Source: Pedosphaera parvula Ellin514 (GTDB lineage Bacteria > Verrucomicrobiota > Verrucomicrobiia > Limisphaerales > Pedosphaeraceae). Taken from it: DNA of 62,209 nucleotides. How positions within the stretch are numbered: position 1 is the first letter of the stretch; the number at the start of each line of letters is the position of its first letter. Made by a program: the position numbers and the translations under genes. Below the pieces are notes generated by a model. That model saw only the letters and a list, made by a program, of their open reading frames with translations. It was not told the origin of the DNA and made no database searches. This document shows positions 1-62,209 of this stretch, one piece after another. The stretch spans positions 1 through 62,209 of the forward strand of contig NZ_ABOX02000040.1 in NCBI RefSeq assembly GCF_000172555.1. Direction: 5' to 3'.

Positions 1-39
1 AAGTTAATCTTTTGACCATCATCCCCTCCCAACAACTAT

Positions 40-375
40 ATGAAAAAACTCACATATTCCTTAATCGCAGGCGTGGCAGCCTTCCTGATGCTCGCTCTTG
101 TCTCTCCAGTCTCTGCCGCGGATAAAACCGTGACGATCACCGGTGAAGGCAAGTGCGCGAAGTGCGCCCTCAAAGAAGCCGACAAGTGCCAAAATGCCAT
201 CCAGGTTGAAAAAGATGGCAAAACCACCACTTACTACCTCGTGCAAAACGACGTGAGTAAGAGTTTCCACGAAAACATCTGCAAGGAATCCAAGAAGGTC
301 ACCGCTACCGGGACTGTGAAAACGGAAGACGGCAAAATGATGCTCACTGCCGATAAAATCGAAGTCGCCAAGTAA
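40..375 (+). CDS. Small secreted four-cysteine protein (DUF6370-like)
   Basis: A 111-residue protein starting at the ATG at 40. Residues 1-27 form a classical signal peptide (Lys-Lys, hydrophobic core, SAA cleavage site), so the mature product of about 85 residues is exported. It has cysteines at 39, 42 (a CxxC), 50 and 81, and a lysine-rich, beta-strand-like pattern of alternating Val/Thr. From memory it resembles the small DUF6370 family common in Verrucomicrobiota and Planctomycetota, whose function I do not know. The CxxC pair could bind metal or form disulfides; this is inference. A strong hairpin follows the stop codon, suggesting a monocistronic unit. Confidence 0.8.
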   Translation: MKKLTYSLIAGVAAFLMLALVSPVSAADKTVTITGEGKCAKCALKEADKCQNAIQVEKDGKTTTYYLVQNDVSKSFHENICKESKKVTATGTVKTEDGKMMLTADKIEVAK

Positions 376-400
376 GCTTCTGACAATTTGTTTCTAATCG

Positions 401-436
401 CCCGCTTCCCAAGCTATGTAGGCCTTGGGAGGCGGG
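401..436 (+). terminator. Hairpin after the first gene, probable terminator
   Basis: Left arm 401-413 and right arm 424-436 pair over 13 positions with one G-T wobble around a 10-nt loop. It begins 26 nt after the stop codon of the first gene. The T tract afterwards is weak (TGTCGTTTGT), so factor-independent termination is likely but not certain. Confidence 0.6.
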
Positions 437-534
437 TGTCGTTTGTACGGGATTCATCTCAAAGCCCCGGCCACCTCCGCCATTGAATTCTTGCCCCGCG
501 CCTTCCGTCAAATTGACAAATCAGAAATTATGTT

Positions 535-888
535 ATGAAAAGGATTCTCTCTTTGGCAGTACTGGCAACCGCACTCGCGGGAATACAAACCAAGGCACAA
601 AACTGTTACGATCCCAATTATGTTCCGGGGTGCGTAAACACCACCCAGGCGGTTTGTCAGCCCACGGTCGCCTGCACCACTCCAACCGATGCTACTCCAG
701 TGGCAAATAATGATCTTGATTGTTATCCGCGTCGCAGTTCCTCGGTGGTTTACATTGGCAGCCCGGAAGCCCGTGCTCGCAACTCCTATTCCCGCTGGAA
801 CCGGCCATGCAATTCGAGCACGCAGGTCATCCATTTCGGGCGCATCCAGGGATGCCAACAAGGTTATGATTTTGGTCGTCAACGGTAG
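535..888 (+). CDS. Small secreted cysteine-rich protein, unknown
   Basis: A 117-residue protein starting at the ATG at 535 with a signal peptide in residues 1-21 (Met-Lys-Arg, hydrophobic stretch, TKA-Q cleavage). The mature part carries seven cysteines, mostly in its first 40 residues, and is rich in Asn, Thr and Pro, as expected for an extracytoplasmic protein stabilised by disulfides. I do not recognise a family. It stands alone; no partner can be inferred from the neighbours. Confidence 0.6.
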   Translation: MKRILSLAVLATALAGIQTKAQNCYDPNYVPGCVNTTQAVCQPTVACTTPTDATPVANNDLDCYPRRSSSVVYIGSPEARARNSYSRWNRPCNSSTQVIHFGRIQGCQQGYDFGRQR

Positions 889-925
889 GTGGTTTGAGTT
901 GAATGGCTAAAGGGCGCTTCGACTT

Positions 926-1136
926 ATGACAACTGATGAGAAGGAAATAGTGGCATTTCTCAACAGTATCCGGACACTTTTTTACCTGCAAGGAAATCGC
1001 CTGCAAAGCCAGGCACAAGAGCGAATACGAAGAAAACACCAAATGGGCTTCGGCCCCGCTCAATTCGCTCGCAATGCAGGGAGCCATCGAACAAAACGAA
1101 AGCGGGCATTCCAAAGCAAAGGCTGAGCGCTATTAA
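926..1136 (+). pseudogene. Frameshifted small gene, winged-helix-like fragment
   Basis: The ATG at 926 opens a frame (MTTDEKEIVAFLNSI) that loses plausibility after a run of six T at 978-983. The frame one nt downstream then carries a well-composed continuation (TCKEIACKARHKSEYEEN, then a WASAPLNSLAMQGAIEQNE segment) ending at TAA 1134-1136. Removing one T joins them into a 69-residue protein. The join resembles a short helix-turn-helix family I recall from Verrucomicrobiota, with a W-A-x-x-x-L and an I-E-x-x-x-x-G-H signature; family and function are inference. It is either a real frameshift or a homopolymer error. Confidence 0.5.
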
Positions 1137-1209
1137 CCAAGGCCCCCTTCCTCAACGCTTGTCTTTGCCACCGTTGCCATATACGCTGGCGGCCAAAGAG
1201 AGCATACGC

Positions 1210-2790
1210 ATGGAACTAAACCTCTACCCACCTCAGCCCCGACGCAAAGACTTTCGCATCGGCATTTTAGGTAGCGGTTTCATCGTCAATGATTGTCACT
1301 TGGTTGCTTACAGAAAAGCAGGATTTAACCCGGTCGCCATTGCTTCACGTACTTTGGAAAACGCCCAAAAAGTCGCGCTCCGGCATGGCGTCCCCAAGGT
1401 ATGCAATTCTTACGACCACCTACTCGACGATCCTTCCATTGAGGTATTGGATATCGCAGTTCCCCCACATGCCCAACTCGAGCTCATACGAAAAGCCTGC
1501 GCGCGAAAAACCGCCAAGGGCATCCTCGCCCAAAAGCCTTTGGGACAAAATCTAGCCGAGGCACAGGAAGCAGTGCAGCTATGTGAAGCCGCGGGCATCC
1601 TGCTCGCGGTAAACCAAAACATGCGTTACGACCATTCGGTTCGTGCGGCCAAAACCCTGCTCGATAATGGCACCATCGGCGAGCCTGTCATCGCCACCAT
1701 TGAGATGCGTGGCATTCCACACTGGCAACCATGGCAGGCGGAGCTCGGTTGGGTCACTCTGCGCATCATGTCGATTCATCACCTCGATACATTTCGCTAC
1801 TGGTTTGGTGAGCCTGAACGCATTTATTGCAGCACCCGTCCCGATCCTCGCACAAAGTTTCCCCATTCTGATGGCATTTGCACCTACATCCTCGAATATG
1901 CGAAGGGTCTGCGCTGTGTTGGCATTGACGATACCTGGACCGGTCCAGCAAGAGAAGGTTGTGTGAGTGACGAGTATATCAAATGGCGAATCGAAGGATT
2001 GAATGGACTCGCCATTGGGAGCATTGGTTGGTGTCACAATCCTTACACAACTCCGTCCACGATTCAATATGCCTCCAAAGGCCATCACGGTTTTCAAGCC
2101 CCAGTTTGGCCTGAAAGTTGGTTTCCCGATGCCTTTGTTGGCCCCATGGCGGACCTGCTCTTGGCTTTGGAAAATGGCGGCCAACCCAGCACGAGTGGCT
2201 ATGATAATCTGAAAACGATGGCATTGATTGATGCGGCATACGTCAGCGCAAGGGAACATCTCGCCATTTCTCCCAAAGATGTTGAATCCGGTGATGCAAT
2301 GAAGAGTTGGAGAAATTCTTCCAAATTTCAGAGTGCTTGGGTGAGCAATTTTACCCCACGAGCCCAGCGAGTGCTGGCCAATGCTAGAAAAGAAGCGAGT
2401 CGGTTCCGTCATGGTTTTGTCGGAACGGAACATCTGTTGCTTGGCCTGATAAACCTGGGCCAAGGCACAGCCTTCACTGTCTTAAGCCAGCTTGGCATGA
2501 GTTTCGAAGCCGTGCGCCTGGAGGTGGAGAAGCACCTGCCCATGGGTCCCGAGCAGAGTATCACGGAAACAATCCCTTATTCACCACGGACGAATAAGGT
2601 TCTGTCTCTCGCTGCCAGGGAAGCCAAGGCACTGGATCATACCTATGTGGGCACGGAGCATATACTACTGGGTTTGCTTCAGGAAGGTGCAGGAGTTGGC
2701 GCAATCGTCCTTAAAAAATTTGGCGTCGATGCAGCACAAACTCGTTCGGAAATTTTAAAGGTATTAAAGCCGGACAAAAACAAGGCTTGA
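1210..2790 (+). CDS. Gfo/Idh/MocA oxidoreductase fused to a Clp N-terminal domain
   Basis: A 526-residue protein. I chose the ATG at 1210; a TTG start at 1159 would add 17 residues of poor quality. Residues 15-135 form a Rossmann domain with the GILGSGF dinucleotide motif at 18-24, followed by a GFO_IDH_MocA C-terminal-type domain to about 365, so an NAD(P)-dependent sugar or polyol dehydrogenase is expected. The usual Glu-Lys-Pro is Gln-Lys-Pro here. Residues 381-522 are two tandem Clp_N repeats, each with GTEH(L/I)LLGL, the adaptor-binding module of ClpA/ClpC/ClpB. No AAA+ domain follows. The fusion is continuous in one frame. Two TIM-barrel isomerase genes follow on the same strand, suggesting carbohydrate catabolism. 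The role of the Clp_N part is unknown. Confidence 0.85.
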   Translation: MELNLYPPQPRRKDFRIGILGSGFIVNDCHLVAYRKAGFNPVAIASRTLENAQKVALRHGVPKVCNSYDHLLDDPSIEVLDIAVPPHAQLELIRKACARKTAKGILAQKPLGQNLAEAQEAVQLCEAAGILLAVNQNMRYDHSVRAAKTLLDNGTIGEPVIATIEMRGIPHWQPWQAELGWVTLRIMSIHHLDTFRYWFGEPERIYCSTRPDPRTKFPHSDGICTYILEYAKGLRCVGIDDTWTGPAREGCVSDEYIKWRIEGLNGLAIGSIGWCHNPYTTPSTIQYASKGHHGFQAPVWPESWFPDAFVGPMADLLLALENGGQPSTSGYDNLKTMALIDAAYVSAREHLAISPKDVESGDAMKSWRNSSKFQSAWVSNFTPRAQRVLANARKEASRFRHGFVGTEHLLLGLINLGQGTAFTVLSQLGMSFEAVRLEVEKHLPMGPEQSITETIPYSPRTNKVLSLAAREAKALDHTYVGTEHILLGLLQEGAGVGAIVLKKFGVDAAQTRSEILKVLKPDKNKA

Positions 2791-2859
2791 ACCACCACCT
2801 CTAATCACAAATGCAACGCATAATTGGATTCATTGCGCCTGGATTATAGCTTTCCTAAC

Positions 2860-3684
2860 ATGAAACTTGGAATCATCAACAGCGCCTTTCAGCAGGCCGG
2901 TGTGGACACCGCCACCGGCCTCAAGCACATTTCACGGATCGGTTTCGACACGGTTGACGTTTTTACTGAAGCGATTGGCATCTCCAAAAAGGAGATCAGC
3001 CTCGTCGCAAATACCACGAGCAAACTCGATTTACCCATCGTCTCTCTACCCGTGGTTGCCGTCGGCCTTGTCGATTTCAACGATCCCGTTCGGGCTTTCC
3101 ACGTTGAACGATGCAAAAGGTTCATCGACCTTGCCAAAATCTGGGGCGCAAAGAACATCCTGCTCGTGGTGGGTGAATACATCTGGCAGCGCGAAGTCAT
3201 TCCCGCCGGAGAGCAATGGAAATGGGGTATTGAAACCTGCCGCATTCTCGGCGATTACGCTGATAAGAAGAAAATCGATATCGCTCTGGAATTGGAACCT
3301 TTTCGTTTGAGTTTGCTGAACAACGTGAAGGAGATGATTCGCTTCGTTGACGAGTGCAATCATCCGCGCGTAAGGGCAAATATTGATATCAGTCACCTGG
3401 TCCTTTCGGATACGGGTCCGGCTGAATTGAAAAAGCTGAAAGGCAAAGCCATCCATGTTCATCTCAGCGATTGCGATGGGAAAGTTCATGGTGATCTTCC
3501 TCCCGGACGAGGAGTGGTGAAATTTGCTCCGTATCTTCAGGCGATAAAGGAACTCAACATGGATGATGGAGTGGTTTCCATTGAACTTGAATATGCTCCT
3601 GATCCATCAAGGATTGTCGAATGGGTCGAGGAAGCTTATCGTGAAACCGCGAAGCTTATGGACATGGTGGGGCTGAGAACGTAA
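2860..3684 (+). CDS. Sugar phosphate isomerase/epimerase (AP-endonuclease-2-like TIM barrel)
   Basis: A 274-residue protein. The ATG at 2860 is preferred to an upstream TTG at 2824 because the family starts directly with a first beta strand (MKLGIINSAF). The pattern is that of the xylose-isomerase-like TIM barrel, with candidate metal ligands in ALELEPF, NIDISH, HVHLSDCDG and SIELEY, plus a G-D-L-P-P-G-R-G loop. Members isomerise or epimerise keto sugars, inosose or hydroxypyruvate; the substrate cannot be read from sequence. It lies 69 nt after the oxidoreductase gene and 72 nt before a second TIM barrel on the same strand, so a shared pathway is likely. Confidence 0.85.
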   Translation: MKLGIINSAFQQAGVDTATGLKHISRIGFDTVDVFTEAIGISKKEISLVANTTSKLDLPIVSLPVVAVGLVDFNDPVRAFHVERCKRFIDLAKIWGAKNILLVVGEYIWQREVIPAGEQWKWGIETCRILGDYADKKKIDIALELEPFRLSLLNNVKEMIRFVDECNHPRVRANIDISHLVLSDTGPAELKKLKGKAIHVHLSDCDGKVHGDLPPGRGVVKFAPYLQAIKELNMDDGVVSIELEYAPDPSRIVEWVEEAYRETAKLMDMVGLRT

Positions 3685-3756
3685 GCTCTTTTCATCCATC
3701 ATTAACAAACAATTTACGGCTGTATTTCGCGAAGGGCTGCAACTTATTATATTCAA

Positions 3757-4719
3757 ATGAGAATTGGTTTTTTGACTGACGCTAATGTGGATCGTCTTGA
3801 CTGGGCTCGCCAGCAAGGTTTTGGATCCATTGCCTGGAACCGCTTTGATGGCAGTCTTGCCGGCCCGCAACACTCAAACTGGAAACCGTTCGCTGAACAA
3901 TTCGCCTCTGAGACAAAGTCCCGGAACATCCGGATATCGACCATCGGAGCGCTGTATAAGAATCCACTGGATACCAAACAGAGCGAATATGCGCGTTCAG
4001 TTTTTCTGCGTGCCATCGAAGTAGCTGCTCATATTGGCGTTAAAACCGTTTCCGGTTTTCCGGGCGCGGTGATTGAAATGGAAGTTAATCCGAAAGGGGA
4101 AAACCCGGTTTATAAACCTTTCGAACCATTCCTCCCTCGACTGCTCGCATTTTGGGAACCGATTGCGCGCTTCGCTGCCGACAAAGGTGTGCGCATTGCC
4201 TTCGAGAATTGCCCCATGGGCTTCTATCACCTGCCGATCATGGGCTTTAACATGCTCGCCCAACCAGCCATGTGGGAACGACTCTTTAATGAAACAAAGT
4301 GCGAAAACATCGGCATTGAATGGGATGCCAGCCATTTGATGTGTCAATTGATTGATCCCGTTACCAACATCCACAAGTTCGGCACTAAAATATTCCACGT
4401 TCATGCCAAGGATGCCTATATCGACCGCCATACAATGGAAGTTTATGGCATCTGTCATCCGGGCGTGGCTGAACATAGGTTTCCTGGATTAGGCCAGGCT
4501 AACTGGGCAGAAATTGTGCATGCCCTGCTCCGCGCAGGATACGATTCAGACCTGAATCTCGAAGGTTGGCATGATCCGGTTTATCGTGACCATGGTTCCG
4601 CGGCGCCAACCGATGTGCACCTTGCTTCGGTCGATCACCAGACAGGACAGAAACTGGAAGAGACTGGCTTACTGATTGGCAAACGCACTTTGGAGCCATA
4701 CGTGCCCAAGGAAACCTGA
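3757..4719 (+). CDS. Sugar phosphate isomerase/epimerase, second TIM barrel
   Basis: A 320-residue cytoplasmic protein starting at the ATG at 3757. It is a xylose-isomerase-like TIM barrel with candidate metal ligands in IAFENCPMG, IGIEWDASH, FHVHAKDA and LNLEGWHD, and the H-R-F-P-G-L-G loop common in members acting on larger sugar derivatives. It differs from the preceding barrel, so this is not a recent tandem duplication. Together with the Gfo/Idh oxidoreductase it suggests an oxidation-isomerisation route for a sugar or inositol-like compound; the substrate is inference. It ends 4 nt from the stop of the convergent transporter gene. Confidence 0.85.
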   Translation: MRIGFLTDANVDRLDWARQQGFGSIAWNRFDGSLAGPQHSNWKPFAEQFASETKSRNIRISTIGALYKNPLDTKQSEYARSVFLRAIEVAAHIGVKTVSGFPGAVIEMEVNPKGENPVYKPFEPFLPRLLAFWEPIARFAADKGVRIAFENCPMGFYHLPIMGFNMLAQPAMWERLFNETKCENIGIEWDASHLMCQLIDPVTNIHKFGTKIFHVHAKDAYIDRHTMEVYGICHPGVAEHRFPGLGQANWAEIVHALLRAGYDSDLNLEGWHDPVYRDHGSAAPTDVHLASVDHQTGQKLEETGLLIGKRTLEPYVPKET

Positions 4720-4723
4720 GCTG

Positions 4724-5620
4724 CTAAGCCTGCACGGTGGCAGGCACTTCCGGTTTAATTTGTCGGGAAAGTCCCAGCGAGAGCCCTGCGATAATCGCAA
4801 CGCATCCCCAGAATTGCCCCCAGTGCAGAGTTTCATGCAGCCAAACGGCAGCTATGGCAACCCCGGCGACGGGTTGCATGAAAACCGTCAATGCCACCAC
4901 ATTCACGTCTGTTTCTTTGATCACGGCAAACCAGACCGCATAACCAATGGAAGTGCATATCGTGGCCATATAAAAGATGAACCACCAATATTTTAAAGGC
5001 ATCGCGCGCGCGGCCGCAAAAGTTTGAGGGCCATCAATCAGCAAGTTGGTGATGGTTCCCGCAACCAGGGCGATGGTAAGAATCTTCATGATGCTGGCCC
5101 GCTCGATTAGTGGCTTGCCCATAATTGAATAAATCGCCTCGCAAATGAACGAGGAGATAAAGATTAGGCTCGCGGTCAATCCTGCCATTTGAAAGCCTGC
5201 TCCAAAGAGCCCGTTCAGCAGTGCGACTCCGAGCATTCCCAATCCAAACCCCATCAACCGGCGCGGACCAATGTGTTCCCGCAAAAAAATTGCAGCCGCC
5301 ACGGAGGTGACGATCGGTTCCATCGCCATCAACACCGACGAGTTTCCCGCAGTGCTGATTTTATTTCCATAAACCTGTATGCGATGACCCAACATAAAGA
5401 CAATGATTCCCATGACGATTGTCTTTACCAGATCCCAACCTCGCGGCGCCTTGCCTGGCAGCCAGGGCCAAAGGAGCAGCAAAATCAATGTCCCCATGCC
5501 AAAGCGAAGGGTCACGATGCCGCCGGGTGCAAGATAAGGCTCCAGTGCTTTGTAAATTGAAAGCGATGCTGCCCACCCACAATTCAACAGAATTAAAATA
5601 ATTAAATACGATTGTCTCAT
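4724..5620 (-). CDS. DMT-superfamily (EamA) exporter
   Basis: A 298-residue integral membrane protein. I chose the start at 5620 (MRQSYLIILILL), because upstream in-frame residues (to 5698) are polar and precede the first membrane helix. About ten hydrophobic helices in two EamA repeats are visible, with a repeat-type segment near the middle (A-I-Y-S-I-M-G-K-P) and one near the end (T-V-F-M-Q-P-V-A-G-V). The family exports amino acids, metabolites or drugs across the inner membrane; the substrate is not predictable. It reads convergently toward the sugar-isomerase gene, and the sulfatase gene lies 116 nt upstream on the same strand. Confidence 0.85.
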   Translation of the reverse strand: MRQSYLIILILLNCGWAASLSIYKALEPYLAPGGIVTLRFGMGTLILLLLWPWLPGKAPRGWDLVKTIVMGIIVFMLGHRIQVYGNKISTAGNSSVLMAMEPIVTSVAAAIFLREHIGPRRLMGFGLGMLGVALLNGLFGAGFQMAGLTASLIFISSFICEAIYSIMGKPLIERASIMKILTIALVAGTITNLLIDGPQTFAAARAMPLKYWWFIFYMATICTSIGYAVWFAVIKETDVNVVALTVFMQPVAGVAIAAVWLHETLHWGQFWGCVAIIAGLSLGLSRQIKPEVPATVQA

Positions 5621-5736
5621 CTGAAAATAGCCGCTGTGTAAGGAAAAAGCAGCCGCGCTAGCGCGTGCTGGACTTCGCTGGCACTTGTAACAAGACAATC
5701 ATATTGAACGTGTTTGGAAACAAGGGAGAAGAAATA

Positions 5737-7728
5737 TTACTTCGCACTGGATTGTCCACCCGATTGCACCCGGTAACGTTCATGCGTATAAAGCTCATCA
5801 GCACTCTGGTAAAGAGCCATGGCATCCTTTTCAATTTCCAAATCAGCTGCGTCCGGGCTGGTAATCTTCTTCATGCCCTCGGTTTTTGGATCGCCATGGT
5901 AAAATTCTGAACTCTTAAACATATTGAGCACCACCATACGGTTGTCACGCATCATGCCGATATCACGATTATGATTCAGCAACACACGGCCACCTTCAGG
6001 GGGGCTGTGCAACAAATCGCGTCCAAAGAACATGGTTTGATACGGACGGCCCAACATTCCAAGGATGGTTGGAGTTACGTCCAATGAACCTCCCAAGCGG
6101 GAAACACGACTGGGTTCCTTGACGACCGCCGGACCAACAACGAGCATGGGAATTTCATAGGAATGAATTGGAATGCTCTGGCTCCCATAAACCCGCGCTC
6201 CATGATCGGCCACGACTACGAAAATGGTATTATCATAGAATGATTCCTTCTTCACCGCGTGAAAGAATCGGCCCAACGCATAATCTGCATATTTCACGGC
6301 AAAATCACGTTGATGATAATCGGGGTTTTCAGCGATCCGTCCTTTCGGATAGGTAAAAGGTTTATGATTGGAAACTGAAAGCACGGTGGCAAAGAATGGT
6401 TTTCCAGTCGCAGCCATGACGCGAAATTCTTCGATGGAGCGGTCATACAGATCTTCATCGCAGACGCCCCAGATCGTAGTAAAGGTCGGATGTTCAAAAT
6501 GCTTCTGCTCCACGAACCGGTCGTAACCGTTATTCATGGCGAACGATCGCATACCGTCGAAAACGCCGCGCCCACCGTAAAGGAAAATGGTGTTGTACCC
6601 GTCCCGCTTCAAAACCCGGGCGATCGTCTCCACATTTTCAGAACGGTCCCGTTTGACGATGGAATCCCCTGGTAAGGGCGGGAAGGAGGAAAGTACACCC
6701 TCAAAACCACGCACAGTCCGGTTGCCTGAAGCAAACAGGTTTTCAAAGAGCATCCCCTCCTCCCGGGCGAGTTGATCCATGAAAGGAGTGCACGTATTTG
6801 TTCGACCGAGACAGCCCCAAAACTCCGATCCCAAACTTTCTTCCAGCAGGATAACTACATTGAGCCTTGGCTTTTCAGTGCTGCCCGCGATGCTTCGCTG
6901 GAATGCATCAGGTTTATCCACGAATTTCGAGTTCGGCTCAATCACCAGCGTTTTGGTCCGCTGAAGTGCTTCATCTGCCGGCAGAGTTTTGTAATATGCG
7001 GTATAATCCAGATTATGTGTCCAGGCTGCCGCAGCGAAGGCCACCTGGCCATTATTCGCGACTTCATTCAGCAATCTTTCATTACTGAACCGGTATTCGC
7101 GAAATCCCACCGTGGGTGTTAAAATCACCACGGCTGCAACCGCGCCAAACCAGACGAGAGCGCGTTGCTTGAGCGAAGTTGGTGTGTCCCAAACTGGACG
7201 GGTGATTTTGTTGATCAGGAAGAGCAGACCGGCCGCAACCAGGCAGCAAATGGCGGCGATTTTTCCAACCGGATAATCCTGCCAGATATTGGTGAAGACC
7301 TCATATGGATAAAGGAGGTAATCCACTGCGACCGTGTTGAACCTGGACTTAAACTCTTCGAAAAAATAATATTCGGAAAATAAGAGAAAAATCTGAACCA
7401 TCCAGAAGAGAAATAGAACCGTCTTCAGCAGAAATCGATGCCAGGAGGCGCGAAACCATCGATCCGGCAGGATGGCCAACCAGGTTATTAGAGGCAGGCA
7501 AAGCAACAGCGCGACGAAAATATCGAGATGAAGTCCTATCAATAACGCTTTCACCAAATCTCCCCCTCCGGAGGGCAGTGGCGGCTTAAATGTGAAAAAG
7601 AGAACGAGTCTAAGAACAAAAAAACAGACAAGCAGGCTTACAAAATTAAATCCCACTAGTGTAAAACGGGACTGTTTCCACTTCCGTCCCGACGTTTTCG
7701 CGGAATTCTCTGTGTTCAAAGGTGGCAT
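5737..7728 (-). CDS. LTA-synthase-family membrane sulfatase / phosphoglycerol transferase-like protein
   Basis: A 663-residue protein. About five N-terminal membrane helices (residues ~20-210) precede an extracytoplasmic alkaline-phosphatase-fold sulfatase domain (~290-600). Visible motifs are the NVVILLEES strand with metal-binding Glu, ASGNRTVRG with a candidate nucleophilic Thr, FLYGG, SNHKPF and VVVADHGAR with the Asp-His metal ligands. LTA synthase family enzymes transfer phosphoglycerol or phosphoethanolamine to envelope glycans or lipids. In a Gram-negative-type bacterium such as this, modification of an outer-membrane or periplasmic glycan is more likely than lipoteichoic acid synthesis; that is inference. 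The start at 7728 is followed by a short polar leader. The promoter region (7729-7890) is shared with the divergent efflux operon. Confidence 0.85.
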   Translation of the reverse strand: MPPLNTENSAKTSGRKWKQSRFTLVGFNFVSLLVCFFVLRLVLFFTFKPPLPSGGGDLVKALLIGLHLDIFVALLLCLPLITWLAILPDRWFRASWHRFLLKTVLFLFWMVQIFLLFSEYYFFEEFKSRFNTVAVDYLLYPYEVFTNIWQDYPVGKIAAICCLVAAGLLFLINKITRPVWDTPTSLKQRALVWFGAVAAVVILTPTVGFREYRFSNERLLNEVANNGQVAFAAAAWTHNLDYTAYYKTLPADEALQRTKTLVIEPNSKFVDKPDAFQRSIAGSTEKPRLNVVILLEESLGSEFWGCLGRTNTCTPFMDQLAREEGMLFENLFASGNRTVRGFEGVLSSFPPLPGDSIVKRDRSENVETIARVLKRDGYNTIFLYGGRGVFDGMRSFAMNNGYDRFVEQKHFEHPTFTTIWGVCDEDLYDRSIEEFRVMAATGKPFFATVLSVSNHKPFTYPKGRIAENPDYHQRDFAVKYADYALGRFFHAVKKESFYDNTIFVVVADHGARVYGSQSIPIHSYEIPMLVVGPAVVKEPSRVSRLGGSLDVTPTILGMLGRPYQTMFFGRDLLHSPPEGGRVLLNHNRDIGMMRDNRMVVLNMFKSSEFYHGDPKTEGMKKITSPDAADLEIEKDAMALYQSADELYTHERYRVQSGGQSSAK

Positions 7729-7908
7729 GACATTTTAGTACGAATAATCGTGACCCCTGACCCATCTATAAAGGTGAGCCCGGTCGTCGCAGACTATTCG
7801 CTTAATGCGATGGTGAGTCAAGCTTATGGCGGGATTGTGAAGAGATGTTAACGAGATTGGCGTTTACACTGCGAAGTCCTAATTGTTAAGATGGTAATTC
7901 ACTCAAAC

Positions 7909-9099
7909 ATGAAGAAGTGGTTGATAATCATAGTAGTATTGGCGGCAGGCGGTGCCGGTTATTTTTATTGGAATAAGAATTCCAAAGCCAGGCCGGCAGG
8001 CCAGTCCCCTGCCCGCCCCACCACCGCCATCGTGGAATCGCGGAGCATTCAATTCGTCCTCACCTCGGCCGGTGACATTGGGCCAGCGGACCAGGTTTCA
8101 GTGCGACCGGAAATAAATGGGCGCATATCTCTGTTGCCAGTGGACATCGGCGACCAGGTGAAGAAAGGCGAACTGCTTTTTGCTCTGGATGATCAGGACC
8201 TTCAGACAGATCGGGCTTCCCGCCTGACCGATATTGAAGGGGCCAAGCTTACGGTCGAGAAGACGCATCGCAATTACGAGCGAAACCAACGACTTAGCGA
8301 AGCAAAGTTGATTTCCCAGGAAGTTTTCGACGACGGCAAAACCGATTATGACCTGGCTCAAAATGCCTTGGAACGTTCCCAAAAAGCGTTGCGAGTCGTA
8401 GACGACCAGCTCTCCAAGACACGAATTGTGGCCCCGTTTGATTGCACCGTTTTGACCCGCCCGATTTCCATCGGCCAGGCCGTCTCTGGCTCAGGTGGTT
8501 TCAATAGCGGCACCGAAGTCATGACCATTGCCAACCTGAAGGAAATGATCGTCAACGCACACGTGAATCAAGCCGACGTGACCCGCATGAAAATGGGCCA
8601 AACTGTCGATATTGAGGTCGAAGCTGTCCCCGGGCTTAAGTTTAAAGGAACGGTCCAACGCATTGCGCCCCAGGCGACCATTAAAAACAACATCAAAGGG
8701 TTTGCCGCTCAAATATTCCTGAAGAATATCGATCCGCGTGTTCGTCCCGGCATGACGGCCAACCTCACTATCCCGCTCATTTCCGCTGACAACGTTCTGG
8801 CAGTCCCGCTGGCAGCAGTTTTTACGGAACAGGGAGATCGCTATGTTTACGTTAAGAAGGAGGATAATTTTGAAGTTCGCCCCATTCAAATAGGAGTGGC
8901 GGACTTTCAATACGCCGAAATAGTGGATGGGCTGGCCTCCGGAGAAACCGTTTCGCTGGTCAGGCCCAGTGATGTTCCTGAGCCGAATCCAGGCAAAAAG
9001 AAGAAGAAAAAGGCTGACGATGCCAAGGTCAAAGCGGCGCAAAATACCACGGACAAGACCACTAACACTGCCAGTTCAGGAAAACGGGCCGTTCTTTGA
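7909..9099 (+). CDS. Periplasmic adaptor (membrane fusion) protein, MacA/HlyD type
   Basis: A 396-residue protein from the ATG at 7909 (MKKWLIIIVV); an in-frame ATG at 7891 adds six residues, and neither start has a strong ribosome site. One N-terminal membrane anchor (residues 4-22) is followed by a biotinyl-lipoyl half-motif (VDIGDQVKKGELLFALDD), a coiled-coil hairpin (~100-165), the second lipoyl half (VAPFDCTVLTRP) and beta-barrel domains with RPGMTANLTIP. The C-terminus is an unusual Lys-rich tail (seven lysines in a row). It links an inner-membrane pump to an outer-membrane channel. The ATPase and permease genes follow directly, so this is the first gene of a tripartite ABC export operon. 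No TolC-like gene is present in the window. Confidence 0.9.
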   Translation: MKKWLIIIVVLAAGGAGYFYWNKNSKARPAGQSPARPTTAIVESRSIQFVLTSAGDIGPADQVSVRPEINGRISLLPVDIGDQVKKGELLFALDDQDLQTDRASRLTDIEGAKLTVEKTHRNYERNQRLSEAKLISQEVFDDGKTDYDLAQNALERSQKALRVVDDQLSKTRIVAPFDCTVLTRPISIGQAVSGSGGFNSGTEVMTIANLKEMIVNAHVNQADVTRMKMGQTVDIEVEAVPGLKFKGTVQRIAPQATIKNNIKGFAAQIFLKNIDPRVRPGMTANLTIPLISADNVLAVPLAAVFTEQGDRYVYVKKEDNFEVRPIQIGVADFQYAEIVDGLASGETVSLVRPSDVPEPNPGKKKKKKADDAKVKAAQNTTDKTTNTASSGKRAVL

Positions 9100-9111
9100 C
9101 GTTTAGTAATT

Positions 9112-9843
9112 ATGGCTCTCGTTGAAGTTCGAAACATCAGCAAGCTTTATCACCTCGGCGGTGAGGAGATTCGTGCGCTGGATGATGTTTCGCTGGACAT
9201 CGATGGCGGAGAATTTATTTCCATCATTGGCCCCTCTGGCAGTGGCAAATCCACGCTGATGCATATCCTTGGTTGCCTCGATTCGCCTACCAAAGGCACC
9301 ATCAGACTGGATGGCACCATGATCGAAAACGCCACCCCGCATCAATTAGCCGGCATTCGCAATCGCAAGATCGGGTTCGTTTTCCAGTTCTTCAATCTCC
9401 TCCCTAAACTGACGGTCCTGCAAAATGTGGAATTGCCCATGATCTACAGCGGCTATTCCGCCCGGGAACGCGTTATACGAGCGATGGAAGCACTTAAATT
9501 GGTGGGCTTGGAAAACCGCAGCAAACACCGTCCCATGCAGATCTCCGGCGGTCAGCAGCAACGCGTCGCCATTGCCCGCGCCCTGGTGAACAATCCGAAA
9601 ATTGTGTTTGCCGATGAACCCACCGGCAATCTGGATTCCCACACTGGCGAAGCGATTTTGGAATTATTTCGCAAGCTGAGCCAGGAAGGACGCACGATCG
9701 CACTGGTGACGCACGATCCTGAAATTGCTGCCGTTACTCCCCGCCGCATTGAAATTCGGGACGGCAAAATCGCCAAGGAAGTGGATGCCCGGCTGGCGGG
9801 GCTCGATCGCAAACCCTCACCCACCGAAGGAGCCCGACCATGA
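9112..9843 (+). CDS. ABC transporter ATP-binding protein, MacB/LolD type
   Basis: A 243-residue ATPase starting 12 nt after the adaptor gene. It has the Walker A motif GPSGSGKST, Q-loop FQFFNLLP, signature ISGGQQQRVAIARAL, Walker B IVFADEP with a TGNLDS D-loop, and a switch His in VTHD. It belongs to the MacB/LolD/FtsE clade that powers mechanotransmission-type exporters from the cytoplasmic side. In MacB the ATPase and permease are one chain; here they are separate genes. The stop overlaps the permease start by 4 nt (ATGA), indicating translational coupling. Confidence 0.95.
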   Translation: MALVEVRNISKLYHLGGEEIRALDDVSLDIDGGEFISIIGPSGSGKSTLMHILGCLDSPTKGTIRLDGTMIENATPHQLAGIRNRKIGFVFQFFNLLPKLTVLQNVELPMIYSGYSARERVIRAMEALKLVGLENRSKHRPMQISGGQQQRVAIARALVNNPKIVFADEPTGNLDSHTGEAILELFRKLSQEGRTIALVTHDPEIAAVTPRRIEIRDGKIAKEVDARLAGLDRKPSPTEGARP

Positions 9844-11207
9844 ATTTATTGAATGCCATAGTGGTGGGCTTCAAGGAAATCTGGGCTCATAAATTCCGGT
9901 CCCTGCTCACGATGCTTGGAATCATTCTGGGAGTTGCCAGTTTGGTGGGCATGTCTGCGCTGGTGAAAGGCATGGAAAACGGGATGAAAGAATCCTTGAT
10001 TGCCATCGGCGGTGTGGAACGCGTGCGATTGGAGGAGAATGATATTCCTGCCTACCAACAGTATCTGGCCGATCAGGCGGTTGGTTGCACCATGAATGAT
10101 GTCTATGCGTTGGAGAAAAGCGCGCCGTTAATCAAGATGGTGACGCCCGAAATGCGGGTTCGTGACGGCATGATGACGCATGGAAATAAGAGTTACAATG
10201 CCTGGATATTCAGTGGCACCTGGCCGAATGCGCTGGAGATGAATCAACACACGGTTGAATACGGACGCATGTTCAATGACATTGACGATGAGCAGGCGCG
10301 CAACGTCTGTGTCATCGGCACTGCCGTTCGCGATGCTCTTTTCGGAGCCCCCGAGCAAATCGGGTATGAGTATAATCCCGTAGGCGAGCAAATTAACATC
10401 AAGGGACAACCTTTTATCATCATCGGAATGTTCCAGCAGTATGAGAGCGAGCAGGAACGGAAGTTTCGAGAATACATCAAGGAGCATCCGCCTGAAGCCG
10501 GCAACACAAATAGTCCGGCTCGCAGTAAGGGTTGGGGCGGGAAGCGGAGCAGCAGCTTTGTGTTCACGATGAAGAATAACACGGTATATATCCCTTTGAA
10601 TACCATGTGGGTGAAGTTCCGTTCGACGGCTGGTTCCAATAATATTCCCGATCCGCGTCTTTCCAGCATGGCGGTAAAAGTTGCGGACGTGGATCAAATG
10701 GACCAGGCCATCCAGCAAGCCCACAACGTGTTGATGAGCACGCACAAGGGTATCGAAGATTTTGCCTTCCAAACGCAGGAGGACTGGGCGGAAAACATCG
10801 GCAAGGCGATTAAGAATGCCCGTATGAGTGGCGGTATCATTGCGGCCATCAGTTTGCTGGTGGGTGGCATTGGCATCATGAACATCATGCTCGCGAGCAT
10901 CACCGAGCGCATTCGTGAAATAGGCATCCGCAAGGCTATTGGCGCAACCTTTAGCGACGTTTTTATCCAAATCCTTGTTGAAAGCGTGGTTATCGCTGTC
11001 ATTGGGGGTGCCGCGGGTTTGCTCGCTTCACTCGCACTGGTAAATCTGCTCTCGGCTATTTCTCCCACGGACAATACTCCGGTGATTACCCTAAACTCCA
11101 TGGTTATGGCGTTTGCCTTCAGTGTTGGGATTGGTATCCTGGCTGGGCTCATTCCGGCATTCAAGGCAGCCAAACTCGACCCCATCCAGGCGCTGCGTTA
11201 TGAGTAA
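9840..11207 (+). CDS. ABC transporter permease, MacB/FtsX-like
   Basis: A 455-residue inner-membrane protein overlapping the ATPase gene by 4 nt. The N-terminal helix (FRSLLTMLGIILGVASLVGM) is followed by a large periplasmic MacB_PCD domain (residues ~50-330) and three C-terminal FtsX helices with ERIREIGIRKAIGA, the conserved segment contacting the ATPase. With the adaptor it should form a MacAB-like machine exporting peptides, antibiotics, lipids or siderophores from the periplasm; the cargo is unknown. The periplasmic domain contains a Ser/Gly/Lys-rich insert around residues 220-240. Confidence 0.92.
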   Translation: MNLLNAIVVGFKEIWAHKFRSLLTMLGIILGVASLVGMSALVKGMENGMKESLIAIGGVERVRLEENDIPAYQQYLADQAVGCTMNDVYALEKSAPLIKMVTPEMRVRDGMMTHGNKSYNAWIFSGTWPNALEMNQHTVEYGRMFNDIDDEQARNVCVIGTAVRDALFGAPEQIGYEYNPVGEQINIKGQPFIIIGMFQQYESEQERKFREYIKEHPPEAGNTNSPARSKGWGGKRSSSFVFTMKNNTVYIPLNTMWVKFRSTAGSNNIPDPRLSSMAVKVADVDQMDQAIQQAHNVLMSTHKGIEDFAFQTQEDWAENIGKAIKNARMSGGIIAAISLLVGGIGIMNIMLASITERIREIGIRKAIGATFSDVFIQILVESVVIAVIGGAAGLLASLALVNLLSAISPTDNTPVITLNSMVMAFAFSVGIGILAGLIPAFKAAKLDPIQALRYE

Positions 11208-11328
11208 TCCGCCGTTGTGGTAGCCAAAGCCATCCAAAAATGCTATCCTTTTGAGCTAAACAAGCCGTTGACAACGTATGCCGTTCGGCTACCGTTACCG
11301 GCTCTGAATTACTAAATAGAGATAATTT

Positions 11329-11592
11329 ATGCCGAATACAAAGTCAGCTGAACGCCGCATGCGGAATAGTGCCCGCAAACAAAAGAATAACCGCAGCACC
11401 ACCACGCGGTTGCATACTCTCGAGAAGAATTACCTGCAACTCGTGACCGCAGGCAAGAAGGACGAGGCTACCAAGGCTTATCAAGCAGTGACCTCCGCTC
11501 TGGACAAAGCCGCCAAGACTGGCACCGTCCACCGGTCCACCGCCAGCCGCAAGAAGTCCCGTTTGGCTCTCCGCCTGAACAAGGTGAAGTAA
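11329..11592 (+). CDS. rpsT: 30S ribosomal protein S20
   Basis: An 87-residue, strongly basic helical protein beginning MPNTKSAERRMRNSARKQ, the S20 signature, and ending in a Lys/Arg-rich helix (STASRKKSRLALRLN). Length is normal for the family. S20 binds 16S rRNA early in 30S assembly. It is a single-gene unit: 121 nt separate it from the permease, and a canonical terminator follows. A TTGACA hexamer at 11268-11273 could be a -35 element, but I see no matching -10 at normal spacing. Confidence 0.96.
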   Translation: MPNTKSAERRMRNSARKQKNNRSTTTRLHTLEKNYLQLVTAGKKDEATKAYQAVTSALDKAAKTGTVHRSTASRKKSRLALRLNKVK

Positions 11593-11603
11593 TTCATTTT
11601 ACC

Positions 11604-11640
11604 AAAAGGCGTCTGCTCCCGCGCAGACGCCTTTTTTCTT
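11604..11640 (+). terminator. Intrinsic terminator after rpsT
   Basis: A perfect nine-base-pair GC-rich stem (11608-11616 with 11623-11631), extended by A-T pairs, with a 6-nt loop and a T run at 11632-11640. It starts 12 nt after the rpsT stop and is the clearest factor-independent terminator in the window. Confidence 0.92.
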
Positions 11641-11832
11641 TATCAAGGCTGCCTCCCCCGCCCGGTGCCCGAAGACGATAATGTTTGAAGGGGTATGGCA
11701 AAGCCAGCCCGCCTTGAATTGCGACCAGGTTGACGACACAACAGGATCGGCAATCCGTCCCTGCACTCCAACCTTCGCTTGCTTTTTTTTCAGCGCTTCA
11801 CAATAGTTGCGAAAAAATTAGCAAGCCTCCAT

Positions 11833-12267
11833 ATGAAAGAGAAAACCATTCTGCTAGTTGAAGATTCTGAAGATGATGTTTTTTTCTTCCAGCGCGCTCT
11901 CAATCGCAAAGGAGCCAAGTACCCGGTGCAGGTCGCCATGGATGGGGACGAAGCCGTTAATTATCTTAGTGGCAAAGGCGCTTTTTCGGATCGCACCAGG
12001 CATCCCCTGCCCGATCTGATCTTTTTGGACATTCAAATGCCCAGGATGAACGGTCATGAGGTGCTGCGCTGGATTCGTGAGCAGCCGGAATTGCGGACGA
12101 TTCCGGTGGTTATTCTCAGCACCTCATCCCAACCGATTGATATTCAAAGAGCGAATGCCGCTGGTGGGAACGCATATCTTCTCAAAACCTCCAATTCAGA
12201 AAAATTCGGCACCATCCTGGATCATACTCTCTACTTCTGGCTGGAGGCCAATCAACGATTGGCTTGA
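11833..12267 (+). CDS. Single-domain response regulator (CheY/Rcp1-like)
   Basis: A 144-residue receiver domain from the ATG at 11833. The acidic pocket is Glu10-Asp11, the phosphoacceptor is Asp66 (LIFLDIQMPRMNGHEV), and the switch Ser/Thr lies in VVILSTSSQ and the conserved Lys in YLLKTSN. There is no output domain. The insertion between helix 2 and strand 3 (SGKGAFSDRTRHPLPD) is typical of the Rcp1-type receivers that pair with phytochrome-like or hybrid histidine kinases. No kinase gene lies nearby, so its partner is elsewhere. It probably relays phosphate or acts by protein contact. Confidence 0.9.
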   Translation: MKEKTILLVEDSEDDVFFFQRALNRKGAKYPVQVAMDGDEAVNYLSGKGAFSDRTRHPLPDLIFLDIQMPRMNGHEVLRWIREQPELRTIPVVILSTSSQPIDIQRANAAGGNAYLLKTSNSEKFGTILDHTLYFWLEANQRLA

Positions 12268-12361
12268 GAGAGAGGCGCATCATCTGGCGATTGGTCAGGT
12301 CAGCTGAAGGTTTTAATGTGCCTTTGTTCAAAGGCCCAAGATTAACTTGCAGGAGATTTAT

Positions 12362-12586
12362 ATGGGAATTGGCTACCAAGACTTCTTTCCGGAAGTCGTA
12401 AATAGTGGTTTTTTCACAAAGGAATTCGAAGAATTGACAGCAACGGTGACCCTAGCCAACCAATGGATTTCTTCAAGCGGCGTGCGCGTCATCAACGTCG
12501 AGACTATCGTACTTCCCAATACCCAAAATGTGAAGTGGTATCAGGTTGTTCGCATCTGGCACGAAGTTCCAGACGTGAATTCTTGA
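12362..12586 (+). CDS. Small conserved-looking protein, unknown
   Basis: A 74-residue protein. The ATG at 12362 is chosen because AGGAG at 12351-12355 sits 6 nt upstream. It has no signal peptide or membrane segment. The centre (residues 25-65) alternates hydrophobic residues and reads as beta strands (VRVINVETIVLP, WYQVVRIWHEV). I do not recognise a family; the good ribosome site and composition support a real gene. It lies 94 nt after the response regulator and may share its transcript. Confidence 0.55.
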   Translation: MGIGYQDFFPEVVNSGFFTKEFEELTATVTLANQWISSSGVRVINVETIVLPNTQNVKWYQVVRIWHEVPDVNS

Positions 12587-12728
12587 TAGCCGGATAGAAG
12601 CAGCGGGTTTGCTTGCCTTCCAGATGACGTCTGGAACCGGCCCTTGCTCCGCAAAGCATGCCTGGAGAAAAAATCCTTCGCTGGAAATTGAAATGGCATT
12701 GGGAACAAATACATGATAGTAAGCAGGC

Positions 12729-15296
12729 ATGTGTTCCCTCGAAGTTCCGTGCAAGCTATACCATGGCTTGCTGGTGAGGCGACTGGCATGCGTTGTCGCA
12801 TACGTGTTGACAATCCTCCTCTCCAGTCTTGTGCCGGCCGCACGAGCTGCTACGAACATGACACCCATCGCAGTCACCGGTTTCAACCGGGACCTGGTGG
12901 TTGAGAGTACTGCGCACGGCCCACCTTATACCAGCTACGCCGTCGAATTGAATCCCGGCGAGGGAAACGCCTATTACGAGAGAGGCTTGCCCGGTTACGG
13001 TTTTGGCATGCCATCAGGCTCATTCACCACCACTGCCGGCGATAATACCATTTTCCAGTTTCAGCCCTACACAAACAACAATGCACTGGTGTTGAGCAGT
13101 GCCACAGGCCTCACCAACGGCACACTGACTCTGGTGACGCCTGCGACGTACTCCAAAATCGCCGTGCTCGCCAATTCTGCATATGGCACTAACTACTCTG
13201 GATTTCTCAGCTTGAATTTCAGCGACGGTTCCACAGTTCTGACGACGTATTACACGCCAGATTGGTTTGCGAATCCGACCAATGTGGCGTTAAAGGGAGT
13301 GTCTCGCATCAACCTCGTGGACGGCAGCAGTGACGGCATACCGGACGATCCGCGATTTTACCAAACCACCATCAATGTGGCCGCGCTTTTGGGCGGGACG
13401 AACAAACCACTTGCCAGCATCACGTTTGGCAACGCAGTGGCCGGAGCGACAGCCATTTATGCGGTCAGCGGCCAGCTGGCCCCCAATTTGGCACCGATCG
13501 CCCTCACCGGTTTTAATCGTGACCTGGTGATTGAGAGTAATGCGTCCGGTCCACCATACAACAGCGTTGCGACCGAGTTGAATCCGGGCGAAGGGACGTC
13601 CTTTTATCAAAGCGGTCTCCCTGGCAAGACATATGGGTTGCCTGCGTACGGAGTGTTTAGCAGCGCGCTGGACGGAGTTACTTTCCAGTTTCAACCTTAT
13701 AGCGCAAACAATGCGCTGGTATTGAGCAGCACGACCGGCCTGACCAATGGCACATTGTCGCTGGTTGCCCCGGCGACCTACAATAGCATTGCCATTCTCG
13801 CCAACTCAGCTGGCGGTGGTGGTTCGCCAAATGTAACTTTTAATTTTGCAGACGGCACCTCGTTCGTCGCGACGTACAATGCAGTAGATTGGTTTTATAA
13901 TCCAAACTTTGCGCTTAACGGCGTGGAGCGAATCCATTTGAACAACGGCGCCACGGAAGGCGCGCCGGATAATCCGCGCTTTTATCAAACCACACTCAAT
14001 CTGGTGACCTTACTCGGCGCAACCAACAAGCCATTGGCGAGCATGACTTTCTCGAAAGCAGCAGGAGCTGGGGCCACGGCTATCTATGCGGTGAGTGGCC
14101 GGCAAGGCGCGCAAACGAACGGTTCATTCACATTATCAACCGTGACGAATGCACCGGCAACGGGGATTCAAACCACCGCCGCAACGCTTGGCGGACGAAT
14201 CGTTTCAACCGGCGGGGACGATCCCGAGGTTTTGATTTATTATGGCGCGGCAGATGGTGGGACGAATGCGGGTGCCTGGACGCGCCGTTTGACGCTGGGA
14301 TTTCAAACCGGCTCATTCACCCAAGCGGTTGCCGGGTTGTCGTTCAACACAACTTATTACTTTCGTAGCGTTGCGGTAAATGCCGCAGGCACCGTGTGGG
14401 CCAGTACGTCCCAGAGTTTCAGCACTCCGGCACCCGCCTTGGCGGTAGTAACGAACCAACCGGCCTCGGGCATTCAAACAACCTCTGCCTTGCTCGGAGG
14501 AAGAGTGGTCTCCACTGGTGGGGACGCGCCTCTCATCACACTGTATTACGGTCCGACTGACGGCAGCACCAACACGGGAGCCTGGGCGCGGAATGTCGCA
14601 TTGGGCACACAGACGGGATCGTTCGCTCAAGTCGTCACCGGGCTGGTTTCTGGCACGACATACTATTTCACCTCCAAGGCGGTGAATGCGGCTGGAACAG
14701 CATGGGCTGCCGGTTCCCAAAGTTTTGCACCCCCCGCATCCAATGCTCCGCCAACCTCGTTGAATTCAGTGCTCACCTATCGCAATGACAACGCCCGAAC
14801 GGGGCTCAACACCAATGAAACGACGCTTACATTGGCCAACGTCAACACGAACTCCTTCGGGAAACTTTTCTCCTACGCACTGGACGGTTACATGGCTGCC
14901 CAGCCGCTGGTACTGCCCAATGTCGCGATTGCCGGCAAAGGGATCCACAACGTAGTTTTTGCCGTCACAGAGCACGACAGTATTTATGCTTTTGACGCCG
15001 ATGGCAACGGCGGCACCAACGCCGCTCCACTGTGGCAGGTAAGTTTCATCAACCCGGCGGCGGGAATCACGCCCCTCGATGCGGCCAATGACCTGGCCAG
15101 TTGGTGTACGTTCATAGGACCGGAAATCGGCATTACCGGCACGCCGGTAATTGATCCTGCCACCGGGACCATTTACGTGGAAGCCAAGACCAAGGAGGTG
15201 TCAAACAACGCGACAAATTTCGTACACCGGTTACATGCGCTGGATGTAACGAGCGGCGCTGAAAAATTTGGGCGGTCCGATGATCATCGAGGCTAG
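12729..15296 (+). CDS. Giant secreted beta-propeller/PA14/cytochrome protein, N-terminal part (frameshifted)
   Basis: The frame encodes about 850 residues before losing register near 15270. An N-terminal hydrophobic stretch ([13 protein letters not shown], then AARA) is a signal peptide; an in-frame TTG at 12768 is an alternative start. Residues ~43-250 and ~253-460 are two copies of one beta-rich module (each starts with G-F-N-R-D-L-V and contains LNPGEG). Two fibronectin-III-like copies follow (14140-14740, each with a GGR-V-STGGD core). Then comes a PQQ-dehydrogenase-like propeller start ([27 protein letters not shown]). The last residues before the stop (GRSDDHRG) are out of register: the correct continuation ([12 protein letters not shown]) lies in the next frame. 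This and the following entry were almost certainly one gene. Confidence 0.8.
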
Positions 15297-18200
15297 TGTC
15301 CCGGGCAACGGCGATGGGAATGACGGTCAAGGTAACGTGCCGTTCATGCAAGCAAAAGAATTGAACCGTCCCGGACTGCTCCTGCTTAATGGAACAGTTT
15401 ATATTGCCTTCGGCTCACACTGTGATTTTACCCCGTATCACGGCTGGGTGCTGGGCTACGACGAATATACGCTGGCACAAAATGGAGTTTATAACACGAC
15501 GCCGAATGGCTTTGATGGGGCAATCTGGCAGGCTGGTGATGCTCCCGCAGCCGATGCCGCCGGCAATCTTTATTTCGAAACCGGCAATGGCACGTTCGAT
15601 GTCGTCAACAACAACTATGGCGATTGTGTCGTCAAGCTCTCCAGTACCAATGGCCTTTCGCTCGCGGATTATTTTGCGCCCTACAACCAGGCGTATTTGG
15701 ATGATCAAGATCTGGACCTCGGTTCGGCGGGGCTGATGTTGTTGCCTGACTCGGCGGGCAGCGCGGCGCATCGGCATTTGCTGGTGGCCGGCAGTAAGAC
15801 CGGCACGATTTACCTGATTGATCGGGATAATATGGGACACTTCAACGCATCAGGTGACACCCAGATTGTGCAGTCACTCCCTAACGCCGCAGGTGGTATG
15901 TGGAGTACGCCCGCCTATTTCAATGGGATGTTTTATTATGGTAGCGCAGGCGACCGGATTAAGGCATTCGCTGTCGCCAACGGGTCCATTAACCCAACTA
16001 TCGTGGGGCAGACTGCCGCCGCCCTGGGTTATCCCGGCGTTTCGCCCAGTATTTCAGCCAATGGAACCAACAACGCAATTGCTTGGGCACTCGATACTTC
16101 CGGATTCCCCGATAATCCTGCGGTTCTCCATGCTTACAATGCGACGAATCTGGCGCAGGAACTTTACAATACCAGCCAAAATCCGGACCGCGATACCGCG
16201 GGCAAGGCGGTGAAATTCGTTGTGCCAACAATTGTTAATGGCAAGGTCTACGTCGCCACGGCGGATTCATTGTCGATCTATGGCAGCAGCGTTTTTGTGA
16301 GCGCTCCCGTCATTGCTCCCAATGGCGGCACTTTCACCAACGCAGTGACCGTCACTCTTTCGAATACTGCACCCGGAGCAACGCTCTACTACACGCTGGA
16401 CGGTACCGCACCAACCAGCAACTCACTCCCATATATTGGCTCATTTGTACTTACCAACAGTTTGGCGGTTAAAGCTGTGGCCGTGATATCAAATGGAGTA
16501 AGTGCGGTAATCACCGCCAGTTTTATCAATAGTTCTGCTGTCGGCAATGGCGCTGGCCTGCAAGGGGAATACTTTTCGAACCATTCCAGCACAAATGCAT
16601 TTGCCGGATCACCCACCCTGGTCCGCACCGATCCAACTATCAATTTCGATTGGAACACTGGTTCGCCCGACCCGCTGATCAGTACCGATCAGTTCACAGT
16701 TCGCTGGACGGGCATGGTGCAGCCTCAATTCAATGAAACTTATACCTTTTATACGAGGACGGACGATGGCGTGCGGCTTTGGATAAACAACCAATTGCTG
16801 ATCGACAAATGGGTGGGACAGTCGCCGACGGAATGGAGCGGCTCGATCTCGCTGGCTGCGCAACAGAAATACAACGTCAGGATGGAATTTTTTGAAGGTG
16901 CAGTGACCGTAGTGGCACAACTTTCCTGGAGCAGTCCTTCCACGGCCAAGGCCATCATCCCACAAACCCAGCTTTACCCTGTCACCAATCCGCCACCGGC
17001 TATTTCCTTAATCGTTCCAACCAACGGCTCCTCGTTTACGGCCAGTGCGAGCGTCACGCTGAGTGCAGTTGCCACAAGTCCCTACAACGCGATTGCTGCA
17101 GTAAATTTTTATAACAATGGAATTCAGCTCGGCAGTGTGAGTAATAGTCCTTATACCATCACCGCGACCGGCCTGGCGGCGGGTGCTTACACGCTTACAG
17201 CAGTTGCGACCGACACGACGGGTCTGGCCACCACTTCCGCCCCGGTCTCTGTTACCGTGACCACCGGCACAGGACAACCTTACGGCTTAACCACTCGCGC
17301 AACAGTCACACCGTTCCTCAACTTGCCAACCACATTTAATGGTTCAATACCGCCAGCACTTTCACAAACAGGCGTCTTTACCAATACCACCACCATGAAT
17401 CCTGCCAATGGACTCGTGCCTTACAATGTCAATGTTCCATTGTGGTCCGACGGCGCGGTGAAAACCCGTTGGATGGCGGTGCCCAATAGCGGCGCACCTT
17501 ATACTCCAACCCAACAAATCGGTTTTGCTCCCACTGGCGAATGGACTTTCCCGGCCGGCACGGTGTTCGTCAAACACTTCGACCTAATCACCGATGAAAC
17601 GAACCCAAGCGTCAAACGCCGCCTTGAAACCCGCCTCCTTGTGCGCGACATCAACGGCACTGTTTATGGTGTTAGCTACAAATGGCGGGCTGATAACAGC
17701 GACGCGGACCTCCTTACCACCAGCCTAAGTGAAAACATCCTCGTCACCACTTCCACCGGTATCAGGACACAAACCTGGTATTATCCCAGTCCACAGGATT
17801 GCCTGACCTGTCACACCCCGAGTGCCAATTACGTGCTGGGCGTCAAGACGCGGCAGCTAAATGGGAACTTCAGTTATCCTGCTTCTGGTGTGACGGACAA
17901 TCAACTCCGCACGCTTAATCGGTTGGGACTTTTCAATCCCGCCATCGACGAGTCTGGCATCAACAGCTACACGAAGCTCGCAGCCACCACCAACCAGGCC
18001 GTCCCACTGGAGGATCGCGCCCGCTCGTATCTCGATGCCAACTGCGCCCAGTGTCATCGCCCCGGCGGCAGCGGCATCACGTTCGACGCACGTTACGACA
18101 CGCCGTTGACCAATCAAAACATTATCAATGTGGTACCCGTTAAAGGCACGTTGGGCTATGACAATGCCCGACTCATCGTGCCACGGGACATCTGGCGCTC

Positions 18201-18792
18201 GGTGATTCATGGCCGGATGAACAGCACCGACTCAACCATCAAAATGCCGCCATTGGCACGTAATCTTGTTGATACCAACTCCGTCCAATTAATCGCCGCC
18301 TGGATTAACAGCCTGCCCGGAACGCCAGCACTCCAGCCACCCACCCTGACCCCTGCGGGCGGCACATTCTTCAATTCGGCAACCATCCAGTTGCAACATC
18401 CTGATCCGAATGCGGCGCTTCGCTATACGCTGGACAGCACGCTGCCCACCACGAATTCACAGCTCTATTCGGGACCGTTCCAGCTCACCAACAGCGCCAT
18501 GGTCACTGCGAGCGCATTCGAAACTGGCTTCAATAACAGCGTCGCGATCAACGCGCTGTTTACAATTCAACCTGCATTGTTTTTCACTTCGACGGGTTAC
18601 TTCACTAATGGCGCATTCCAATTGCAATTATCAGGCCAGGTCGGAAAGACCTACATCTTCCAGGGAACCAGCGATTTTACCAATTGGATTTCGCTTGGCA
18701 CGAACGCGGGGCCTTCCAGTCTGATCCAGCTTGCAGACCCGAACGCAACGAATTTCCCTTATCGCTTCTACCGCGCCGTCGAAAAACCTTGA
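15268..18792 (+). CDS. Giant secreted protein, C-terminal part: propeller, PA14, Ig-like and diheme cytochrome domains
   Basis: In-frame sequence from about 15268 continues the propeller of the preceding entry. Domains in order are the rest of the propeller (residues ~1-340), a chitobiase-C-terminal-like domain ([13 protein letters not shown]), PA14 ([12 protein letters not shown] to LYPV), a Big/Ig-like domain, then a diheme segment with CLTCH (17800-17814) and CAQCH (18043-18057). That segment resembles the SO_2930/HNE_0200-type cytochromes I recall, which share the [14 protein letters not shown] stretch. A second chitobiase-C-like domain and a C-terminal module ending RFYRAVEKP follow. Two CXXCH motifs imply covalent haem and periplasmic or surface electron transfer; PA14 and propeller imply glycan or alcohol/sugar contact. 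The TTG at 15268 is only the first in-frame start-like codon, not a believable initiation site. Confidence 0.82.
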
Positions 18793-18850
18793 GTTGTGCA
18801 CTCGTTTGGCACTCGACAAATGCTGGGCACTTGCAAATGATTGCCTGAAC

Positions 18851-21061
18851 ATGCACCTGAGGCTCCAACTTGTTTTCGCGCTCCTGCTTACAGTCACTGT
18901 GCAGGCGGAAGAACCGCCGATGATTCCCGTTGGCCTGGACACATATCGGATGTGGGAACGTTGGCCCTATCAACACATTGGCCAACGCGCGTATATGCGG
19001 AGCACGTATGACCGGCGGGGTGGAAATGAAGGGGCGGATGCAAGCCATTTCCTCTATCAACTCGCCGACGATTACAATGTGAGCCTGGATGTCGCGGGCC
19101 CGGGTGTGCTTTATTTCGCGCGGTATAATCACTGGCATGGGAGCCCATGGCATTACAATGTGGATGCAACGGATTACGTGGTGCAGGAAACCAGCACGGC
19201 AAATCCAAATAAACCGGCGGAGAATTCGGTCTTCATGCCAGGAGATGCCTTTCCAAATCCGTTGACGTGGACCTGGTCGATTACAAAAGGAGCTGACCTG
19301 ATGTGGGTTCCGATTCCATTTGAGAAATCATTTCAGATGGCCTACTCCCGCACGCATTACGGCACCGGTTATTACATTTACGATAAATATGTCCGAGGCA
19401 CGAAGCTTTCGCGGCCGATTCGCTCATGGAATGAGCAGATGAAGCCGGAGCAGGATGTGTTGGATTTGATCAATCGAGTGGGAAGCGATCTTGTGCCGCA
19501 ACCGGAAACACGCGAAGGCAGGAAGTTGGGAATCACGCGCGAGGCTGGCACATGGAGTTTCTCCGGCGGCGGAACAGTTGGAGTCGAACGCAGAACGGAT
19601 AAGCCGCAAATGCTGCGCGCATTGGAATTTTCCGTCCCAAAGGATAAGGCGATTGAGTTTGGGCGATGCAAAATCAGGATCACCTGGGATGACCTCCCCT
19701 ACTCGTCAGTCGAAGCGCCGATTGCCCTCTTCTTTGGAGCCGGCACCCTCTATAACCGCGATGACCGGGAATATCTGGTGAAATCATTTCCGATGGTGGT
19801 GAAGTTTGATCAGGAGCGGGTGCATCTCGCCTGTTACTTTCCAATGCCATTTTTGAAGTCGGCATTGATTCAACTGATCGGTGATGGGAAGAGTTCGGTC
19901 AGCGATATTCAGTGGAGTGCGCGTTTCGCGCCTTACAAAGAGCCAGCGAATCAAGTCGGCTATTTTCATGCAACATACCAGGATCATCCGCATCCGGAAC
20001 CAGGACAGGATTTGGTCCTGCTTGAAACGCGCAAGACAGAAGGTGGGGGTGACTGGTCAGGGAGCCTAGTGGGAACATCGTTTATCTTTACCCATCAAAA
20101 TGATTTGGGAACCTTGGAAGGCGATCCGCGATTTTTCTTTGATGATAGTTTAACACCACAGGCGCAAGGCACCGGCACCGAGGAATGGGGTGGCGGTGGT
20201 GACTACTGGGGTGGACGCAACATGACGTTGCCCTTTGCCGGGCATCCGGTGGGCGCGCGCAAAATTGAGGAAGCGAAGTGCGATGAGGACAAGATTCATT
20301 CCGCTTACCGGTTTCTGCTGGCGGATTTGATGCCGTTTGGAAAGAACGCGTTGATCCGCCTGGAACATGGTGGCGAGAACCAATCAACCCAGCATTATGA
20401 GACTGTGACGTATTGGTATGGGTTGAACAGTCCATCGCTGGTGAAGACGGATACATTGCAGATGGGCAATGAAGCGAGCGAGCAGTTGCATCGATATGAT
20501 TCGCCGGAGGCAACGAAGCCTTATGAGATTACGTCGAGATATGAATGGGGTATTGATAACTGGAAGGGGAAGGAGATTTATCCGGCCAGCACTGATATAG
20601 GGCGCAAGACTACCGGCAGTTCTGAATTCACAATGAAGTTGGAACGAAAGAACCTGGGCGTGCTATTGCGTCGGAAGCTGGATTATTCGTTTCCAAACCA
20701 GAAAGCGGAGGTTTACGTGGCCAAAGTTTCACACAGCGGCAAATCCATAATTGACTCTGATTGGAAGCTGGCGGGCACGTGGTATCTCGCGGGAGGCAAT
20801 ACGTGCGTTTATTCCAATCCCAAGGAGGAGCTCGGGGCAACGCAGCACACTGTGCAAACGTCGAATCGGCGATTTCGAGATGACGAGTTTCTGATTCCAG
20901 GCGATCTCACCGAAGGGCGCTCAGAGATTCGGGTGAAGGTGAAATTCACGCCAATGAAGATACCGTTGTTTCCAGGACAGCCGTTGCCGGAATTGGCGTG
21001 GAGCGAGATTCGGTATGATGCGTATTGTTTCGTGATGCCAAAGAGCAAGCCCGTCCGATAA
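18851..21061 (+). CDS. Secreted DUF2961 protein
   Basis: A 736-residue protein. The ATG at 18851 gives a signal peptide (MHLRLQLVFALLLTVTVQAEE), so longer in-frame starts overlapping the previous gene are rejected. The DUF2961 core is visible from YMRSTYDRRGGNEGADASHF and GPGVLYFARYNHWHG through GTGTEEWGGGGDYW and RFLLADLMPFG. DUF2961 belongs to a family now linked to glycan cleavage: some members are glycoside hydrolases acting on fructofuranose- or arabinofuranose-type glycans (family knowledge; activity here is inference). It begins 58 nt after the cytochrome/PA14 gene and may be cotranscribed with it. A fragment related to its C-terminus lies at 26913-26986. Confidence 0.85.
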   Translation: MHLRLQLVFALLLTVTVQAEEPPMIPVGLDTYRMWERWPYQHIGQRAYMRSTYDRRGGNEGADASHFLYQLADDYNVSLDVAGPGVLYFARYNHWHGSPWHYNVDATDYVVQETSTANPNKPAENSVFMPGDAFPNPLTWTWSITKGADLMWVPIPFEKSFQMAYSRTHYGTGYYIYDKYVRGTKLSRPIRSWNEQMKPEQDVLDLINRVGSDLVPQPETREGRKLGITREAGTWSFSGGGTVGVERRTDKPQMLRALEFSVPKDKAIEFGRCKIRITWDDLPYSSVEAPIALFFGAGTLYNRDDREYLVKSFPMVVKFDQERVHLACYFPMPFLKSALIQLIGDGKSSVSDIQWSARFAPYKEPANQVGYFHATYQDHPHPEPGQDLVLLETRKTEGGGDWSGSLVGTSFIFTHQNDLGTLEGDPRFFFDDSLTPQAQGTGTEEWGGGGDYWGGRNMTLPFAGHPVGARKIEEAKCDEDKIHSAYRFLLADLMPFGKNALIRLEHGGENQSTQHYETVTYWYGLNSPSLVKTDTLQMGNEASEQLHRYDSPEATKPYEITSRYEWGIDNWKGKEIYPASTDIGRKTTGSSEFTMKLERKNLGVLLRRKLDYSFPNQKAEVYVAKVSHSGKSIIDSDWKLAGTWYLAGGNTCVYSNPKEELGATQHTVQTSNRRFRDDEFLIPGDLTEGRSEIRVKVKFTPMKIPLFPGQPLPELAWSEIRYDAYCFVMPKSKPVR

Positions 21062-21389
21062 TTTTGCAGGTTTCTTCGAACCCATTTTGTGCCCCGCAGT
21101 AAGCCAAAACAACTTAAAGATTAAACGGTCGATTAGTCGATTTGCCATGTGTGCCATACACACAAAATGCTGCTGCCGGCTTTAAACGGCCAGATTCTAC
21201 CGGGCATGTGGCCATGCAGGTTTGCATTGGCAATTCAGGCTTGAGTCAGAGTTTTATTTCTCTACCATGTCTAAATGAGGTGTTTGCCACTCTTGTTCGC
21301 GCTGTTTCCATGTTCCGTAGGCGGGACATACAAAGGATGATTAGGTCACAAGGGAAACTTCATCGGGATTGTTGAATTTATTCCATTTT
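21062..21389 (+). other. Intergenic region before the S53 peptidase gene
   Basis: About 330 nt without a supportable gene. It should hold the terminator of the DUF2961 gene and the promoter of the S53 peptidase gene. I see no convincing -35/-10 pair or strong hairpin, only a 5-bp inverted repeat around the GTGTGCCATACACAC stretch. Confidence 0.4.
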
Positions 21390-24300
21390 ATGAAAACTAG
21401 AATCCCCGGGGAAGTTTTTGGAAAAGCGCAAGCTAGATTAATGGTTATCAGCGCCGTTGCGGTTCTGTTCAGCTTTTTGTTTATGGCGCCTGTTTGGGCC
21501 GTCGAAAGGCAAACGTTGCGCAATCACGTGCCCACGGCAGTTCGACATCTCCAACCGGTGAGCAAGCTCTCCGCCAGCAAGAGCATTGACCTCAGCATCA
21601 GCCTGCCCTTGCGCAACCGGGAGATTTTGACCAACCTGCTGCAACAGATTTACGATCCAACCAGCACCAATTATCATCGTTATCTCACCTCAGAGCAGTT
21701 TGCCCAACAGTTTGGCCCCACGGAAAAGGATTATCAGACGCTTTTAACTTATCTGAAAAGCCAGGGCCTCGCGGTTACCGGCACTCATCCCAATCGCACT
21801 TTGGTGGATGTGAATGGAGGTGTAGGGAACATTGAAAAGGTTTTTCAGATCGGGCTTCGGACCTATCAGCATCCGACGGAAAGTCGTACCTTTTACGCAC
21901 CGGATACCGAGCCGTCATTTGACCGAACCCTATCCATCCTGTCCGTAAGCGGACTTGACAACTACGTGTTGCCGCGTCCTATGAATTTAAAAAATGCTTT
22001 TCACCGAAGCCTAAATGCGACACCTCATGTGACCGGCTCCGGGCCAAGAGGCAATTTTATCGGGAAGGATTTTCGCGCCGCCTATGCTCCCGGTGTTACG
22101 CTCGATGGGTCGGGACAGGCGGTGGGGTTGTTTGAGTTGGATGGATATTTTCCAGGTGACATTGCCGAGTACGAGGCCTTGACCGGATTGCCAAATGTAA
22201 CTGTAACGAATGTCCTTCTGAATGGCCGTGGCGCTTCTGCCGGTCTCAACAACGTGGAAGTGGCACTCGATATTGAAATGGTTATTTCCATGGCGCCCGC
22301 GTTATCGAAGGTGATTGTCTATGAGGGAAACAGTCCCAACGACGTTTTGAATCGAATGGCGACAGACAATCAGGCCAGGCAGCTTAGTTGCTCATGGGGT
22401 TTCGGTTCACAAGTGGATGCGGGACGCGACCAGATATTCCAACAATTCGCAGCCCAGGGGCAATCCATGTTCCAGGCTTCGGGTGACCTGGGTGCGTGGT
22501 CCGGAGCAATCTTCCCACCGTCCGACAATCCGTTCATTACGGTTGTTGGCGGCACGTCGTTGACCACAACCAATCCCAGCGGCGCATGGACCTCAGAAAC
22601 CGCCTGGCCCTTAAGCGGCGGAGGCATCAGCACAACCTATGCGCTTCCGGCCTGGCAACAAGGAATAGGCATCCCAGCCAACCAGGGTTCTACGACCATG
22701 CGGAACATTCCAGACGTCGCCTGTCTGGCCGATTCCATCATCTGGATCGTCGCCAATAATGGCGAGCAAGGTGTAGTCGGCGGCACAAGCGCATCAGCGC
22801 CATTATGGGCTGGCTTCACGGCACTGGTTAACCAGCAGGCTGCGGCCAGTGGCAAAGCCAGCGTGGGATTTATCAATCCAGCCATTTACGCCATCGGAAA
22901 ACGGCCGGACTTTGCGATTAATTTCCATGATGTGGTGAGCGGGAATAACACAAATTCCAGCAGTCCCAACAAATTCTTTGCTGTCACGGGTTATGATCTT
23001 TGCACAGGCTGGGGAACGCCCAATGGCAGCAATTTGATTTCGGCACTTCTTGGGCCACCTGATTCTTTGCTTATCACCCCGGCGACCATTGTGACTGCCA
23101 TGGGCGCGGCGAGCGGACCGTTCAATCCTGCCGCACAGAATTATGCGTTGACGACATTTGGAGAACTTCCCGTCAATTGGTCGGCAGCCAATTCTTCGGC
23201 CTGGCTGGATGTTTCCCCTACTGCCGGCACCATTGCGACTAATTCGCCTGCGACCGTGACTTTTAGCTTGAATTCCACGGCCAGTAATTTGTTGGCCGGA
23301 AGCTACGTTGCCAAGGTCTGGTTCACCAATCTTAACAACGGTTTTGCACAAAGCCGCCAGTTCATCCTGAATATCATCACGCCGCCGATTATCACAACCC
23401 AACCTTCCAACCAGACCGTGCTGTCGGGGGCAGCAGCCAGATTCGCCGTGGGAACCGCCGCGAATGCGCAATTGTCCTACCAGTGGCAGAGGAACGGGAC
23501 GAACATAACCAATAGCGGCAATATCTCTGGTTCGGACACCAGTGTGCTGGCCATCGCCGACGCATCTCCTGTCGACGCCGGAATCTATGCCGTCATCGTC
23601 AGTAACGCGTTGAACTCGGTCACAAGTTCAGAGGCAACCCTCACCGTCCTGCCAACAACAACACCTGAAGTTACCATGGCCACTCTTTATTCGTTCACCG
23701 GAGGTACCGATGGCGCCAATCCCAACACCCTTATGCAAAGCACAAGTGGCGATTTTTATGGCACTACCCAGCGTGGCGGATTGGATGGATCAGGCACGGT
23801 TTTCAAAATGCCCCCAGGCGGCGTTCCTGTAAACCTTCATTCATTTTCTGGACAAGCGGATGGTGCTCATCCACAGGCCGCGCTGGTTCAGTCGATGGAC
23901 GGCAATCTTTATGGGACGACGTTTGGAGGCGGCCTTACCGGCAACGGCACAGTTTTCAAAATGGGCACCAACGGTCTTCTTACCTCACTGGTTTCATTCA
24001 ATATAACCAATGGTGATTTTCCGTATGCGGGGCTCACCTTCGCGACGGATGGCAATCTTTACGGCACCACGTCTCAAGGTGGGAATGCCGGTCATGGCAC
24101 CGCTTTTAAAATGAATACGAACGGTGTTCTATCCACCCTGGTTTCATTCGTTGATGTCAATGGCGGTTTTCCTCATGCCGGGTTGATTCAAGGGATGGAT
24201 GGGAGTTTTTATGGCACGACTTTCAAGGGAGGAAACTTTGATGGCGGGATCGTTTTCAAAATGACCACCAACGGAACCCTTACAACGTTGGTTCCCCTAA

Positions 24301-26912
24301 GCAACATTGGAGGGGCGTTTCCATACGCCACGCTGTTGCAGGATGAGAGCGGAAATTTTTATGGTACCGTGGCAGGCGGGGGCAGTTATAATAATGGCAC
24401 GATTTTCAAGATCAGTCCTGCTGGCGTTTTCACAAACCTGCATTCATTCACAGGAGGCAGTGACGGCGCTCATCCTTTTGCAGGATTGATTCAAGGAACC
24501 GACGGCAATTTTTATGGAACCACGCCTTATGGGGGCGATTATGGTTATGGCACGGTGTTCAGAATATCAGCTGATGGCAGGCTGACCAACCTGGTGGAAT
24601 TTAATGGTTACAATGGCGCCAATCCCATCACCGCCTTGACACAAGGTGCGGACGGCAATTTATATGGCACGACTCAAAATGGCGGGGCCACAGACCAAGG
24701 TGTTATTTTTCGATTGCATCTCGATGGCCCATTGCAGGTCACGGCCCAACCCGCCAGCCAGACGGTTTATTCAGGAACGAATATTCTTCTTTCTGTGGCA
24801 ACCTCCGGTGGCATACCTCTCTCCTACCAATGGCAGATGAATGGGAGCAATCTTGTGGATGGCGGCAATCTCTTTGGCCCAGACAGGCGTACGTTGAGCA
24901 TCACCAACGTGGCCTCAGTTAATGCGGGAGTTTATTCGGTCATCGTCAGCAATAGCTTTGGTTCAGTCTCGAGCGACGGAGCAACAGTTCAGGTTATCGT
25001 TGCTCCGCCTCTTTTTACTATGCAACCCACCAACCAGACAGTTACACCTGGAGCAACAGTAACATTCAATGCAGCGGCTCTCGGCAGTCTGCCATTGAGC
25101 TACCATTGGCAAAAGGATGGGACAAACCTGGTTGACGGCGCCCGTATCTCGGGTTCTGCCAGCAGCAGTTTGACATTGAGCGGCGTTATCGAAACTAATA
25201 ACGGGATTTATTCCGTGGTGGTGAGCAATCATCTCGCAGTCATTATGAGCAGCGGGGCAACGCTATCCGTCATTCCAGTCAGTGCAACGGGAACGCGGCT
25301 TGCCGTCTTGCACTCTTTCAGCCAAAGCGGTGGTGGTTGGCAACCAAATGGCTTGATGCGAGCCAACGATGGCGATCTATACGGCACTACCGCATCTGGC
25401 AGCGCAACGAGGTCAGGCGCTTTCGGGACGATTTTCAAAATCACCACGAACGGTCAGTTTACCGCTTTGCTTTCATTTACTGGCAACGACGAACCGACAC
25501 CCGGCTTTGCTCCTTTGGCGACGCTAGTGCAGGACACGAATGGGAATTTTTATGGCACGACCCAAAATGGCGGGACAAATGGAGCAGGAAATATCTTCAA
25601 GCTGGCCCCTGATTACACTTACAACAATCTCTATTCCTTCATAGGCGAAAGTGATGGCTATGCCCCTGCCTTTCCATTGTTACTGGCAACGGATGGAAAC
25701 CTTTACGGGTCCGCTGGCGATGTGTCCAATGGCGGCATATTCAGAATAACACCGAGTGGACAGTTCACCACTTTTCATTCATTTACCGACACCCAAGGCA
25801 CCTTTCCCGTGGGAGCTTTATGCCAGGCCGCGGATGGGAATTTCTACGGCATGAGCAGTGGTGGTGGCGCTTATGGCTACGGTACGGTCTTCAAAATAAC
25901 GCCGGAAGGCACCCTGACAAACTTTTATTCTTTCAGTGGCGGTCCGGACGGCTTTGCGCCGGTGGGGGCGCTGGTTCAGGGCACAGACGGCAACCTTTAC
26001 GGGGTGACGAAATACAGCAGCACTAACCTTGCGGGCATGAATTTCCAACAGGAAGGCACGGCCCTCAGGATTACAACGAATGGAGCACTGACCCTCTTGT
26101 ATACTTTTGGACCGACGTACAGCAACGGCACTTATCCTTCAGCGGGGTTGATCTTAAGCAGTGACGGCAATTTTTATGGCACCACCTATGGCGCCATGTC
26201 GGGCGGATTGCAAGCCGGTGCTTCTCCTGTTAACGGCACCGTTTTCAGGCTCGCTCCAAATGGAACGTTGACAACACTCGTTGCTTTCGATGGCATTGAT
26301 GGCGGTGCGCATCCCAATTCTGCCCTGGTGGAAGGTCCGGACGGGGCTTTCTACGGAACAACCACAACCGGCGGGACGGGCGCGCGTGGCACCATCTTCA
26401 AGCTGAGCATTACTTCCTCGCCCCTGTTCACCAGTCAACCGGCCAGCCAAGTGGTGGCTTCGGGTGGGGACGTAATGTTCAGTGTGGCGATTTCCGGTGC
26501 GCCACAACTATTCTACCAATGGCAAAAGAATGGAACCAATTTGAGCGACGGTCCCAATATTTCCGGATCGGCCACCCGAATCTTATTCCTTAACAATGTG
26601 AGTTTGAGTGACGCAGGGAATTATTCGGTAACCGTGAGCAATACGCTTGGTTCAGTGATGAGCACCAACGCATATCTCACAATCATTGCCCAACCGGTAT
26701 TTCAGTCTATAAGAATGACAAACGGGACATTGAGGCTCGATTGGAGAGCGATGGCGGGACAACGGTATCAAGTACAGTTCAATGCCAATCTCGCTTCGAT
26801 CAATTGGATCAATTTTGGCAGCATTATCAACGCGACCAATGACACAGTAACGGCAACTGATATCATCGATTCCAGTGCGCAACGATTTTATCGCGTTGTC
26901 CTGCTACCATAG
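21390..26912 (+). CDS. S53 (sedolisin/kumamolisin) peptidase with 14 GloVer repeats and Ig-like domains
   Basis: A 1,840-residue secreted protein from the ATG at 21390 (hydrophobic export segment at residues ~17-37). A pro-kumamolisin activation domain (~40-200) precedes the S53 catalytic domain (~215-560), with candidate Glu290-Asp294 (NNVEVALDIEM), oxyanion Asp366 (SGDLGAW), nucleophile Ser467 (GGTSASAP) and a Ca-site segment GYDLCTGWG. Then come a BACON-like domain, one Ig-like domain, seven Gloeo_Verruco (TIGR03803-type) repeats (23684-24728), two Ig-like domains, seven more repeats (25303-26412), one Ig-like domain and a C-terminal module ending RFYRVVLLP. Repeats share the core DGN-LYGTT-GG--G-GT-FK. 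S53 enzymes work at acidic pH. The product is likely a surface-anchored or released protease; the repeats should mediate binding. Confidence 0.88.
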   Translation: MKTRIPGEVFGKAQARLMVISAVAVLFSFLFMAPVWAVERQTLRNHVPTAVRHLQPVSKLSASKSIDLSISLPLRNREILTNLLQQIYDPTSTNYHRYLTSEQFAQQFGPTEKDYQTLLTYLKSQGLAVTGTHPNRTLVDVNGGVGNIEKVFQIGLRTYQHPTESRTFYAPDTEPSFDRTLSILSVSGLDNYVLPRPMNLKNAFHRSLNATPHVTGSGPRGNFIGKDFRAAYAPGVTLDGSGQAVGLFELDGYFPGDIAEYEALTGLPNVTVTNVLLNGRGASAGLNNVEVALDIEMVISMAPALSKVIVYEGNSPNDVLNRMATDNQARQLSCSWGFGSQVDAGRDQIFQQFAAQGQSMFQASGDLGAWSGAIFPPSDNPFITVVGGTSLTTTNPSGAWTSETAWPLSGGGISTTYALPAWQQGIGIPANQGSTTMRNIPDVACLADSIIWIVANNGEQGVVGGTSASAPLWAGFTALVNQQAAASGKASVGFINPAIYAIGKRPDFAINFHDVVSGNNTNSSSPNKFFAVTGYDLCTGWGTPNGSNLISALLGPPDSLLITPATIVTAMGAASGPFNPAAQNYALTTFGELPVNWSAANSSAWLDVSPTAGTIATNSPATVTFSLNSTASNLLAGSYVAKVWFTNLNNGFAQSRQFILNIITPPIITTQPSNQTVLSGAAARFAVGTAANAQLSYQWQRNGTNITNSGNISGSDTSVLAIADASPVDAGIYAVIVSNALNSVTSSEATLTVLPTTTPEVTMATLYSFTGGTDGANPNTLMQSTSGDFYGTTQRGGLDGSGTVFKMPPGGVPVNLHSFSGQADGAHPQAALVQSMDGNLYGTTFGGGLTGNGTVFKMGTNGLLTSLVSFNITNGDFPYAGLTFATDGNLYGTTSQGGNAGHGTAFKMNTNGVLSTLVSFVDVNGGFPHAGLIQGMDGSFYGTTFKGGNFDGGIVFKMTTNGTLTTLVPLSNIGGAFPYATLLQDESGNFYGTVAGGGSYNNGTIFKISPAGVFTNLHSFTGGSDGAHPFAGLIQGTDGNFYGTTPYGGDYGYGTVFRISADGRLTNLVEFNGYNGANPITALTQGADGNLYGTTQNGGATDQGVIFRLHLDGPLQVTAQPASQTVYSGTNILLSVATSGGIPLSYQWQMNGSNLVDGGNLFGPDRRTLSITNVASVNAGVYSVIVSNSFGSVSSDGATVQVIVAPPLFTMQPTNQTVTPGATVTFNAAALGSLPLSYHWQKDGTNLVDGARISGSASSSLTLSGVIETNNGIYSVVVSNHLAVIMSSGATLSVIPVSATGTRLAVLHSFSQSGGGWQPNGLMRANDGDLYGTTASGSATRSGAFGTIFKITTNGQFTALLSFTGNDEPTPGFAPLATLVQDTNGNFYGTTQNGGTNGAGNIFKLAPDYTYNNLYSFIGESDGYAPAFPLLLATDGNLYGSAGDVSNGGIFRITPSGQFTTFHSFTDTQGTFPVGALCQAADGNFYGMSSGGGAYGYGTVFKITPEGTLTNFYSFSGGPDGFAPVGALVQGTDGNLYGVTKYSSTNLAGMNFQQEGTALRITTNGALTLLYTFGPTYSNGTYPSAGLILSSDGNFYGTTYGAMSGGLQAGASPVNGTVFRLAPNGTLTTLVAFDGIDGGAHPNSALVEGPDGAFYGTTTTGGTGARGTIFKLSITSSPLFTSQPASQVVASGGDVMFSVAISGAPQLFYQWQKNGTNLSDGPNISGSATRILFLNNVSLSDAGNYSVTVSNTLGSVMSTNAYLTIIAQPVFQSIRMTNGTLRLDWRAMAGQRYQVQFNANLASINWINFGSIINATNDTVTATDIIDSSAQRFYRVVLLP

Positions 26913-26986
26913 TGTTGTCAGATATGGCGTCGAGTGAGATTTGGTTTGATGCGTATTGTTTTGTGATGCCGAACTTCAGGCGTTAG
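26913..26986 (+). pseudogene. Remnant of the 3' end of a DUF2961 gene
   Basis: Immediately after the S53 gene stop, 26924-26986 encodes MASSEIWFDAYCFVMPNFRR then TAG. This matches the end of the DUF2961 protein (LAWSEIRYDAYCFVMPK at 20993-21043). Over 48 aligned nt, 41 are identical, most differences being silent or conservative, and similarity continues upstream to about 26913. The nonamer GTCCGATAA that ends the intact gene also occurs at 26999-27007. No start or upstream domain remains, so this is debris from a second DUF2961 copy. Confidence 0.75.
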
Positions 26987-27309
26987 GTAAGAAATTCAGT
27001 CCGATAAAATCAATTCAAGGTCTGCCGCATGCAGAAGCAGATTGTCCCTTAATCAAATCAGTGACGATTCTAAGTAGCTTGAGCAGGTTACAAGGTTACA
27101 GATCCATTAAATTTCAGTTACCTTTCCTGTTTCTTCTTGCCTACAGGTTGCTCAACGTGTAAAGTTTCTGGCAATCAACCACTGAATGTAAGGCAACCAG
27201 GCCGTTTTGTACACCTTTATTGTGCGCAGGGAAGCAAGTTGTCTGGTTATTCAGAAAGGCAGGAGCCTTATCTCAGAAAAATTTCGATTACAAGCAAATG
27301 TAATTCAAA
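26987..27309 (+). other. Intergenic region before the LamG/Ig protein gene
   Basis: About 320 nt, AT-richer than the flanking genes, without a supportable coding frame. It presumably holds the promoter of the LamG gene; I could not assign elements. Confidence 0.35.
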
Positions 27310-30300
27310 ATGAAAACCTTCATCTCCTCACCCATCGAGCAATGCGTGCGCAAGGTTGCACGCATGGTTTGGGCAAAGAAAGCGATTAGCGGATTTGTAA
27401 TGGCCAGCCTTATGGCATCAGCCTCCGCTGAGGCTCAAATCCAAACGGCTGGGAGTTTATTCGTAAACATCGATGCGACTACTCTCCCGCCAGGTGCAGT
27501 GAGTGATATTACAAACTCCGGAACGTTGGGTGGTTATTTTGAAACCCGGCCCGGTGGCGTGTTTGTTGGAGCCACCAACGCAGTAAATGGGATTCAGTTT
27601 GTTGGCACTAATTACATGGTATTGGTGAACGGAATTGGGGGAGCGTTGATTCCTCCGCCATCCGGACTCGTGGGCAGCAATGCCACGGCTTCGATTGAGG
27701 TTTGGGCTTACAATCCTTCCGTGGCAGACGATGAATGCATGGTGGCCTGGGGAAGACGCGGGACCACGGGGCAAAACATGGCATTTGAATATGGCTATAA
27801 TGCCGGGTTGGGTGCAGTCACGCACACGGGAACCGCGAATGATATCAGCTGGGACAACTTTGGTGGCACACCATTAAACAACCGCTGGCACCATCTGGCC
27901 TACACGTACGATGGGACAAACGAAAGCGTTTATGTTGATGGCGCGCTGGCCAACAGCAAACAGGTCACATTGAACATCGCCACGAATGCCGGCATCAGCC
28001 TGGCTGCGCAATGGACCAATAGCGTGATCAGCACTGCTCCTGCCTTTGCGACGCTGGGCATAGCCCGTGTGCGCATCCATGATGGAGCTTTGACTCCGGC
28101 CCAGGTGTTGGCCAACTTCAATACTGAAAAGGCGACATTCATTTCACCAGGTCCGACATCGCAATTTTTGACCAGTGGGCCGACGCATCGTTATTCGTTC
28201 AACGAGCCAGCAACCAACGATGCGACGGGTTTGGCAATTCATGATTCCGCGGGCACAGCTGACGGTGTGGTTCAGGGATTGAGTGCGACGCAGACGGTTG
28301 GTCAATATGCCAACGGGAGGCTGGTGCTGCCTGGTGGGGCACAAAATACCACTGCATACGCCGACTTCCCTAATGGATTGCTATCCGTCAACGGCACGAA
28401 CAACGGTGGTTCCGGCGAAGTCAGCATCGAGGTTTGGTATAAGAATACTGGAGGGCAAAGCCTCAGTTGGGCGCGCGTATTTGATTTTGGATCCGTTGGC
28501 ACCAATGGCATTCCCGGCATGGAGTTGACCGGCCCAGGAGGTTATCCGGCAGCGGGGGCAACAGGCCCGGACACGCTTTATTACTCTGCGCAGATGAGCA
28601 CAGGTGTCAATCAACGACGATTGGGATGGCAACATCGCGATCCGCTGCCCGACGGAAGCACCAATGGTTCCACCTCGGGTGACGTTTTCATGATGAACTC
28701 ATTTCAAACGGACCGGCATGTGGTGGTCACCTGGCAGGAGAGCACCGGTCAAATCATTGCTTACGAAAACGGCACCCGGGTGGCTGCTGTGTTCGCCACC
28801 AACTCCATCAACGCCATTAATGACGTCAATCTGTGGCTCGGTCGCTCGCAGGGAGGTGTTGGAGACGGCGGCCTGGCTGGTGAGTTCGATGAGTTTCGAA
28901 TTTACAACAAAGTGCTCACGCCCGGGCAGGTGGTTGGAAATTTTCAGGTGGGTCCGAATACTGTGAACACAGGTGAGCAAGCTCCGAGCATCACGGTGCA
29001 GCCACTAGGCCTTACCATTCTCCAGGGCTCCAGCGTTTCATTTAGCATCGTTGCCTCAGGCAGCCCGGCGGTCAGCTATCAGTGGACTCGCAACGGCACG
29101 CCCATTTCAGCTGCGACAAATAAATTATACACGCTGGCAGCCGCTAGCACCTCGAACAATGGGGATGTTTATTCCTGTGTGATTTCCAACTTTGCAGGAG
29201 CAACCGCGCATACGCTCGCCAGTGCCAATGCCACAGTTACAGTGATACCCAATCAGGCATTGCCGGCGCAGTTCCTGCATGAAACACGGGATGGAACCAG
29301 GGATAATTACAACAGTGCCTCCAGCGGCATCGTTGGAGGACTGTTCACTTCCGGAAGCACGCCGGTTCCTGTCACGCATCTTGGATTTTATGACATGAAC
29401 AAAGATGGTCTCAACCGAGATCATCGCGTTGGCATTTTTTCAGCTGATGCCACCACACTGCTTGCCTCCGTCACGGTGCCAGCTGGAACCAGCGCGCTGC
29501 TGACAAATGGTTATCGCTGGGTGGCTCTGGACACGCCGTTTGTATTGAGCCCAAACACTACTTACATTTTGGAAGCTGAGGTGTTCGCCAATGATGGCGA
29601 TGGCTGGCCGGATATTTTCATACCCGGCCAATGGAATCCCTATTTCGTTGGCACGAATGGTCCTGCCTCGCGTCAGGGACGTTTTACGGGCGGGGCCTGG
29701 CCGAGTTCCCCGCTAAGCACCTCGACCGCAAACGGCACCTATGGCGCACCCAATCTGGCGAGTTTGCCGGTGGGGCCGGTGATTGCGTCCATGTTGCAGA
29801 CTTCGGTAACCCAATACGCGGGTCTGAGCGTAACCATTCCGGCGATAGTCAACGGCGAAGGGCCGGTGGCGGCGCAATGGTATAAGGGATCGGCGCCCGG
29901 CACATTGCTTGTCGGACAAACCAATTCATCGCTGGTGCTTTCGACGCTGACGGCTGCGGATGCGGGTGACTACTATGTCATTGCCAGCAACGCCGTTGGA
30001 ACTGCGCAGAGCGGCATTGTAACATTAACCGTGTTGGCCGATACCCCGGTTAGTTTCACTCAGCAGCCCGCAAGCATCAGTGTGCCCGAGAATTATGCGG
30101 CGTCGTTTACAGTGGCAGCCACTGGAACGCCGCCGATTGCCTATCAATGGACCCGGAATGGAACTCCGATTACAGGAGCCACCAACACTGATTACAGCAT
30201 AGCTGCTGTCAGCAGCACAAATAGTGGAGAGACTTATTCCTGCATTGTTTCCAATTTTGCGAACTCTGCGCCGCATGTGATCACGAGCATCGTTGCCACG

Positions 30301-32274
30301 CTGACTGTGCAACCGAACAGGGCGCCGACGATGCAGGTGTTGTATGAGAGCCGCACTCCGAACCGCGATGATTACCCTCCTAATAGTGCGGCCGGTGGTA
30401 GTGTGGGCGGACAATTCCCGGTCGGACCAACGGATGCGTTGGTGACGCACTTGGGATTTGCAGACTCAGGCGGCGATGGTCTAAATCGGGATCATCATGT
30501 GGGAATCTTCAGCATCAGTGGAACACTTCTGGCTTCAGTGATTGTTCCTGCAGGCACCGACGCTTATTACACGAACGGTTATCGGTGGATGGCACTCAAC
30601 CCGCCTATTGTGCTTACTAATAACACGACCTACGTCTTGTTGGGCGAAGTTTTCTCCGGTGATGGAGACTTCTGGCCAGACGTGTTCTCGCCGACGAATT
30701 GGAATTCATATTACGTCGGAAATGGCGATCCGAGCCAGCGCATCGGTCGGTTCGTTGGGTCTGCCTGGCCGGCAGCGGCCACCAGTGGAGGTTCGGCAAA
30801 TACAATGTATGCAGCGCCGAACATGGCGATTCTGCCGGTTGGGTTACCGCAGATAAACATGCTGCAGAGCAATGTCACCTTGTATGTCGGTGATAATATC
30901 ACTCTTTTCAGTATCCCGAATGGTCAGGCACCATTAACCCTCCAATGGTACAAAGCTCCCAACACGCCATTGACCGGTCAGACCAACACTTCCCTAGCGC
31001 TTAACAATCTCGCTCAGGCAAATTCCGGCACCTACTATGTGGTCGGAACCAATCCGCAGGGAACGGCTCAGAGCAGCAACGTCACTTTAAGTGTTCTGGC
31101 GATCACTCCGCCAATTATCAACCAGCAACCGGTCAGTCAGACTGTCTATCTGCACCAACGCGCCACGTTCAGTATCAGCGCAGTGGGACAACAGCCGTTG
31201 AATTATCAATGGAAGTTCAACGGGACACCGATTGCCGGAGCCAACAGCAGTTCCTTAACTGTGATAAATCCGACCGCCGCCAACGTTGGCAACTACAGCG
31301 TTACCATCAGCAACAGTCTGGGAACCACCAACAGCGCATCAGCCTCGCTCACAGTGACCTCTCTGCCTGACGGCAGCTATGGCGCGGCGGTGTTGAATGC
31401 GAATCCGGTAATTTATTATCGATTCGATGAGGCAGGATCCGGTACCAACCTGGCCTTCAATTTGGGCAACCTTGGGGTCGCGGGCAACGGAACCTATGAA
31501 GGAGCCTTCGTCGGAGGTTCCGGCCCGGTGCCTCCGGATTTCGCCAATTTCGAGAACCCGAATCCAGCCCCCACTTTTGACGGACTGAGCACGGATATTC
31601 TGGTGCCGGCATTGAACTTCAATACAAATGCGCCGGTGAGTGTCACGATGGCGGCCTGGATCAATAAACCCCTGGCTCAGGAAGCTTACGCCGGAATCAT
31701 ATTCTATCGCGGACTCGCCGGGGCGAACGGGTTTGGGATCAAGCAGGACCCGAACAGCGGCGGGGATGTATTGGAATATCACTGGAACAACACCTACTTC
31801 AACTTCGCGAGCGGAGTGGGAGTGCCGGATTCACAATGGGTATTGGCGGCGCTGATTGTCCAGCCAAACCAGGCGATCCTATACCTGCATGACAGCACCG
31901 GGACAGTCATGGCAACCAATGTGGCGGCACACACAGCTGTCGCCTTTTCTGACAGCGCCACCCATGTGGGATGGGACACAGCCGGCACCGCCAGCAGCCC
32001 ACGTCGTTTCTATGGACAAATTGATGAAGCGATGATTTTCGATCGGGCGCTGGCGCCAGCTGAGTTGGATGCCCTTTATGCAGCGGCCTCGGCTCCGCAG
32101 GTGAAAATCAGTGCGACGCTGTCGGGTTCCAATCTAATTTTGAATTGGGCCACCGGCACCTTGCAACAAGCGGACGAAGCGGCCGGTCCATATTCAGATG
32201 TAACGGCAGCGACGAGCCCTTATTCCGTTTCTGCCAGTGCAGCGAGGAAGTTTTATCGGGTAAGAGTGCAGTAG
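27310..32274 (+). CDS. Giant secreted LamG / Ig-like adhesin-type protein
   Basis: A 1,654-residue protein from the ATG at 27310, with a long positively charged N-region and a hydrophobic export segment ending ASAEAQ (residue ~43). Two LamG/concanavalin-like domains (~50-265 and ~300-545) are followed by Ig-like domains (xxxYQWTRNGTPI). A beta-rich module, FLHETRDGTRDNYN to GAPNLASLPVGP, appears twice (29270-29790 and 30330-30850), each followed by an Ig-like stretch with LQWYK or AQWYK. Another Ig domain, a third LamG (31370-32090) and a C-terminal module ending KFYRVRVQ complete it. No catalytic motif is visible. It probably binds glycans at the surface or in the matrix; this is inference. 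Confidence 0.8.
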   Translation: MKTFISSPIEQCVRKVARMVWAKKAISGFVMASLMASASAEAQIQTAGSLFVNIDATTLPPGAVSDITNSGTLGGYFETRPGGVFVGATNAVNGIQFVGTNYMVLVNGIGGALIPPPSGLVGSNATASIEVWAYNPSVADDECMVAWGRRGTTGQNMAFEYGYNAGLGAVTHTGTANDISWDNFGGTPLNNRWHHLAYTYDGTNESVYVDGALANSKQVTLNIATNAGISLAAQWTNSVISTAPAFATLGIARVRIHDGALTPAQVLANFNTEKATFISPGPTSQFLTSGPTHRYSFNEPATNDATGLAIHDSAGTADGVVQGLSATQTVGQYANGRLVLPGGAQNTTAYADFPNGLLSVNGTNNGGSGEVSIEVWYKNTGGQSLSWARVFDFGSVGTNGIPGMELTGPGGYPAAGATGPDTLYYSAQMSTGVNQRRLGWQHRDPLPDGSTNGSTSGDVFMMNSFQTDRHVVVTWQESTGQIIAYENGTRVAAVFATNSINAINDVNLWLGRSQGGVGDGGLAGEFDEFRIYNKVLTPGQVVGNFQVGPNTVNTGEQAPSITVQPLGLTILQGSSVSFSIVASGSPAVSYQWTRNGTPISAATNKLYTLAAASTSNNGDVYSCVISNFAGATAHTLASANATVTVIPNQALPAQFLHETRDGTRDNYNSASSGIVGGLFTSGSTPVPVTHLGFYDMNKDGLNRDHRVGIFSADATTLLASVTVPAGTSALLTNGYRWVALDTPFVLSPNTTYILEAEVFANDGDGWPDIFIPGQWNPYFVGTNGPASRQGRFTGGAWPSSPLSTSTANGTYGAPNLASLPVGPVIASMLQTSVTQYAGLSVTIPAIVNGEGPVAAQWYKGSAPGTLLVGQTNSSLVLSTLTAADAGDYYVIASNAVGTAQSGIVTLTVLADTPVSFTQQPASISVPENYAASFTVAATGTPPIAYQWTRNGTPITGATNTDYSIAAVSSTNSGETYSCIVSNFANSAPHVITSIVATLTVQPNRAPTMQVLYESRTPNRDDYPPNSAAGGSVGGQFPVGPTDALVTHLGFADSGGDGLNRDHHVGIFSISGTLLASVIVPAGTDAYYTNGYRWMALNPPIVLTNNTTYVLLGEVFSGDGDFWPDVFSPTNWNSYYVGNGDPSQRIGRFVGSAWPAAATSGGSANTMYAAPNMAILPVGLPQINMLQSNVTLYVGDNITLFSIPNGQAPLTLQWYKAPNTPLTGQTNTSLALNNLAQANSGTYYVVGTNPQGTAQSSNVTLSVLAITPPIINQQPVSQTVYLHQRATFSISAVGQQPLNYQWKFNGTPIAGANSSSLTVINPTAANVGNYSVTISNSLGTTNSASASLTVTSLPDGSYGAAVLNANPVIYYRFDEAGSGTNLAFNLGNLGVAGNGTYEGAFVGGSGPVPPDFANFENPNPAPTFDGLSTDILVPALNFNTNAPVSVTMAAWINKPLAQEAYAGIIFYRGLAGANGFGIKQDPNSGGDVLEYHWNNTYFNFASGVGVPDSQWVLAALIVQPNQAILYLHDSTGTVMATNVAAHTAVAFSDSATHVGWDTAGTASSPRRFYGQIDEAMIFDRALAPAELDALYAAASAPQVKISATLSGSNLILNWATGTLQQADEAAGPYSDVTAATSPYSVSASAARKFYRVRVQ

Positions 32275-32283
32275 GAATTTCAA

Positions 32284-32336
32284 TCAACCCACCGGCATTG
32301 CCCGCCGCAGGATAGTGGGCAATGCACGAGGGTTGA
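32284..32336 (+). terminator. Nested inverted repeat after the LamG gene
   Basis: A 9-bp perfect inner stem (32295-32303 with 32317-32325, 13-nt loop) sits within a 7-bp outer stem (32284-32290 with 32330-32336), separated by 4-nt internal loops. It begins 10 nt after the LamG stop codon. There is no T tract, so it may be a rho-type 3' end, an RNA-stabilising structure, or a repeat element. Confidence 0.5.
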
Positions 32337-32376
32337 CAACCCAAGACCAGCAAAGAAGTTAGCATTCAGAAAAGCC

Positions 32377-33117
32377 ATGAAAACCAAGGACATGTTTTGT
32401 CGTATTCTGCGTTACAAAAAGCATGAGCGAGGGAACATCGCTTTCACTCTGATAGAATTATTGGTGGTGATTGCCATTATTGCCATCCTTGCAGGCCTGC
32501 TGTTGCCGGCGCTGGCACGCGCCAAAGCGAAGGCCAACCTGACCAAATGCATCAGCAATCAAAAGCAAATTGGACTGGCGCTGATTATGTACGCGGATGA
32601 CAGCGCCGAGTTTTATCCGATCTACGATCACTGGGCATCGTGGGGCGGAGCCTTGGGGACTCCAGCGGGAATTATCCATAGTGGGCTTGTGCCTCCCGAA
32701 CTGCGACCCTTGAATGCTTATACCAAAAATCTGGATCTCTACCGCTGTCCATCTGACAGAGGGGATTCGCTGTATCCCGGCATTTTCAATTGCTATAGCA
32801 ACTGGGGCAACAGCTATTTAATGACGTGGAAAGCCAATGAATGGGGTGTGCAACATGTGGGCGGCCAGGCAGGAGTTACAAACTCCATCAAGTCCACTGA
32901 AATTGCGACCAAGCCATCGAGCAAATTAATTCTCAGCGACTGGCCGTGGTTCGGAGACCGCGTAAATACCGATCCCAGAAGTATCTGGCACAGTTTCAGC
33001 GGCAGAACGCAACTCCCCACACTCTTTGGCGACGGCCATGTGCAGGATTTCAGGTTTCCAACCAACATTTCGCAGTTACAGAACGCGACGGTGAGTGTGA
33101 ATTCGAACTATTGGTAA
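32377..33117 (+). CDS. Type II secretion/pilus pseudopilin-like protein (prepilin-type leader)
   Basis: A 246-residue protein from the ATG at 32377. After a long basic leader, the segment [29 protein letters not shown] is an N-methylation/prepilin motif with the conserved Glu five residues into the helix. The prepilin peptidase site would be Ala-Phe instead of the usual Gly-Phe. The exported domain has a C-terminal WHS[11 protein letters not shown] segment, close to the His-then-Asp-Gly pattern typical of the many pseudopilins of Planctomycetota and Verrucomicrobiota. Such proteins are numerous in these genomes and usually lie far from core secretion genes; their roles are largely unknown. 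It may follow the LamG gene on one transcript. Confidence 0.85.
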
Positions 33118-33142
33118 GCCAACCCCAATTCGGTTAGAAGCG

Positions 33143-33475
33143 TCAGAAGCCCTTCTTCCAATTCCTCACCATGCGAATTTGTTCGGGGGTGTGGTGAGAG
33201 GAATCGCGACCGGAAGGCATGTAACGTCGAAGATCCGAGATTTCGCTGATCACGTTTTCTGAGGTGGCAAGTTCGTGGCGCATCAGATGACAGCCAATCA
33301 CAGTGCCAGTGCGTCCCCTGCGCGCCCAGCAATGTACAAACACGGGATTTTCGTCCGCCAATGAGCGGTCGATGCGGTCAAGCACACTGCACATGGTCAG
33401 ACCAAAGACCTCCTCCGATCCGCAATTGGCATGTTCAGGCCGTTTGACGGAGCAGATTTGAGTCTGAGAACGCAA
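33143..33475 (-). pseudogene. 5'-truncated dual-specificity protein phosphatase
   Basis: The frame holds the second half of a cysteine phosphatase: FVHCWARRGRTGTVIGCHL contains the CX5R active-site loop (Cys-Trp-Ala-Arg-Arg-Gly-Arg-Thr-Gly), followed by a helical C-terminus. The first half, including the general-acid Asp loop, is missing. The start-like TTG at 33475 lies only 6 nt after the TAA of the upstream secreted-protein gene and in the same frame; the first ATG (33397) would leave 84 residues. The second and third residues of the loop are Arg-Arg in place of the small residues I expect. It is most likely a 5'-deleted gene fragment. Intact relatives are about 150-180 residues. Confidence 0.65.
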
Positions 33476-33481
33476 GTTAGC

Positions 33482-35947
33482 TTATCTGGTTTTTCCTGGG
33501 CCTGTGCCTGTTAACCCGCCAAATAAAATTGGTGCCGGGTGGTAAGGATATTCACGGATGTTCATCCGGATGTTACCGGTGTAGCCGTTGTCGGAGCCGA
33601 CGCAGATGTGGTAAGGGACACCAGGGATTGCAAAGAAGGTGACGCCTCCTGTATGCCCGGACGCCACCGGTTTGAGTGTGCCGAGGTTACCGACAAATAC
33701 TGTGATTGGGGAGCGCCAATCGTCACTTTGCCAAAGGTCGATCGAACAAACTCCGAAGTAAGGTGCACGCCAGGTCCACCAGATTGAGTGACCACTGGTG
33801 TCGCCTGCATTGCTTGCGGGTTCGCCCGGTTGAGTTGTAGCGCCGAGGTTGGAGCCGGAGACCTGCGTGTTGCCGAAGATTGAGGGAGCGAGATAGAAAT
33901 TGTCATTGGCTGCAGGTGGAACTTCGTTGAGGTAAAACTGGAGGTTGGCAGGGTTGGCTTGATTGCCATCGACAGCGATTTGGTAGGTTTGGCCGGCGAC
34001 GGCATCGAAGCGGACCAGAGGACCACTGGAGATATTTGTCAGTGTGGCAAGCGAGGAGCCGGTGTAGACGGCAAATACCGGATAATCGGGTCTGAATGTC
34101 GAGACTATCGTGTCAATAGGTGTAGGAGTCCACGGCACCGGGAAACCGTAGGGAGACAGCTCCTGATTGGTTTTGATGACGATGGAATTTGTGGCCAGAG
34201 AGACACTGCCGGATATGGGTGCCTTCCAGGAATACCAGATCGAATTGCCTTGGGCGATGCCACCATGGGCAGGCTCATTTGGCTGAGAACTGGCGCCGAG
34301 GGTGGAACCGCGCACTCGTATGGCGGTACCATTCAGCAAGATTCGCTTCTCAAAATTGTCGTTGGGTGGTGGTAGCTGCATTTGCAGACTTATTGTGAAT
34401 TCGCCCTGAGGGGCCGCAAACGAAGGAATACGAAAGTCGTGATTCATCACCCAATAAGAATCTGCGGAGATCTGATAACTTTGACCGGCTTCAACAGGAA
34501 CATAAACTGGATCACGTGTTATTACTTCCCACTCGAAAGAATTGACAGCGTGTCCGGCAATCCGAACCAGGTTTTGCAGATCATTGCCGGTATAAGCATT
34601 GAGCAAAGCGCCTTGAGTTGCGGAGAGCACGAGGGTTCCGCTGCGAGGAGCTGTCCATGTCCACCAGCAAATTTCTCCCACTGCCTCATTACCGAAGTAA
34701 AGTTCGCCAGGCTCCCAGGTAGCAAGTGCAAGCGATGCTGGAAAGCTAAGATTGGAACCGACGAGTTGAAACCGATTGGTAAAATGATCGTTGGCAGGAT
34801 GAACATTGATGACGACAGGTGAAGAGACATTCGTCACGTCTCCAACCGAGACGGCAGTGAGGGAATGCACGCCAGACAGAACATCCTTCCACAAGAAAGA
34901 ATAAGGCGGAGTGTCGGCTTCATATAAAAACTTTGATCCGTCATAGAACGAGACCTTCCGGACATTATTGTTGGATGGGTCCAGAAAAACGGAGACAGCA
35001 ATATTAGTGGGGCCAATGAAGTTAGATGGGGAGAATGGTTCCTCGATAGCAATAGCAGCCTGGCCCAGGGAGAAACTAAATGGACCGCTTCGGTTGCCAA
35101 AAGGATTGCGAGCGGAAATTTTCTTAAACATTTTAACTGAGAAGTGGTATGTAGTTCCCGCCTCCACCGGAAAACTGATGTTTTCGCCATGAGAGGATCT
35201 TGCAATGAAACCGACACCGACCAAGGAAGGACCGGTATAAACCAGAATGTCCAAATTATCAAACGGGTCGCTCAGCAAATAGGCATAGCCAGTGTAAGGA
35301 GCAGTCCAGGAATACCAGACGGATCCTGGAACGAGGTCGTCACCCCAGTTTAGTTCGCCAGGTTCTTCTGTGGATGCGTAAGTCGTGCCCGATGGGTTAC
35401 AGTTAATCCCAGTCAAAATAACAGGATTTGCGTAATCATCGTTATCTGGAGCCGGCTGAAAGGAGAGCTTAAAGTTTCTTGTCGCAGGGGGCGGCGGGAA
35501 GTTTGGAGCATTTTGGTAGCCGAAGGCTATTTTATAATTTTGGCCGGCGCGGACTCTAAAAATCATTGTGTCTAAAAGGAATGGCAAACCTAAGGAACGG
35601 TTATCGCCAACAGGGGAGAGCGCGTCCACCGAGTCACCGACATAGGCAGCCAGGAGAATCCCAGTATCCCATGCCGAGCCATCGTGAATCGCGGTCACAA
35701 AAGCCAACCCGCTTTGGGTGGCAGTCCAGGAATACCAAACCGAGGTCATACCCTGAACTCCTGCATGGTTAGGTTCACCCGGTTCCTTCGTGGCTCCCGC
35801 GAGAGTGGCGATGTTGGTTGAGTCAAGTTCGAGGATGGGGATGCTGTTGGAGAAATTGTCGTTAATCGGTTGTGCCGAAGCGACAGTGGTAAGAGCGCAT
35901 AAGACCAGGATAGTGGACATTATAATCGTCAGAGGGCGAATGATCAT
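33482..35947 (-). CDS. Large secreted protein with five repeated beta-sandwich modules
   Basis: An 821-residue protein. I chose the ATG at 35947 because AGGAA lies just upstream (35952-35956) and a signal peptide follows at once (MIIRPLTIIMSTILVLCAL, then ASAQ). Longer in-frame starts reach 36052. Five modules of roughly 130 residues begin ND(N/D/H)(F/Y) and contain a (Q/E)PGE(P/L) turn and a (V/I)W(Y/W)(S/T)W(T/K/R)AP strand. They resemble pre-peptidase C-terminal-type beta sandwiches. A Big/Ig-like domain lies between modules 2 and 3. No enzyme motif is visible. The C-terminus stops abruptly in GLTGTGPGKTR and lacks the FYR-type ending of the neighbours, right where a phosphatase fragment begins. 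Confidence 0.75.
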   Translation of the reverse strand: MIIRPLTIIMSTILVLCALTTVASAQPINDNFSNSIPILELDSTNIATLAGATKEPGEPNHAGVQGMTSVWYSWTATQSGLAFVTAIHDGSAWDTGILLAAYVGDSVDALSPVGDNRSLGLPFLLDTMIFRVRAGQNYKIAFGYQNAPNFPPPPATRNFKLSFQPAPDNDDYANPVILTGINCNPSGTTYASTEEPGELNWGDDLVPGSVWYSWTAPYTGYAYLLSDPFDNLDILVYTGPSLVGVGFIARSSHGENISFPVEAGTTYHFSVKMFKKISARNPFGNRSGPFSFSLGQAAIAIEEPFSPSNFIGPTNIAVSVFLDPSNNNVRKVSFYDGSKFLYEADTPPYSFLWKDVLSGVHSLTAVSVGDVTNVSSPVVINVHPANDHFTNRFQLVGSNLSFPASLALATWEPGELYFGNEAVGEICWWTWTAPRSGTLVLSATQGALLNAYTGNDLQNLVRIAGHAVNSFEWEVITRDPVYVPVEAGQSYQISADSYWVMNHDFRIPSFAAPQGEFTISLQMQLPPPNDNFEKRILLNGTAIRVRGSTLGASSQPNEPAHGGIAQGNSIWYSWKAPISGSVSLATNSIVIKTNQELSPYGFPVPWTPTPIDTIVSTFRPDYPVFAVYTGSSLATLTNISSGPLVRFDAVAGQTYQIAVDGNQANPANLQFYLNEVPPAANDNFYLAPSIFGNTQVSGSNLGATTQPGEPASNAGDTSGHSIWWTWRAPYFGVCSIDLWQSDDWRSPITVFVGNLGTLKPVASGHTGGVTFFAIPGVPYHICVGSDNGYTGNIRMNIREYPYHPAPILFGGLTGTGPGKTR

Positions 35948-36457
35948 GCTGTTCCTGCCGCCCTTTTGGCGGGGTGCGTCTCCTTGTTTCATCGTCATTA
36001 AATGGTCCGTTCTGTTTCCGAAGGAGAATAGAGAACGAAGGTCTAGATGCAAGGGTTTTCAGGTGTAGTTCGACTGATGCATGCAGAAACGCTAAGTTGC
36101 CGAGTTGTTCTGTCGCAAGCAGTTGAGGGTCAATGGAAAATATTTCGAGGGGGTTGGACAGTGTATGTCCAACCCGCTGCGCTAAATTGGTGAGGTATGA
36201 AAAAAGAAGTCGCAGATTTAGGTGGGGCGGTGGTGCACGACCTGGCCTGCCATGCAACCGGAGGGGAGCGAAAGGAGTTATCCTCCGGCAAAGTGGAAAT
36301 TCGAGTTAATTCGAGTAAAAATTGCAACACAGATGCCGGGTCAGGCATGGAAAGGAGTGAAATGGAAGGCAATCCAATCGAAGGCGGGAGTTTACAATCT
36401 CTTTGCATCCCAGGGAATTTTACCGTAGATATTCCCTTCCCCATTGAGGGGAATTTT
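35948..36457 (+). other. Divergent intergenic region upstream of cimA
   Basis: About 510 nt between the minus-strand secreted-protein gene and cimA. It must hold both promoters. An open frame from 36197 runs into cimA but its sequence is not protein-like, so I treat 36197-36457 as untranslated leader. A perfect inverted repeat lies at 36151-36175. The cimA ribosome site AGGGGA is at 36447-36452. Confidence 0.5.
36151..36175. repeat. Perfect 10-bp inverted repeat, 5-nt loop
   Basis: GGGTTGGACA at 36151-36160 is exactly mirrored by TGTCCAACCC at 36166-36175. There is no T run, and it lies in a divergent promoter region, so an operator or a short structured repeat is as likely as a terminator. 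Confidence 0.55.
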
Positions 36458-38017
36458 ATGAAACCCGAAGTCGAAATATATGATACGACCCTGCGCGATG
36501 GAAGTCAGGGCGAAGGCATCAATTTCTCGGTGATGGACAAGTTGCGGATTGCCGAGAAGCTCGACCAATTCGGGGTTCATTATATTGAAGGGGGCTGGCC
36601 GGGATCGAATCCGAAGGACATCGAGTTTTTTGCGGAGGCCAAGCGGAAGAAATTCAAGAAAGCACGATTGGCAGCGTTCGGTTCGACACGGCGCAAGGGT
36701 GTGCCAGTGGAACAGGATGACCAGGTGCGGTTGTTGCTGGAAGCTGAGACGCCGGTGGTGACGATTTACGGGAAGACGTGGTTGATGCACGTGAAGGAAG
36801 TGTTGCGCACGACTCCGGAAGAAAATCTGGGGATGATTGCCGACACAATCCGTTACCTTAAGGACAACGGAAAGTTCGTAATTTACGACGCGGAGCATTG
36901 CTTCGACGGTTACAAGAGTGATGCGGAGTATGCCATCGCAACGTGGCACGCGGCGGAAAAAGCGGGCGTGGATATTTTGACGTTGTGCGATACCAACGGC
37001 GGTTGTCTGCCGACCGAAGTTGCGGAGATCACGCGCGTGGCCAGGAGCAAGGTGAATGTGAAGATCGGCATTCACACACACGATGACATTGGGCTGGGTG
37101 TGGCAAATGCTTTGGCTTCGCTCAATGCGGGCGCCACGCATGTGCAAGGCACGATCAATGGCTATGGGGAACGAACCGGCAATTGCAATTTGACGAGCGT
37201 GATACCAACAGTTGCGTTCAAGATGAAGAAGAGTTGCGTGCCGAAGGCTTCGCTGCCCAAGCTGAAGGAGCTTTCACAGTTCGTGGATGAAATCGCCAAC
37301 TTGCGCCACAATCCGCGCCAACCATGGGTCGGTTCGGCGGCGTTCTCGCATAAAGGCGGCACGCATGTCAATGCAGTGCAAAAACTGGCTTCGAGCTACG
37401 AGCATATTGATCCGGCATCCGTGGGAAATAATCGCACCGTGTTGATCAGTGACCTGGCGGGACGCAGCAACATTGTCATGAAAGCCCAGGAGCTGGGTTT
37501 CAAGATCAATAACGAGACGCCGGAGTTGAAGCTGATTTTGAATCGCATCAAGGAACTGGAGCATAAAGGTTATGAGTTCGAAGCGGCGGAAGGATCCCTT
37601 GCCCTGCTCATCCAGAAGCTTTTGAAACACGAGGAACCGCCATTTAAAGTTGAGGGCTACGAAACGACGGTACGACGCGATCGATCGATCTCGGTTTGTC
37701 AGGCGATGATCAAGGTATTGGTAAAAGGTGAGGCAGCGCATACGGTTGCCGAAGGGGATGGTCCGGTGAATGCACTGGACTCGGCATTGCGCCAGGCATT
37801 GGCACGGTTTTATCCGCAGGTGAAGAAAATCCAATTAACGGATTATAAAGTTCGTATTCTGGATTCAGGCAGCGGCACGAGCGCGAAGACGCGTGTTTTC
37901 ATTGAGTCCACCAATGGCAAGGATGAATGGGGTACGGTCGGTGTGAGTGATAATATTATTGAAGCGAGCCTCGGGGCATTGGTGGATAGTATGGAGTATG
38001 GGTTGTTGAAGAAATGA
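36458..38017 (+). CDS. cimA: (R)-citramalate synthase
   Basis: A 519-residue enzyme from the ATG at 36458, with AGGGGA 5 nt upstream. The N-terminal HMGL-like barrel starts VEIYDTTLRDGSQGEG, with the Arg-Asp of the active site and the metal ligand Asp, and continues with EGGWPGSNPKD and GIHTHDDIGLGVANAL (His-x-His metal site). The C-terminal part (~380-515) matches the LeuA allosteric/dimer domain (KVRILDSGSGTSAKTRV). Length and the GGWPGSNPKD motif favour citramalate synthase over 2-isopropylmalate or homocitrate synthase. It condenses pyruvate and acetyl-CoA to citramalate, the threonine-independent entry to isoleucine. The C-terminal domain usually mediates isoleucine feedback. Confidence 0.92.
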   Translation: MKPEVEIYDTTLRDGSQGEGINFSVMDKLRIAEKLDQFGVHYIEGGWPGSNPKDIEFFAEAKRKKFKKARLAAFGSTRRKGVPVEQDDQVRLLLEAETPVVTIYGKTWLMHVKEVLRTTPEENLGMIADTIRYLKDNGKFVIYDAEHCFDGYKSDAEYAIATWHAAEKAGVDILTLCDTNGGCLPTEVAEITRVARSKVNVKIGIHTHDDIGLGVANALASLNAGATHVQGTINGYGERTGNCNLTSVIPTVAFKMKKSCVPKASLPKLKELSQFVDEIANLRHNPRQPWVGSAAFSHKGGTHVNAVQKLASSYEHIDPASVGNNRTVLISDLAGRSNIVMKAQELGFKINNETPELKLILNRIKELEHKGYEFEAAEGSLALLIQKLLKHEEPPFKVEGYETTVRRDRSISVCQAMIKVLVKGEAAHTVAEGDGPVNALDSALRQALARFYPQVKKIQLTDYKVRILDSGSGTSAKTRVFIESTNGKDEWGTVGVSDNIIEASLGALVDSMEYGLLKK

Positions 38018-38023
38018 TTTTCA

Positions 38024-38045
38024 ACCACGAATGGACACGAATAAA
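38024..38045 (+). repeat. Left copy of inverted repeat flanking the GxxExxY gene
   Basis: The 22 nt at 38024-38045 match the reverse complement of 38422-38443 at 20 positions; similarity extends outward through a TTTT run. This arm contains the putative start codon of the GxxExxY gene (ATG 38031). Confidence 0.7.
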
Positions 38046-38408
38046 TTACTTTCGAAGGAGGAAGTGTTCCAGATCGTGGGTTGTGCCCTTGAAGTGCTGA
38101 ATGAAATTGGGCCTGGATTCCATGAAAAGATCTATGAGAACTCATTATCGGTTGAGTTTAAGGTTCGCCACATTGCGTTCGATCAGCAGCGGAGATTTGA
38201 GATACTTTACAAAAGCCAACATGTTGGTGAGTTCATTCCAGACCTGATTGCATTCGGTTCTGTCATAGTTGATACCAAGGTCATTGCAAGCATTGGAGAA
38301 CTGGAGCGCGGCCAGATGCTCAATCATCTTCGAATTACCGGTTTGAGAGTTGGGGTTATAATAAACTTCAAACGCGCAAAGCTTGAATGGGAGCGTTTGG
38401 TATTGTGA
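38031..38408 (+). CDS. GxxExxY family protein (PD-(D/E)XK-nuclease-like)
   Basis: A 125-residue protein with the family signature GPGFHEKIYENSL (residues ~26-38), then a nuclease-like core in which EFIPDLIAFGSVIVDTKVIASI supplies the Asp and the Asp-x-Lys pattern of PD-(D/E)XK folds. The family is common and sporadically distributed in environmental bacteria; its role is not established. The ATG at 38031 lies inside the left arm of an inverted repeat and has no clear ribosome site. The second arm follows the stop at 38422-38443. The gene sits between the housekeeping genes cimA and valS. The paired repeats suggest insertion as a small unit. Confidence 0.85.
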   Translation: MDTNKLLSKEEVFQIVGCALEVLNEIGPGFHEKIYENSLSVEFKVRHIAFDQQRRFEILYKSQHVGEFIPDLIAFGSVIVDTKVIASIGELERGQMLNHLRITGLRVGVIINFKRAKLEWERLVL

Positions 38409-38421
38409 TTTAACATTCGTG

Positions 38422-38443
38422 TTTATTGGTGTTCATTCGTGGT
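38422..38443 (-). repeat. Right copy of inverted repeat flanking the GxxExxY gene
   Basis: This is the reverse complement of the left copy with two mismatches. It begins 14 nt after the GxxExxY stop and ends 11 nt before the valS start, so it also forms most of the valS leader. Confidence 0.7.
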
Positions 38444-38454
38444 CAAAAAGCGTT

Positions 38455-41103
38455 ATGTCCGAGATTTCAAAAGCATACGAACCGCAAGCGGTTGAAACGA
38501 AGTGGTATCAATTCTGGCAGGATAACAAGCTCTTCGTGGCTGATCCTGCTTCAAAGAAGCCAGCCTATTCGATTGTCATTCCCCCGCCGAACGTCACGGG
38601 GATTCTCCATCTCGGCCATGTATTGAATAATACCATCCAGGACATTCTTTCGCGCAAGGCGCGCATGGAAGGCAAGGAAGTGCTCTGGTTGCCTGGCACC
38701 GATCACGCTGGCATCGCCACGCAGACGATGGTGGAAAGGAAGATCAAGAAGGAAGAGGGTTTGAAACGATATGACCTGGGGCGGGAAAAATTCCTTGAAC
38801 GGGTTTGGGAATGGAAAGAGAAGCATGGCGGCATCATTATTTCGCAGCTCAAGAAATTGGGCTGTTCCTGCGATTGGTCGCGCGAGCGGTTCACGATGGA
38901 CCCGGAATATTCGCGGCGCGTGGCAGAAACTTTTGTAGATCTCTATAACAAGGGGCTTATTTATAAAGGCAAGCGGATGGTGAATTGGTGCCCAGTTTCG
39001 CTCACGGCGCTGTCGGATGAGGAAGTGATCATGAAGGAGCAAAATGGTTTGCTCTATTATTTCAAAGTGGAAATCGCCGAGCATCCAGGAACCTTCCTGA
39101 CCATTGCCACCACCCGTCCGGAAACGATTCCGGGTGATACGGCAGTCGCAGTGAATCCGAAAGACCCACGGTACGCGAAATACATCGGCAAGCATGTGAT
39201 TCGTCCCCTGCCCGCTGAGTTGCCGCACGTGGACAAATGGATTCCGATCGTCGGTGACGACCATGTGGATTTTGAGTTTGGAACCGGTGTGTTGAAAGTA
39301 ACCCCGGCGCATGACAAGGCGGACTTCGAGATCGGCCAGCGACATGAGTTGGCGGTAATTGAAGTTATTAATCCTGATGGTTCGATGAACCAGGCTGCAG
39401 GCAAAGACCTCGCTGGCATGGACCGTTTTGCCGCCCGCAAAGCCGCAGCAGAAAAACTGAAGGAACTTGGCAGCTACGACAAGGATGAGCCGTACAAGAA
39501 CAATGTAGGCTACAGCGAACGTGCGGATGTACCGATTGAACCGCGTTTGTCCGAGCAATGGTTCCTGAAGTATCCGAGCACACAACCAGCCCGTGAAGTT
39601 GCCAGCAGTGGGGAGATGCGATTTTTCCCTGAGCGTTGGGGCAAGGTGTACGACCATTGGATGCAAAACATCCAGGATTGGTGCATCAGCCGCCAGCTTT
39701 GGTGGGGACATCAAATTCCGGTTTGGTACCGCGGCCACGAAGTGAAGTGTCAGGTGGACTCACCGGGGGCTGATTGGAAGCAGGATCCAGATGTGTTGGA
39801 TACGTGGTTTTCATCCTGGCTATGGCCGTTTGCGACGATGGATGAAGCGACGAAGGCGAAGTTTTATCCAACCAGCGTGTTGGTTACTGGACCTGACATC
39901 ATCTTTTTCTGGGTGGCCCGCATGATCATGGCTGGTTTTGAATACACCGGCAAGAAGCCATTCAGCGACGTGTATTTAACTGGTATTATTCGGGATAAGC
40001 AGGGGCGCAAGTTGTCGAAGACCTTGGGAAACTCGCCAGACCCGTTGGAACTCATCGGCAAGTATGGGGCAGACGGATTGCGATTTGGCATCATGCGTTC
40101 AGCGCCGCTGGGTCAGGACGTACTATTCGATGAAAAGGATGTCGAACTGGGACGCAATTTTTGCAACAAGCTTTGGAACGCATGCCGTTTTCGTCAGATG
40201 CAGGATGGCGAAGTTCAGGGTGAAATTAATCCCAGCAAACTTACTGGTGACGATAAATGGATTTTACTGCGGCTGAATACGGCGATCGAAGAGCTCAACA
40301 CCTCACTGGCGGAATACAAATTCAGTGAGGCGACACAAACACTCTATCGTTTTTTCTGGAGCGAGTATTGCGATTGGTATGTGGAGGCGAGCAAGGCGGT
40401 ATTGCATGGCACAGATGAAGCGGCTAAGGCCAACACGCTTGCTGTTCTTGATTTCGTGTTATCGCACACGTTGCGTTTGTTTCATCCGTTCGTGCCTTTC
40501 ATCACGGAAGAGCTTTGGCACGACATGGGTTATTCCTCCGAAATGCCGGAAGATCAGGGGGGCAAGAGCATTATGTTCGCACCGTGGCCCAAGGCTTTGG
40601 ACCAGGACTTTCGCGATCATTATGGCCTCGACGATTGCTATCTGGAGTTCACAAATAAAAAGTATGAGTTTGTGACCGAAGGACGCAATCTGCGTCGTGA
40701 AGGAAATATACAGTCGAGCAAGCGGGTAAAATTCGTGCTCAAGCCGGCCAATGACATACTTCCCCATGATGTTGCGGTTCTCAAAATTCTTCTGAATGCC
40801 GACCCGCTCGAAGTCGATCCCAACTATCAGCCGAAGAAGGGCACTCCAACCACGCGCTCAGAAATCGGTGAATTGTACCTGCCGCTCGAAGGTCACATTG
40901 ACATCGAGGCGGAAAAGGCGCGCCTGCAAAAAGAGGTTGAGAAGATCGATGGAGAAATCCTGAAGGTTGAGCAGAAGCTTGCCAACCCATCTTTCGCACA
41001 GAAGGTGCCACCAGCGGTACTTGAAGAACACCAGAAGCGACTGATAGACTGGAAAGCGAAGAAGCAGCATGTGCAGGCGTCGCTCGACGCCCTATCAAGT
41101 TAA
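38455..41103 (+). CDS. valS: Valyl-tRNA synthetase
   Basis: An 882-residue class Ia synthetase. The ATG at 38455 (MSEISKAYEPQAVE) is chosen over a longer frame to 38383 that would overlap the upstream gene. The HIGH motif is HLGH (52-55) after PPPNVTG, and the KMSKS equivalent is KLSKT at 519-523. The CP1 editing domain (~210-400), the WWGHQIPVWY segment, the anticodon-binding domain and the C-terminal coiled coil (~815-875) are all present. It charges tRNA-Val and edits threonine. The leader includes one arm of the inverted repeat that frames the GxxExxY gene. Confidence 0.96.
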   Translation: MSEISKAYEPQAVETKWYQFWQDNKLFVADPASKKPAYSIVIPPPNVTGILHLGHVLNNTIQDILSRKARMEGKEVLWLPGTDHAGIATQTMVERKIKKEEGLKRYDLGREKFLERVWEWKEKHGGIIISQLKKLGCSCDWSRERFTMDPEYSRRVAETFVDLYNKGLIYKGKRMVNWCPVSLTALSDEEVIMKEQNGLLYYFKVEIAEHPGTFLTIATTRPETIPGDTAVAVNPKDPRYAKYIGKHVIRPLPAELPHVDKWIPIVGDDHVDFEFGTGVLKVTPAHDKADFEIGQRHELAVIEVINPDGSMNQAAGKDLAGMDRFAARKAAAEKLKELGSYDKDEPYKNNVGYSERADVPIEPRLSEQWFLKYPSTQPAREVASSGEMRFFPERWGKVYDHWMQNIQDWCISRQLWWGHQIPVWYRGHEVKCQVDSPGADWKQDPDVLDTWFSSWLWPFATMDEATKAKFYPTSVLVTGPDIIFFWVARMIMAGFEYTGKKPFSDVYLTGIIRDKQGRKLSKTLGNSPDPLELIGKYGADGLRFGIMRSAPLGQDVLFDEKDVELGRNFCNKLWNACRFRQMQDGEVQGEINPSKLTGDDKWILLRLNTAIEELNTSLAEYKFSEATQTLYRFFWSEYCDWYVEASKAVLHGTDEAAKANTLAVLDFVLSHTLRLFHPFVPFITEELWHDMGYSSEMPEDQGGKSIMFAPWPKALDQDFRDHYGLDDCYLEFTNKKYEFVTEGRNLRREGNIQSSKRVKFVLKPANDILPHDVAVLKILLNADPLEVDPNYQPKKGTPTTRSEIGELYLPLEGHIDIEAEKARLQKEVEKIDGEILKVEQKLANPSFAQKVPPAVLEEHQKRLIDWKAKKQHVQASLDALSS

Positions 41104-41139
41104 TCAAAACTATCAGAAATCAGAACGCAGCGAACCATT

Positions 41140-42645
41140 ATGAAAACAATGCTCATTCTCGGTCTCAGTTGCACCGGGTTGATTTTTAATTCCGTGGCTC
41201 AACCCGGCACCAGCTTGGTTTTAAATTCAATGGCTCAAAACAGCATCATCAACGAGGCTTCCAAATTGGAGGAGAAGGGACAATTTAAGGCCGCCGCGCA
41301 GGTGTTAAGTGGCGCCATTGAATCAAAGAAGTATTCCGGCGCAGAGTTGAAGAAGCTTGAGTTTGACCTCGATCGTTTGGACCGCATCAAAAAGGATTAT
41401 CCTTATACGCAGGATGGTTTGTTCTCGGATTTGCAAGGCGCAGTCAAGGATTTGACCGAGTATGAATATGAAAAGTGGGTTAAGGGCGGATGGTTCGATT
41501 CACGCGACATAGACGGCACCACGTATTTCGTAGAATCAAGTGTCAGCAATCTTTTCTTTCGTCATCCGGAACTGGACAATCGCCGGACTAATCCGAAAGA
41601 CCAGGCACGAATCAATTTGAGATTTTTAGAGAATTGCGAGTCCATTCGGAATGCGGCCCGGGAAGCCAAAACTCCTTACGTTCTGCCCAAGACTTTTCAT
41701 GTTAAAATGAAGGTGGCTGCAAAAGCGGATGCGGCTCCGGCAGGAGAGATCATTCGGGCCTGGGTGCCTATCCCAAGGAACTATCCTTTTGAAAAGGATT
41801 TCAAGTTAATCTCTTCCTCCCTGCCTCCAAAAAATATCGATGACGAAAACAGCCCCATTCGATCCGTTTATTTTGAAAAGGCGGCTGAGAAGGGGAAACC
41901 GACGCAATTCAATATCGATTATCAGTTTACCGCTTACGGCGTTTGGTTTGATTTAAAGCCGGACGCAATCAAGCCTTACGATGCGAGCAATGCGGAGTTC
42001 AAGCAATTTACCAGTGAAGCGCCGCACGTGGTTTTCACACCTGAAATCAAGGCGCTTTCAGCAAAGATCGTGGGGAATGAGACCAATCCCATGCTGAAGG
42101 CAAAAAAGATTTACGATTATCTCTCGGACACTTTGCATTACAGCTACGCGCGGGAGTACTCAACCTTGCGAAACATCAGCGACTACTGCCGCAGCAACGG
42201 TTACGGGGACTGTGGCCAGCAGGCATTATTATTCATCACGCTCTGCCGCTACAATGGGGTTCCGGCCCGCTGGCAGACCGGTTGGAACATGTTTCCGGGT
42301 GACGTTACCAATCATGATTGGTCGGAAATTTATCTCGCTCCCTACGGTTGGGTCCCCGTCGATCAATACATGGGCAATTATGCAATGACCTATGCCACCA
42401 GCGTGTCCAAGGAAAAAAGGGAGGAATTGCGGGACTTTTATTTTGGCGGATTAACGCAGTATAGAATGGTGGCCAACAGCGACCATAGCCAGGAACTGCG
42501 TCCGGCAAAGAAAACCATGCGTTCTGATGATGTGGATTTCCAACGAGGTGAGTTGGAATACGGAGACAAGAATCTCTACTTCGGCAAATTCAGCTACAAA
42601 TTCACTTACGACGAAATTCCCACTCCTCAACTAAAACTTCCATGA
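41140..42645 (+). CDS. Secreted transglutaminase-like (cysteine-protease-fold) protein
   Basis: A 501-residue protein with a signal peptide (residues 1-20, SVAQ). A helical, TPR-like stretch (residues ~30-90) precedes a transglutaminase N-terminal-type beta domain and a core with the catalytic triad pattern: Cys in YGDCGQQALLF, His in NHDWSEIYL and Asp in WVPVDQYMG. Such proteins act as periplasmic peptidases or amidases; true cross-linking is rare in bacteria. The stop overlaps the start of the next gene by 4 nt (ATGA), so the two are translationally coupled. Confidence 0.85.
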   Translation: MKTMLILGLSCTGLIFNSVAQPGTSLVLNSMAQNSIINEASKLEEKGQFKAAAQVLSGAIESKKYSGAELKKLEFDLDRLDRIKKDYPYTQDGLFSDLQGAVKDLTEYEYEKWVKGGWFDSRDIDGTTYFVESSVSNLFFRHPELDNRRTNPKDQARINLRFLENCESIRNAAREAKTPYVLPKTFHVKMKVAAKADAAPAGEIIRAWVPIPRNYPFEKDFKLISSSLPPKNIDDENSPIRSVYFEKAAEKGKPTQFNIDYQFTAYGVWFDLKPDAIKPYDASNAEFKQFTSEAPHVVFTPEIKALSAKIVGNETNPMLKAKKIYDYLSDTLHYSYAREYSTLRNISDYCRSNGYGDCGQQALLFITLCRYNGVPARWQTGWNMFPGDVTNHDWSEIYLAPYGWVPVDQYMGNYAMTYATSVSKEKREELRDFYFGGLTQYRMVANSDHSQELRPAKKTMRSDDVDFQRGELEYGDKNLYFGKFSYKFTYDEIPTPQLKLP

Positions 42646-43430
42646 CATTGGCGGAACACAAAAAAGCACTGGCTTGCGCTGTCAAAGCTGCCCGACTGGT
42701 CGGCAGGCTGATGCGGCAGAATCTGCATATTGATAAGAAAGTCAACTCGGCCACGGCCCATGACATTAAACTGGAACTTGATGTCAGATCACAAAAGTTG
42801 ATCGAGAAAACTCTTCTCCAAAGCTTTCCCAAGGTGGCAGTGCTTGGTGAGGAAGGGGTTTCGGGCGATCAGAGTGCCGATTCACGGTGGGTGGTAGATC
42901 CCATCGATGGGACGGTTAATTTCTCATATGAGATTCCGCACGCCTGTGTTTCCATCGCATTGCAGACGAAGGATAAAACCAGCGGCGAATATGTGACTGT
43001 CGTTGGCGTGGTGTACGATCCTTTTTGCGACGAACTTTGGACGGCAATTCGCGGGCAGCCTTCCAAATTGAATGGCAAGGTCATTCATGTCAGCGACCGA
43101 AAAGCCTTGAAGGATTGCATTGTGTCCATTGGGTTTGCCAAATCCCGGTCGAATTTGGAACGCACCCTGCCCTATTTTAACGTGCTGGTGCGGCGTGTTC
43201 GGAAGATACGACTGATGGGCGCTGCGGCTTTGGCCATGACCTACGTGGCATCCGGTCGTTTTGATGCCTATTTCGAGCAGGGCATCAAGCTTTGGGACAT
43301 CGCAGCCGGCGGGTTAATCCTGGAATGTGCCGGGGGCGAATTCTGGAACGAGCCAGTTGATAGCCAACACACTTATCGTCTGGTCGCGAACAACGGCTAT
43401 CTTCGCAAGAAACTGCAGTCTCTGAAATAA
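42642..43430 (+). CDS. Inositol monophosphatase family phosphatase
   Basis: A 262-residue cytoplasmic enzyme. The metal-site motifs are GEEG (~70), WVVDPIDGTVNF (~85-96) and KLWDIAAGGLILECAGG (~225), the full signature of the Li-sensitive FIG family. Substrates in this family include inositol-1-phosphate, fructose-1,6-bisphosphate and 3'-phosphoadenosine-5'-phosphate; none can be chosen from sequence alone. It is coupled to the transglutaminase-like gene upstream and converges with rdgB 16 nt downstream. Confidence 0.9.
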   Translation: MTLAEHKKALACAVKAARLVGRLMRQNLHIDKKVNSATAHDIKLELDVRSQKLIEKTLLQSFPKVAVLGEEGVSGDQSADSRWVVDPIDGTVNFSYEIPHACVSIALQTKDKTSGEYVTVVGVVYDPFCDELWTAIRGQPSKLNGKVIHVSDRKALKDCIVSIGFAKSRSNLERTLPYFNVLVRRVRKIRLMGAAALAMTYVASGRFDAYFEQGIKLWDIAAGGLILECAGGEFWNEPVDSQHTYRLVANNGYLRKKLQSLK

Positions 43431-43446
43431 GCTGAGCGCTCCGATG

Positions 43447-44151
43447 CTATACGGCGGACATTGAATCCAACCGTTGGCGTAATTTGGCGAGTGCCTTGGC
43501 CCGATGACTGAGCTGATTTTTCGTCACTTCGCCCAATTCAGCAAAGCTTTGTTGATAGCCATTTGGGACAAAAAGCGGGTCGTAACCGAAGCCCCCCAGG
43601 CCACTGGGCTTTGTGCTGATGCTGCCTTCGCATGCACCATCAAAGATTTGAGTTTGCAATTCAAATTCATTTGCATCGCAGACGGGGGAGGAACCGGCTG
43701 CGGAGAGTTGAAAAACTGGAGTCAGAGCGATGACGCAACGAAACCGTGCAGAACGTTTCCCGGGTGGAACGTCCTTTAACAGACGGAGCAGCTTGGCATT
43801 GTTATCAGCGTCAGAAGAATTGCCTTCAAGCTGTTTATCCAACGCTGCGAAACGGGCTGAATGCACTCCCGGAGCGCCATTGAGCGCATCGACTTCCAAA
43901 CCGGAGTCGTCGGCTAAAACAAAGAAGTTTGAGCCAGCAGATAAGAATTCCCCGGGTTGTTCCCTGGCGACCCACTCAGCAAGTTTGACCGCTTTCAACG
44001 TGGCATTTCCCTGGAAGGTATCCGCATCTTCCTTAACGGCCGGAGCGCCAGAAAAATCCTTTAACGTAAGATATCGAAAACGATCAGTAAGAATGGCACG
44101 GATTTCTTCCACCTTGTGTGCATTGCGAGTAGCGATCAACAGAGTCGTCAT
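43447..44151 (-). CDS. rdgB: XTP/dITP diphosphatase (Ham1/RdgB)
   Basis: A 234-residue protein starting MTTLLIATRNAHKVEEI, the nucleotide-binding start of the family, then LADDSGLEVDALNGAPGVHSARFA with catalytic acidic residues and SGLGGFGYDPLFVP, all characteristic. It hydrolyses non-canonical purine triphosphates (dITP, XTP). It is about 30 residues longer than typical, with extra sequence before the AEWVA helix region and near QLSAAGSSPVCDANEFE. It has no same-strand neighbours. Confidence 0.94.
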   Translation of the reverse strand: MTTLLIATRNAHKVEEIRAILTDRFRYLTLKDFSGAPAVKEDADTFQGNATLKAVKLAEWVAREQPGEFLSAGSNFFVLADDSGLEVDALNGAPGVHSARFAALDKQLEGNSSDADNNAKLLRLLKDVPPGKRSARFRCVIALTPVFQLSAAGSSPVCDANEFELQTQIFDGACEGSISTKPSGLGGFGYDPLFVPNGYQQSFAELGEVTKNQLSHRAKALAKLRQRLDSMSAV

Positions 44152-44632
44152 ATCCCCAGCATTCCATTGCTGAGGAAAGAAGACGATATTATTTGACCTG
44201 ATGATTGGGAACCCCGCCTACAAACGAGATGCAGGCGAGGTATCCCGCCTCATTTTTCAAGGAACACCCCTTGAAAAGCTGCTTTGATGCAATTCTTATT
44301 CTGATAGCCAATCTTCGAAGACATGAAAGGCTATTGTGAATTGAGACACCCCATCCTCCCTCTTGTTCCCGGAAAAATGCTTTTTGATAAGATTCTTAGG
44401 AACAAAAAGTTCCTGTGGCCTTCTTACCATCACAAACCAATGATTAAGTATTAAGAAATTCTGCAAGTTTAGCAGACACGATAACGATGAATTCAGGTGA
44501 GTATCCTCAACTGGTTGGAAACCTGCCCGATATCGATGTTGGGTCGATTCTTACGTTTTACATTCGGAAGACGCAGTCACCTTCAACTCAGCCATTTACC
44601 GTCTGAATCATTCTGATAAACTACATTTTGAC
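44152..44632 (+). other. Intergenic region with alternative hairpins, upstream of the PEP-CTERM gene
   Basis: A 480-nt gap between divergent genes without a supportable frame. ACCCCGCCT (44211-44219) can pair with AGGCGAGGT (44233-44241), and the latter can instead pair partly with CGCCT at 44246-44250. A perfect 9-bp inverted repeat follows (44254-44262 with 44269-44277). The rest is AT-rich and could carry promoters for both genes. No known riboswitch is recognised. Confidence 0.45.
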
Positions 44633-45400
44633 ATGCACAAAAGAAACCTGCGATTCCACGGTTTGGTCTGTTTGATTGTTCTGATCATGGCGGGCATTCC
44701 TGCCATGGCGACAACGGTCACCTTGAGTCCGATCGCTGACACTTCCCTGTTTCAAAACAACCCGGATAATAACCTGGGAGGACATACCAATTTTGCGGCT
44801 GGAACCATGGCCAATGGATCGCGAAGTCGAGCGATCGTTGAATTCGATCCGGGTTCATTGATTCCGGCTGGTTCCATCATTACTTCCGTGACGCTTACAC
44901 TTAATGTTACGGCAGCAGGCAATTCGAATCCGACCAGTTTCGAACTGCATCCCATGCTCGTGAACTGGGGTGAGGGAAATAAAACCGGGCAAACAGGCGC
45001 GCCGGCTTCACCAGGCGAGGCCACCTGGAACGCACCTTTTGCAAGCACAACTTTGTGGGGAACACCCGGAGGCCAAAGCGGGAATGATTATGCCGCAGGC
45101 GCAAGCGCATCCACCTCGATTGGAACCTCCGGGGCTTTTACTTTTGCATCCACGTCGTCACTGGTATCGGATGTTCAGACCTGGCTGGATAATCCCGGCA
45201 CCGATTTTGGTTGGATGTTGCTGACTGGGAACGAGTCCACCCTGAACTCAGCCCATCGATTTGCGTCGCGTGAGGATGGCTTGGGGCGCGGACCTCTGCT
45301 TACCATCGCATTTTCACCCGTCCCCGAACCTTCCACCATGGCTCTGGTCACGCTTGGCACTCTGGGTTTCTTTTCGTTCCGCAGATTTAAATCCTGTTGA
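44633..45400 (+). CDS. PEP-CTERM exported protein with DNRLRE-type domain
   Basis: A 255-residue protein from the ATG at 44633 with a signal peptide (residues 1-26, AMA-T). The mature domain matches the DNRLRE pattern of beta-sandwich modules (LSPIADTSLF, NNLGGHTNFAAG, SRAIVEFD). The C-terminus is a standard PEP-CTERM tail: VPEPSTMAL, a hydrophobic helix and FRRF. Such tails are recognised by exosortase/EpsH and cleaved during export, in organisms that make exopolysaccharide. No exosortase gene lies in this window. It is a single-gene unit ending in a hairpin. Confidence 0.9.
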   Translation: MHKRNLRFHGLVCLIVLIMAGIPAMATTVTLSPIADTSLFQNNPDNNLGGHTNFAAGTMANGSRSRAIVEFDPGSLIPAGSIITSVTLTLNVTAAGNSNPTSFELHPMLVNWGEGNKTGQTGAPASPGEATWNAPFASTTLWGTPGGQSGNDYAAGASASTSIGTSGAFTFASTSSLVSDVQTWLDNPGTDFGWMLLTGNESTLNSAHRFASREDGLGRGPLLTIAFSPVPEPSTMALVTLGTLGFFSFRRFKSC

Positions 45401-45401
45401 G

Positions 45402-45428
45402 CCTACCGCCTTTAGTCAGGGCTGTAGG
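45402..45428 (+). terminator. Hairpin between PEP-CTERM gene and leuS
   Basis: CCTACCGCC (45402-45410) and GGCTGTAGG (45420-45428) pair with one mismatch, starting 2 nt after the PEP-CTERM stop. No long T run follows, so terminator strength is uncertain. Confidence 0.5.
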
Positions 45429-45490
45429 ATAGTAAAAAGATAGCATTCTGCCATTGCGTTCAGGCTGCTTTTCTTCAATATTTGCCCCCT

Positions 45491-48220
45491 ATGTCGAGTG
45501 GTCGTAAACAGTATCCTTTTGATTTGATCGAGTCGAAGTGGCAGTCCATTTGGGACCGCCAGCAAACCTTCCGTGCCTGGAACCCGGGCGAGACGGTTCC
45601 GCAAGAACATCCTTTTGCGAAGCGTCACCAGCAGGTGCTGCCGCCGAAGTATTACATCCTCGACATGTTCCCCTACCCTTCCGGCGCCGGACTCCATGTC
45701 GGCCATCCCGAAGGCTATACTGCCACTGACATACTCGCACGTTATCGTCGTGCAGTTGGTTACAATGTCCTTCATCCAATGGGCTGGGATGCTTTCGGTT
45801 TGCCTGCGGAACAATACGCCATCAAAACCGGCCAACATCCTCGCAAAACCACCGAGGCTAACATTTCCACATTCAAGCGGCAGATTAAATCGCTTGGTTT
45901 TAGTTATGATTGGTCACGGGAGGTGGATACGACCGATCCAAAGTATTTCAAATGGTCGCAGTGGATTTTCCTGAAGCTCTATAATTCCTGGTTCAATCTC
46001 AAAACCAACAAGGCCGAGCCTATTGAAACGCTAAGCTATCCGGTTGGGTTAAAGACTGAGGAGGAGAAGCGAACGTATCGCGATAACAAGCGCCTGGCTT
46101 ATGTGGCCGAAGCTCCAGTTAACTGGTGTCCCGAACTTGGGACCGTTTTGGCCAATGAAGAAGTCATTGATGGCAAAAGCGAAGTGGGTGGTTTTCCCGT
46201 CGTTCGCAAGCCGATGCGCCAATGGATGCTCCGCATCACGGCGTATGCGGAAAAGCTCTTGAACGATTTGGAAGGGATTGATTGGAGTCACTCGCTCAAG
46301 GAAATGCAACGCAATTGGATTGGGCGGAGTGAAGGAGCCGAGGTCCACTTTCAAATCGCTGGTTCGAACGAGCAGATCACCGTTTTCACCACGCGGCCTG
46401 ATACATTGTTTGGAGCGACTTACATGGTGTTGTCACCAGAGCATAAATTGTTAAGTCAAATCACCACGTCCGAGCAGCGCGATGCGTTGAAGACGTATCA
46501 AGAGTTTGCCGCAGGCAAGAGCGATTTGGAGCGCACTGAATTGGCAAAGGAAAAGACGGGTGTGTTCACGGGAGCATATGCTCTTAACCCGGTTAACAAC
46601 GCGCGCATACCGATCTGGATTGCTGACTACGTACTCGCGAGTTATGGCACCGGCGCCATCATGGCAGTGCCAGCGCACGATACCCGCGACTTCGAATTTG
46701 CACAAAAGTTCAAACTGCCAGTTGTCCAGGTAGTGCAACCGCCTGAAGGAAAGGATTGGCAAGGGTTCACCGATGACGGCATTGCCATCAACTCCAACAG
46801 CCCGGAAATATCTTTAAACGGATTGCCGACATCGGAAGCGAAGAAGAAGATCACGGCCTGGCTGGAGGAAAAGGGACTCGGCCACAAAACCATTAATTTC
46901 AAACTGCGCGACTGGTTGTTCAGCCGTCAACGGTATTGGGGCGAACCATTCCCGATTATCTGGAAGAAGGATGCCCAGGGCAATTTACACCATGAAGCAT
47001 TGCCGGAATCAGCCTTGCCCGTGGTGCCACCCGATCTGACCGACTTCAAACCCACGACAAGCGGCGAACCGCCTTTGGCACGCGCCAAGGATTGGGTGAA
47101 TTTGCCGGATGGCTCAATTCGGGAAACAAACACGATGCCGCAGTGGGCGGGCAGTTGCTGGTATTACCTGCGCTATATCGATGCGCGGAATGACAAAACA
47201 TTCTGTGACTCCAACGCCGAACATTACTGGATGGGAACGGGAAAGAGTCCGATCGCCAATGTCCAAGGTGCAAAGCCGCCGACCCCAGGGGTTGATCTTT
47301 ATGTTGGTGGGACGGAACATGCTGTTTTGCATCTTCTTTATGCGCGGTTTTGGCACAAGGTGCTTTTCGATCTGGGCCAGGTCTCCACACCCGAGCCATT
47401 CTTCAAGCTCGTTAATCAAGGGCTGATACTTGGTGAAGATGGACAGAAGATGTCCAAGAGCCGCGGCAATGTGGTTAATCCGGACGATGTGCTTGGTGAA
47501 TACGGCGCAGATGCATTTCGACTCTATGAAATGTTCATGGGTCCGCTGGAAATGGTGAAGCCATGGAACACGAAGGGTGTCGAAGGCGTGTATCGTTTCC
47601 TGGGTCGTGTGTGGCGTTTATTTGTAGATGAGCAGAGCGAGACAGAGTTTGAGCAGAACCTGACAACTGAAGGCGGCAAAGGTGCCGAACTTCTAAACGC
47701 AATAAAACTTAGCGGAGCCATTAAAGATATTGCCGCGAGTCCCGCTCAGCTGAAGACGTTGCACGCTACCATCAAGAAAGTGACGGAGGATTTGGATCAC
47801 CTCCGCTTCAACACAGCCATTTCGGCGCTCATGGTATTTGTGAACGAAGCGATTACGTGGGAGACCAAGCCGGTTTCCGTGTTGCGAGATTTTCTTACCT
47901 TACTCCAACCTTTTGCGCCACATTTGGCGGAGGAACTCTCTGGGAAGCTGGCGGCTTCAACCGGCGGAACCCAGGCAACTCTTGCGTACGTTCCATGGCC
48001 GAAGTATGACCCGGCTTTGCTGGTGGAAACGACATTGGAAATTCCGGTGCAGGTTAATGGCAAGCTGCGTGACAAGTTGGTCGTGCCGGCGGACACTACT
48101 CAGGAGCAACTGGAGTCATTGGCGTTGGCCAGCGAAAAGGTCAAACCTTATATCGAGGGCAAAACGGTCAAGAAAATCATTGTTGTCCCGAGGAAATTAG
48201 TGAACATTGCGGTCGGATGA
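45491..48220 (+). CDS. leuS: Leucyl-tRNA synthetase
   Basis: A 909-residue class Ia synthetase from the ATG at 45491 ([10 protein letters not shown]); a TTG at 45482 is in frame but unnecessary. The HIGH motif is HVGH (69-72) in [14 protein letters not shown], and KMSKS begins at 653 in [16 protein letters not shown]. The connective-peptide editing domain ([12 protein letters not shown]), the leucine-specific insertion and the C-terminal domain ([18 protein letters not shown]) are intact. It charges tRNA-Leu and edits norvaline and isoleucine. A small membrane protein gene follows 21 nt later. Confidence 0.96.
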
Positions 48221-48241
48221 GTTTTCGATTACAATAGCGAA

Positions 48242-48373
48242 GTGATTCATTTGACGAAGAAGGAACAGTTGGTGCTTTGTATTGTCACAGCACTACTGCT
48301 CACAGGTTGGGCGGTGAAAGGTTATCGGACGTCCCATCCGCCGACCAGAGCAAGTGAACTCGCAAAACCATAA
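48242..48373 (+). CDS. Small single-pass membrane protein (43 residues)
   Basis: A short frame from a GTG at 48242 to TAA 48371-48373. It has a basic-acidic start (MIHLTKKEQ), one hydrophobic helix (LVLCIVTALLLTGWAV) and a polar tail with KGYRTSHPP. The context is compact: 21 nt after leuS and 4 nt before the next start. The composition is that of a real membrane microprotein, similar in style to short N-terminal anchors I recall in ComEA-like proteins, but no DNA-binding domain follows. Function unknown. Confidence 0.5.
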   Translation: MIHLTKKEQLVLCIVTALLLTGWAVKGYRTSHPPTRASELAKP

Positions 48374-48377
48374 AAGA

Positions 48378-48809
48378 ATGCAAGCAGCTTCATTTGAAGA
48401 GGTTCTGGAGCAAATCCTGTTGAAGGATAAGCGCTACCATCGTGATGCCTACGTGTTTCTACGCGAGGCATTGGACTATACCCAAAAGCTGGTAACGAAG
48501 GGAACATCCAAGGGCAGCATCCGGCATGTTAGCGGGCAGGAATTGCTCGCTGGAATTCGTGATTATGCCTTGGAACAGTTCGGGCCCATGGCGATTACCG
48601 TTTTGGAGGAATGGGGAATTAAATCATGCCAGGAGTTTGGCGAGATGGTTTTTATCATGGTTGAGAATAGTCTCCTCGCAAAAACCGATCAGGACTCGCG
48701 CGCTGATTTTGAGGGCGGCTATGATTTTCATGAGGCATTTACCAAACCCTTCCTGCCCAAGGAAAAACTTTCGACGCAATTGCCGGAAGCCAAGCCTGCC
48801 CGGGCGTAG
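48378..48809 (+). CDS. Minf_1886 family protein
   Basis: A 143-residue cytoplasmic protein from the ATG at 48378. It contains FEEVLEQILLKDKRYHRDAYVFLREALDYT and ISGQELLxGIRxYALEQFGPMAxxVLEEWGI-type segments (here VSGQELLAGIRDYALEQ), which define the Minf_1886 (TIGR04138) family restricted largely to Planctomycetota and Verrucomicrobiota. No enzymatic motif is known to me. It lies just after leuS and the small membrane protein, perhaps cotranscribed. Confidence 0.85.
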   Translation: MQAASFEEVLEQILLKDKRYHRDAYVFLREALDYTQKLVTKGTSKGSIRHVSGQELLAGIRDYALEQFGPMAITVLEEWGIKSCQEFGEMVFIMVENSLLAKTDQDSRADFEGGYDFHEAFTKPFLPKEKLSTQLPEAKPARA

Positions 48810-48863
48810 GTTCGTTGGAGTAAAAGGTCCAGATTTTTAAACAGAATATTTGTCTACTGAAAT

Positions 48864-50345
48864 ATGTCCGCACCCACTGTGTCCACGGCCAGAAACGGTT
48901 TAATCGGAAGTAGTGACCTCCCGGCGCTGCCGCCCGGAGTAAAGGTGACCACGTTGGAAAACGGGCTCACGATCATTGTGCGTGAAGACCACAATGCACC
49001 GGTGGTATCAGTGCAGGCGTGGAGCATGACTGGAAGCGTCCACGAAGGAAAGTGGCTGGGCGCTGGAATGTCTCATGTGCTTGAGCACATGCTTTTCAAA
49101 GGGACCACGACGCGTGGCGCAGGGCGCATTGACCAGGAGGTCCAGGACGCGGGAGGTTACATGAACGCCTATACCTCCTTCGATCGCACAGTCTATTACA
49201 TCGATGTGCCGAATACCGGCGCGAAGGTGGCAGTGGATATTCTTTGCGACATCATGCAGCACGCCACCCTGCCCGCGGAGGAGATGGAAAAGGAGAAGCA
49301 GGTTATTCTTCGCGAAATGGACATGAACCAGGATGATCCTGGACGTCGCTCCAGCAGGCGCTTGTTTGAGACTGCATATACGAAGAGCCCCTACCGTTAC
49401 ACAGTCATCGGTTATCCCGACATATATAACGAGTTAAAGGCGGATGACATCCGGGAGTATTATCATCAGCGCTATGCTCCCAACAACGTGTTCTACGTTG
49501 TTGTGGGAGACATCAAGACGGAGGAAGTTATTGCCCAGATTCGGGAGTCGTATGCCAAAGCCAAAGCCAAGGCAATGCCGCCGCTGGTATTACCTGAGGA
49601 GCCAAAGCAGACGGCCTCACGCGAGGTGATTGAAGAAGCGCCAATTGAATTGGGATATGTTTATTTTAGCTGGCACATACCGGAATTAAGGCATCCAGAT
49701 GTTCCGATTCTCGATGTCCTGGCGGTCATTCTGGGTAGTGGCCGCAGCTCGCACCTGTATCAGCAAATTCGGGAGAAAGCGGGATTGGTAAATTCCGTGG
49801 ATGCATGGACGTACAGTCCAGGAAGCACCGGGTTGCTCGGCATGAGCGCGGTGGTGGATGCTGATAAGTTCAACGCGGCGCGGGAAGCGATGCTGGTTGA
49901 AATTGAGAAGCTGAAGGATGAACCAATTTCCGCCGCCGAGGTGAACAAGGCAGTAAAACAATTCATTTCGGCCACCTTGTCTTCACGCAAAACGATGAGT
50001 GGGCAGGCCCAGGATTTGGGCGGCAACTGGCTCTCGGCGAATGATCTGAATTTTTCAGAGCGTTACCTGGCAGCAGTGAAACAGGTGACGCCGGCGGACT
50101 TGCAACGGGTCGCCAGGCAATATTTGACTTCCGGCAACCGAACACTTTATGCGTTGCTGCTACGGGCGCTGCGCCGAAACCGACGACGCTGGGCGAAGAG
50201 AAGCAGGAACATCCGATACAAAAATTTGATTTGCCGAATGGATTGCGATTGCTGGTCAAGGAGGACCATCGCCTGCCTTTCGTGCAATTTCGCGCGGTGT
50301 TTAAGGGCGGCGTGTTGGCTGAGGAGCCTGAGAAAAACGGAGTGA
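48864..50345 (+). CDS. M16 zinc peptidase, N-terminal (catalytic) half, frameshifted
   Basis: The ATG at 48864 opens an M16 (pitrilysin/processing-peptidase) domain. HVLEH at residues 71-75 is the inverted zinc motif (His71, Glu74, His75), with the distal Glu in EKEKQVILREM. The frame follows family sequence through NRTLYALL (about 50159). After that it turns into arginine-rich nonsense (RALRRNRRRW), while the adjacent frame continues with TGAAPKPTTLGEEKQ. One missing base near 50160 explains this; the real gene continues into the next entry. There is no signal peptide, so it is cytoplasmic unless the start is wrong. Confidence 0.85.
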   Translation: MSAPTVSTARNGLIGSSDLPALPPGVKVTTLENGLTIIVREDHNAPVVSVQAWSMTGSVHEGKWLGAGMSHVLEHMLFKGTTTRGAGRIDQEVQDAGGYMNAYTSFDRTVYYIDVPNTGAKVAVDILCDIMQHATLPAEEMEKEKQVILREMDMNQDDPGRRSSRRLFETAYTKSPYRYTVIGYPDIYNELKADDIREYYHQRYAPNNVFYVVVGDIKTEEVIAQIRESYAKAKAKAMPPLVLPEEPKQTASREVIEEAPIELGYVYFSWHIPELRHPDVPILDVLAVILGSGRSSHLYQQIREKAGLVNSVDAWTYSPGSTGLLGMSAVVDADKFNAAREAMLVEIEKLKDEPISAAEVNKAVKQFISATLSSRKTMSGQAQDLGGNWLSANDLNFSERYLAAVKQVTPADLQRVARQYLTSGNRTLYALLLRALRRNRRRWAKRSRNIRYKNLICRMDCDCWSRRTIACLSCNFARCLRAACWLRSLRKTE

Positions 50346-51466
50346 GCAGCCTTACGACGAAAATGCTCCTGAAAGGTACAAAGACACATTCGGCGGAAGA
50401 CATTGCGCGGGAGATCGAATCCATCGGCGGCAGCATCGATACGTTTGGCGGGAACAACAGTTTTGGAGCGAGCGCCGAAGTTTTGAGCGGCGATTTTGCC
50501 ACGGGACTGGATCTGTTATCGGATGTCCTGCTTAATCCGGTGTTCCCCTCCTCCGCCCTCGAAAGAGAAAAGCAAATCCAACTTGCCGGCATCAAAGCGC
50601 AGAAAGATCAGCTTTTAAAAACTGCAGGGGTTAATATGCGCAAGGCCCTGTTTGGCAATCAGGGATATGGCTTGGACAGTATGGGCACAGAAGAAACCGT
50701 GCCGCGCCTGCAGGTGGCCGATCTACAGAACTTGCATCAACGGCTGACAGTTCCGAACAATTGTGTGCTGGCGATTTATGGTGATGTGCAGGCAGGTGCC
50801 GTAAAGGCTGAGGTTGAAAAAATGTTCGGGAATTGGAAACCCAGTGCCAAACCGCTGCCTGAACCAGTCAAGCCCAAGCTTCTTAGCGAGGTGAAGCAGG
50901 TCTGCGAAACGCGCGATAAGAAGCAGGCGGTGTTGATCATCGGTTTTTCCGGAACAACATTGTATGAGAAGGACCGTTATCCGCTGGAATTAATCCAGGA
51001 AGCCTGCAGTGATCTTGGGTCGCGACTGTTCCTGCGCGTGCGCGAGAACCTGGGGCTGGCTTATTACGTTGGAGCGCAAAACTTCATGGGAATCGTGCCG
51101 GGTTATTTCGCCTTCTATTGTGGCACTGCTCCGGAGAAGGTGGAGCTCGTAGAAAAAGAGTTGCTGCGCGAGGCGGAATTGTTGCGCGCGGATGGATTGA
51201 CTGAGGAGGAGCTCAAACGGGCAAAGGCGAAGGTTATCGGGCAGAAGAAAATTGCCCGGCAGGATTTGGGCGGGCTTGCCAGCACTACGGCTTTGGATGA
51301 ACTGTTTGGCCTTGGCTACGCACATAGCGAGACTGAGGATGCAGAATATGAGGCGGTCACGCTGGAGCAAATCAAGACGGTGGCGCAGAAATATCTCAAG
51401 CCGGATGCGCTGGTAATTTCAGTCGTCAAGCCGGAAGCCATCAGCACCAGCAAAGGCAAAGAGTAA
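50231..51466 (+). CDS. M16 peptidase, C-terminal (non-catalytic) half
   Basis: In-frame sequence begins near 50156, upstream of the first start-like codon (TTG 50231). Two M16 lobes follow (KFDLPNGLRLLVKEDH to about 51440). The position of the zinc motif is NGVSSLTTKML, lacking both His residues, so this half is the inactive partner, with the glycine-rich and Arg/Tyr substrate segments preserved (SRLFLRVRENLGLAYYVGA). Together the two halves make an approximately 865-residue two-domain M16 protein, active N-half plus inactive C-half, as in many bacterial pitrilysin-like proteins. The pair is one gene broken by a single-base deletion. Confidence 0.82.
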   Translation: MPNGLRLLVKEDHRLPFVQFRAVFKGGVLAEEPEKNGVSSLTTKMLLKGTKTHSAEDIAREIESIGGSIDTFGGNNSFGASAEVLSGDFATGLDLLSDVLLNPVFPSSALEREKQIQLAGIKAQKDQLLKTAGVNMRKALFGNQGYGLDSMGTEETVPRLQVADLQNLHQRLTVPNNCVLAIYGDVQAGAVKAEVEKMFGNWKPSAKPLPEPVKPKLLSEVKQVCETRDKKQAVLIIGFSGTTLYEKDRYPLELIQEACSDLGSRLFLRVRENLGLAYYVGAQNFMGIVPGYFAFYCGTAPEKVELVEKELLREAELLRADGLTEEELKRAKAKVIGQKKIARQDLGGLASTTALDELFGLGYAHSETEDAEYEAVTLEQIKTVAQKYLKPDALVISVVKPEAISTSKGKE

Positions 51467-51499
51467 GGACGCGAGGTTTAGCGCATCCACTGAGATCGG

Positions 51500-51997
51500 T
51501 TACGGAATGCTGGCCAGGAGAAAGTCTGCGGTCCTGGTCAGGTCCTGGTTCAAGCGATCCAATTCATCGGAGACGGGATTCATTGCGACTGACGGCATGG
51601 TGCTGATTTGATTTCCCATTTCCAAGGCGTCGGCCGCCATAGCCAACGCCTGTGAATTGAGTTCAGGGTTCGCAGTTGAGCGAGGAGATTGCAAGGTCCA
51701 CCAGACTATCAACAGCAGCAAAGCAGCCAGTGAAGTGGCAGGAAGCCAGCGTAAGACATTGAAACTGAAATTGGCCTGAGGGCGTTCAGCCTGGCGGACC
51801 GCCTGCATGATTGAGTTATGAAGTGAAGGAGACGTTTCAGGCTGCGGCACCGATTGCTTCAAAGCCCGATCCAGAGCGGAGGCATTCTTTGCGAATTGGC
51901 GCACGTCATTGGCTTTGGTCTCCGGGATGTGATCCGGAATTGGTTTGCCAGCATCCAGAGCCGTGGAGATTTTGAATTTCGCAAGGAATGTTTTCAT
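51500..51997 (-). CDS. Membrane protein, possible anti-sigma partner
   Basis: A 165-residue protein (ATG 51997; ATG 52003 is also in frame) with one membrane helix (residues ~83-103, WLPATSLAALLLLIVWWTL). It begins 14 nt after the ECF sigma gene stop, the usual place for an anti-sigma factor. The N-terminal cytoplasmic half is helical and contains no HxxxCxxC zinc anti-sigma motif. The C-terminal half (LDRLNQDLTRTADFLL) is helical and extracytoplasmic. A sigma-sequestering role is suggested by context only. Confidence 0.65.
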   Translation of the reverse strand: MKTFLAKFKISTALDAGKPIPDHIPETKANDVRQFAKNASALDRALKQSVPQPETSPSLHNSIMQAVRQAERPQANFSFNVLRWLPATSLAALLLLIVWWTLQSPRSTANPELNSQALAMAADALEMGNQISTMPSVAMNPVSDELDRLNQDLTRTADFLLASIP

Positions 51998-52011
51998 ACA
52001 CATTGTTTTAA

Positions 52012-52677
52012 TTACACGAGACCCAAGCCAGATTGTTTGAGTCGGGCTGCTGCCGGTCCAGTCTGGAGACCAGGAGTCTCTTTAGGTTTGGAGCCGGCAG
52101 TGGCAACTCCATTTGGTTGGTTGGGAGCTTTTCCAGCGATTTCTATTTCGTGGCCGAGAGTCGTGCGAGCCCGAAATAAGAGCACTTTGACGTGGGTTCG
52201 GGTTTTGCGGAGCACCTGGGCGATTTCCTCAACGCTCATTTCTTCAGCATATTTCAGCCACAAAGCCTCAAACTGCAAAGGTGGCAAATGTTGGCGGGCG
52301 GTTGACCAAAGCCCTTGCCGAGCTTCCTTCCGTGCCAATTGTGACGCCGGGTCATCGTGGTCGGTTTGGTCAGGAACCGGTTCATCGGCCATGGGAGGTG
52401 TGGCGCGATGGTGGTCGATCGACTTGCGGCGGGCGATGGTGAAGAGCCAGGGAGCGAACTTTTTGCTCAAATCAAATTGAGCGATGGCCTGGAAGGCACG
52501 CACAAAGGTGTCCTGGGTGATCTCGCGCGCATCAGCGTCATTACGGCAGAGGTTGGCAACAAAACGGTGGATGCGGCCTTCGTACCGATAGACCAGTTTT
52601 TCAAACGCGGACAGGGAGCCTACCTGGGTTAGCCGGGCAAGCTCCTCGTCTGAAACCGTTTTGATTTCCCAGGCCAT
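52012..52677 (-). CDS. ECF-type RNA polymerase sigma factor
   Basis: A 221-residue sigma-70 family protein. Region 2 (residues ~12-85) has FEKLVYRYEGRIHRFV and DAREITQDTFVRAFQAI; region 4 (~130-180) has LPPLQFEALWLKYAEEMSVEEIAQVL and a recognition helix RTHVKVLLFRARTTL. Regions 1 and 3 are absent, as in ECF sigma factors. A Pro/Gly-rich tail of about 40 residues follows. It is transcribed after the secreted protein gene (51-nt gap) and before the membrane protein gene. Confidence 0.93.
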   Translation of the reverse strand: MAWEIKTVSDEELARLTQVGSLSAFEKLVYRYEGRIHRFVANLCRNDADAREITQDTFVRAFQAIAQFDLSKKFAPWLFTIARRKSIDHHRATPPMADEPVPDQTDHDDPASQLARKEARQGLWSTARQHLPPLQFEALWLKYAEEMSVEEIAQVLRKTRTHVKVLLFRARTTLGHEIEIAGKAPNQPNGVATAGSKPKETPGLQTGPAAARLKQSGLGLV

Positions 52678-52728
52678 TTGTTTTTATAATAAGGGACCAA
52701 CCTCTGCGATTTGGGCAAGCACTTATTC

Positions 52729-53676
52729 CTATTCGGCATGCTTTTTGGCTTTGCGCGCGGCGTCGGCTTTCATGATTGCAATTGCATCGCCGACTGGGAG
52801 GGACAAGGTTGAGATGGTAACAGCGCCATCCTGCTTAAGGGTGATGGCATCGGCCAACTTTTGAGCATTAGGATTGTCCTTTTGCAGTTTCATGAGCGAA
52901 ACCATTCCTTGAGCGATGGAATTGATATTTTTGGCAACTTCCTCGTCGTTGGCTTCCAATGTAATCGTGGCGATCAACTGTTGTTGCGCCTCACCAACAT
53001 CAAGGCGGATCGACTTGGATAACTTGAGGAGCTGGGAATTCGGGTCGGTTCCGGGCAGGTCGAGCCTGCGAGCGGCCCCTTGGATGAAGCTGGTCGTGCC
53101 GGTCGCGCCGAGTTGAGGGAAGGTGGAAGTGGTGGATAGATTTGCACCGCCGTCGAGAACATCCAAGGCGCTGGCGACGGTGGCTTCACGTTGTCCGAAG
53201 ATGACGCGGTTGCCTTGAATTGAGGCGTAAACCCGCTTTTCCCCGTGCTTATTCTTTTTGTTTTCGTCGATCCAGCTGTGGATCGTGTGCGCGCCGTGCT
53301 CGCTGCTCTCGTATTTTTTCGCGGCTTTGGCAAGGGTAGTGAGACGTTCAGCATCGAAATCAGCGTATACCAGCAGGACACCATCCTCGGGCTTGGCGCC
53401 GGTGCCGTAGAGCGTCAGGCCGTGCAGCTGCTTGCGGGGATCGAAACTGAAGATGGTTTGGAAGGCAGCGAGCTTGGCCTTGGATTCCGGTTTATCCATT
53501 TCACCGAGGATAAATTGCCCAATGGCCGTGGGACGGAGGCTGTCGCAGTCCAGATGCAGCACCCAAGCAGGGTCCGCCGGGACGTCGGCGCGTTGCAGTG
53601 GAGCGGACCAGGCAGGCAAAGTGAGTGCACAAAGTGCAGTGACGGAGAGGGTTCGGTTCCAGAAATTGCTTTTCAT
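52729..53676 (-). CDS. Secreted protein of unknown function next to the sigma factor
   Basis: A 315-residue protein with a signal peptide (residues 1-25, PAWSAP). The mature part alternates helices and strands (WVLHLDCDSLRPTAIGQFIL, GVLLVYADFDAERLTTLAKAA, RVYASIQGNRVIFGQREATV) and ends in a Lys/Ala-rich tail. It resembles, in general pattern only, DUF3352-type periplasmic proteins. It is the first gene of a likely three-gene unit with the ECF sigma factor and its putative partner, so it may be an input or target of that regulator. Confidence 0.7.
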   Translation of the reverse strand: MKSNFWNRTLSVTALCALTLPAWSAPLQRADVPADPAWVLHLDCDSLRPTAIGQFILGEMDKPESKAKLAAFQTIFSFDPRKQLHGLTLYGTGAKPEDGVLLVYADFDAERLTTLAKAAKKYESSEHGAHTIHSWIDENKKNKHGEKRVYASIQGNRVIFGQREATVASALDVLDGGANLSTTSTFPQLGATGTTSFIQGAARRLDLPGTDPNSQLLKLSKSIRLDVGEAQQQLIATITLEANDEEVAKNINSIAQGMVSLMKLQKDNPNAQKLADAITLKQDGAVTISTLSLPVGDAIAIMKADAARKAKKHAE

Positions 53677-53787
53677 ATTTTATCTGTTCCAGTTTCGTTA
53701 TCGTACGAGCGAATAATGATCCGCTTTCAATAAGGCTTACGGATTGAGTGGAGAAAAGGTTACAGCAAAGATATGAACCCTCCGGCC

Positions 53788-54716
53788 TTACCCGGTAGCG
53801 ACGCGATAGGCGGCCAGGATGCCGAAGACGAGCCACATCAGGAATCCCAGACTCCGGCTTCGTTGGAACACCGACCATCTATAGGATAAAGTGTCGGCTC
53901 TGCTCCTGACTGTCTTGATGAATTCAGCCTTGGAGGGCTTGCCGTTTAGGAAATCCTGCAGTTCGGGCAAGGTGGCACGAAAATCCTGGATTTCCTCTTT
54001 GGTAACAAAGAATTCGTTTTTCCCATAATGATGCGCGAACAAGTTAGAGATTTCCTGATCAGAACTGGCATTCAGCGCCTTTCGGGCGAAAGCAGTGTGC
54101 TCGACATAGGCATTCTCGGCAAGGCCGTCCAGGGAACCATCGACGAAGCGTTGGATTACGAAATACTGGCCGCCAATGATGGCCAGGGCGGTAATTAGGA
54201 CGGCGATGGAGCCGTATTTGTGGGTGGTAGGACAACCGAATTTGCGCATGCCAAGGCCGACGGCGACGCCGATAAGCCAGGAGACGATGCGAATCTCATA
54301 ACCGGTTGCAAGAGTTAACAGATACCAGGCAAATGCAGCCAAGGCACCGGCAGCCACACCAGCCATGATTCCCATGGCGGGCTTTCCGCGGCTCATTGAA
54401 ACTTTGGTTAATTGTTTATTCGCCGCCGAAAGTTGAGCGTAAGGTGGAGCGACAGGGGGAACGGTCTCGGCCTCGGGACTGGTGGTGGTCGGAGTTGGCT
54501 CCGCCCGGTGGATGCGTAGTCTGCGGTTTTCAGCTGGTCCCGATGGCGCAGCGTTTAGTGCGGATTGAGCGCGAAAGTTTTGCGAGAATGGCGTTACCGA
54601 GTTTGGTGTCATCGCCCCGCATGAAGGGCAACAGACGCTGAAAGGCATCCGACCATCTCCGGCTCAACATCAAACTTAAAGTTCTGGCCGCAGGGACATT
54701 GAATTTTGATTTCCAT
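53788..54716 (-). CDS. Zinc-ribbon multi-TM protein, frameshifted near its start
   Basis: The probable native start is the ATG at 54716, giving MEIKIQCPCGQNFKFDVEPEM. The frame is lost near 54655, and the rest (from 54648, MPFSVCCPSCGAMTPNS) lies in another frame to 53788. Inserting one G joins them into a CxC...CxxC zinc-ribbon followed by a Pro/Thr-rich linker, two to three membrane helices (GIMAGVAAGALAAFAWYLL, IAVLITALAIIGG), a helical extracytoplasmic part and a last helix. The frame from 54648 alone is 286 residues. Function unknown. It is divergent from two FHA-zinc-TM genes with similar layout, and may act with them. Confidence 0.65.
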
Positions 54717-54927
54717 GCTCTCCTCACCTCTTTCGAAATTTTGCTTACTTACCGACTAAATCATTCTGGTAGATTTAGCTGGATGGGGCACGGAAAAACA
54801 AGGTGCAAAATAGTACGCCTAGTGATTATCGGGATAGAGCGAAAACTTTTGCTTTTTGATAGACAGGGGTGAGCAGGATGAATAGTAATTAATGATTCAT
54901 AGGAACTCGAGCAACCCTAACTTAATT

Positions 54928-56427
54928 ATGCCCCAATTGGTATTAAATCCAGGAACTCCACAGGCGAAAGAATACGAACTTAAGCAGGGGACAAATTACA
55001 TTGGGCGCGGGTTCGCGAATGATTTTCAGATCGATGATGGTTCAGTGTCCACGAGGCACTGCCAGATCACGGTGAATGGCAATCAAGTCCATTTCCAGGA
55101 CCTGAGGTCGACGAATGGCAGTTGTCTGAATGGCACGCCGGTGCAGGAGGCGACGCTACAGCCAGGTCAACGATTGCGCCTGGGTGGAGTGGAATTCCTA
55201 TTTCAAGATGATGCGGTGGGAAGCGTGAGTGTGGAGTCCCTGGCGATGACAGCAACACCCGTGGCTGTTGCGATGAGCGTGGGAGGTTCTGCGGTTGCGA
55301 CAGCTGCGCCGGTGGCGGTAGCGGCTCCGGCAAGTGGTTTGCGCATTTCACGTTCACATGCGGAGGAAACTGCAGCATCGGCATCCCCTGCTCCTGCGGG
55401 TGGGTTGCGTGTCGCGGGACTGGCTCCGACGGTGGCAGCACCGCCGCCACCGAGTCATGAGATACCTACTCCGCCGCTGCTATCGAGTCCAGTGGCACGG
55501 CCGGGAGGGAAACTGGTTTGCAAGTATCATCCCAAATCAACGGCCAGGTGGAGTTGCCCAAAGTGCGGCCAGGTGTTTTGTGATTTGTGCGTGAGTGCAC
55601 GCTCAATGGGTAGTGAGTCCGGGAACTTTTGCCGAAAATGCGCCGTGTTGTGCAATCCGGTTGAAGTGGCGATAGATCCGACTGAGGCTTCGAGGAAATC
55701 CAATTTTTTTGCCCAGTTGGGAGGCGCTTTTGGCTATCCTTTCAGACGAGGGGGCATGTACGTTCTTGTTGGCGGCACTCTTTTTTTTACCCTGATTCAA
55801 TCGTTAGCCACATTTGCTTTTGAAATGCACTTCCTTCTCGGCGTGGGCTTTATTTTCGCATTGTGGCTGGAGGCTATTTCGCTGGGCTACCTTTATGGTT
55901 ACATGCAAAACGTCATCCATGTCACGGCGGATGGTGATGTGGACGAACCTTCGCTGCCGGAGGTTACCAGTTTTTGGCAGGACATTATGGCACCTTGTTT
56001 CCAGCTGATTGGAATCCTGTTGCTCTGTTTTGGCCCAACAATTGGAGCCGCAGCATGGGCAGCATCCAATGGCGGACCGGTTGCAGCCCTTTTGGCAATT
56101 CCAGCGATTTTATTTGGATGTGTTTATTTTCCGATGGCAATTTTGTCGGCAACCATGTTGGGAAGCATAACCGCAATCAATCCGCTGGTGGTCATTCCAG
56201 CCATCGCCAAGGTGCCGTTGCAATATTTCGTTGCTTTCCTCGTTTTGGGTGGGGTTTTCCTGGTGCGGTGGGCCGGTGCGGCCTGGTTGCCCACAATCAT
56301 CCCGGTTCGATTTGTTCCCGGCCTTATCTCAAGCTTCGTCGGCTTGTACTTTCTTACAGTGGAATGCCGCGTCCTGGGCCTGCTCTATTACGCAAACAAG
56401 CAAAAGATTGGCTGGTTCAACAGGTAG
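54928..56427 (+). CDS. FHA domain, zinc-binding, multi-TM protein
   Basis: A 499-residue protein from the ATG at 54928. The N-terminal FHA domain (residues ~5-95) keeps the phosphothreonine-binding pattern: Gly-Arg in YIGRGF, Ser-x-x-His in SVSTRHC, and Asn in STNGSCLNG. A long Ala/Val/Pro-rich linker (~105-205) leads to a zinc-binding segment with C-x-x-H, CPKCG, CDLC and CRKC pairs (~207-260), like a B-box. Five to six membrane helices follow in a DUF4013/Yip1-like arrangement to the C-terminus. FHA domains read Thr-phosphorylated partners of Ser/Thr kinases. A paralogue follows 72 nt downstream. Confidence 0.85.
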   Translation: MPQLVLNPGTPQAKEYELKQGTNYIGRGFANDFQIDDGSVSTRHCQITVNGNQVHFQDLRSTNGSCLNGTPVQEATLQPGQRLRLGGVEFLFQDDAVGSVSVESLAMTATPVAVAMSVGGSAVATAAPVAVAAPASGLRISRSHAEETAASASPAPAGGLRVAGLAPTVAAPPPPSHEIPTPPLLSSPVARPGGKLVCKYHPKSTARWSCPKCGQVFCDLCVSARSMGSESGNFCRKCAVLCNPVEVAIDPTEASRKSNFFAQLGGAFGYPFRRGGMYVLVGGTLFFTLIQSLATFAFEMHFLLGVGFIFALWLEAISLGYLYGYMQNVIHVTADGDVDEPSLPEVTSFWQDIMAPCFQLIGILLLCFGPTIGAAAWAASNGGPVAALLAIPAILFGCVYFPMAILSATMLGSITAINPLVVIPAIAKVPLQYFVAFLVLGGVFLVRWAGAAWLPTIIPVRFVPGLISSFVGLYFLTVECRVLGLLYYANKQKIGWFNR

Positions 56428-56499
56428 AAAGACAGTGACTGCTCAGTTCGCGGTATTCAGTCGGATTTGCGACCAGGAGTTTAGATTCAACATTTACTC

Positions 56500-57774
56500 A
56501 TGCCAAAATTGCTGCTCCATGTTGGGAGTCCGAGTCAGCGGGAATTTCAACTTCATCCCGGGGTTAATACCCTGGGTTCGACGGTTACGAATGACATATC
56601 CATCTATCACCACTCGATTGAAGATTTACACTGCGAAATAGTGGTGGAAGATGAAGGGGTGCTGGTTCGGGATTTAGGGTCGAGATACGGCTGTTTCGTG
56701 AACGAGGTGCAGCTTCATGAGGGCTATTTGCAGGCGAGTTGCACACTGCGAGTGGGAGAGGTGGAGTTGCTTTTTCAGGAGGATGCGCCGGAGTTGGTGC
56801 CAACGGCGGAGTTGTTCGCGGTCGAGGAGCAAACCGCGGCGACACCGAGGGTTTATAATCGGATGCGGGATGGATCACCGGCGTGTGAGAATCATGGGCG
56901 TTATCAGGCCAGGTTTGAGTGTCCGCAGTGTAGCGGTTTCTTTTGTGATTTGTGTGTGACGACGACGCGGGTGAAAGGGATATTACACAAGCAGTGCCGG
57001 AAATGTCAGTGTGAATGCGGACCGGTTGATCCAACTTTACTGAATCCAACCGACGAAGATGCGGACAAAAGTTTTTTTGCACTGTTGCCGAAGGTTTTTC
57101 GCTATCCGTTTCAAGGTGATGGTTGGGTCCTGATGATCACCGGGACATTGTTTTATCTCTTCGTCAATTTCATCGCGAATGCGGGTGTGTATTCCCCTGC
57201 CAGCCTGGTGGCACTGATCCTGGTTTCAGTTTTTGCGTTCGGGTATTTGTTTTCGTACCAGCAACGCATCGTCGTGACGACGACCAATGGCGCGCAGGAG
57301 ATGCCGGATTGGCCAGACTTTTTAGGTTGGGGAGATGTGTTTGGTCCGCTGATGCAGTTGATCATCATCCTGGCATTTTGTTTCAGCCCCACTCTGCTCA
57401 TGGCGATTTTGGCGAGCAACCAACCATTCTTGAGTGGTTTGGTGGCGCCAACCATGGTGCTGGGATGTCTTTATTTCCCGATGGCGATCCTGGCGGTTTC
57501 CATGTTCGATACTGTGATGGCGCTAAATCCGGTCCTAATCATTCCTTCCATGCTGCGGGTGTATCGTGAATATCTGACTGCTTGCGGGGTGTTGTTGTTG
57601 ATCCTGCTTTTGCAAGGCCTGGTGAATTTCTGCATGGACCAGTTCAAACATGCGATCGTGATTCCGAGCGTGGTATGCGGCTTTTTTGCCTGGTATTTCC
57701 TGACGGTGGAGATGCGGTTGTTGGGTGTCCTGTATCGGACGAAGAAGGCGGAGTTGGGATGGTTTAGAAAGTGA
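56500..57774 (+). CDS. FHA-like, zinc-binding, multi-TM protein (paralogue, degenerate FHA)
   Basis: A 424-residue paralogue of the preceding protein with the same order: FHA-like domain (~2-90), C-x-x-H...CPQC...CDLC...CRKC zinc segment (~128-175), then five to six membrane helices ending LLGVLYRTKKAELGWFRK, close to the end of its neighbour. The FHA pocket is altered: Gly-Arg is replaced by Gly-Ser, the Ser/His spacing is changed (SIEDLHC), and the Asn of STNG is Tyr in SRYG. It probably no longer binds phosphothreonine in the standard way. The linker is much shorter than in the paralogue. Tandem duplication is evident. Confidence 0.83.
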   Translation: MPKLLLHVGSPSQREFQLHPGVNTLGSTVTNDISIYHHSIEDLHCEIVVEDEGVLVRDLGSRYGCFVNEVQLHEGYLQASCTLRVGEVELLFQEDAPELVPTAELFAVEEQTAATPRVYNRMRDGSPACENHGRYQARFECPQCSGFFCDLCVTTTRVKGILHKQCRKCQCECGPVDPTLLNPTDEDADKSFFALLPKVFRYPFQGDGWVLMITGTLFYLFVNFIANAGVYSPASLVALILVSVFAFGYLFSYQQRIVVTTTNGAQEMPDWPDFLGWGDVFGPLMQLIIILAFCFSPTLLMAILASNQPFLSGLVAPTMVLGCLYFPMAILAVSMFDTVMALNPVLIIPSMLRVYREYLTACGVLLLILLLQGLVNFCMDQFKHAIVIPSVVCGFFAWYFLTVEMRLLGVLYRTKKAELGWFRK

Positions 57775-57885
57775 GGCGGGAGGTTGTTGCGTGTCGCGGT
57801 AAGTCAAGGTGTCCTGACCCTGCGGGGAACATAAACGGATATTTAAGATTGACTCGCCTCGAAGAACACTGATAGTTCTTTTTTT

Positions 57886-60309
57886 ATGGGAAGTGCTAAA
57901 CAGAGGAGGAAGGGTCAGTTCTTTGGGATTCACCTTGACTGCACCTTCAGGTTGATATTGCTGCTGGGCTTGATGCTGCCCATCGCAGTGGAGGCCCAAT
58001 TCAATTTCACCACCAATAGTGGTGCGATTACCATCACGGGTTACACTGGTTCGGGCGGCGAGGTTGCCATCCCAAGCACTACCAATGGATTGCCGGTCAC
58101 CACGGTCGGAAATAATTTATTTGAATTCCGCCGCTTCGTAACAGGCGTCACAATCCCCAACAGTGTCACCAACATCGGGGACCAGGCATTCGGTGATTGC
58201 ACCGGTCTGACTAGCATCACGATCCCCAACAGTGTCACGAGTATGGGGTATTACACGTTTATGAACTGCACTAGCCTTACAAACGTGACGCTTGGCAGCA
58301 GCCTCACCAGGATTCGAGACTTTGCGTTCGCCGGGTGCCCCAAGCTGGCCAGCATCACAATACCCAGCAATGTTACCGGCATCGATTTCTTTGCATTCAA
58401 TGGCTGCAAAAGCCTTGCCACCGTCACGATCTCCAGCGGTGTGATTAGCATCGGAGACTCCGCCTTCGGTGATTGTTCCAGCCTGACCGATGTCACGCTC
58501 CCCAGCAGCATCACCACCATCGGAATCTTCGCCTTCGGTGGTTGCTCCAGGCTGGCCAATATCTCAATTCCCAACAGCGTCACCAGTATCGGGGACTTTG
58601 CGTTCGAGAGTTGCGGCCTCACGAATATCATGATTCCCAGCAGCGTCACCAACATCGGGGTATCGCCATTTCGTGGCGGTTGGAGCCTGGCCACAATAAA
58701 CGTGGATACGAACAATCCCGCCTATAGCAGCATTGCCGGGGTTTTGTTCAACCAGAGCCAGACAGTGCTGATCGAATACCCCGCCGGCGGGGCAGCCTCT
58801 TATACAATCCCCAGCGGTGTCATCTATATCGGAGACGATGCGTTCGAACAGTGTCCCAGCCTGACCAGCATCACGATCCCCAGCAGCGTCACGACCCTCG
58901 GCTACTATGCATTCGTTGATTGCTATAACCTGACCAACGTCGTGATGGCCAATGGCCTCATTACCATTGAAGACGATGCATTCTATTCCTGCACCAGCCT
59001 GACCAATCTCACGATTCCGGAGAGTGTCACGAGCATTGGATCCGAGGCATTCGGTTACTGCAGCGGGCTTACCGGCGTCTTTATCCCCAATAGCGTTACC
59101 AACCTCGCGGACTTTGCGTTCACCTGGTGCACCAATCTAACCAATTTCACCATCCCAAGCAGTGTGAGCAGCATCGGGGAGAATGCCTTCGAAAGCTGCA
59201 GCAGCCTGGCCAGCGTTACAATTCCCGACGGTGTCCTGAGCATCGGAAACGCTTCGTTCGTCGACTGCGCCAGCTTGGCAAGCGTCTCGATACCCAACAG
59301 TGTCACCAACATCGGAACCGGCGCATTTGCCGGGTGTAAAGGTCTCACCGCGATCATCATTCCCAACAGCGTTACCACCATCGGAGGGAATGGCTTCGCT
59401 GAGTGCAGCCTGACCAACGTCACAATCCCAAGCAGCGTTACCAACATCGGAAGCTTTGTCTTCAATGGGTGCACCAACCTGAGCGCGATAAACGTTGATG
59501 CGCTCAACCCCGCCTATAGCAGTGTGGATGGCGTCTTATTCGACAAGAGCCAGACCACGCTTATCGAATGTCCGGGCGGCAAAACCGGCAGCTTCACAAT
59601 CTCCAATACTGTCACCAGCATCGGAGACTATGCATTCGTCTCCTGCATTTACCTAACTGGTGTCACGATTCCCAACAGCGTGACGAACATCGGGAGCTGG
59701 GCGTTCCAAGAGTGTCGCAGCCTGACTAACGTCGCGATTCCCAACAGCGTCACCATTATTAAAGATAGTGTATTCTTCGCCTGCACCAGCCTGGCTAGCG
59801 TCTCGATTCCCAACAGCGTCACCAGCATCGGAGACAGTTCGTTCTATGCCTGCACCAGCCTGGTCAGCATCACGATCCCCGGCAGTGTCACCCAAATCAC
59901 GGCCTCTGCGTTCGAATACAGCCCCAGCCTGACAAGTGTTTATTTCGAAGGTAACGCCCCCAGTATTAATCCCGGGTATCCTTATTTATTTTACGGGGAT
60001 AGCCATGTGACCGTCTATTACCTCCCCGGGACAACGAACTGGGGCGCGACGTATGGCAATGCTCCGACGGCGCCGTGGAACCCACACGCGCAGACCAGCG
60101 GAACCAGTTTTGGTGTGCGGACGAATCGGTTTGGTTTCGATATCACTGGTAGCAGTGGATTGATCATAGTTGTAGAAGCCTGCACGAATCTGGCCAATCC
60201 CGTTTGGATTCCGGTGGCAACCAACACACTCACTGGCGGTTCATCCTATTTCGGCGATCCACAGTGGACAAATTATCCCGGTCGTTTCTATCGCCTCCGC
60301 TCGCCATAA
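57886..60309 (+). CDS. Secreted BspA-type leucine-rich-repeat protein
   Basis: An 807-residue protein with a basic N-terminus and a hydrophobic export segment (~25-43, ending VEAQ). About 23 BspA-like (LRR_5) repeats of 23 residues follow, consensus T-x-(V/I)-(T/S)-I-P-(N/S)-S-V-T-x-I-G-x-x-A-F-x-x-C-x-x-L. Two copies of a longer hinge (INVDTNNPAYSS and INVDALNPAYSS, each followed by GVLF and a Gln-Thr-x-Leu-Ile-Glu) split the solenoid into three blocks. The C-terminal module ends in PGRFYRLRSP. Such solenoids bind proteins or glycans; the function here is unknown. Confidence 0.88.
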   Translation: MGSAKQRRKGQFFGIHLDCTFRLILLLGLMLPIAVEAQFNFTTNSGAITITGYTGSGGEVAIPSTTNGLPVTTVGNNLFEFRRFVTGVTIPNSVTNIGDQAFGDCTGLTSITIPNSVTSMGYYTFMNCTSLTNVTLGSSLTRIRDFAFAGCPKLASITIPSNVTGIDFFAFNGCKSLATVTISSGVISIGDSAFGDCSSLTDVTLPSSITTIGIFAFGGCSRLANISIPNSVTSIGDFAFESCGLTNIMIPSSVTNIGVSPFRGGWSLATINVDTNNPAYSSIAGVLFNQSQTVLIEYPAGGAASYTIPSGVIYIGDDAFEQCPSLTSITIPSSVTTLGYYAFVDCYNLTNVVMANGLITIEDDAFYSCTSLTNLTIPESVTSIGSEAFGYCSGLTGVFIPNSVTNLADFAFTWCTNLTNFTIPSSVSSIGENAFESCSSLASVTIPDGVLSIGNASFVDCASLASVSIPNSVTNIGTGAFAGCKGLTAIIIPNSVTTIGGNGFAECSLTNVTIPSSVTNIGSFVFNGCTNLSAINVDALNPAYSSVDGVLFDKSQTTLIECPGGKTGSFTISNTVTSIGDYAFVSCIYLTGVTIPNSVTNIGSWAFQECRSLTNVAIPNSVTIIKDSVFFACTSLASVSIPNSVTSIGDSSFYACTSLVSITIPGSVTQITASAFEYSPSLTSVYFEGNAPSINPGYPYLFYGDSHVTVYYLPGTTNWGATYGNAPTAPWNPHAQTSGTSFGVRTNRFGFDITGSSGLIIVVEACTNLANPVWIPVATNTLTGGSSYFGDPQWTNYPGRFYRLRSP

Positions 60310-60668
60310 AGTGTTCGTTCGGCAAACCATTTATGACGCACTTCAAAATGAATTCGGAAACGGAGTGAGCGATTGAACCCCTCATCACAACCTTCTCCCC
60401 ACTTGGGTGTGGAGAAGGAGAAGAAAGCGCGCCTGGAGCCTCCGGGACGGCCTCAATAAATGACATTCATTTTGGTGATTGTTCTAAGTCAATGGGTCGA
60501 TCCCACTTATTTACACTGGCTAGGCGTGTGACCATGACTTTCAGGACCAAGTAATTTGGCGCGGTCAATTGGAACATAGCCTCGGAGTTGAACTACAAAA
60601 AAAGGTTAACGATACCCTTAAAAAATGGACAAGCGGATAAATTCCAAGGATTATCGCGAGCCGTCTTT
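60310..60668 (+). other. Intergenic region with a dispersed-repeat-like hairpin
   Basis: About 360 nt without a supportable gene; a longer in-frame start for the next gene at 60588 is unlikely. A hairpin of the CCTTCTCC...GGAGAAGG type (60391-60401 with 60408-60418, one mismatch) sits after CCCCTCATCA. It resembles a widespread intergenic hairpin sequence I recall from many proteobacterial and verrucomicrobial genomes; this is from memory. Confidence 0.45.
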
Positions 60669-61634
60669 ATGAAGCAACTTGTCATTGTTCTCTTATTTTT
60701 AGGGGTTGTCAGCCATCATGGTCTTGCAACTGAACCATCTCCTCAGGATTTGGCTCGCCAATTAATCACGGCTTTCAATGCCGGTCAGAAAAATCAATTT
60801 ACTCCGGCAGCACTGGCGACCAATGAATTGATTCTGCAGAAAGCTGAAAAGGACTATCCCGATGATCCCTCAATTCATTCCGCGCTTGGCGCCTGTTATA
60901 TGGCCCAGGAAAACATGCCTGCTTGTGTCGGGAGTATGGAGAAAGCTTATGTTACCTCCAAGCACGATCCCAGGACAGGAATGATGTATGCGCTTGCTCT
61001 TAAAATGAACAAAGAGCTTTCGAAGGCATACTCTGTGGATAAGGAAATGGTGGCAGAACATCCTGACATTCCACAATTACAGTTCTCGCTGGCAACCCTC
61101 GAGATGACGATTCAAAAATACGATGAAGCAGTCGCGATTCTCGAGCCTTTATGGGCAAAAGCTCCAGCAAATCTGCCAGAGAAGGACAAGGGAACTATAA
61201 ATTTTATGCTCGGACTTTGTTATCTCTATAATGGGCAACATGCCAAAGCGATCTCCTCTTTGGAAAATGCAAACTCCCACTTCCCGAATGCAGGCATGAT
61301 TTATAATGTTTTAGGCGAGGCGTATTTGAAAGGCGGCGAACCAGACAAAGCAAAGGACTTTTTAGAAAAGGCATTGGCCATCAATCCCAAACTCCCATCA
61401 GCCCTGTATTATCGGGGCATTTGCCTTGAGCGCTCAGGCGATAGCGAGCATGCAAACAAGTGCTTCCAAGAGTGTTATAGGTTCGGGAAAGACTGGTTGC
61501 GGGATAATGGCGAGGACTATTATCTCATGGCACAAGTTTGCAGTAAGATTTCAAAGCAGGAAGAAGCCGATGATTACAGGAAACAGGCTTCGCAGTTGCT
61601 CTATACGTATCAGGCCCCTTGGAAGAAAAACTAG
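60669..61634 (+). CDS. Periplasmic TPR protein
   Basis: A 321-residue protein. The ATG at 60669 gives a good signal peptide (MKQLVIVLLFLGVVSHHG, then LAT-E). The rest is helical tetratricopeptide repeats, for example SIHSALGACYMAQENMPACV, FMLGLCYLYNGQHAKAISSL, MIYNVLGEAYLKGGEPDKA and ALYYRGICLERSGDSEHA. TPR solenoids scaffold protein complexes; the partner is unknown. It is a single gene with no cotranscribed neighbour in the window. Confidence 0.85.
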   Translation: MKQLVIVLLFLGVVSHHGLATEPSPQDLARQLITAFNAGQKNQFTPAALATNELILQKAEKDYPDDPSIHSALGACYMAQENMPACVGSMEKAYVTSKHDPRTGMMYALALKMNKELSKAYSVDKEMVAEHPDIPQLQFSLATLEMTIQKYDEAVAILEPLWAKAPANLPEKDKGTINFMLGLCYLYNGQHAKAISSLENANSHFPNAGMIYNVLGEAYLKGGEPDKAKDFLEKALAINPKLPSALYYRGICLERSGDSEHANKCFQECYRFGKDWLRDNGEDYYLMAQVCSKISKQEEADDYRKQASQLLYTYQAPWKKN

Positions 61635-61982
61635 GATCACCTGCATTGCTGGTGAACGGGCTAATGCTGGGTATTTACTCATGCTACGGAAAGGTTAGAG
61701 CCTGCTTACGTGCGGCCGCTACGGGAGGGTTGATGGCTGGCCATGGGTTACAGTCGTTGGTCGCGTGCGCGGGTTCAGGGCGACGAAAGTGTAAAAGCAA
61801 GATCCGATTGCAAATCTGCGCTCGTTGGGGACCGTATTTGACCAAGCAGGTCGGGTATGTGGAGGTTGCCGGGGATTTGAAGGATTTAAGGTGCCCCTGC
61901 CCTTCGGCTGCATTGGTGGAGTGTGCCTGGATTTATTGACCGAAGGGGAATCATTAAAAGATTTCGATGCTATAAACGTGCC

Positions 61983-61995
61983 GCTCCTATGGAGC
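61983..61995. repeat. Short palindrome GCTCC-TAT-GGAGC
   Basis: A perfect 5-bp stem with a 3-nt loop, within a stretch (61960-62060) resembling dispersed intergenic repeats with CTATAAACGTGCC just before. Confidence 0.45.
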
Positions 61996-62094
61996 TTAAG
62001 AGAGGATGTGGGTTGGTTTGGATTGTGGGTGGAGGTATAAAAGGAGCGTGTTCGGCTGGATGTGTGAACGGGAAGCTCAGTCAATAATTTGGGG

Positions 62095-62175
62095 CGGCCC
62101 GTTGGGCCTCGTTTCCTCCTTGGACGTTTTCCCAGGCCTGCTGCCTGGGCTGGTTTGGAACGGCCCGTTGGGCCT
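62095..62175. repeat. Cluster of three short hairpins, two of them identical
   Basis: The 15-mer CGGCCCGTTGGGCCT occurs at 62095-62109 and 62161-62175, each containing the palindrome GGCCC-GTT-GGGCC. Between them, CCCAGGC (62131-62137) pairs with GCCTGGG (62143-62149). The layout is that of a REP-like (extragenic palindrome) cluster. Confidence 0.6.
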
Positions 62176-62209
62176 GCGGAGGGGTGAGATTTTGCGTTGT
62201 TCCTTGTGG

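Follow-up and report, generated by a model that had tools for sequence, protein, structure and literature searches.

An S53 protease from Pedosphaera parvula Ellin514 carries two seven-repeat GloVer blocks, the first confidently predicted to be a seven-bladed β-propeller

The window, the whole stretch of DNA analyzed here, covers positions 1 to 62,209 of contig NZ_ABOX02000040.1 of P. parvula Ellin514; the gene under study lies on its forward strand. We took ATG 21390 as the start codon (the longest open reading frame found by program opens earlier, at TTG 21369) and 26910-26912 as the stop. The gene, its parts and its nearest neighbors are as follows:

21390..26912, + strand: whole gene, S53 protease plus two GloVer blocks (1840 residues plus stop)
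21390..21500, + strand: signal-peptide-like N terminus, judged by eye with no predictor (basic start, hydrophobic stretch, end ...PVWA)
21558..21962, + strand: pro-kumamolisin activation domain PF09286 (E 3e-26)
22068..23054, + strand: S53 protease domain (match to kumamolisin 1t1e, E 2.2e-44)
23148..23288, + strand: weak BACON_2-like stretch (22.8 bits, under the cut-off of 25)
23382..23651, + strand: Ig domain 1, before block 1
23673..24728, + strand: GloVer block 1, seven repeats (repeat profile, TIGR03803), predicted seven-bladed propeller
24729..24998, + strand: Ig domain 2, first of two between the blocks
25005..25274, + strand: Ig domain 3, second of two between the blocks
25299..26408, + strand: GloVer block 2, seven repeats with longer insertions, putative propeller by homology to block 1
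26418..26687, + strand: Ig domain 4, after block 2
26673..26909, + strand: C-terminal "FYR" domain, with no name in Pfam or NCBIfam
18731-21061: DUF2961 protein, upstream of the S53-GloVer gene
15268-18792: PA14 + CHB_HEX_C protein, further upstream
27310-32274: Ig + LamG_3 + DUF4082 protein, next gene downstream

Genes for a sulfatase and for MacB- and HlyD-type exporters also lie further upstream, and the neighboring genes would suit a secreted degradation set. The four Ig domains sit where the original prediction had placed them; the BACON_2-like stretch and the C-terminal domain were absent from it.

The proposed S53 protease head is borne out by the propeptide, which places the protein in family S53, by the kumamolisin match and by intact catalytic residues. 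Numbered from ATG 21390, with codon positions in brackets, the key residues are Glu 290 (22257), Asp 294 (22269), Trp 336 (22395), Asp 366 (22485), Ser 467 (22788) and Asp 514 (22929); the roles of the Glu, the Asp, the oxyanion Asp, the Ser of the GTS motif and the calcium-site Asp (22929) we assume to be those in kumamolisin. All six are identical in an alignment of 20 S53 proteins, both in those that bear GloVer repeats (12/12) and in the others (8/8). The only other S53 protease of this genome found through its propeptide (L038:3711-7850, on G000:C43) has four Ig domains and an FYR end and carries no GloVer repeats.

NCBIfam TIGR03803 matches 14 stretches of the protein (E 1.4e-198; 642.6 bits against a curated cut-off of 44). 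A repeat profile of our own, seeded with the block 1 repeats and then iterated, also returns the seven plus seven repeats that had been claimed, and the block limits first proposed (23684-24728 and 25303-26412) prove right within 11 bases. A PDB search with the block 1 sequence alone finds nothing convincing (best E 0.43). An AlphaFold2 model of block 1, built from an alignment of 54 seven-repeat blocks, has a mean pLDDT of 96.8 and a pTM of 0.93. By VIA-align, residues 1-353 of the model match virginiamycin B lyase (Z 31.9, 293 aligned residues, 2.4 Å) and an integrin alpha chain (Z 31.1, 341 aligned residues, 3.1 Å). Foldseek gives its best E-values to the designed propellers Cake10, Cake9 and Cake8 (TM 0.52-0.58), followed by the Photorhabdus lectins PLL and PHL (query TM about 0.64-0.68; 13-16% identity). 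The block profile, compared with solved structures, ranks designed Cake5 first (E 2.1e-7) and the BP39L lectin 6gxr second (E 4.9e-7); Pfam Tachylectin is matched by 6 of the 54 block members (best E 1.3e-4) and Vgb_lyase by 5. The matched virginiamycin B lyase and integrin alpha chain have seven blades, as do the PLL/PHL and BP39L lectins. A single strand opens the modeled block, and its end has the strand order needed for that first strand to complete the last blade and close the ring, with the pairing itself not visible in the output. The model, matched by solved propellers over its whole length, thus bears out the anticipated propeller and makes a seven-bladed fold for block 1 a confident prediction. 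Block 2 aligns with the profile of the 54 blocks, of which it is itself one row, over 343 columns (E 2.2e-74), and its homology to block 1 makes it a putative propeller. Among viral proteins the block 1 model (23673-24734) is matched best by A0A481Z910 of Pithovirus LCPAC304 (28% identity, TM 0.85), which may be a giant-virus GloVer propeller.

Counting in sevens extends beyond this gene. The source genome has six GloVer frames, with 14, 14, 14, 7+7 (the present gene), 7 and at least 11 repeats, the last being cut by a contig end. Among 37 complete GloVer frames, from which ten frames that reach the end of their stretch were excluded, raw totals are multiples of seven in 29: 7 (n = 11), 14 (n = 15), 21 (n = 2) and 35 (n = 1). 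The remaining totals are 3, 4, 5, 5, 6, 9, 15 and 15. They come from two GloVer genes at L043 (3 and 5 repeats); L067 (4), with a contig end 91 bases from the start of its frame; L073 (5 and 9), where a single stop parts the two frames; L081 (6), where a weak seventh follows by eye; L091 (15), one of whose matches scores 0.8 bits and lies inside the S53 domain; and L100:3531-6380 (15, all above 45 bits), which lacks an FYR end. The stretches were drawn from the best-scoring repeat rows listed, so that weak arrays are under-sampled. The sevens are a regularity and carry no probability, the frames being related and taken from the best-scoring rows. One frame of 4198 residues (L066:6130-18723) has five separate blocks of seven repeats and no S53 domain. 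For contiguous arrays, a model of the 14-repeat array L033 (from 13 aligned arrays; pLDDT 75.9, pTM 0.58) lends no support to a simple 7+7 propeller reading: its best matches are designed Cake8 and Bagel8, eight-bladed by name, over residues 150-547 and 174-573, and virginiamycin B lyase follows over residues 1-347. GloVer repeats were detected in 21 of 40 near relatives at E 1e-3 and, at a stricter E 1e-15, in 3 of the 145 genomes sampled from the whole phylum, the source genome being counted in both.

The C-terminal domain spans about 75 residues and ends in FYR; in the window it also occurs at 18562-18780 and 60100-60300. The product of the next gene downstream, which alternates Ig domains with LamG_3 and DUF4082, ends in KFYRVRVQ. 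Nineteen aligned C-terminal ends gave no convincing match in Pfam (best E 0.0062) or NCBIfam (best E 0.017), each from one member, and a literature search on this type of C-terminal domain, judged from listings, found no fitting description. A profile of the domain has at least 139 matches in the source genome (E 1e-3; 150 of 307 candidates scored). A stop lies no more than 8 residues from the end in 19 of the 20 matches fetched, the exception being L134; in other loci this holds for 89 of 92. The domain is found in 39 of 40 near relatives and in 40 of 145 genomes across the phylum (both at E 1e-6, source genome counted). A simple motif test detects an FYR end in 37 of the 47 S53 frames that are complete and in 34 of the 42 GloVer frames, fused proteins counting in both sets; among other frames 300 residues or longer it does so in 17 of 444, a background lowered by the non-gene frames it includes. 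The domain is a candidate sorting or anchoring domain, one common to about a hundred proteins of the source genome.

The original prediction knew of no described case of an S53-GloVer fusion. The literature agrees, in that our searches found no description of GloVer/TIGR03803 proteins or of an S53 kumamolisin with a propeller, and nothing fitting, as judged from listings, on Verrucomicrobia sedolisins or on choice-of-anchor domains with a β-propeller. The architecture is nevertheless not unique: a fusion search found 11 further proteins, making 12 in 12 genomes and six families (f1, f9, f11, f15, f77 and f85), namely the window protein and those at loci L070, L083, L088, L091, L102, L104, L106, L108, L111, L116 and L119. 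The search was biased, with four members coming from GloVer matches and seven from 20 S53 stretches that were picked, mostly for long frames, among the matches listed. At L119 the S53 and GloVer frames overlap in different reading frames. All 26 blocks of the 12 fusions have seven repeats, once weak matches outside the blocks are dropped (L091, 0.8 bits; L116, −2.4 bits) and with one L119 repeat matched as a 14-residue fragment only; there are three blocks in L070 and in L083 and two in each of the other ten. The symmetric architecture that had been described is true of the window protein and is loose among its relatives, in which block 1 is preceded by zero (L102), one or two recognized Ig domains, the number of blocks is two or three and the ends differ. 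L043 was considered as a further fusion and rejected, its S53 frame (9998-12004) stopping short of the GloVer repeats, which lie in two genes of their own (13789-14667, with three repeats, and 14684-15892, with five), both having a start region and an FYR end.

Repeat identities bear on how the two-block layout arose. Within the window protein, repeats share on average 49% identity in block 1 and 41% in block 2. Compared with L070, repeats at the same position in corresponding blocks are on average 58% identical for either block, against 47% (block 1) and 45% (block 2) for the other repeats. The same tendency is seen in corresponding blocks of L102 (block 1, 55% versus 46%), L108 and L111. Block 1 of L083 compares with that of the window at 53% for same-position repeats and 48% for others; window block 2 prefers position in L083 block 3 (52% versus 44%) and not in L083 block 2 (47% versus 47%). 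L088 and L104 show next to no position-wise preference against the window repeats. This comparison took in seven of the eleven relatives. Because each repeat is most like the one at its own position when corresponding blocks of close relatives are compared, we read the two-propeller layout in the window's clade as inherited and not freshly amplified.

In a tree of the S53 domains (51 rows), the GloVer label requires four changes, likewise when only well-supported branches are counted; shuffled labels require 10.8 on average, and 0 of 500 shuffles went as low as four. The window protein groups with L119, L070, L102 and L111 (support 100/89), and L088, L091, L104, L106 and L116 form a second group (91/95, below the level that the tool stars). 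On the sequences compared, the fusion is a recurrent, inherited architecture. Two proteases from one genome, L108 with GloVer and L107 with CBM_4_9, are sisters (100/92); L083, with GloVer, adjoins L103, with LamG_3, at weak support (89/12). Thirteen of the S53 stretches fetched lack GloVer, and a Pfam scan covered four of them. L103 and L118 each have three LamG_3 stretches and L107 has CBM_4_9, and in these three of the four the best such stretch sits between Ig domains; the fourth, L105, has DUF11 and P-domains instead. The best reading is of a secreted S53 protease with exchangeable targeting modules, of which GloVer would be the propeller version.

On this analysis, the propellers probably keep the protease attached to its substrate. 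That their ligands would be glycans is argued mainly from position, LamG_3 and CBM_4_9 occupying the same slot in related proteases; LamG domains do not always bind sugars. The Photorhabdus lectins found by Foldseek, the BP39L profile match and the Tachylectin matches support a glycan ligand. It is weakened by the designed propellers that head both the profile and the Foldseek matches and by the Vgb_lyase matches, and glycan targeting of the protease is weakened by L105, with its DUF11 and P-domains in place of LamG or CBM. Also against the reading, the GloVer frames that lack S53 show that a protease is not needed by the repeat.

The strongest rival is that the propellers bind proteins or peptides, as a substrate exosite or in cell adhesion like the integrin alpha head, and not glycans. 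Integrin alpha chains make up much of the list of structures ranked by Z, and a protease would be expected to profit from a protein exosite; against this stand LamG_3 and CBM_4_9 as sister modules in the same slot and the lectins among the fold and profile matches, both of which are compatible with protein binding too. We regard this rival as unlikely, though it deserves attention. A second is that the propellers are passive, serving as spacers or surface-layer assembly units with no ligand, as could be expected from other GloVer proteins that are repeat arrays with little else (14 repeats in one 849-residue frame, for example). This fits poorly with the position-by-position identity fixed in the window's clade, which suggests distinct roles for the blades, and with the exchange of these modules for LamG and CBM, and we think it quite improbable. 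That the propellers are themselves enzymes, of the lyase or the lactonase type, fused to the protease would agree with virginiamycin B lyase as the best match by Z and with the Vgb_lyase matches in Pfam. Columns at least 90% conserved in the 54 blocks are Gly, Tyr, Phe, Pro and Leu only, with no His, Glu or Asp, where an enzyme should keep polar residues; this weakly favors binding through variable surfaces and leaves an enzymatic role very improbable, while a subgroup may have an active site of its own. That the fusion arose in assembly or occurs just once, as might be supposed from our first S53 scan (GloVer in the S53 frame at 0 of 26 loci, several of them cut by contig ends) and from a genome of the same genus, G001, with no match to GloVer (E 1e-3) or to the window S53 (E 1e-60), is scarcely conceivable, the repeats being orthologous position by position and the 11 further proteins in 11 other genomes ruling out an assembly artefact.

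The reading we prefer, and consider rather likely, is that of an exported S53 zymogen whose C-terminal two thirds are targeting modules, with propellers that direct it to glycan- or glycoprotein-rich matter. The kumamolisin-like zymogen would leave the cell by Sec export, lose its propeptide and then be active at low pH. The Ig domains would serve as spacers, and the two propellers would hold the enzyme on such matter as LamG or CBM_4_9 modules would in related proteases; the C-terminal domain may take the protein to the cell surface or hold it there. More tentatively, and with somewhat less than even confidence, we propose that GloVer is at large a lectin-like family of seven-unit propellers, that the S53 proteases of this order are a plug-in platform whose constant protease is followed, between Ig domains, by interchangeable propeller, LamG or CBM modules, and that the FYR tail provides surface delivery. 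If so, a family with no earlier structural assignment would be placed, and an undescribed tail would mark some hundred proteins in the richest genomes. GloVer, for which a sequence search had found no matching solved structure, gains a confidently predicted fold and a rule that its repeats come in sevens, and its proposed part in targeting acid-type proteases can be tested.

Several known systems share parts of this architecture. PMC9218822, on repetitive propellers, puts integrins, tachylectin and other lectins in a VCBS hub, and GloVer was looked for in its text and not found. Block 1 as modeled has the propeller fold of the PLL/PHL and BP39L lectins, with a weak profile match to BP39L; at 13-16% identity to PLL/PHL, the likeness to lectins is one of fold, as predicted here. 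We know of no case in which these lectins are joined to a protease. Other GloVer (TIGR03803) proteins have in common with the window protein the repeat and its count in sevens, and the other frames examined differ from the fusions in lacking S53; the TIGR03803 family description, as we understand it, includes a PEP-CTERM end, where the window protein has its FYR domain instead. Kumamolisin and peptidase family S53 (PDB 1t1e, 1sio) share the propeptide and a protease with its catalytic residues. The solved kumamolisin chain of 552 residues stops after the protease, and the Ig domains, propellers and FYR domain of the window protein have no counterpart in kumamolisin. The same-order S53 proteases L103, L118 and L107 have, like the window protein, the S53 domain, a BACON-like stretch, Ig-flanked modules and an FYR end, with LamG or CBM where the window protein has its predicted propellers.
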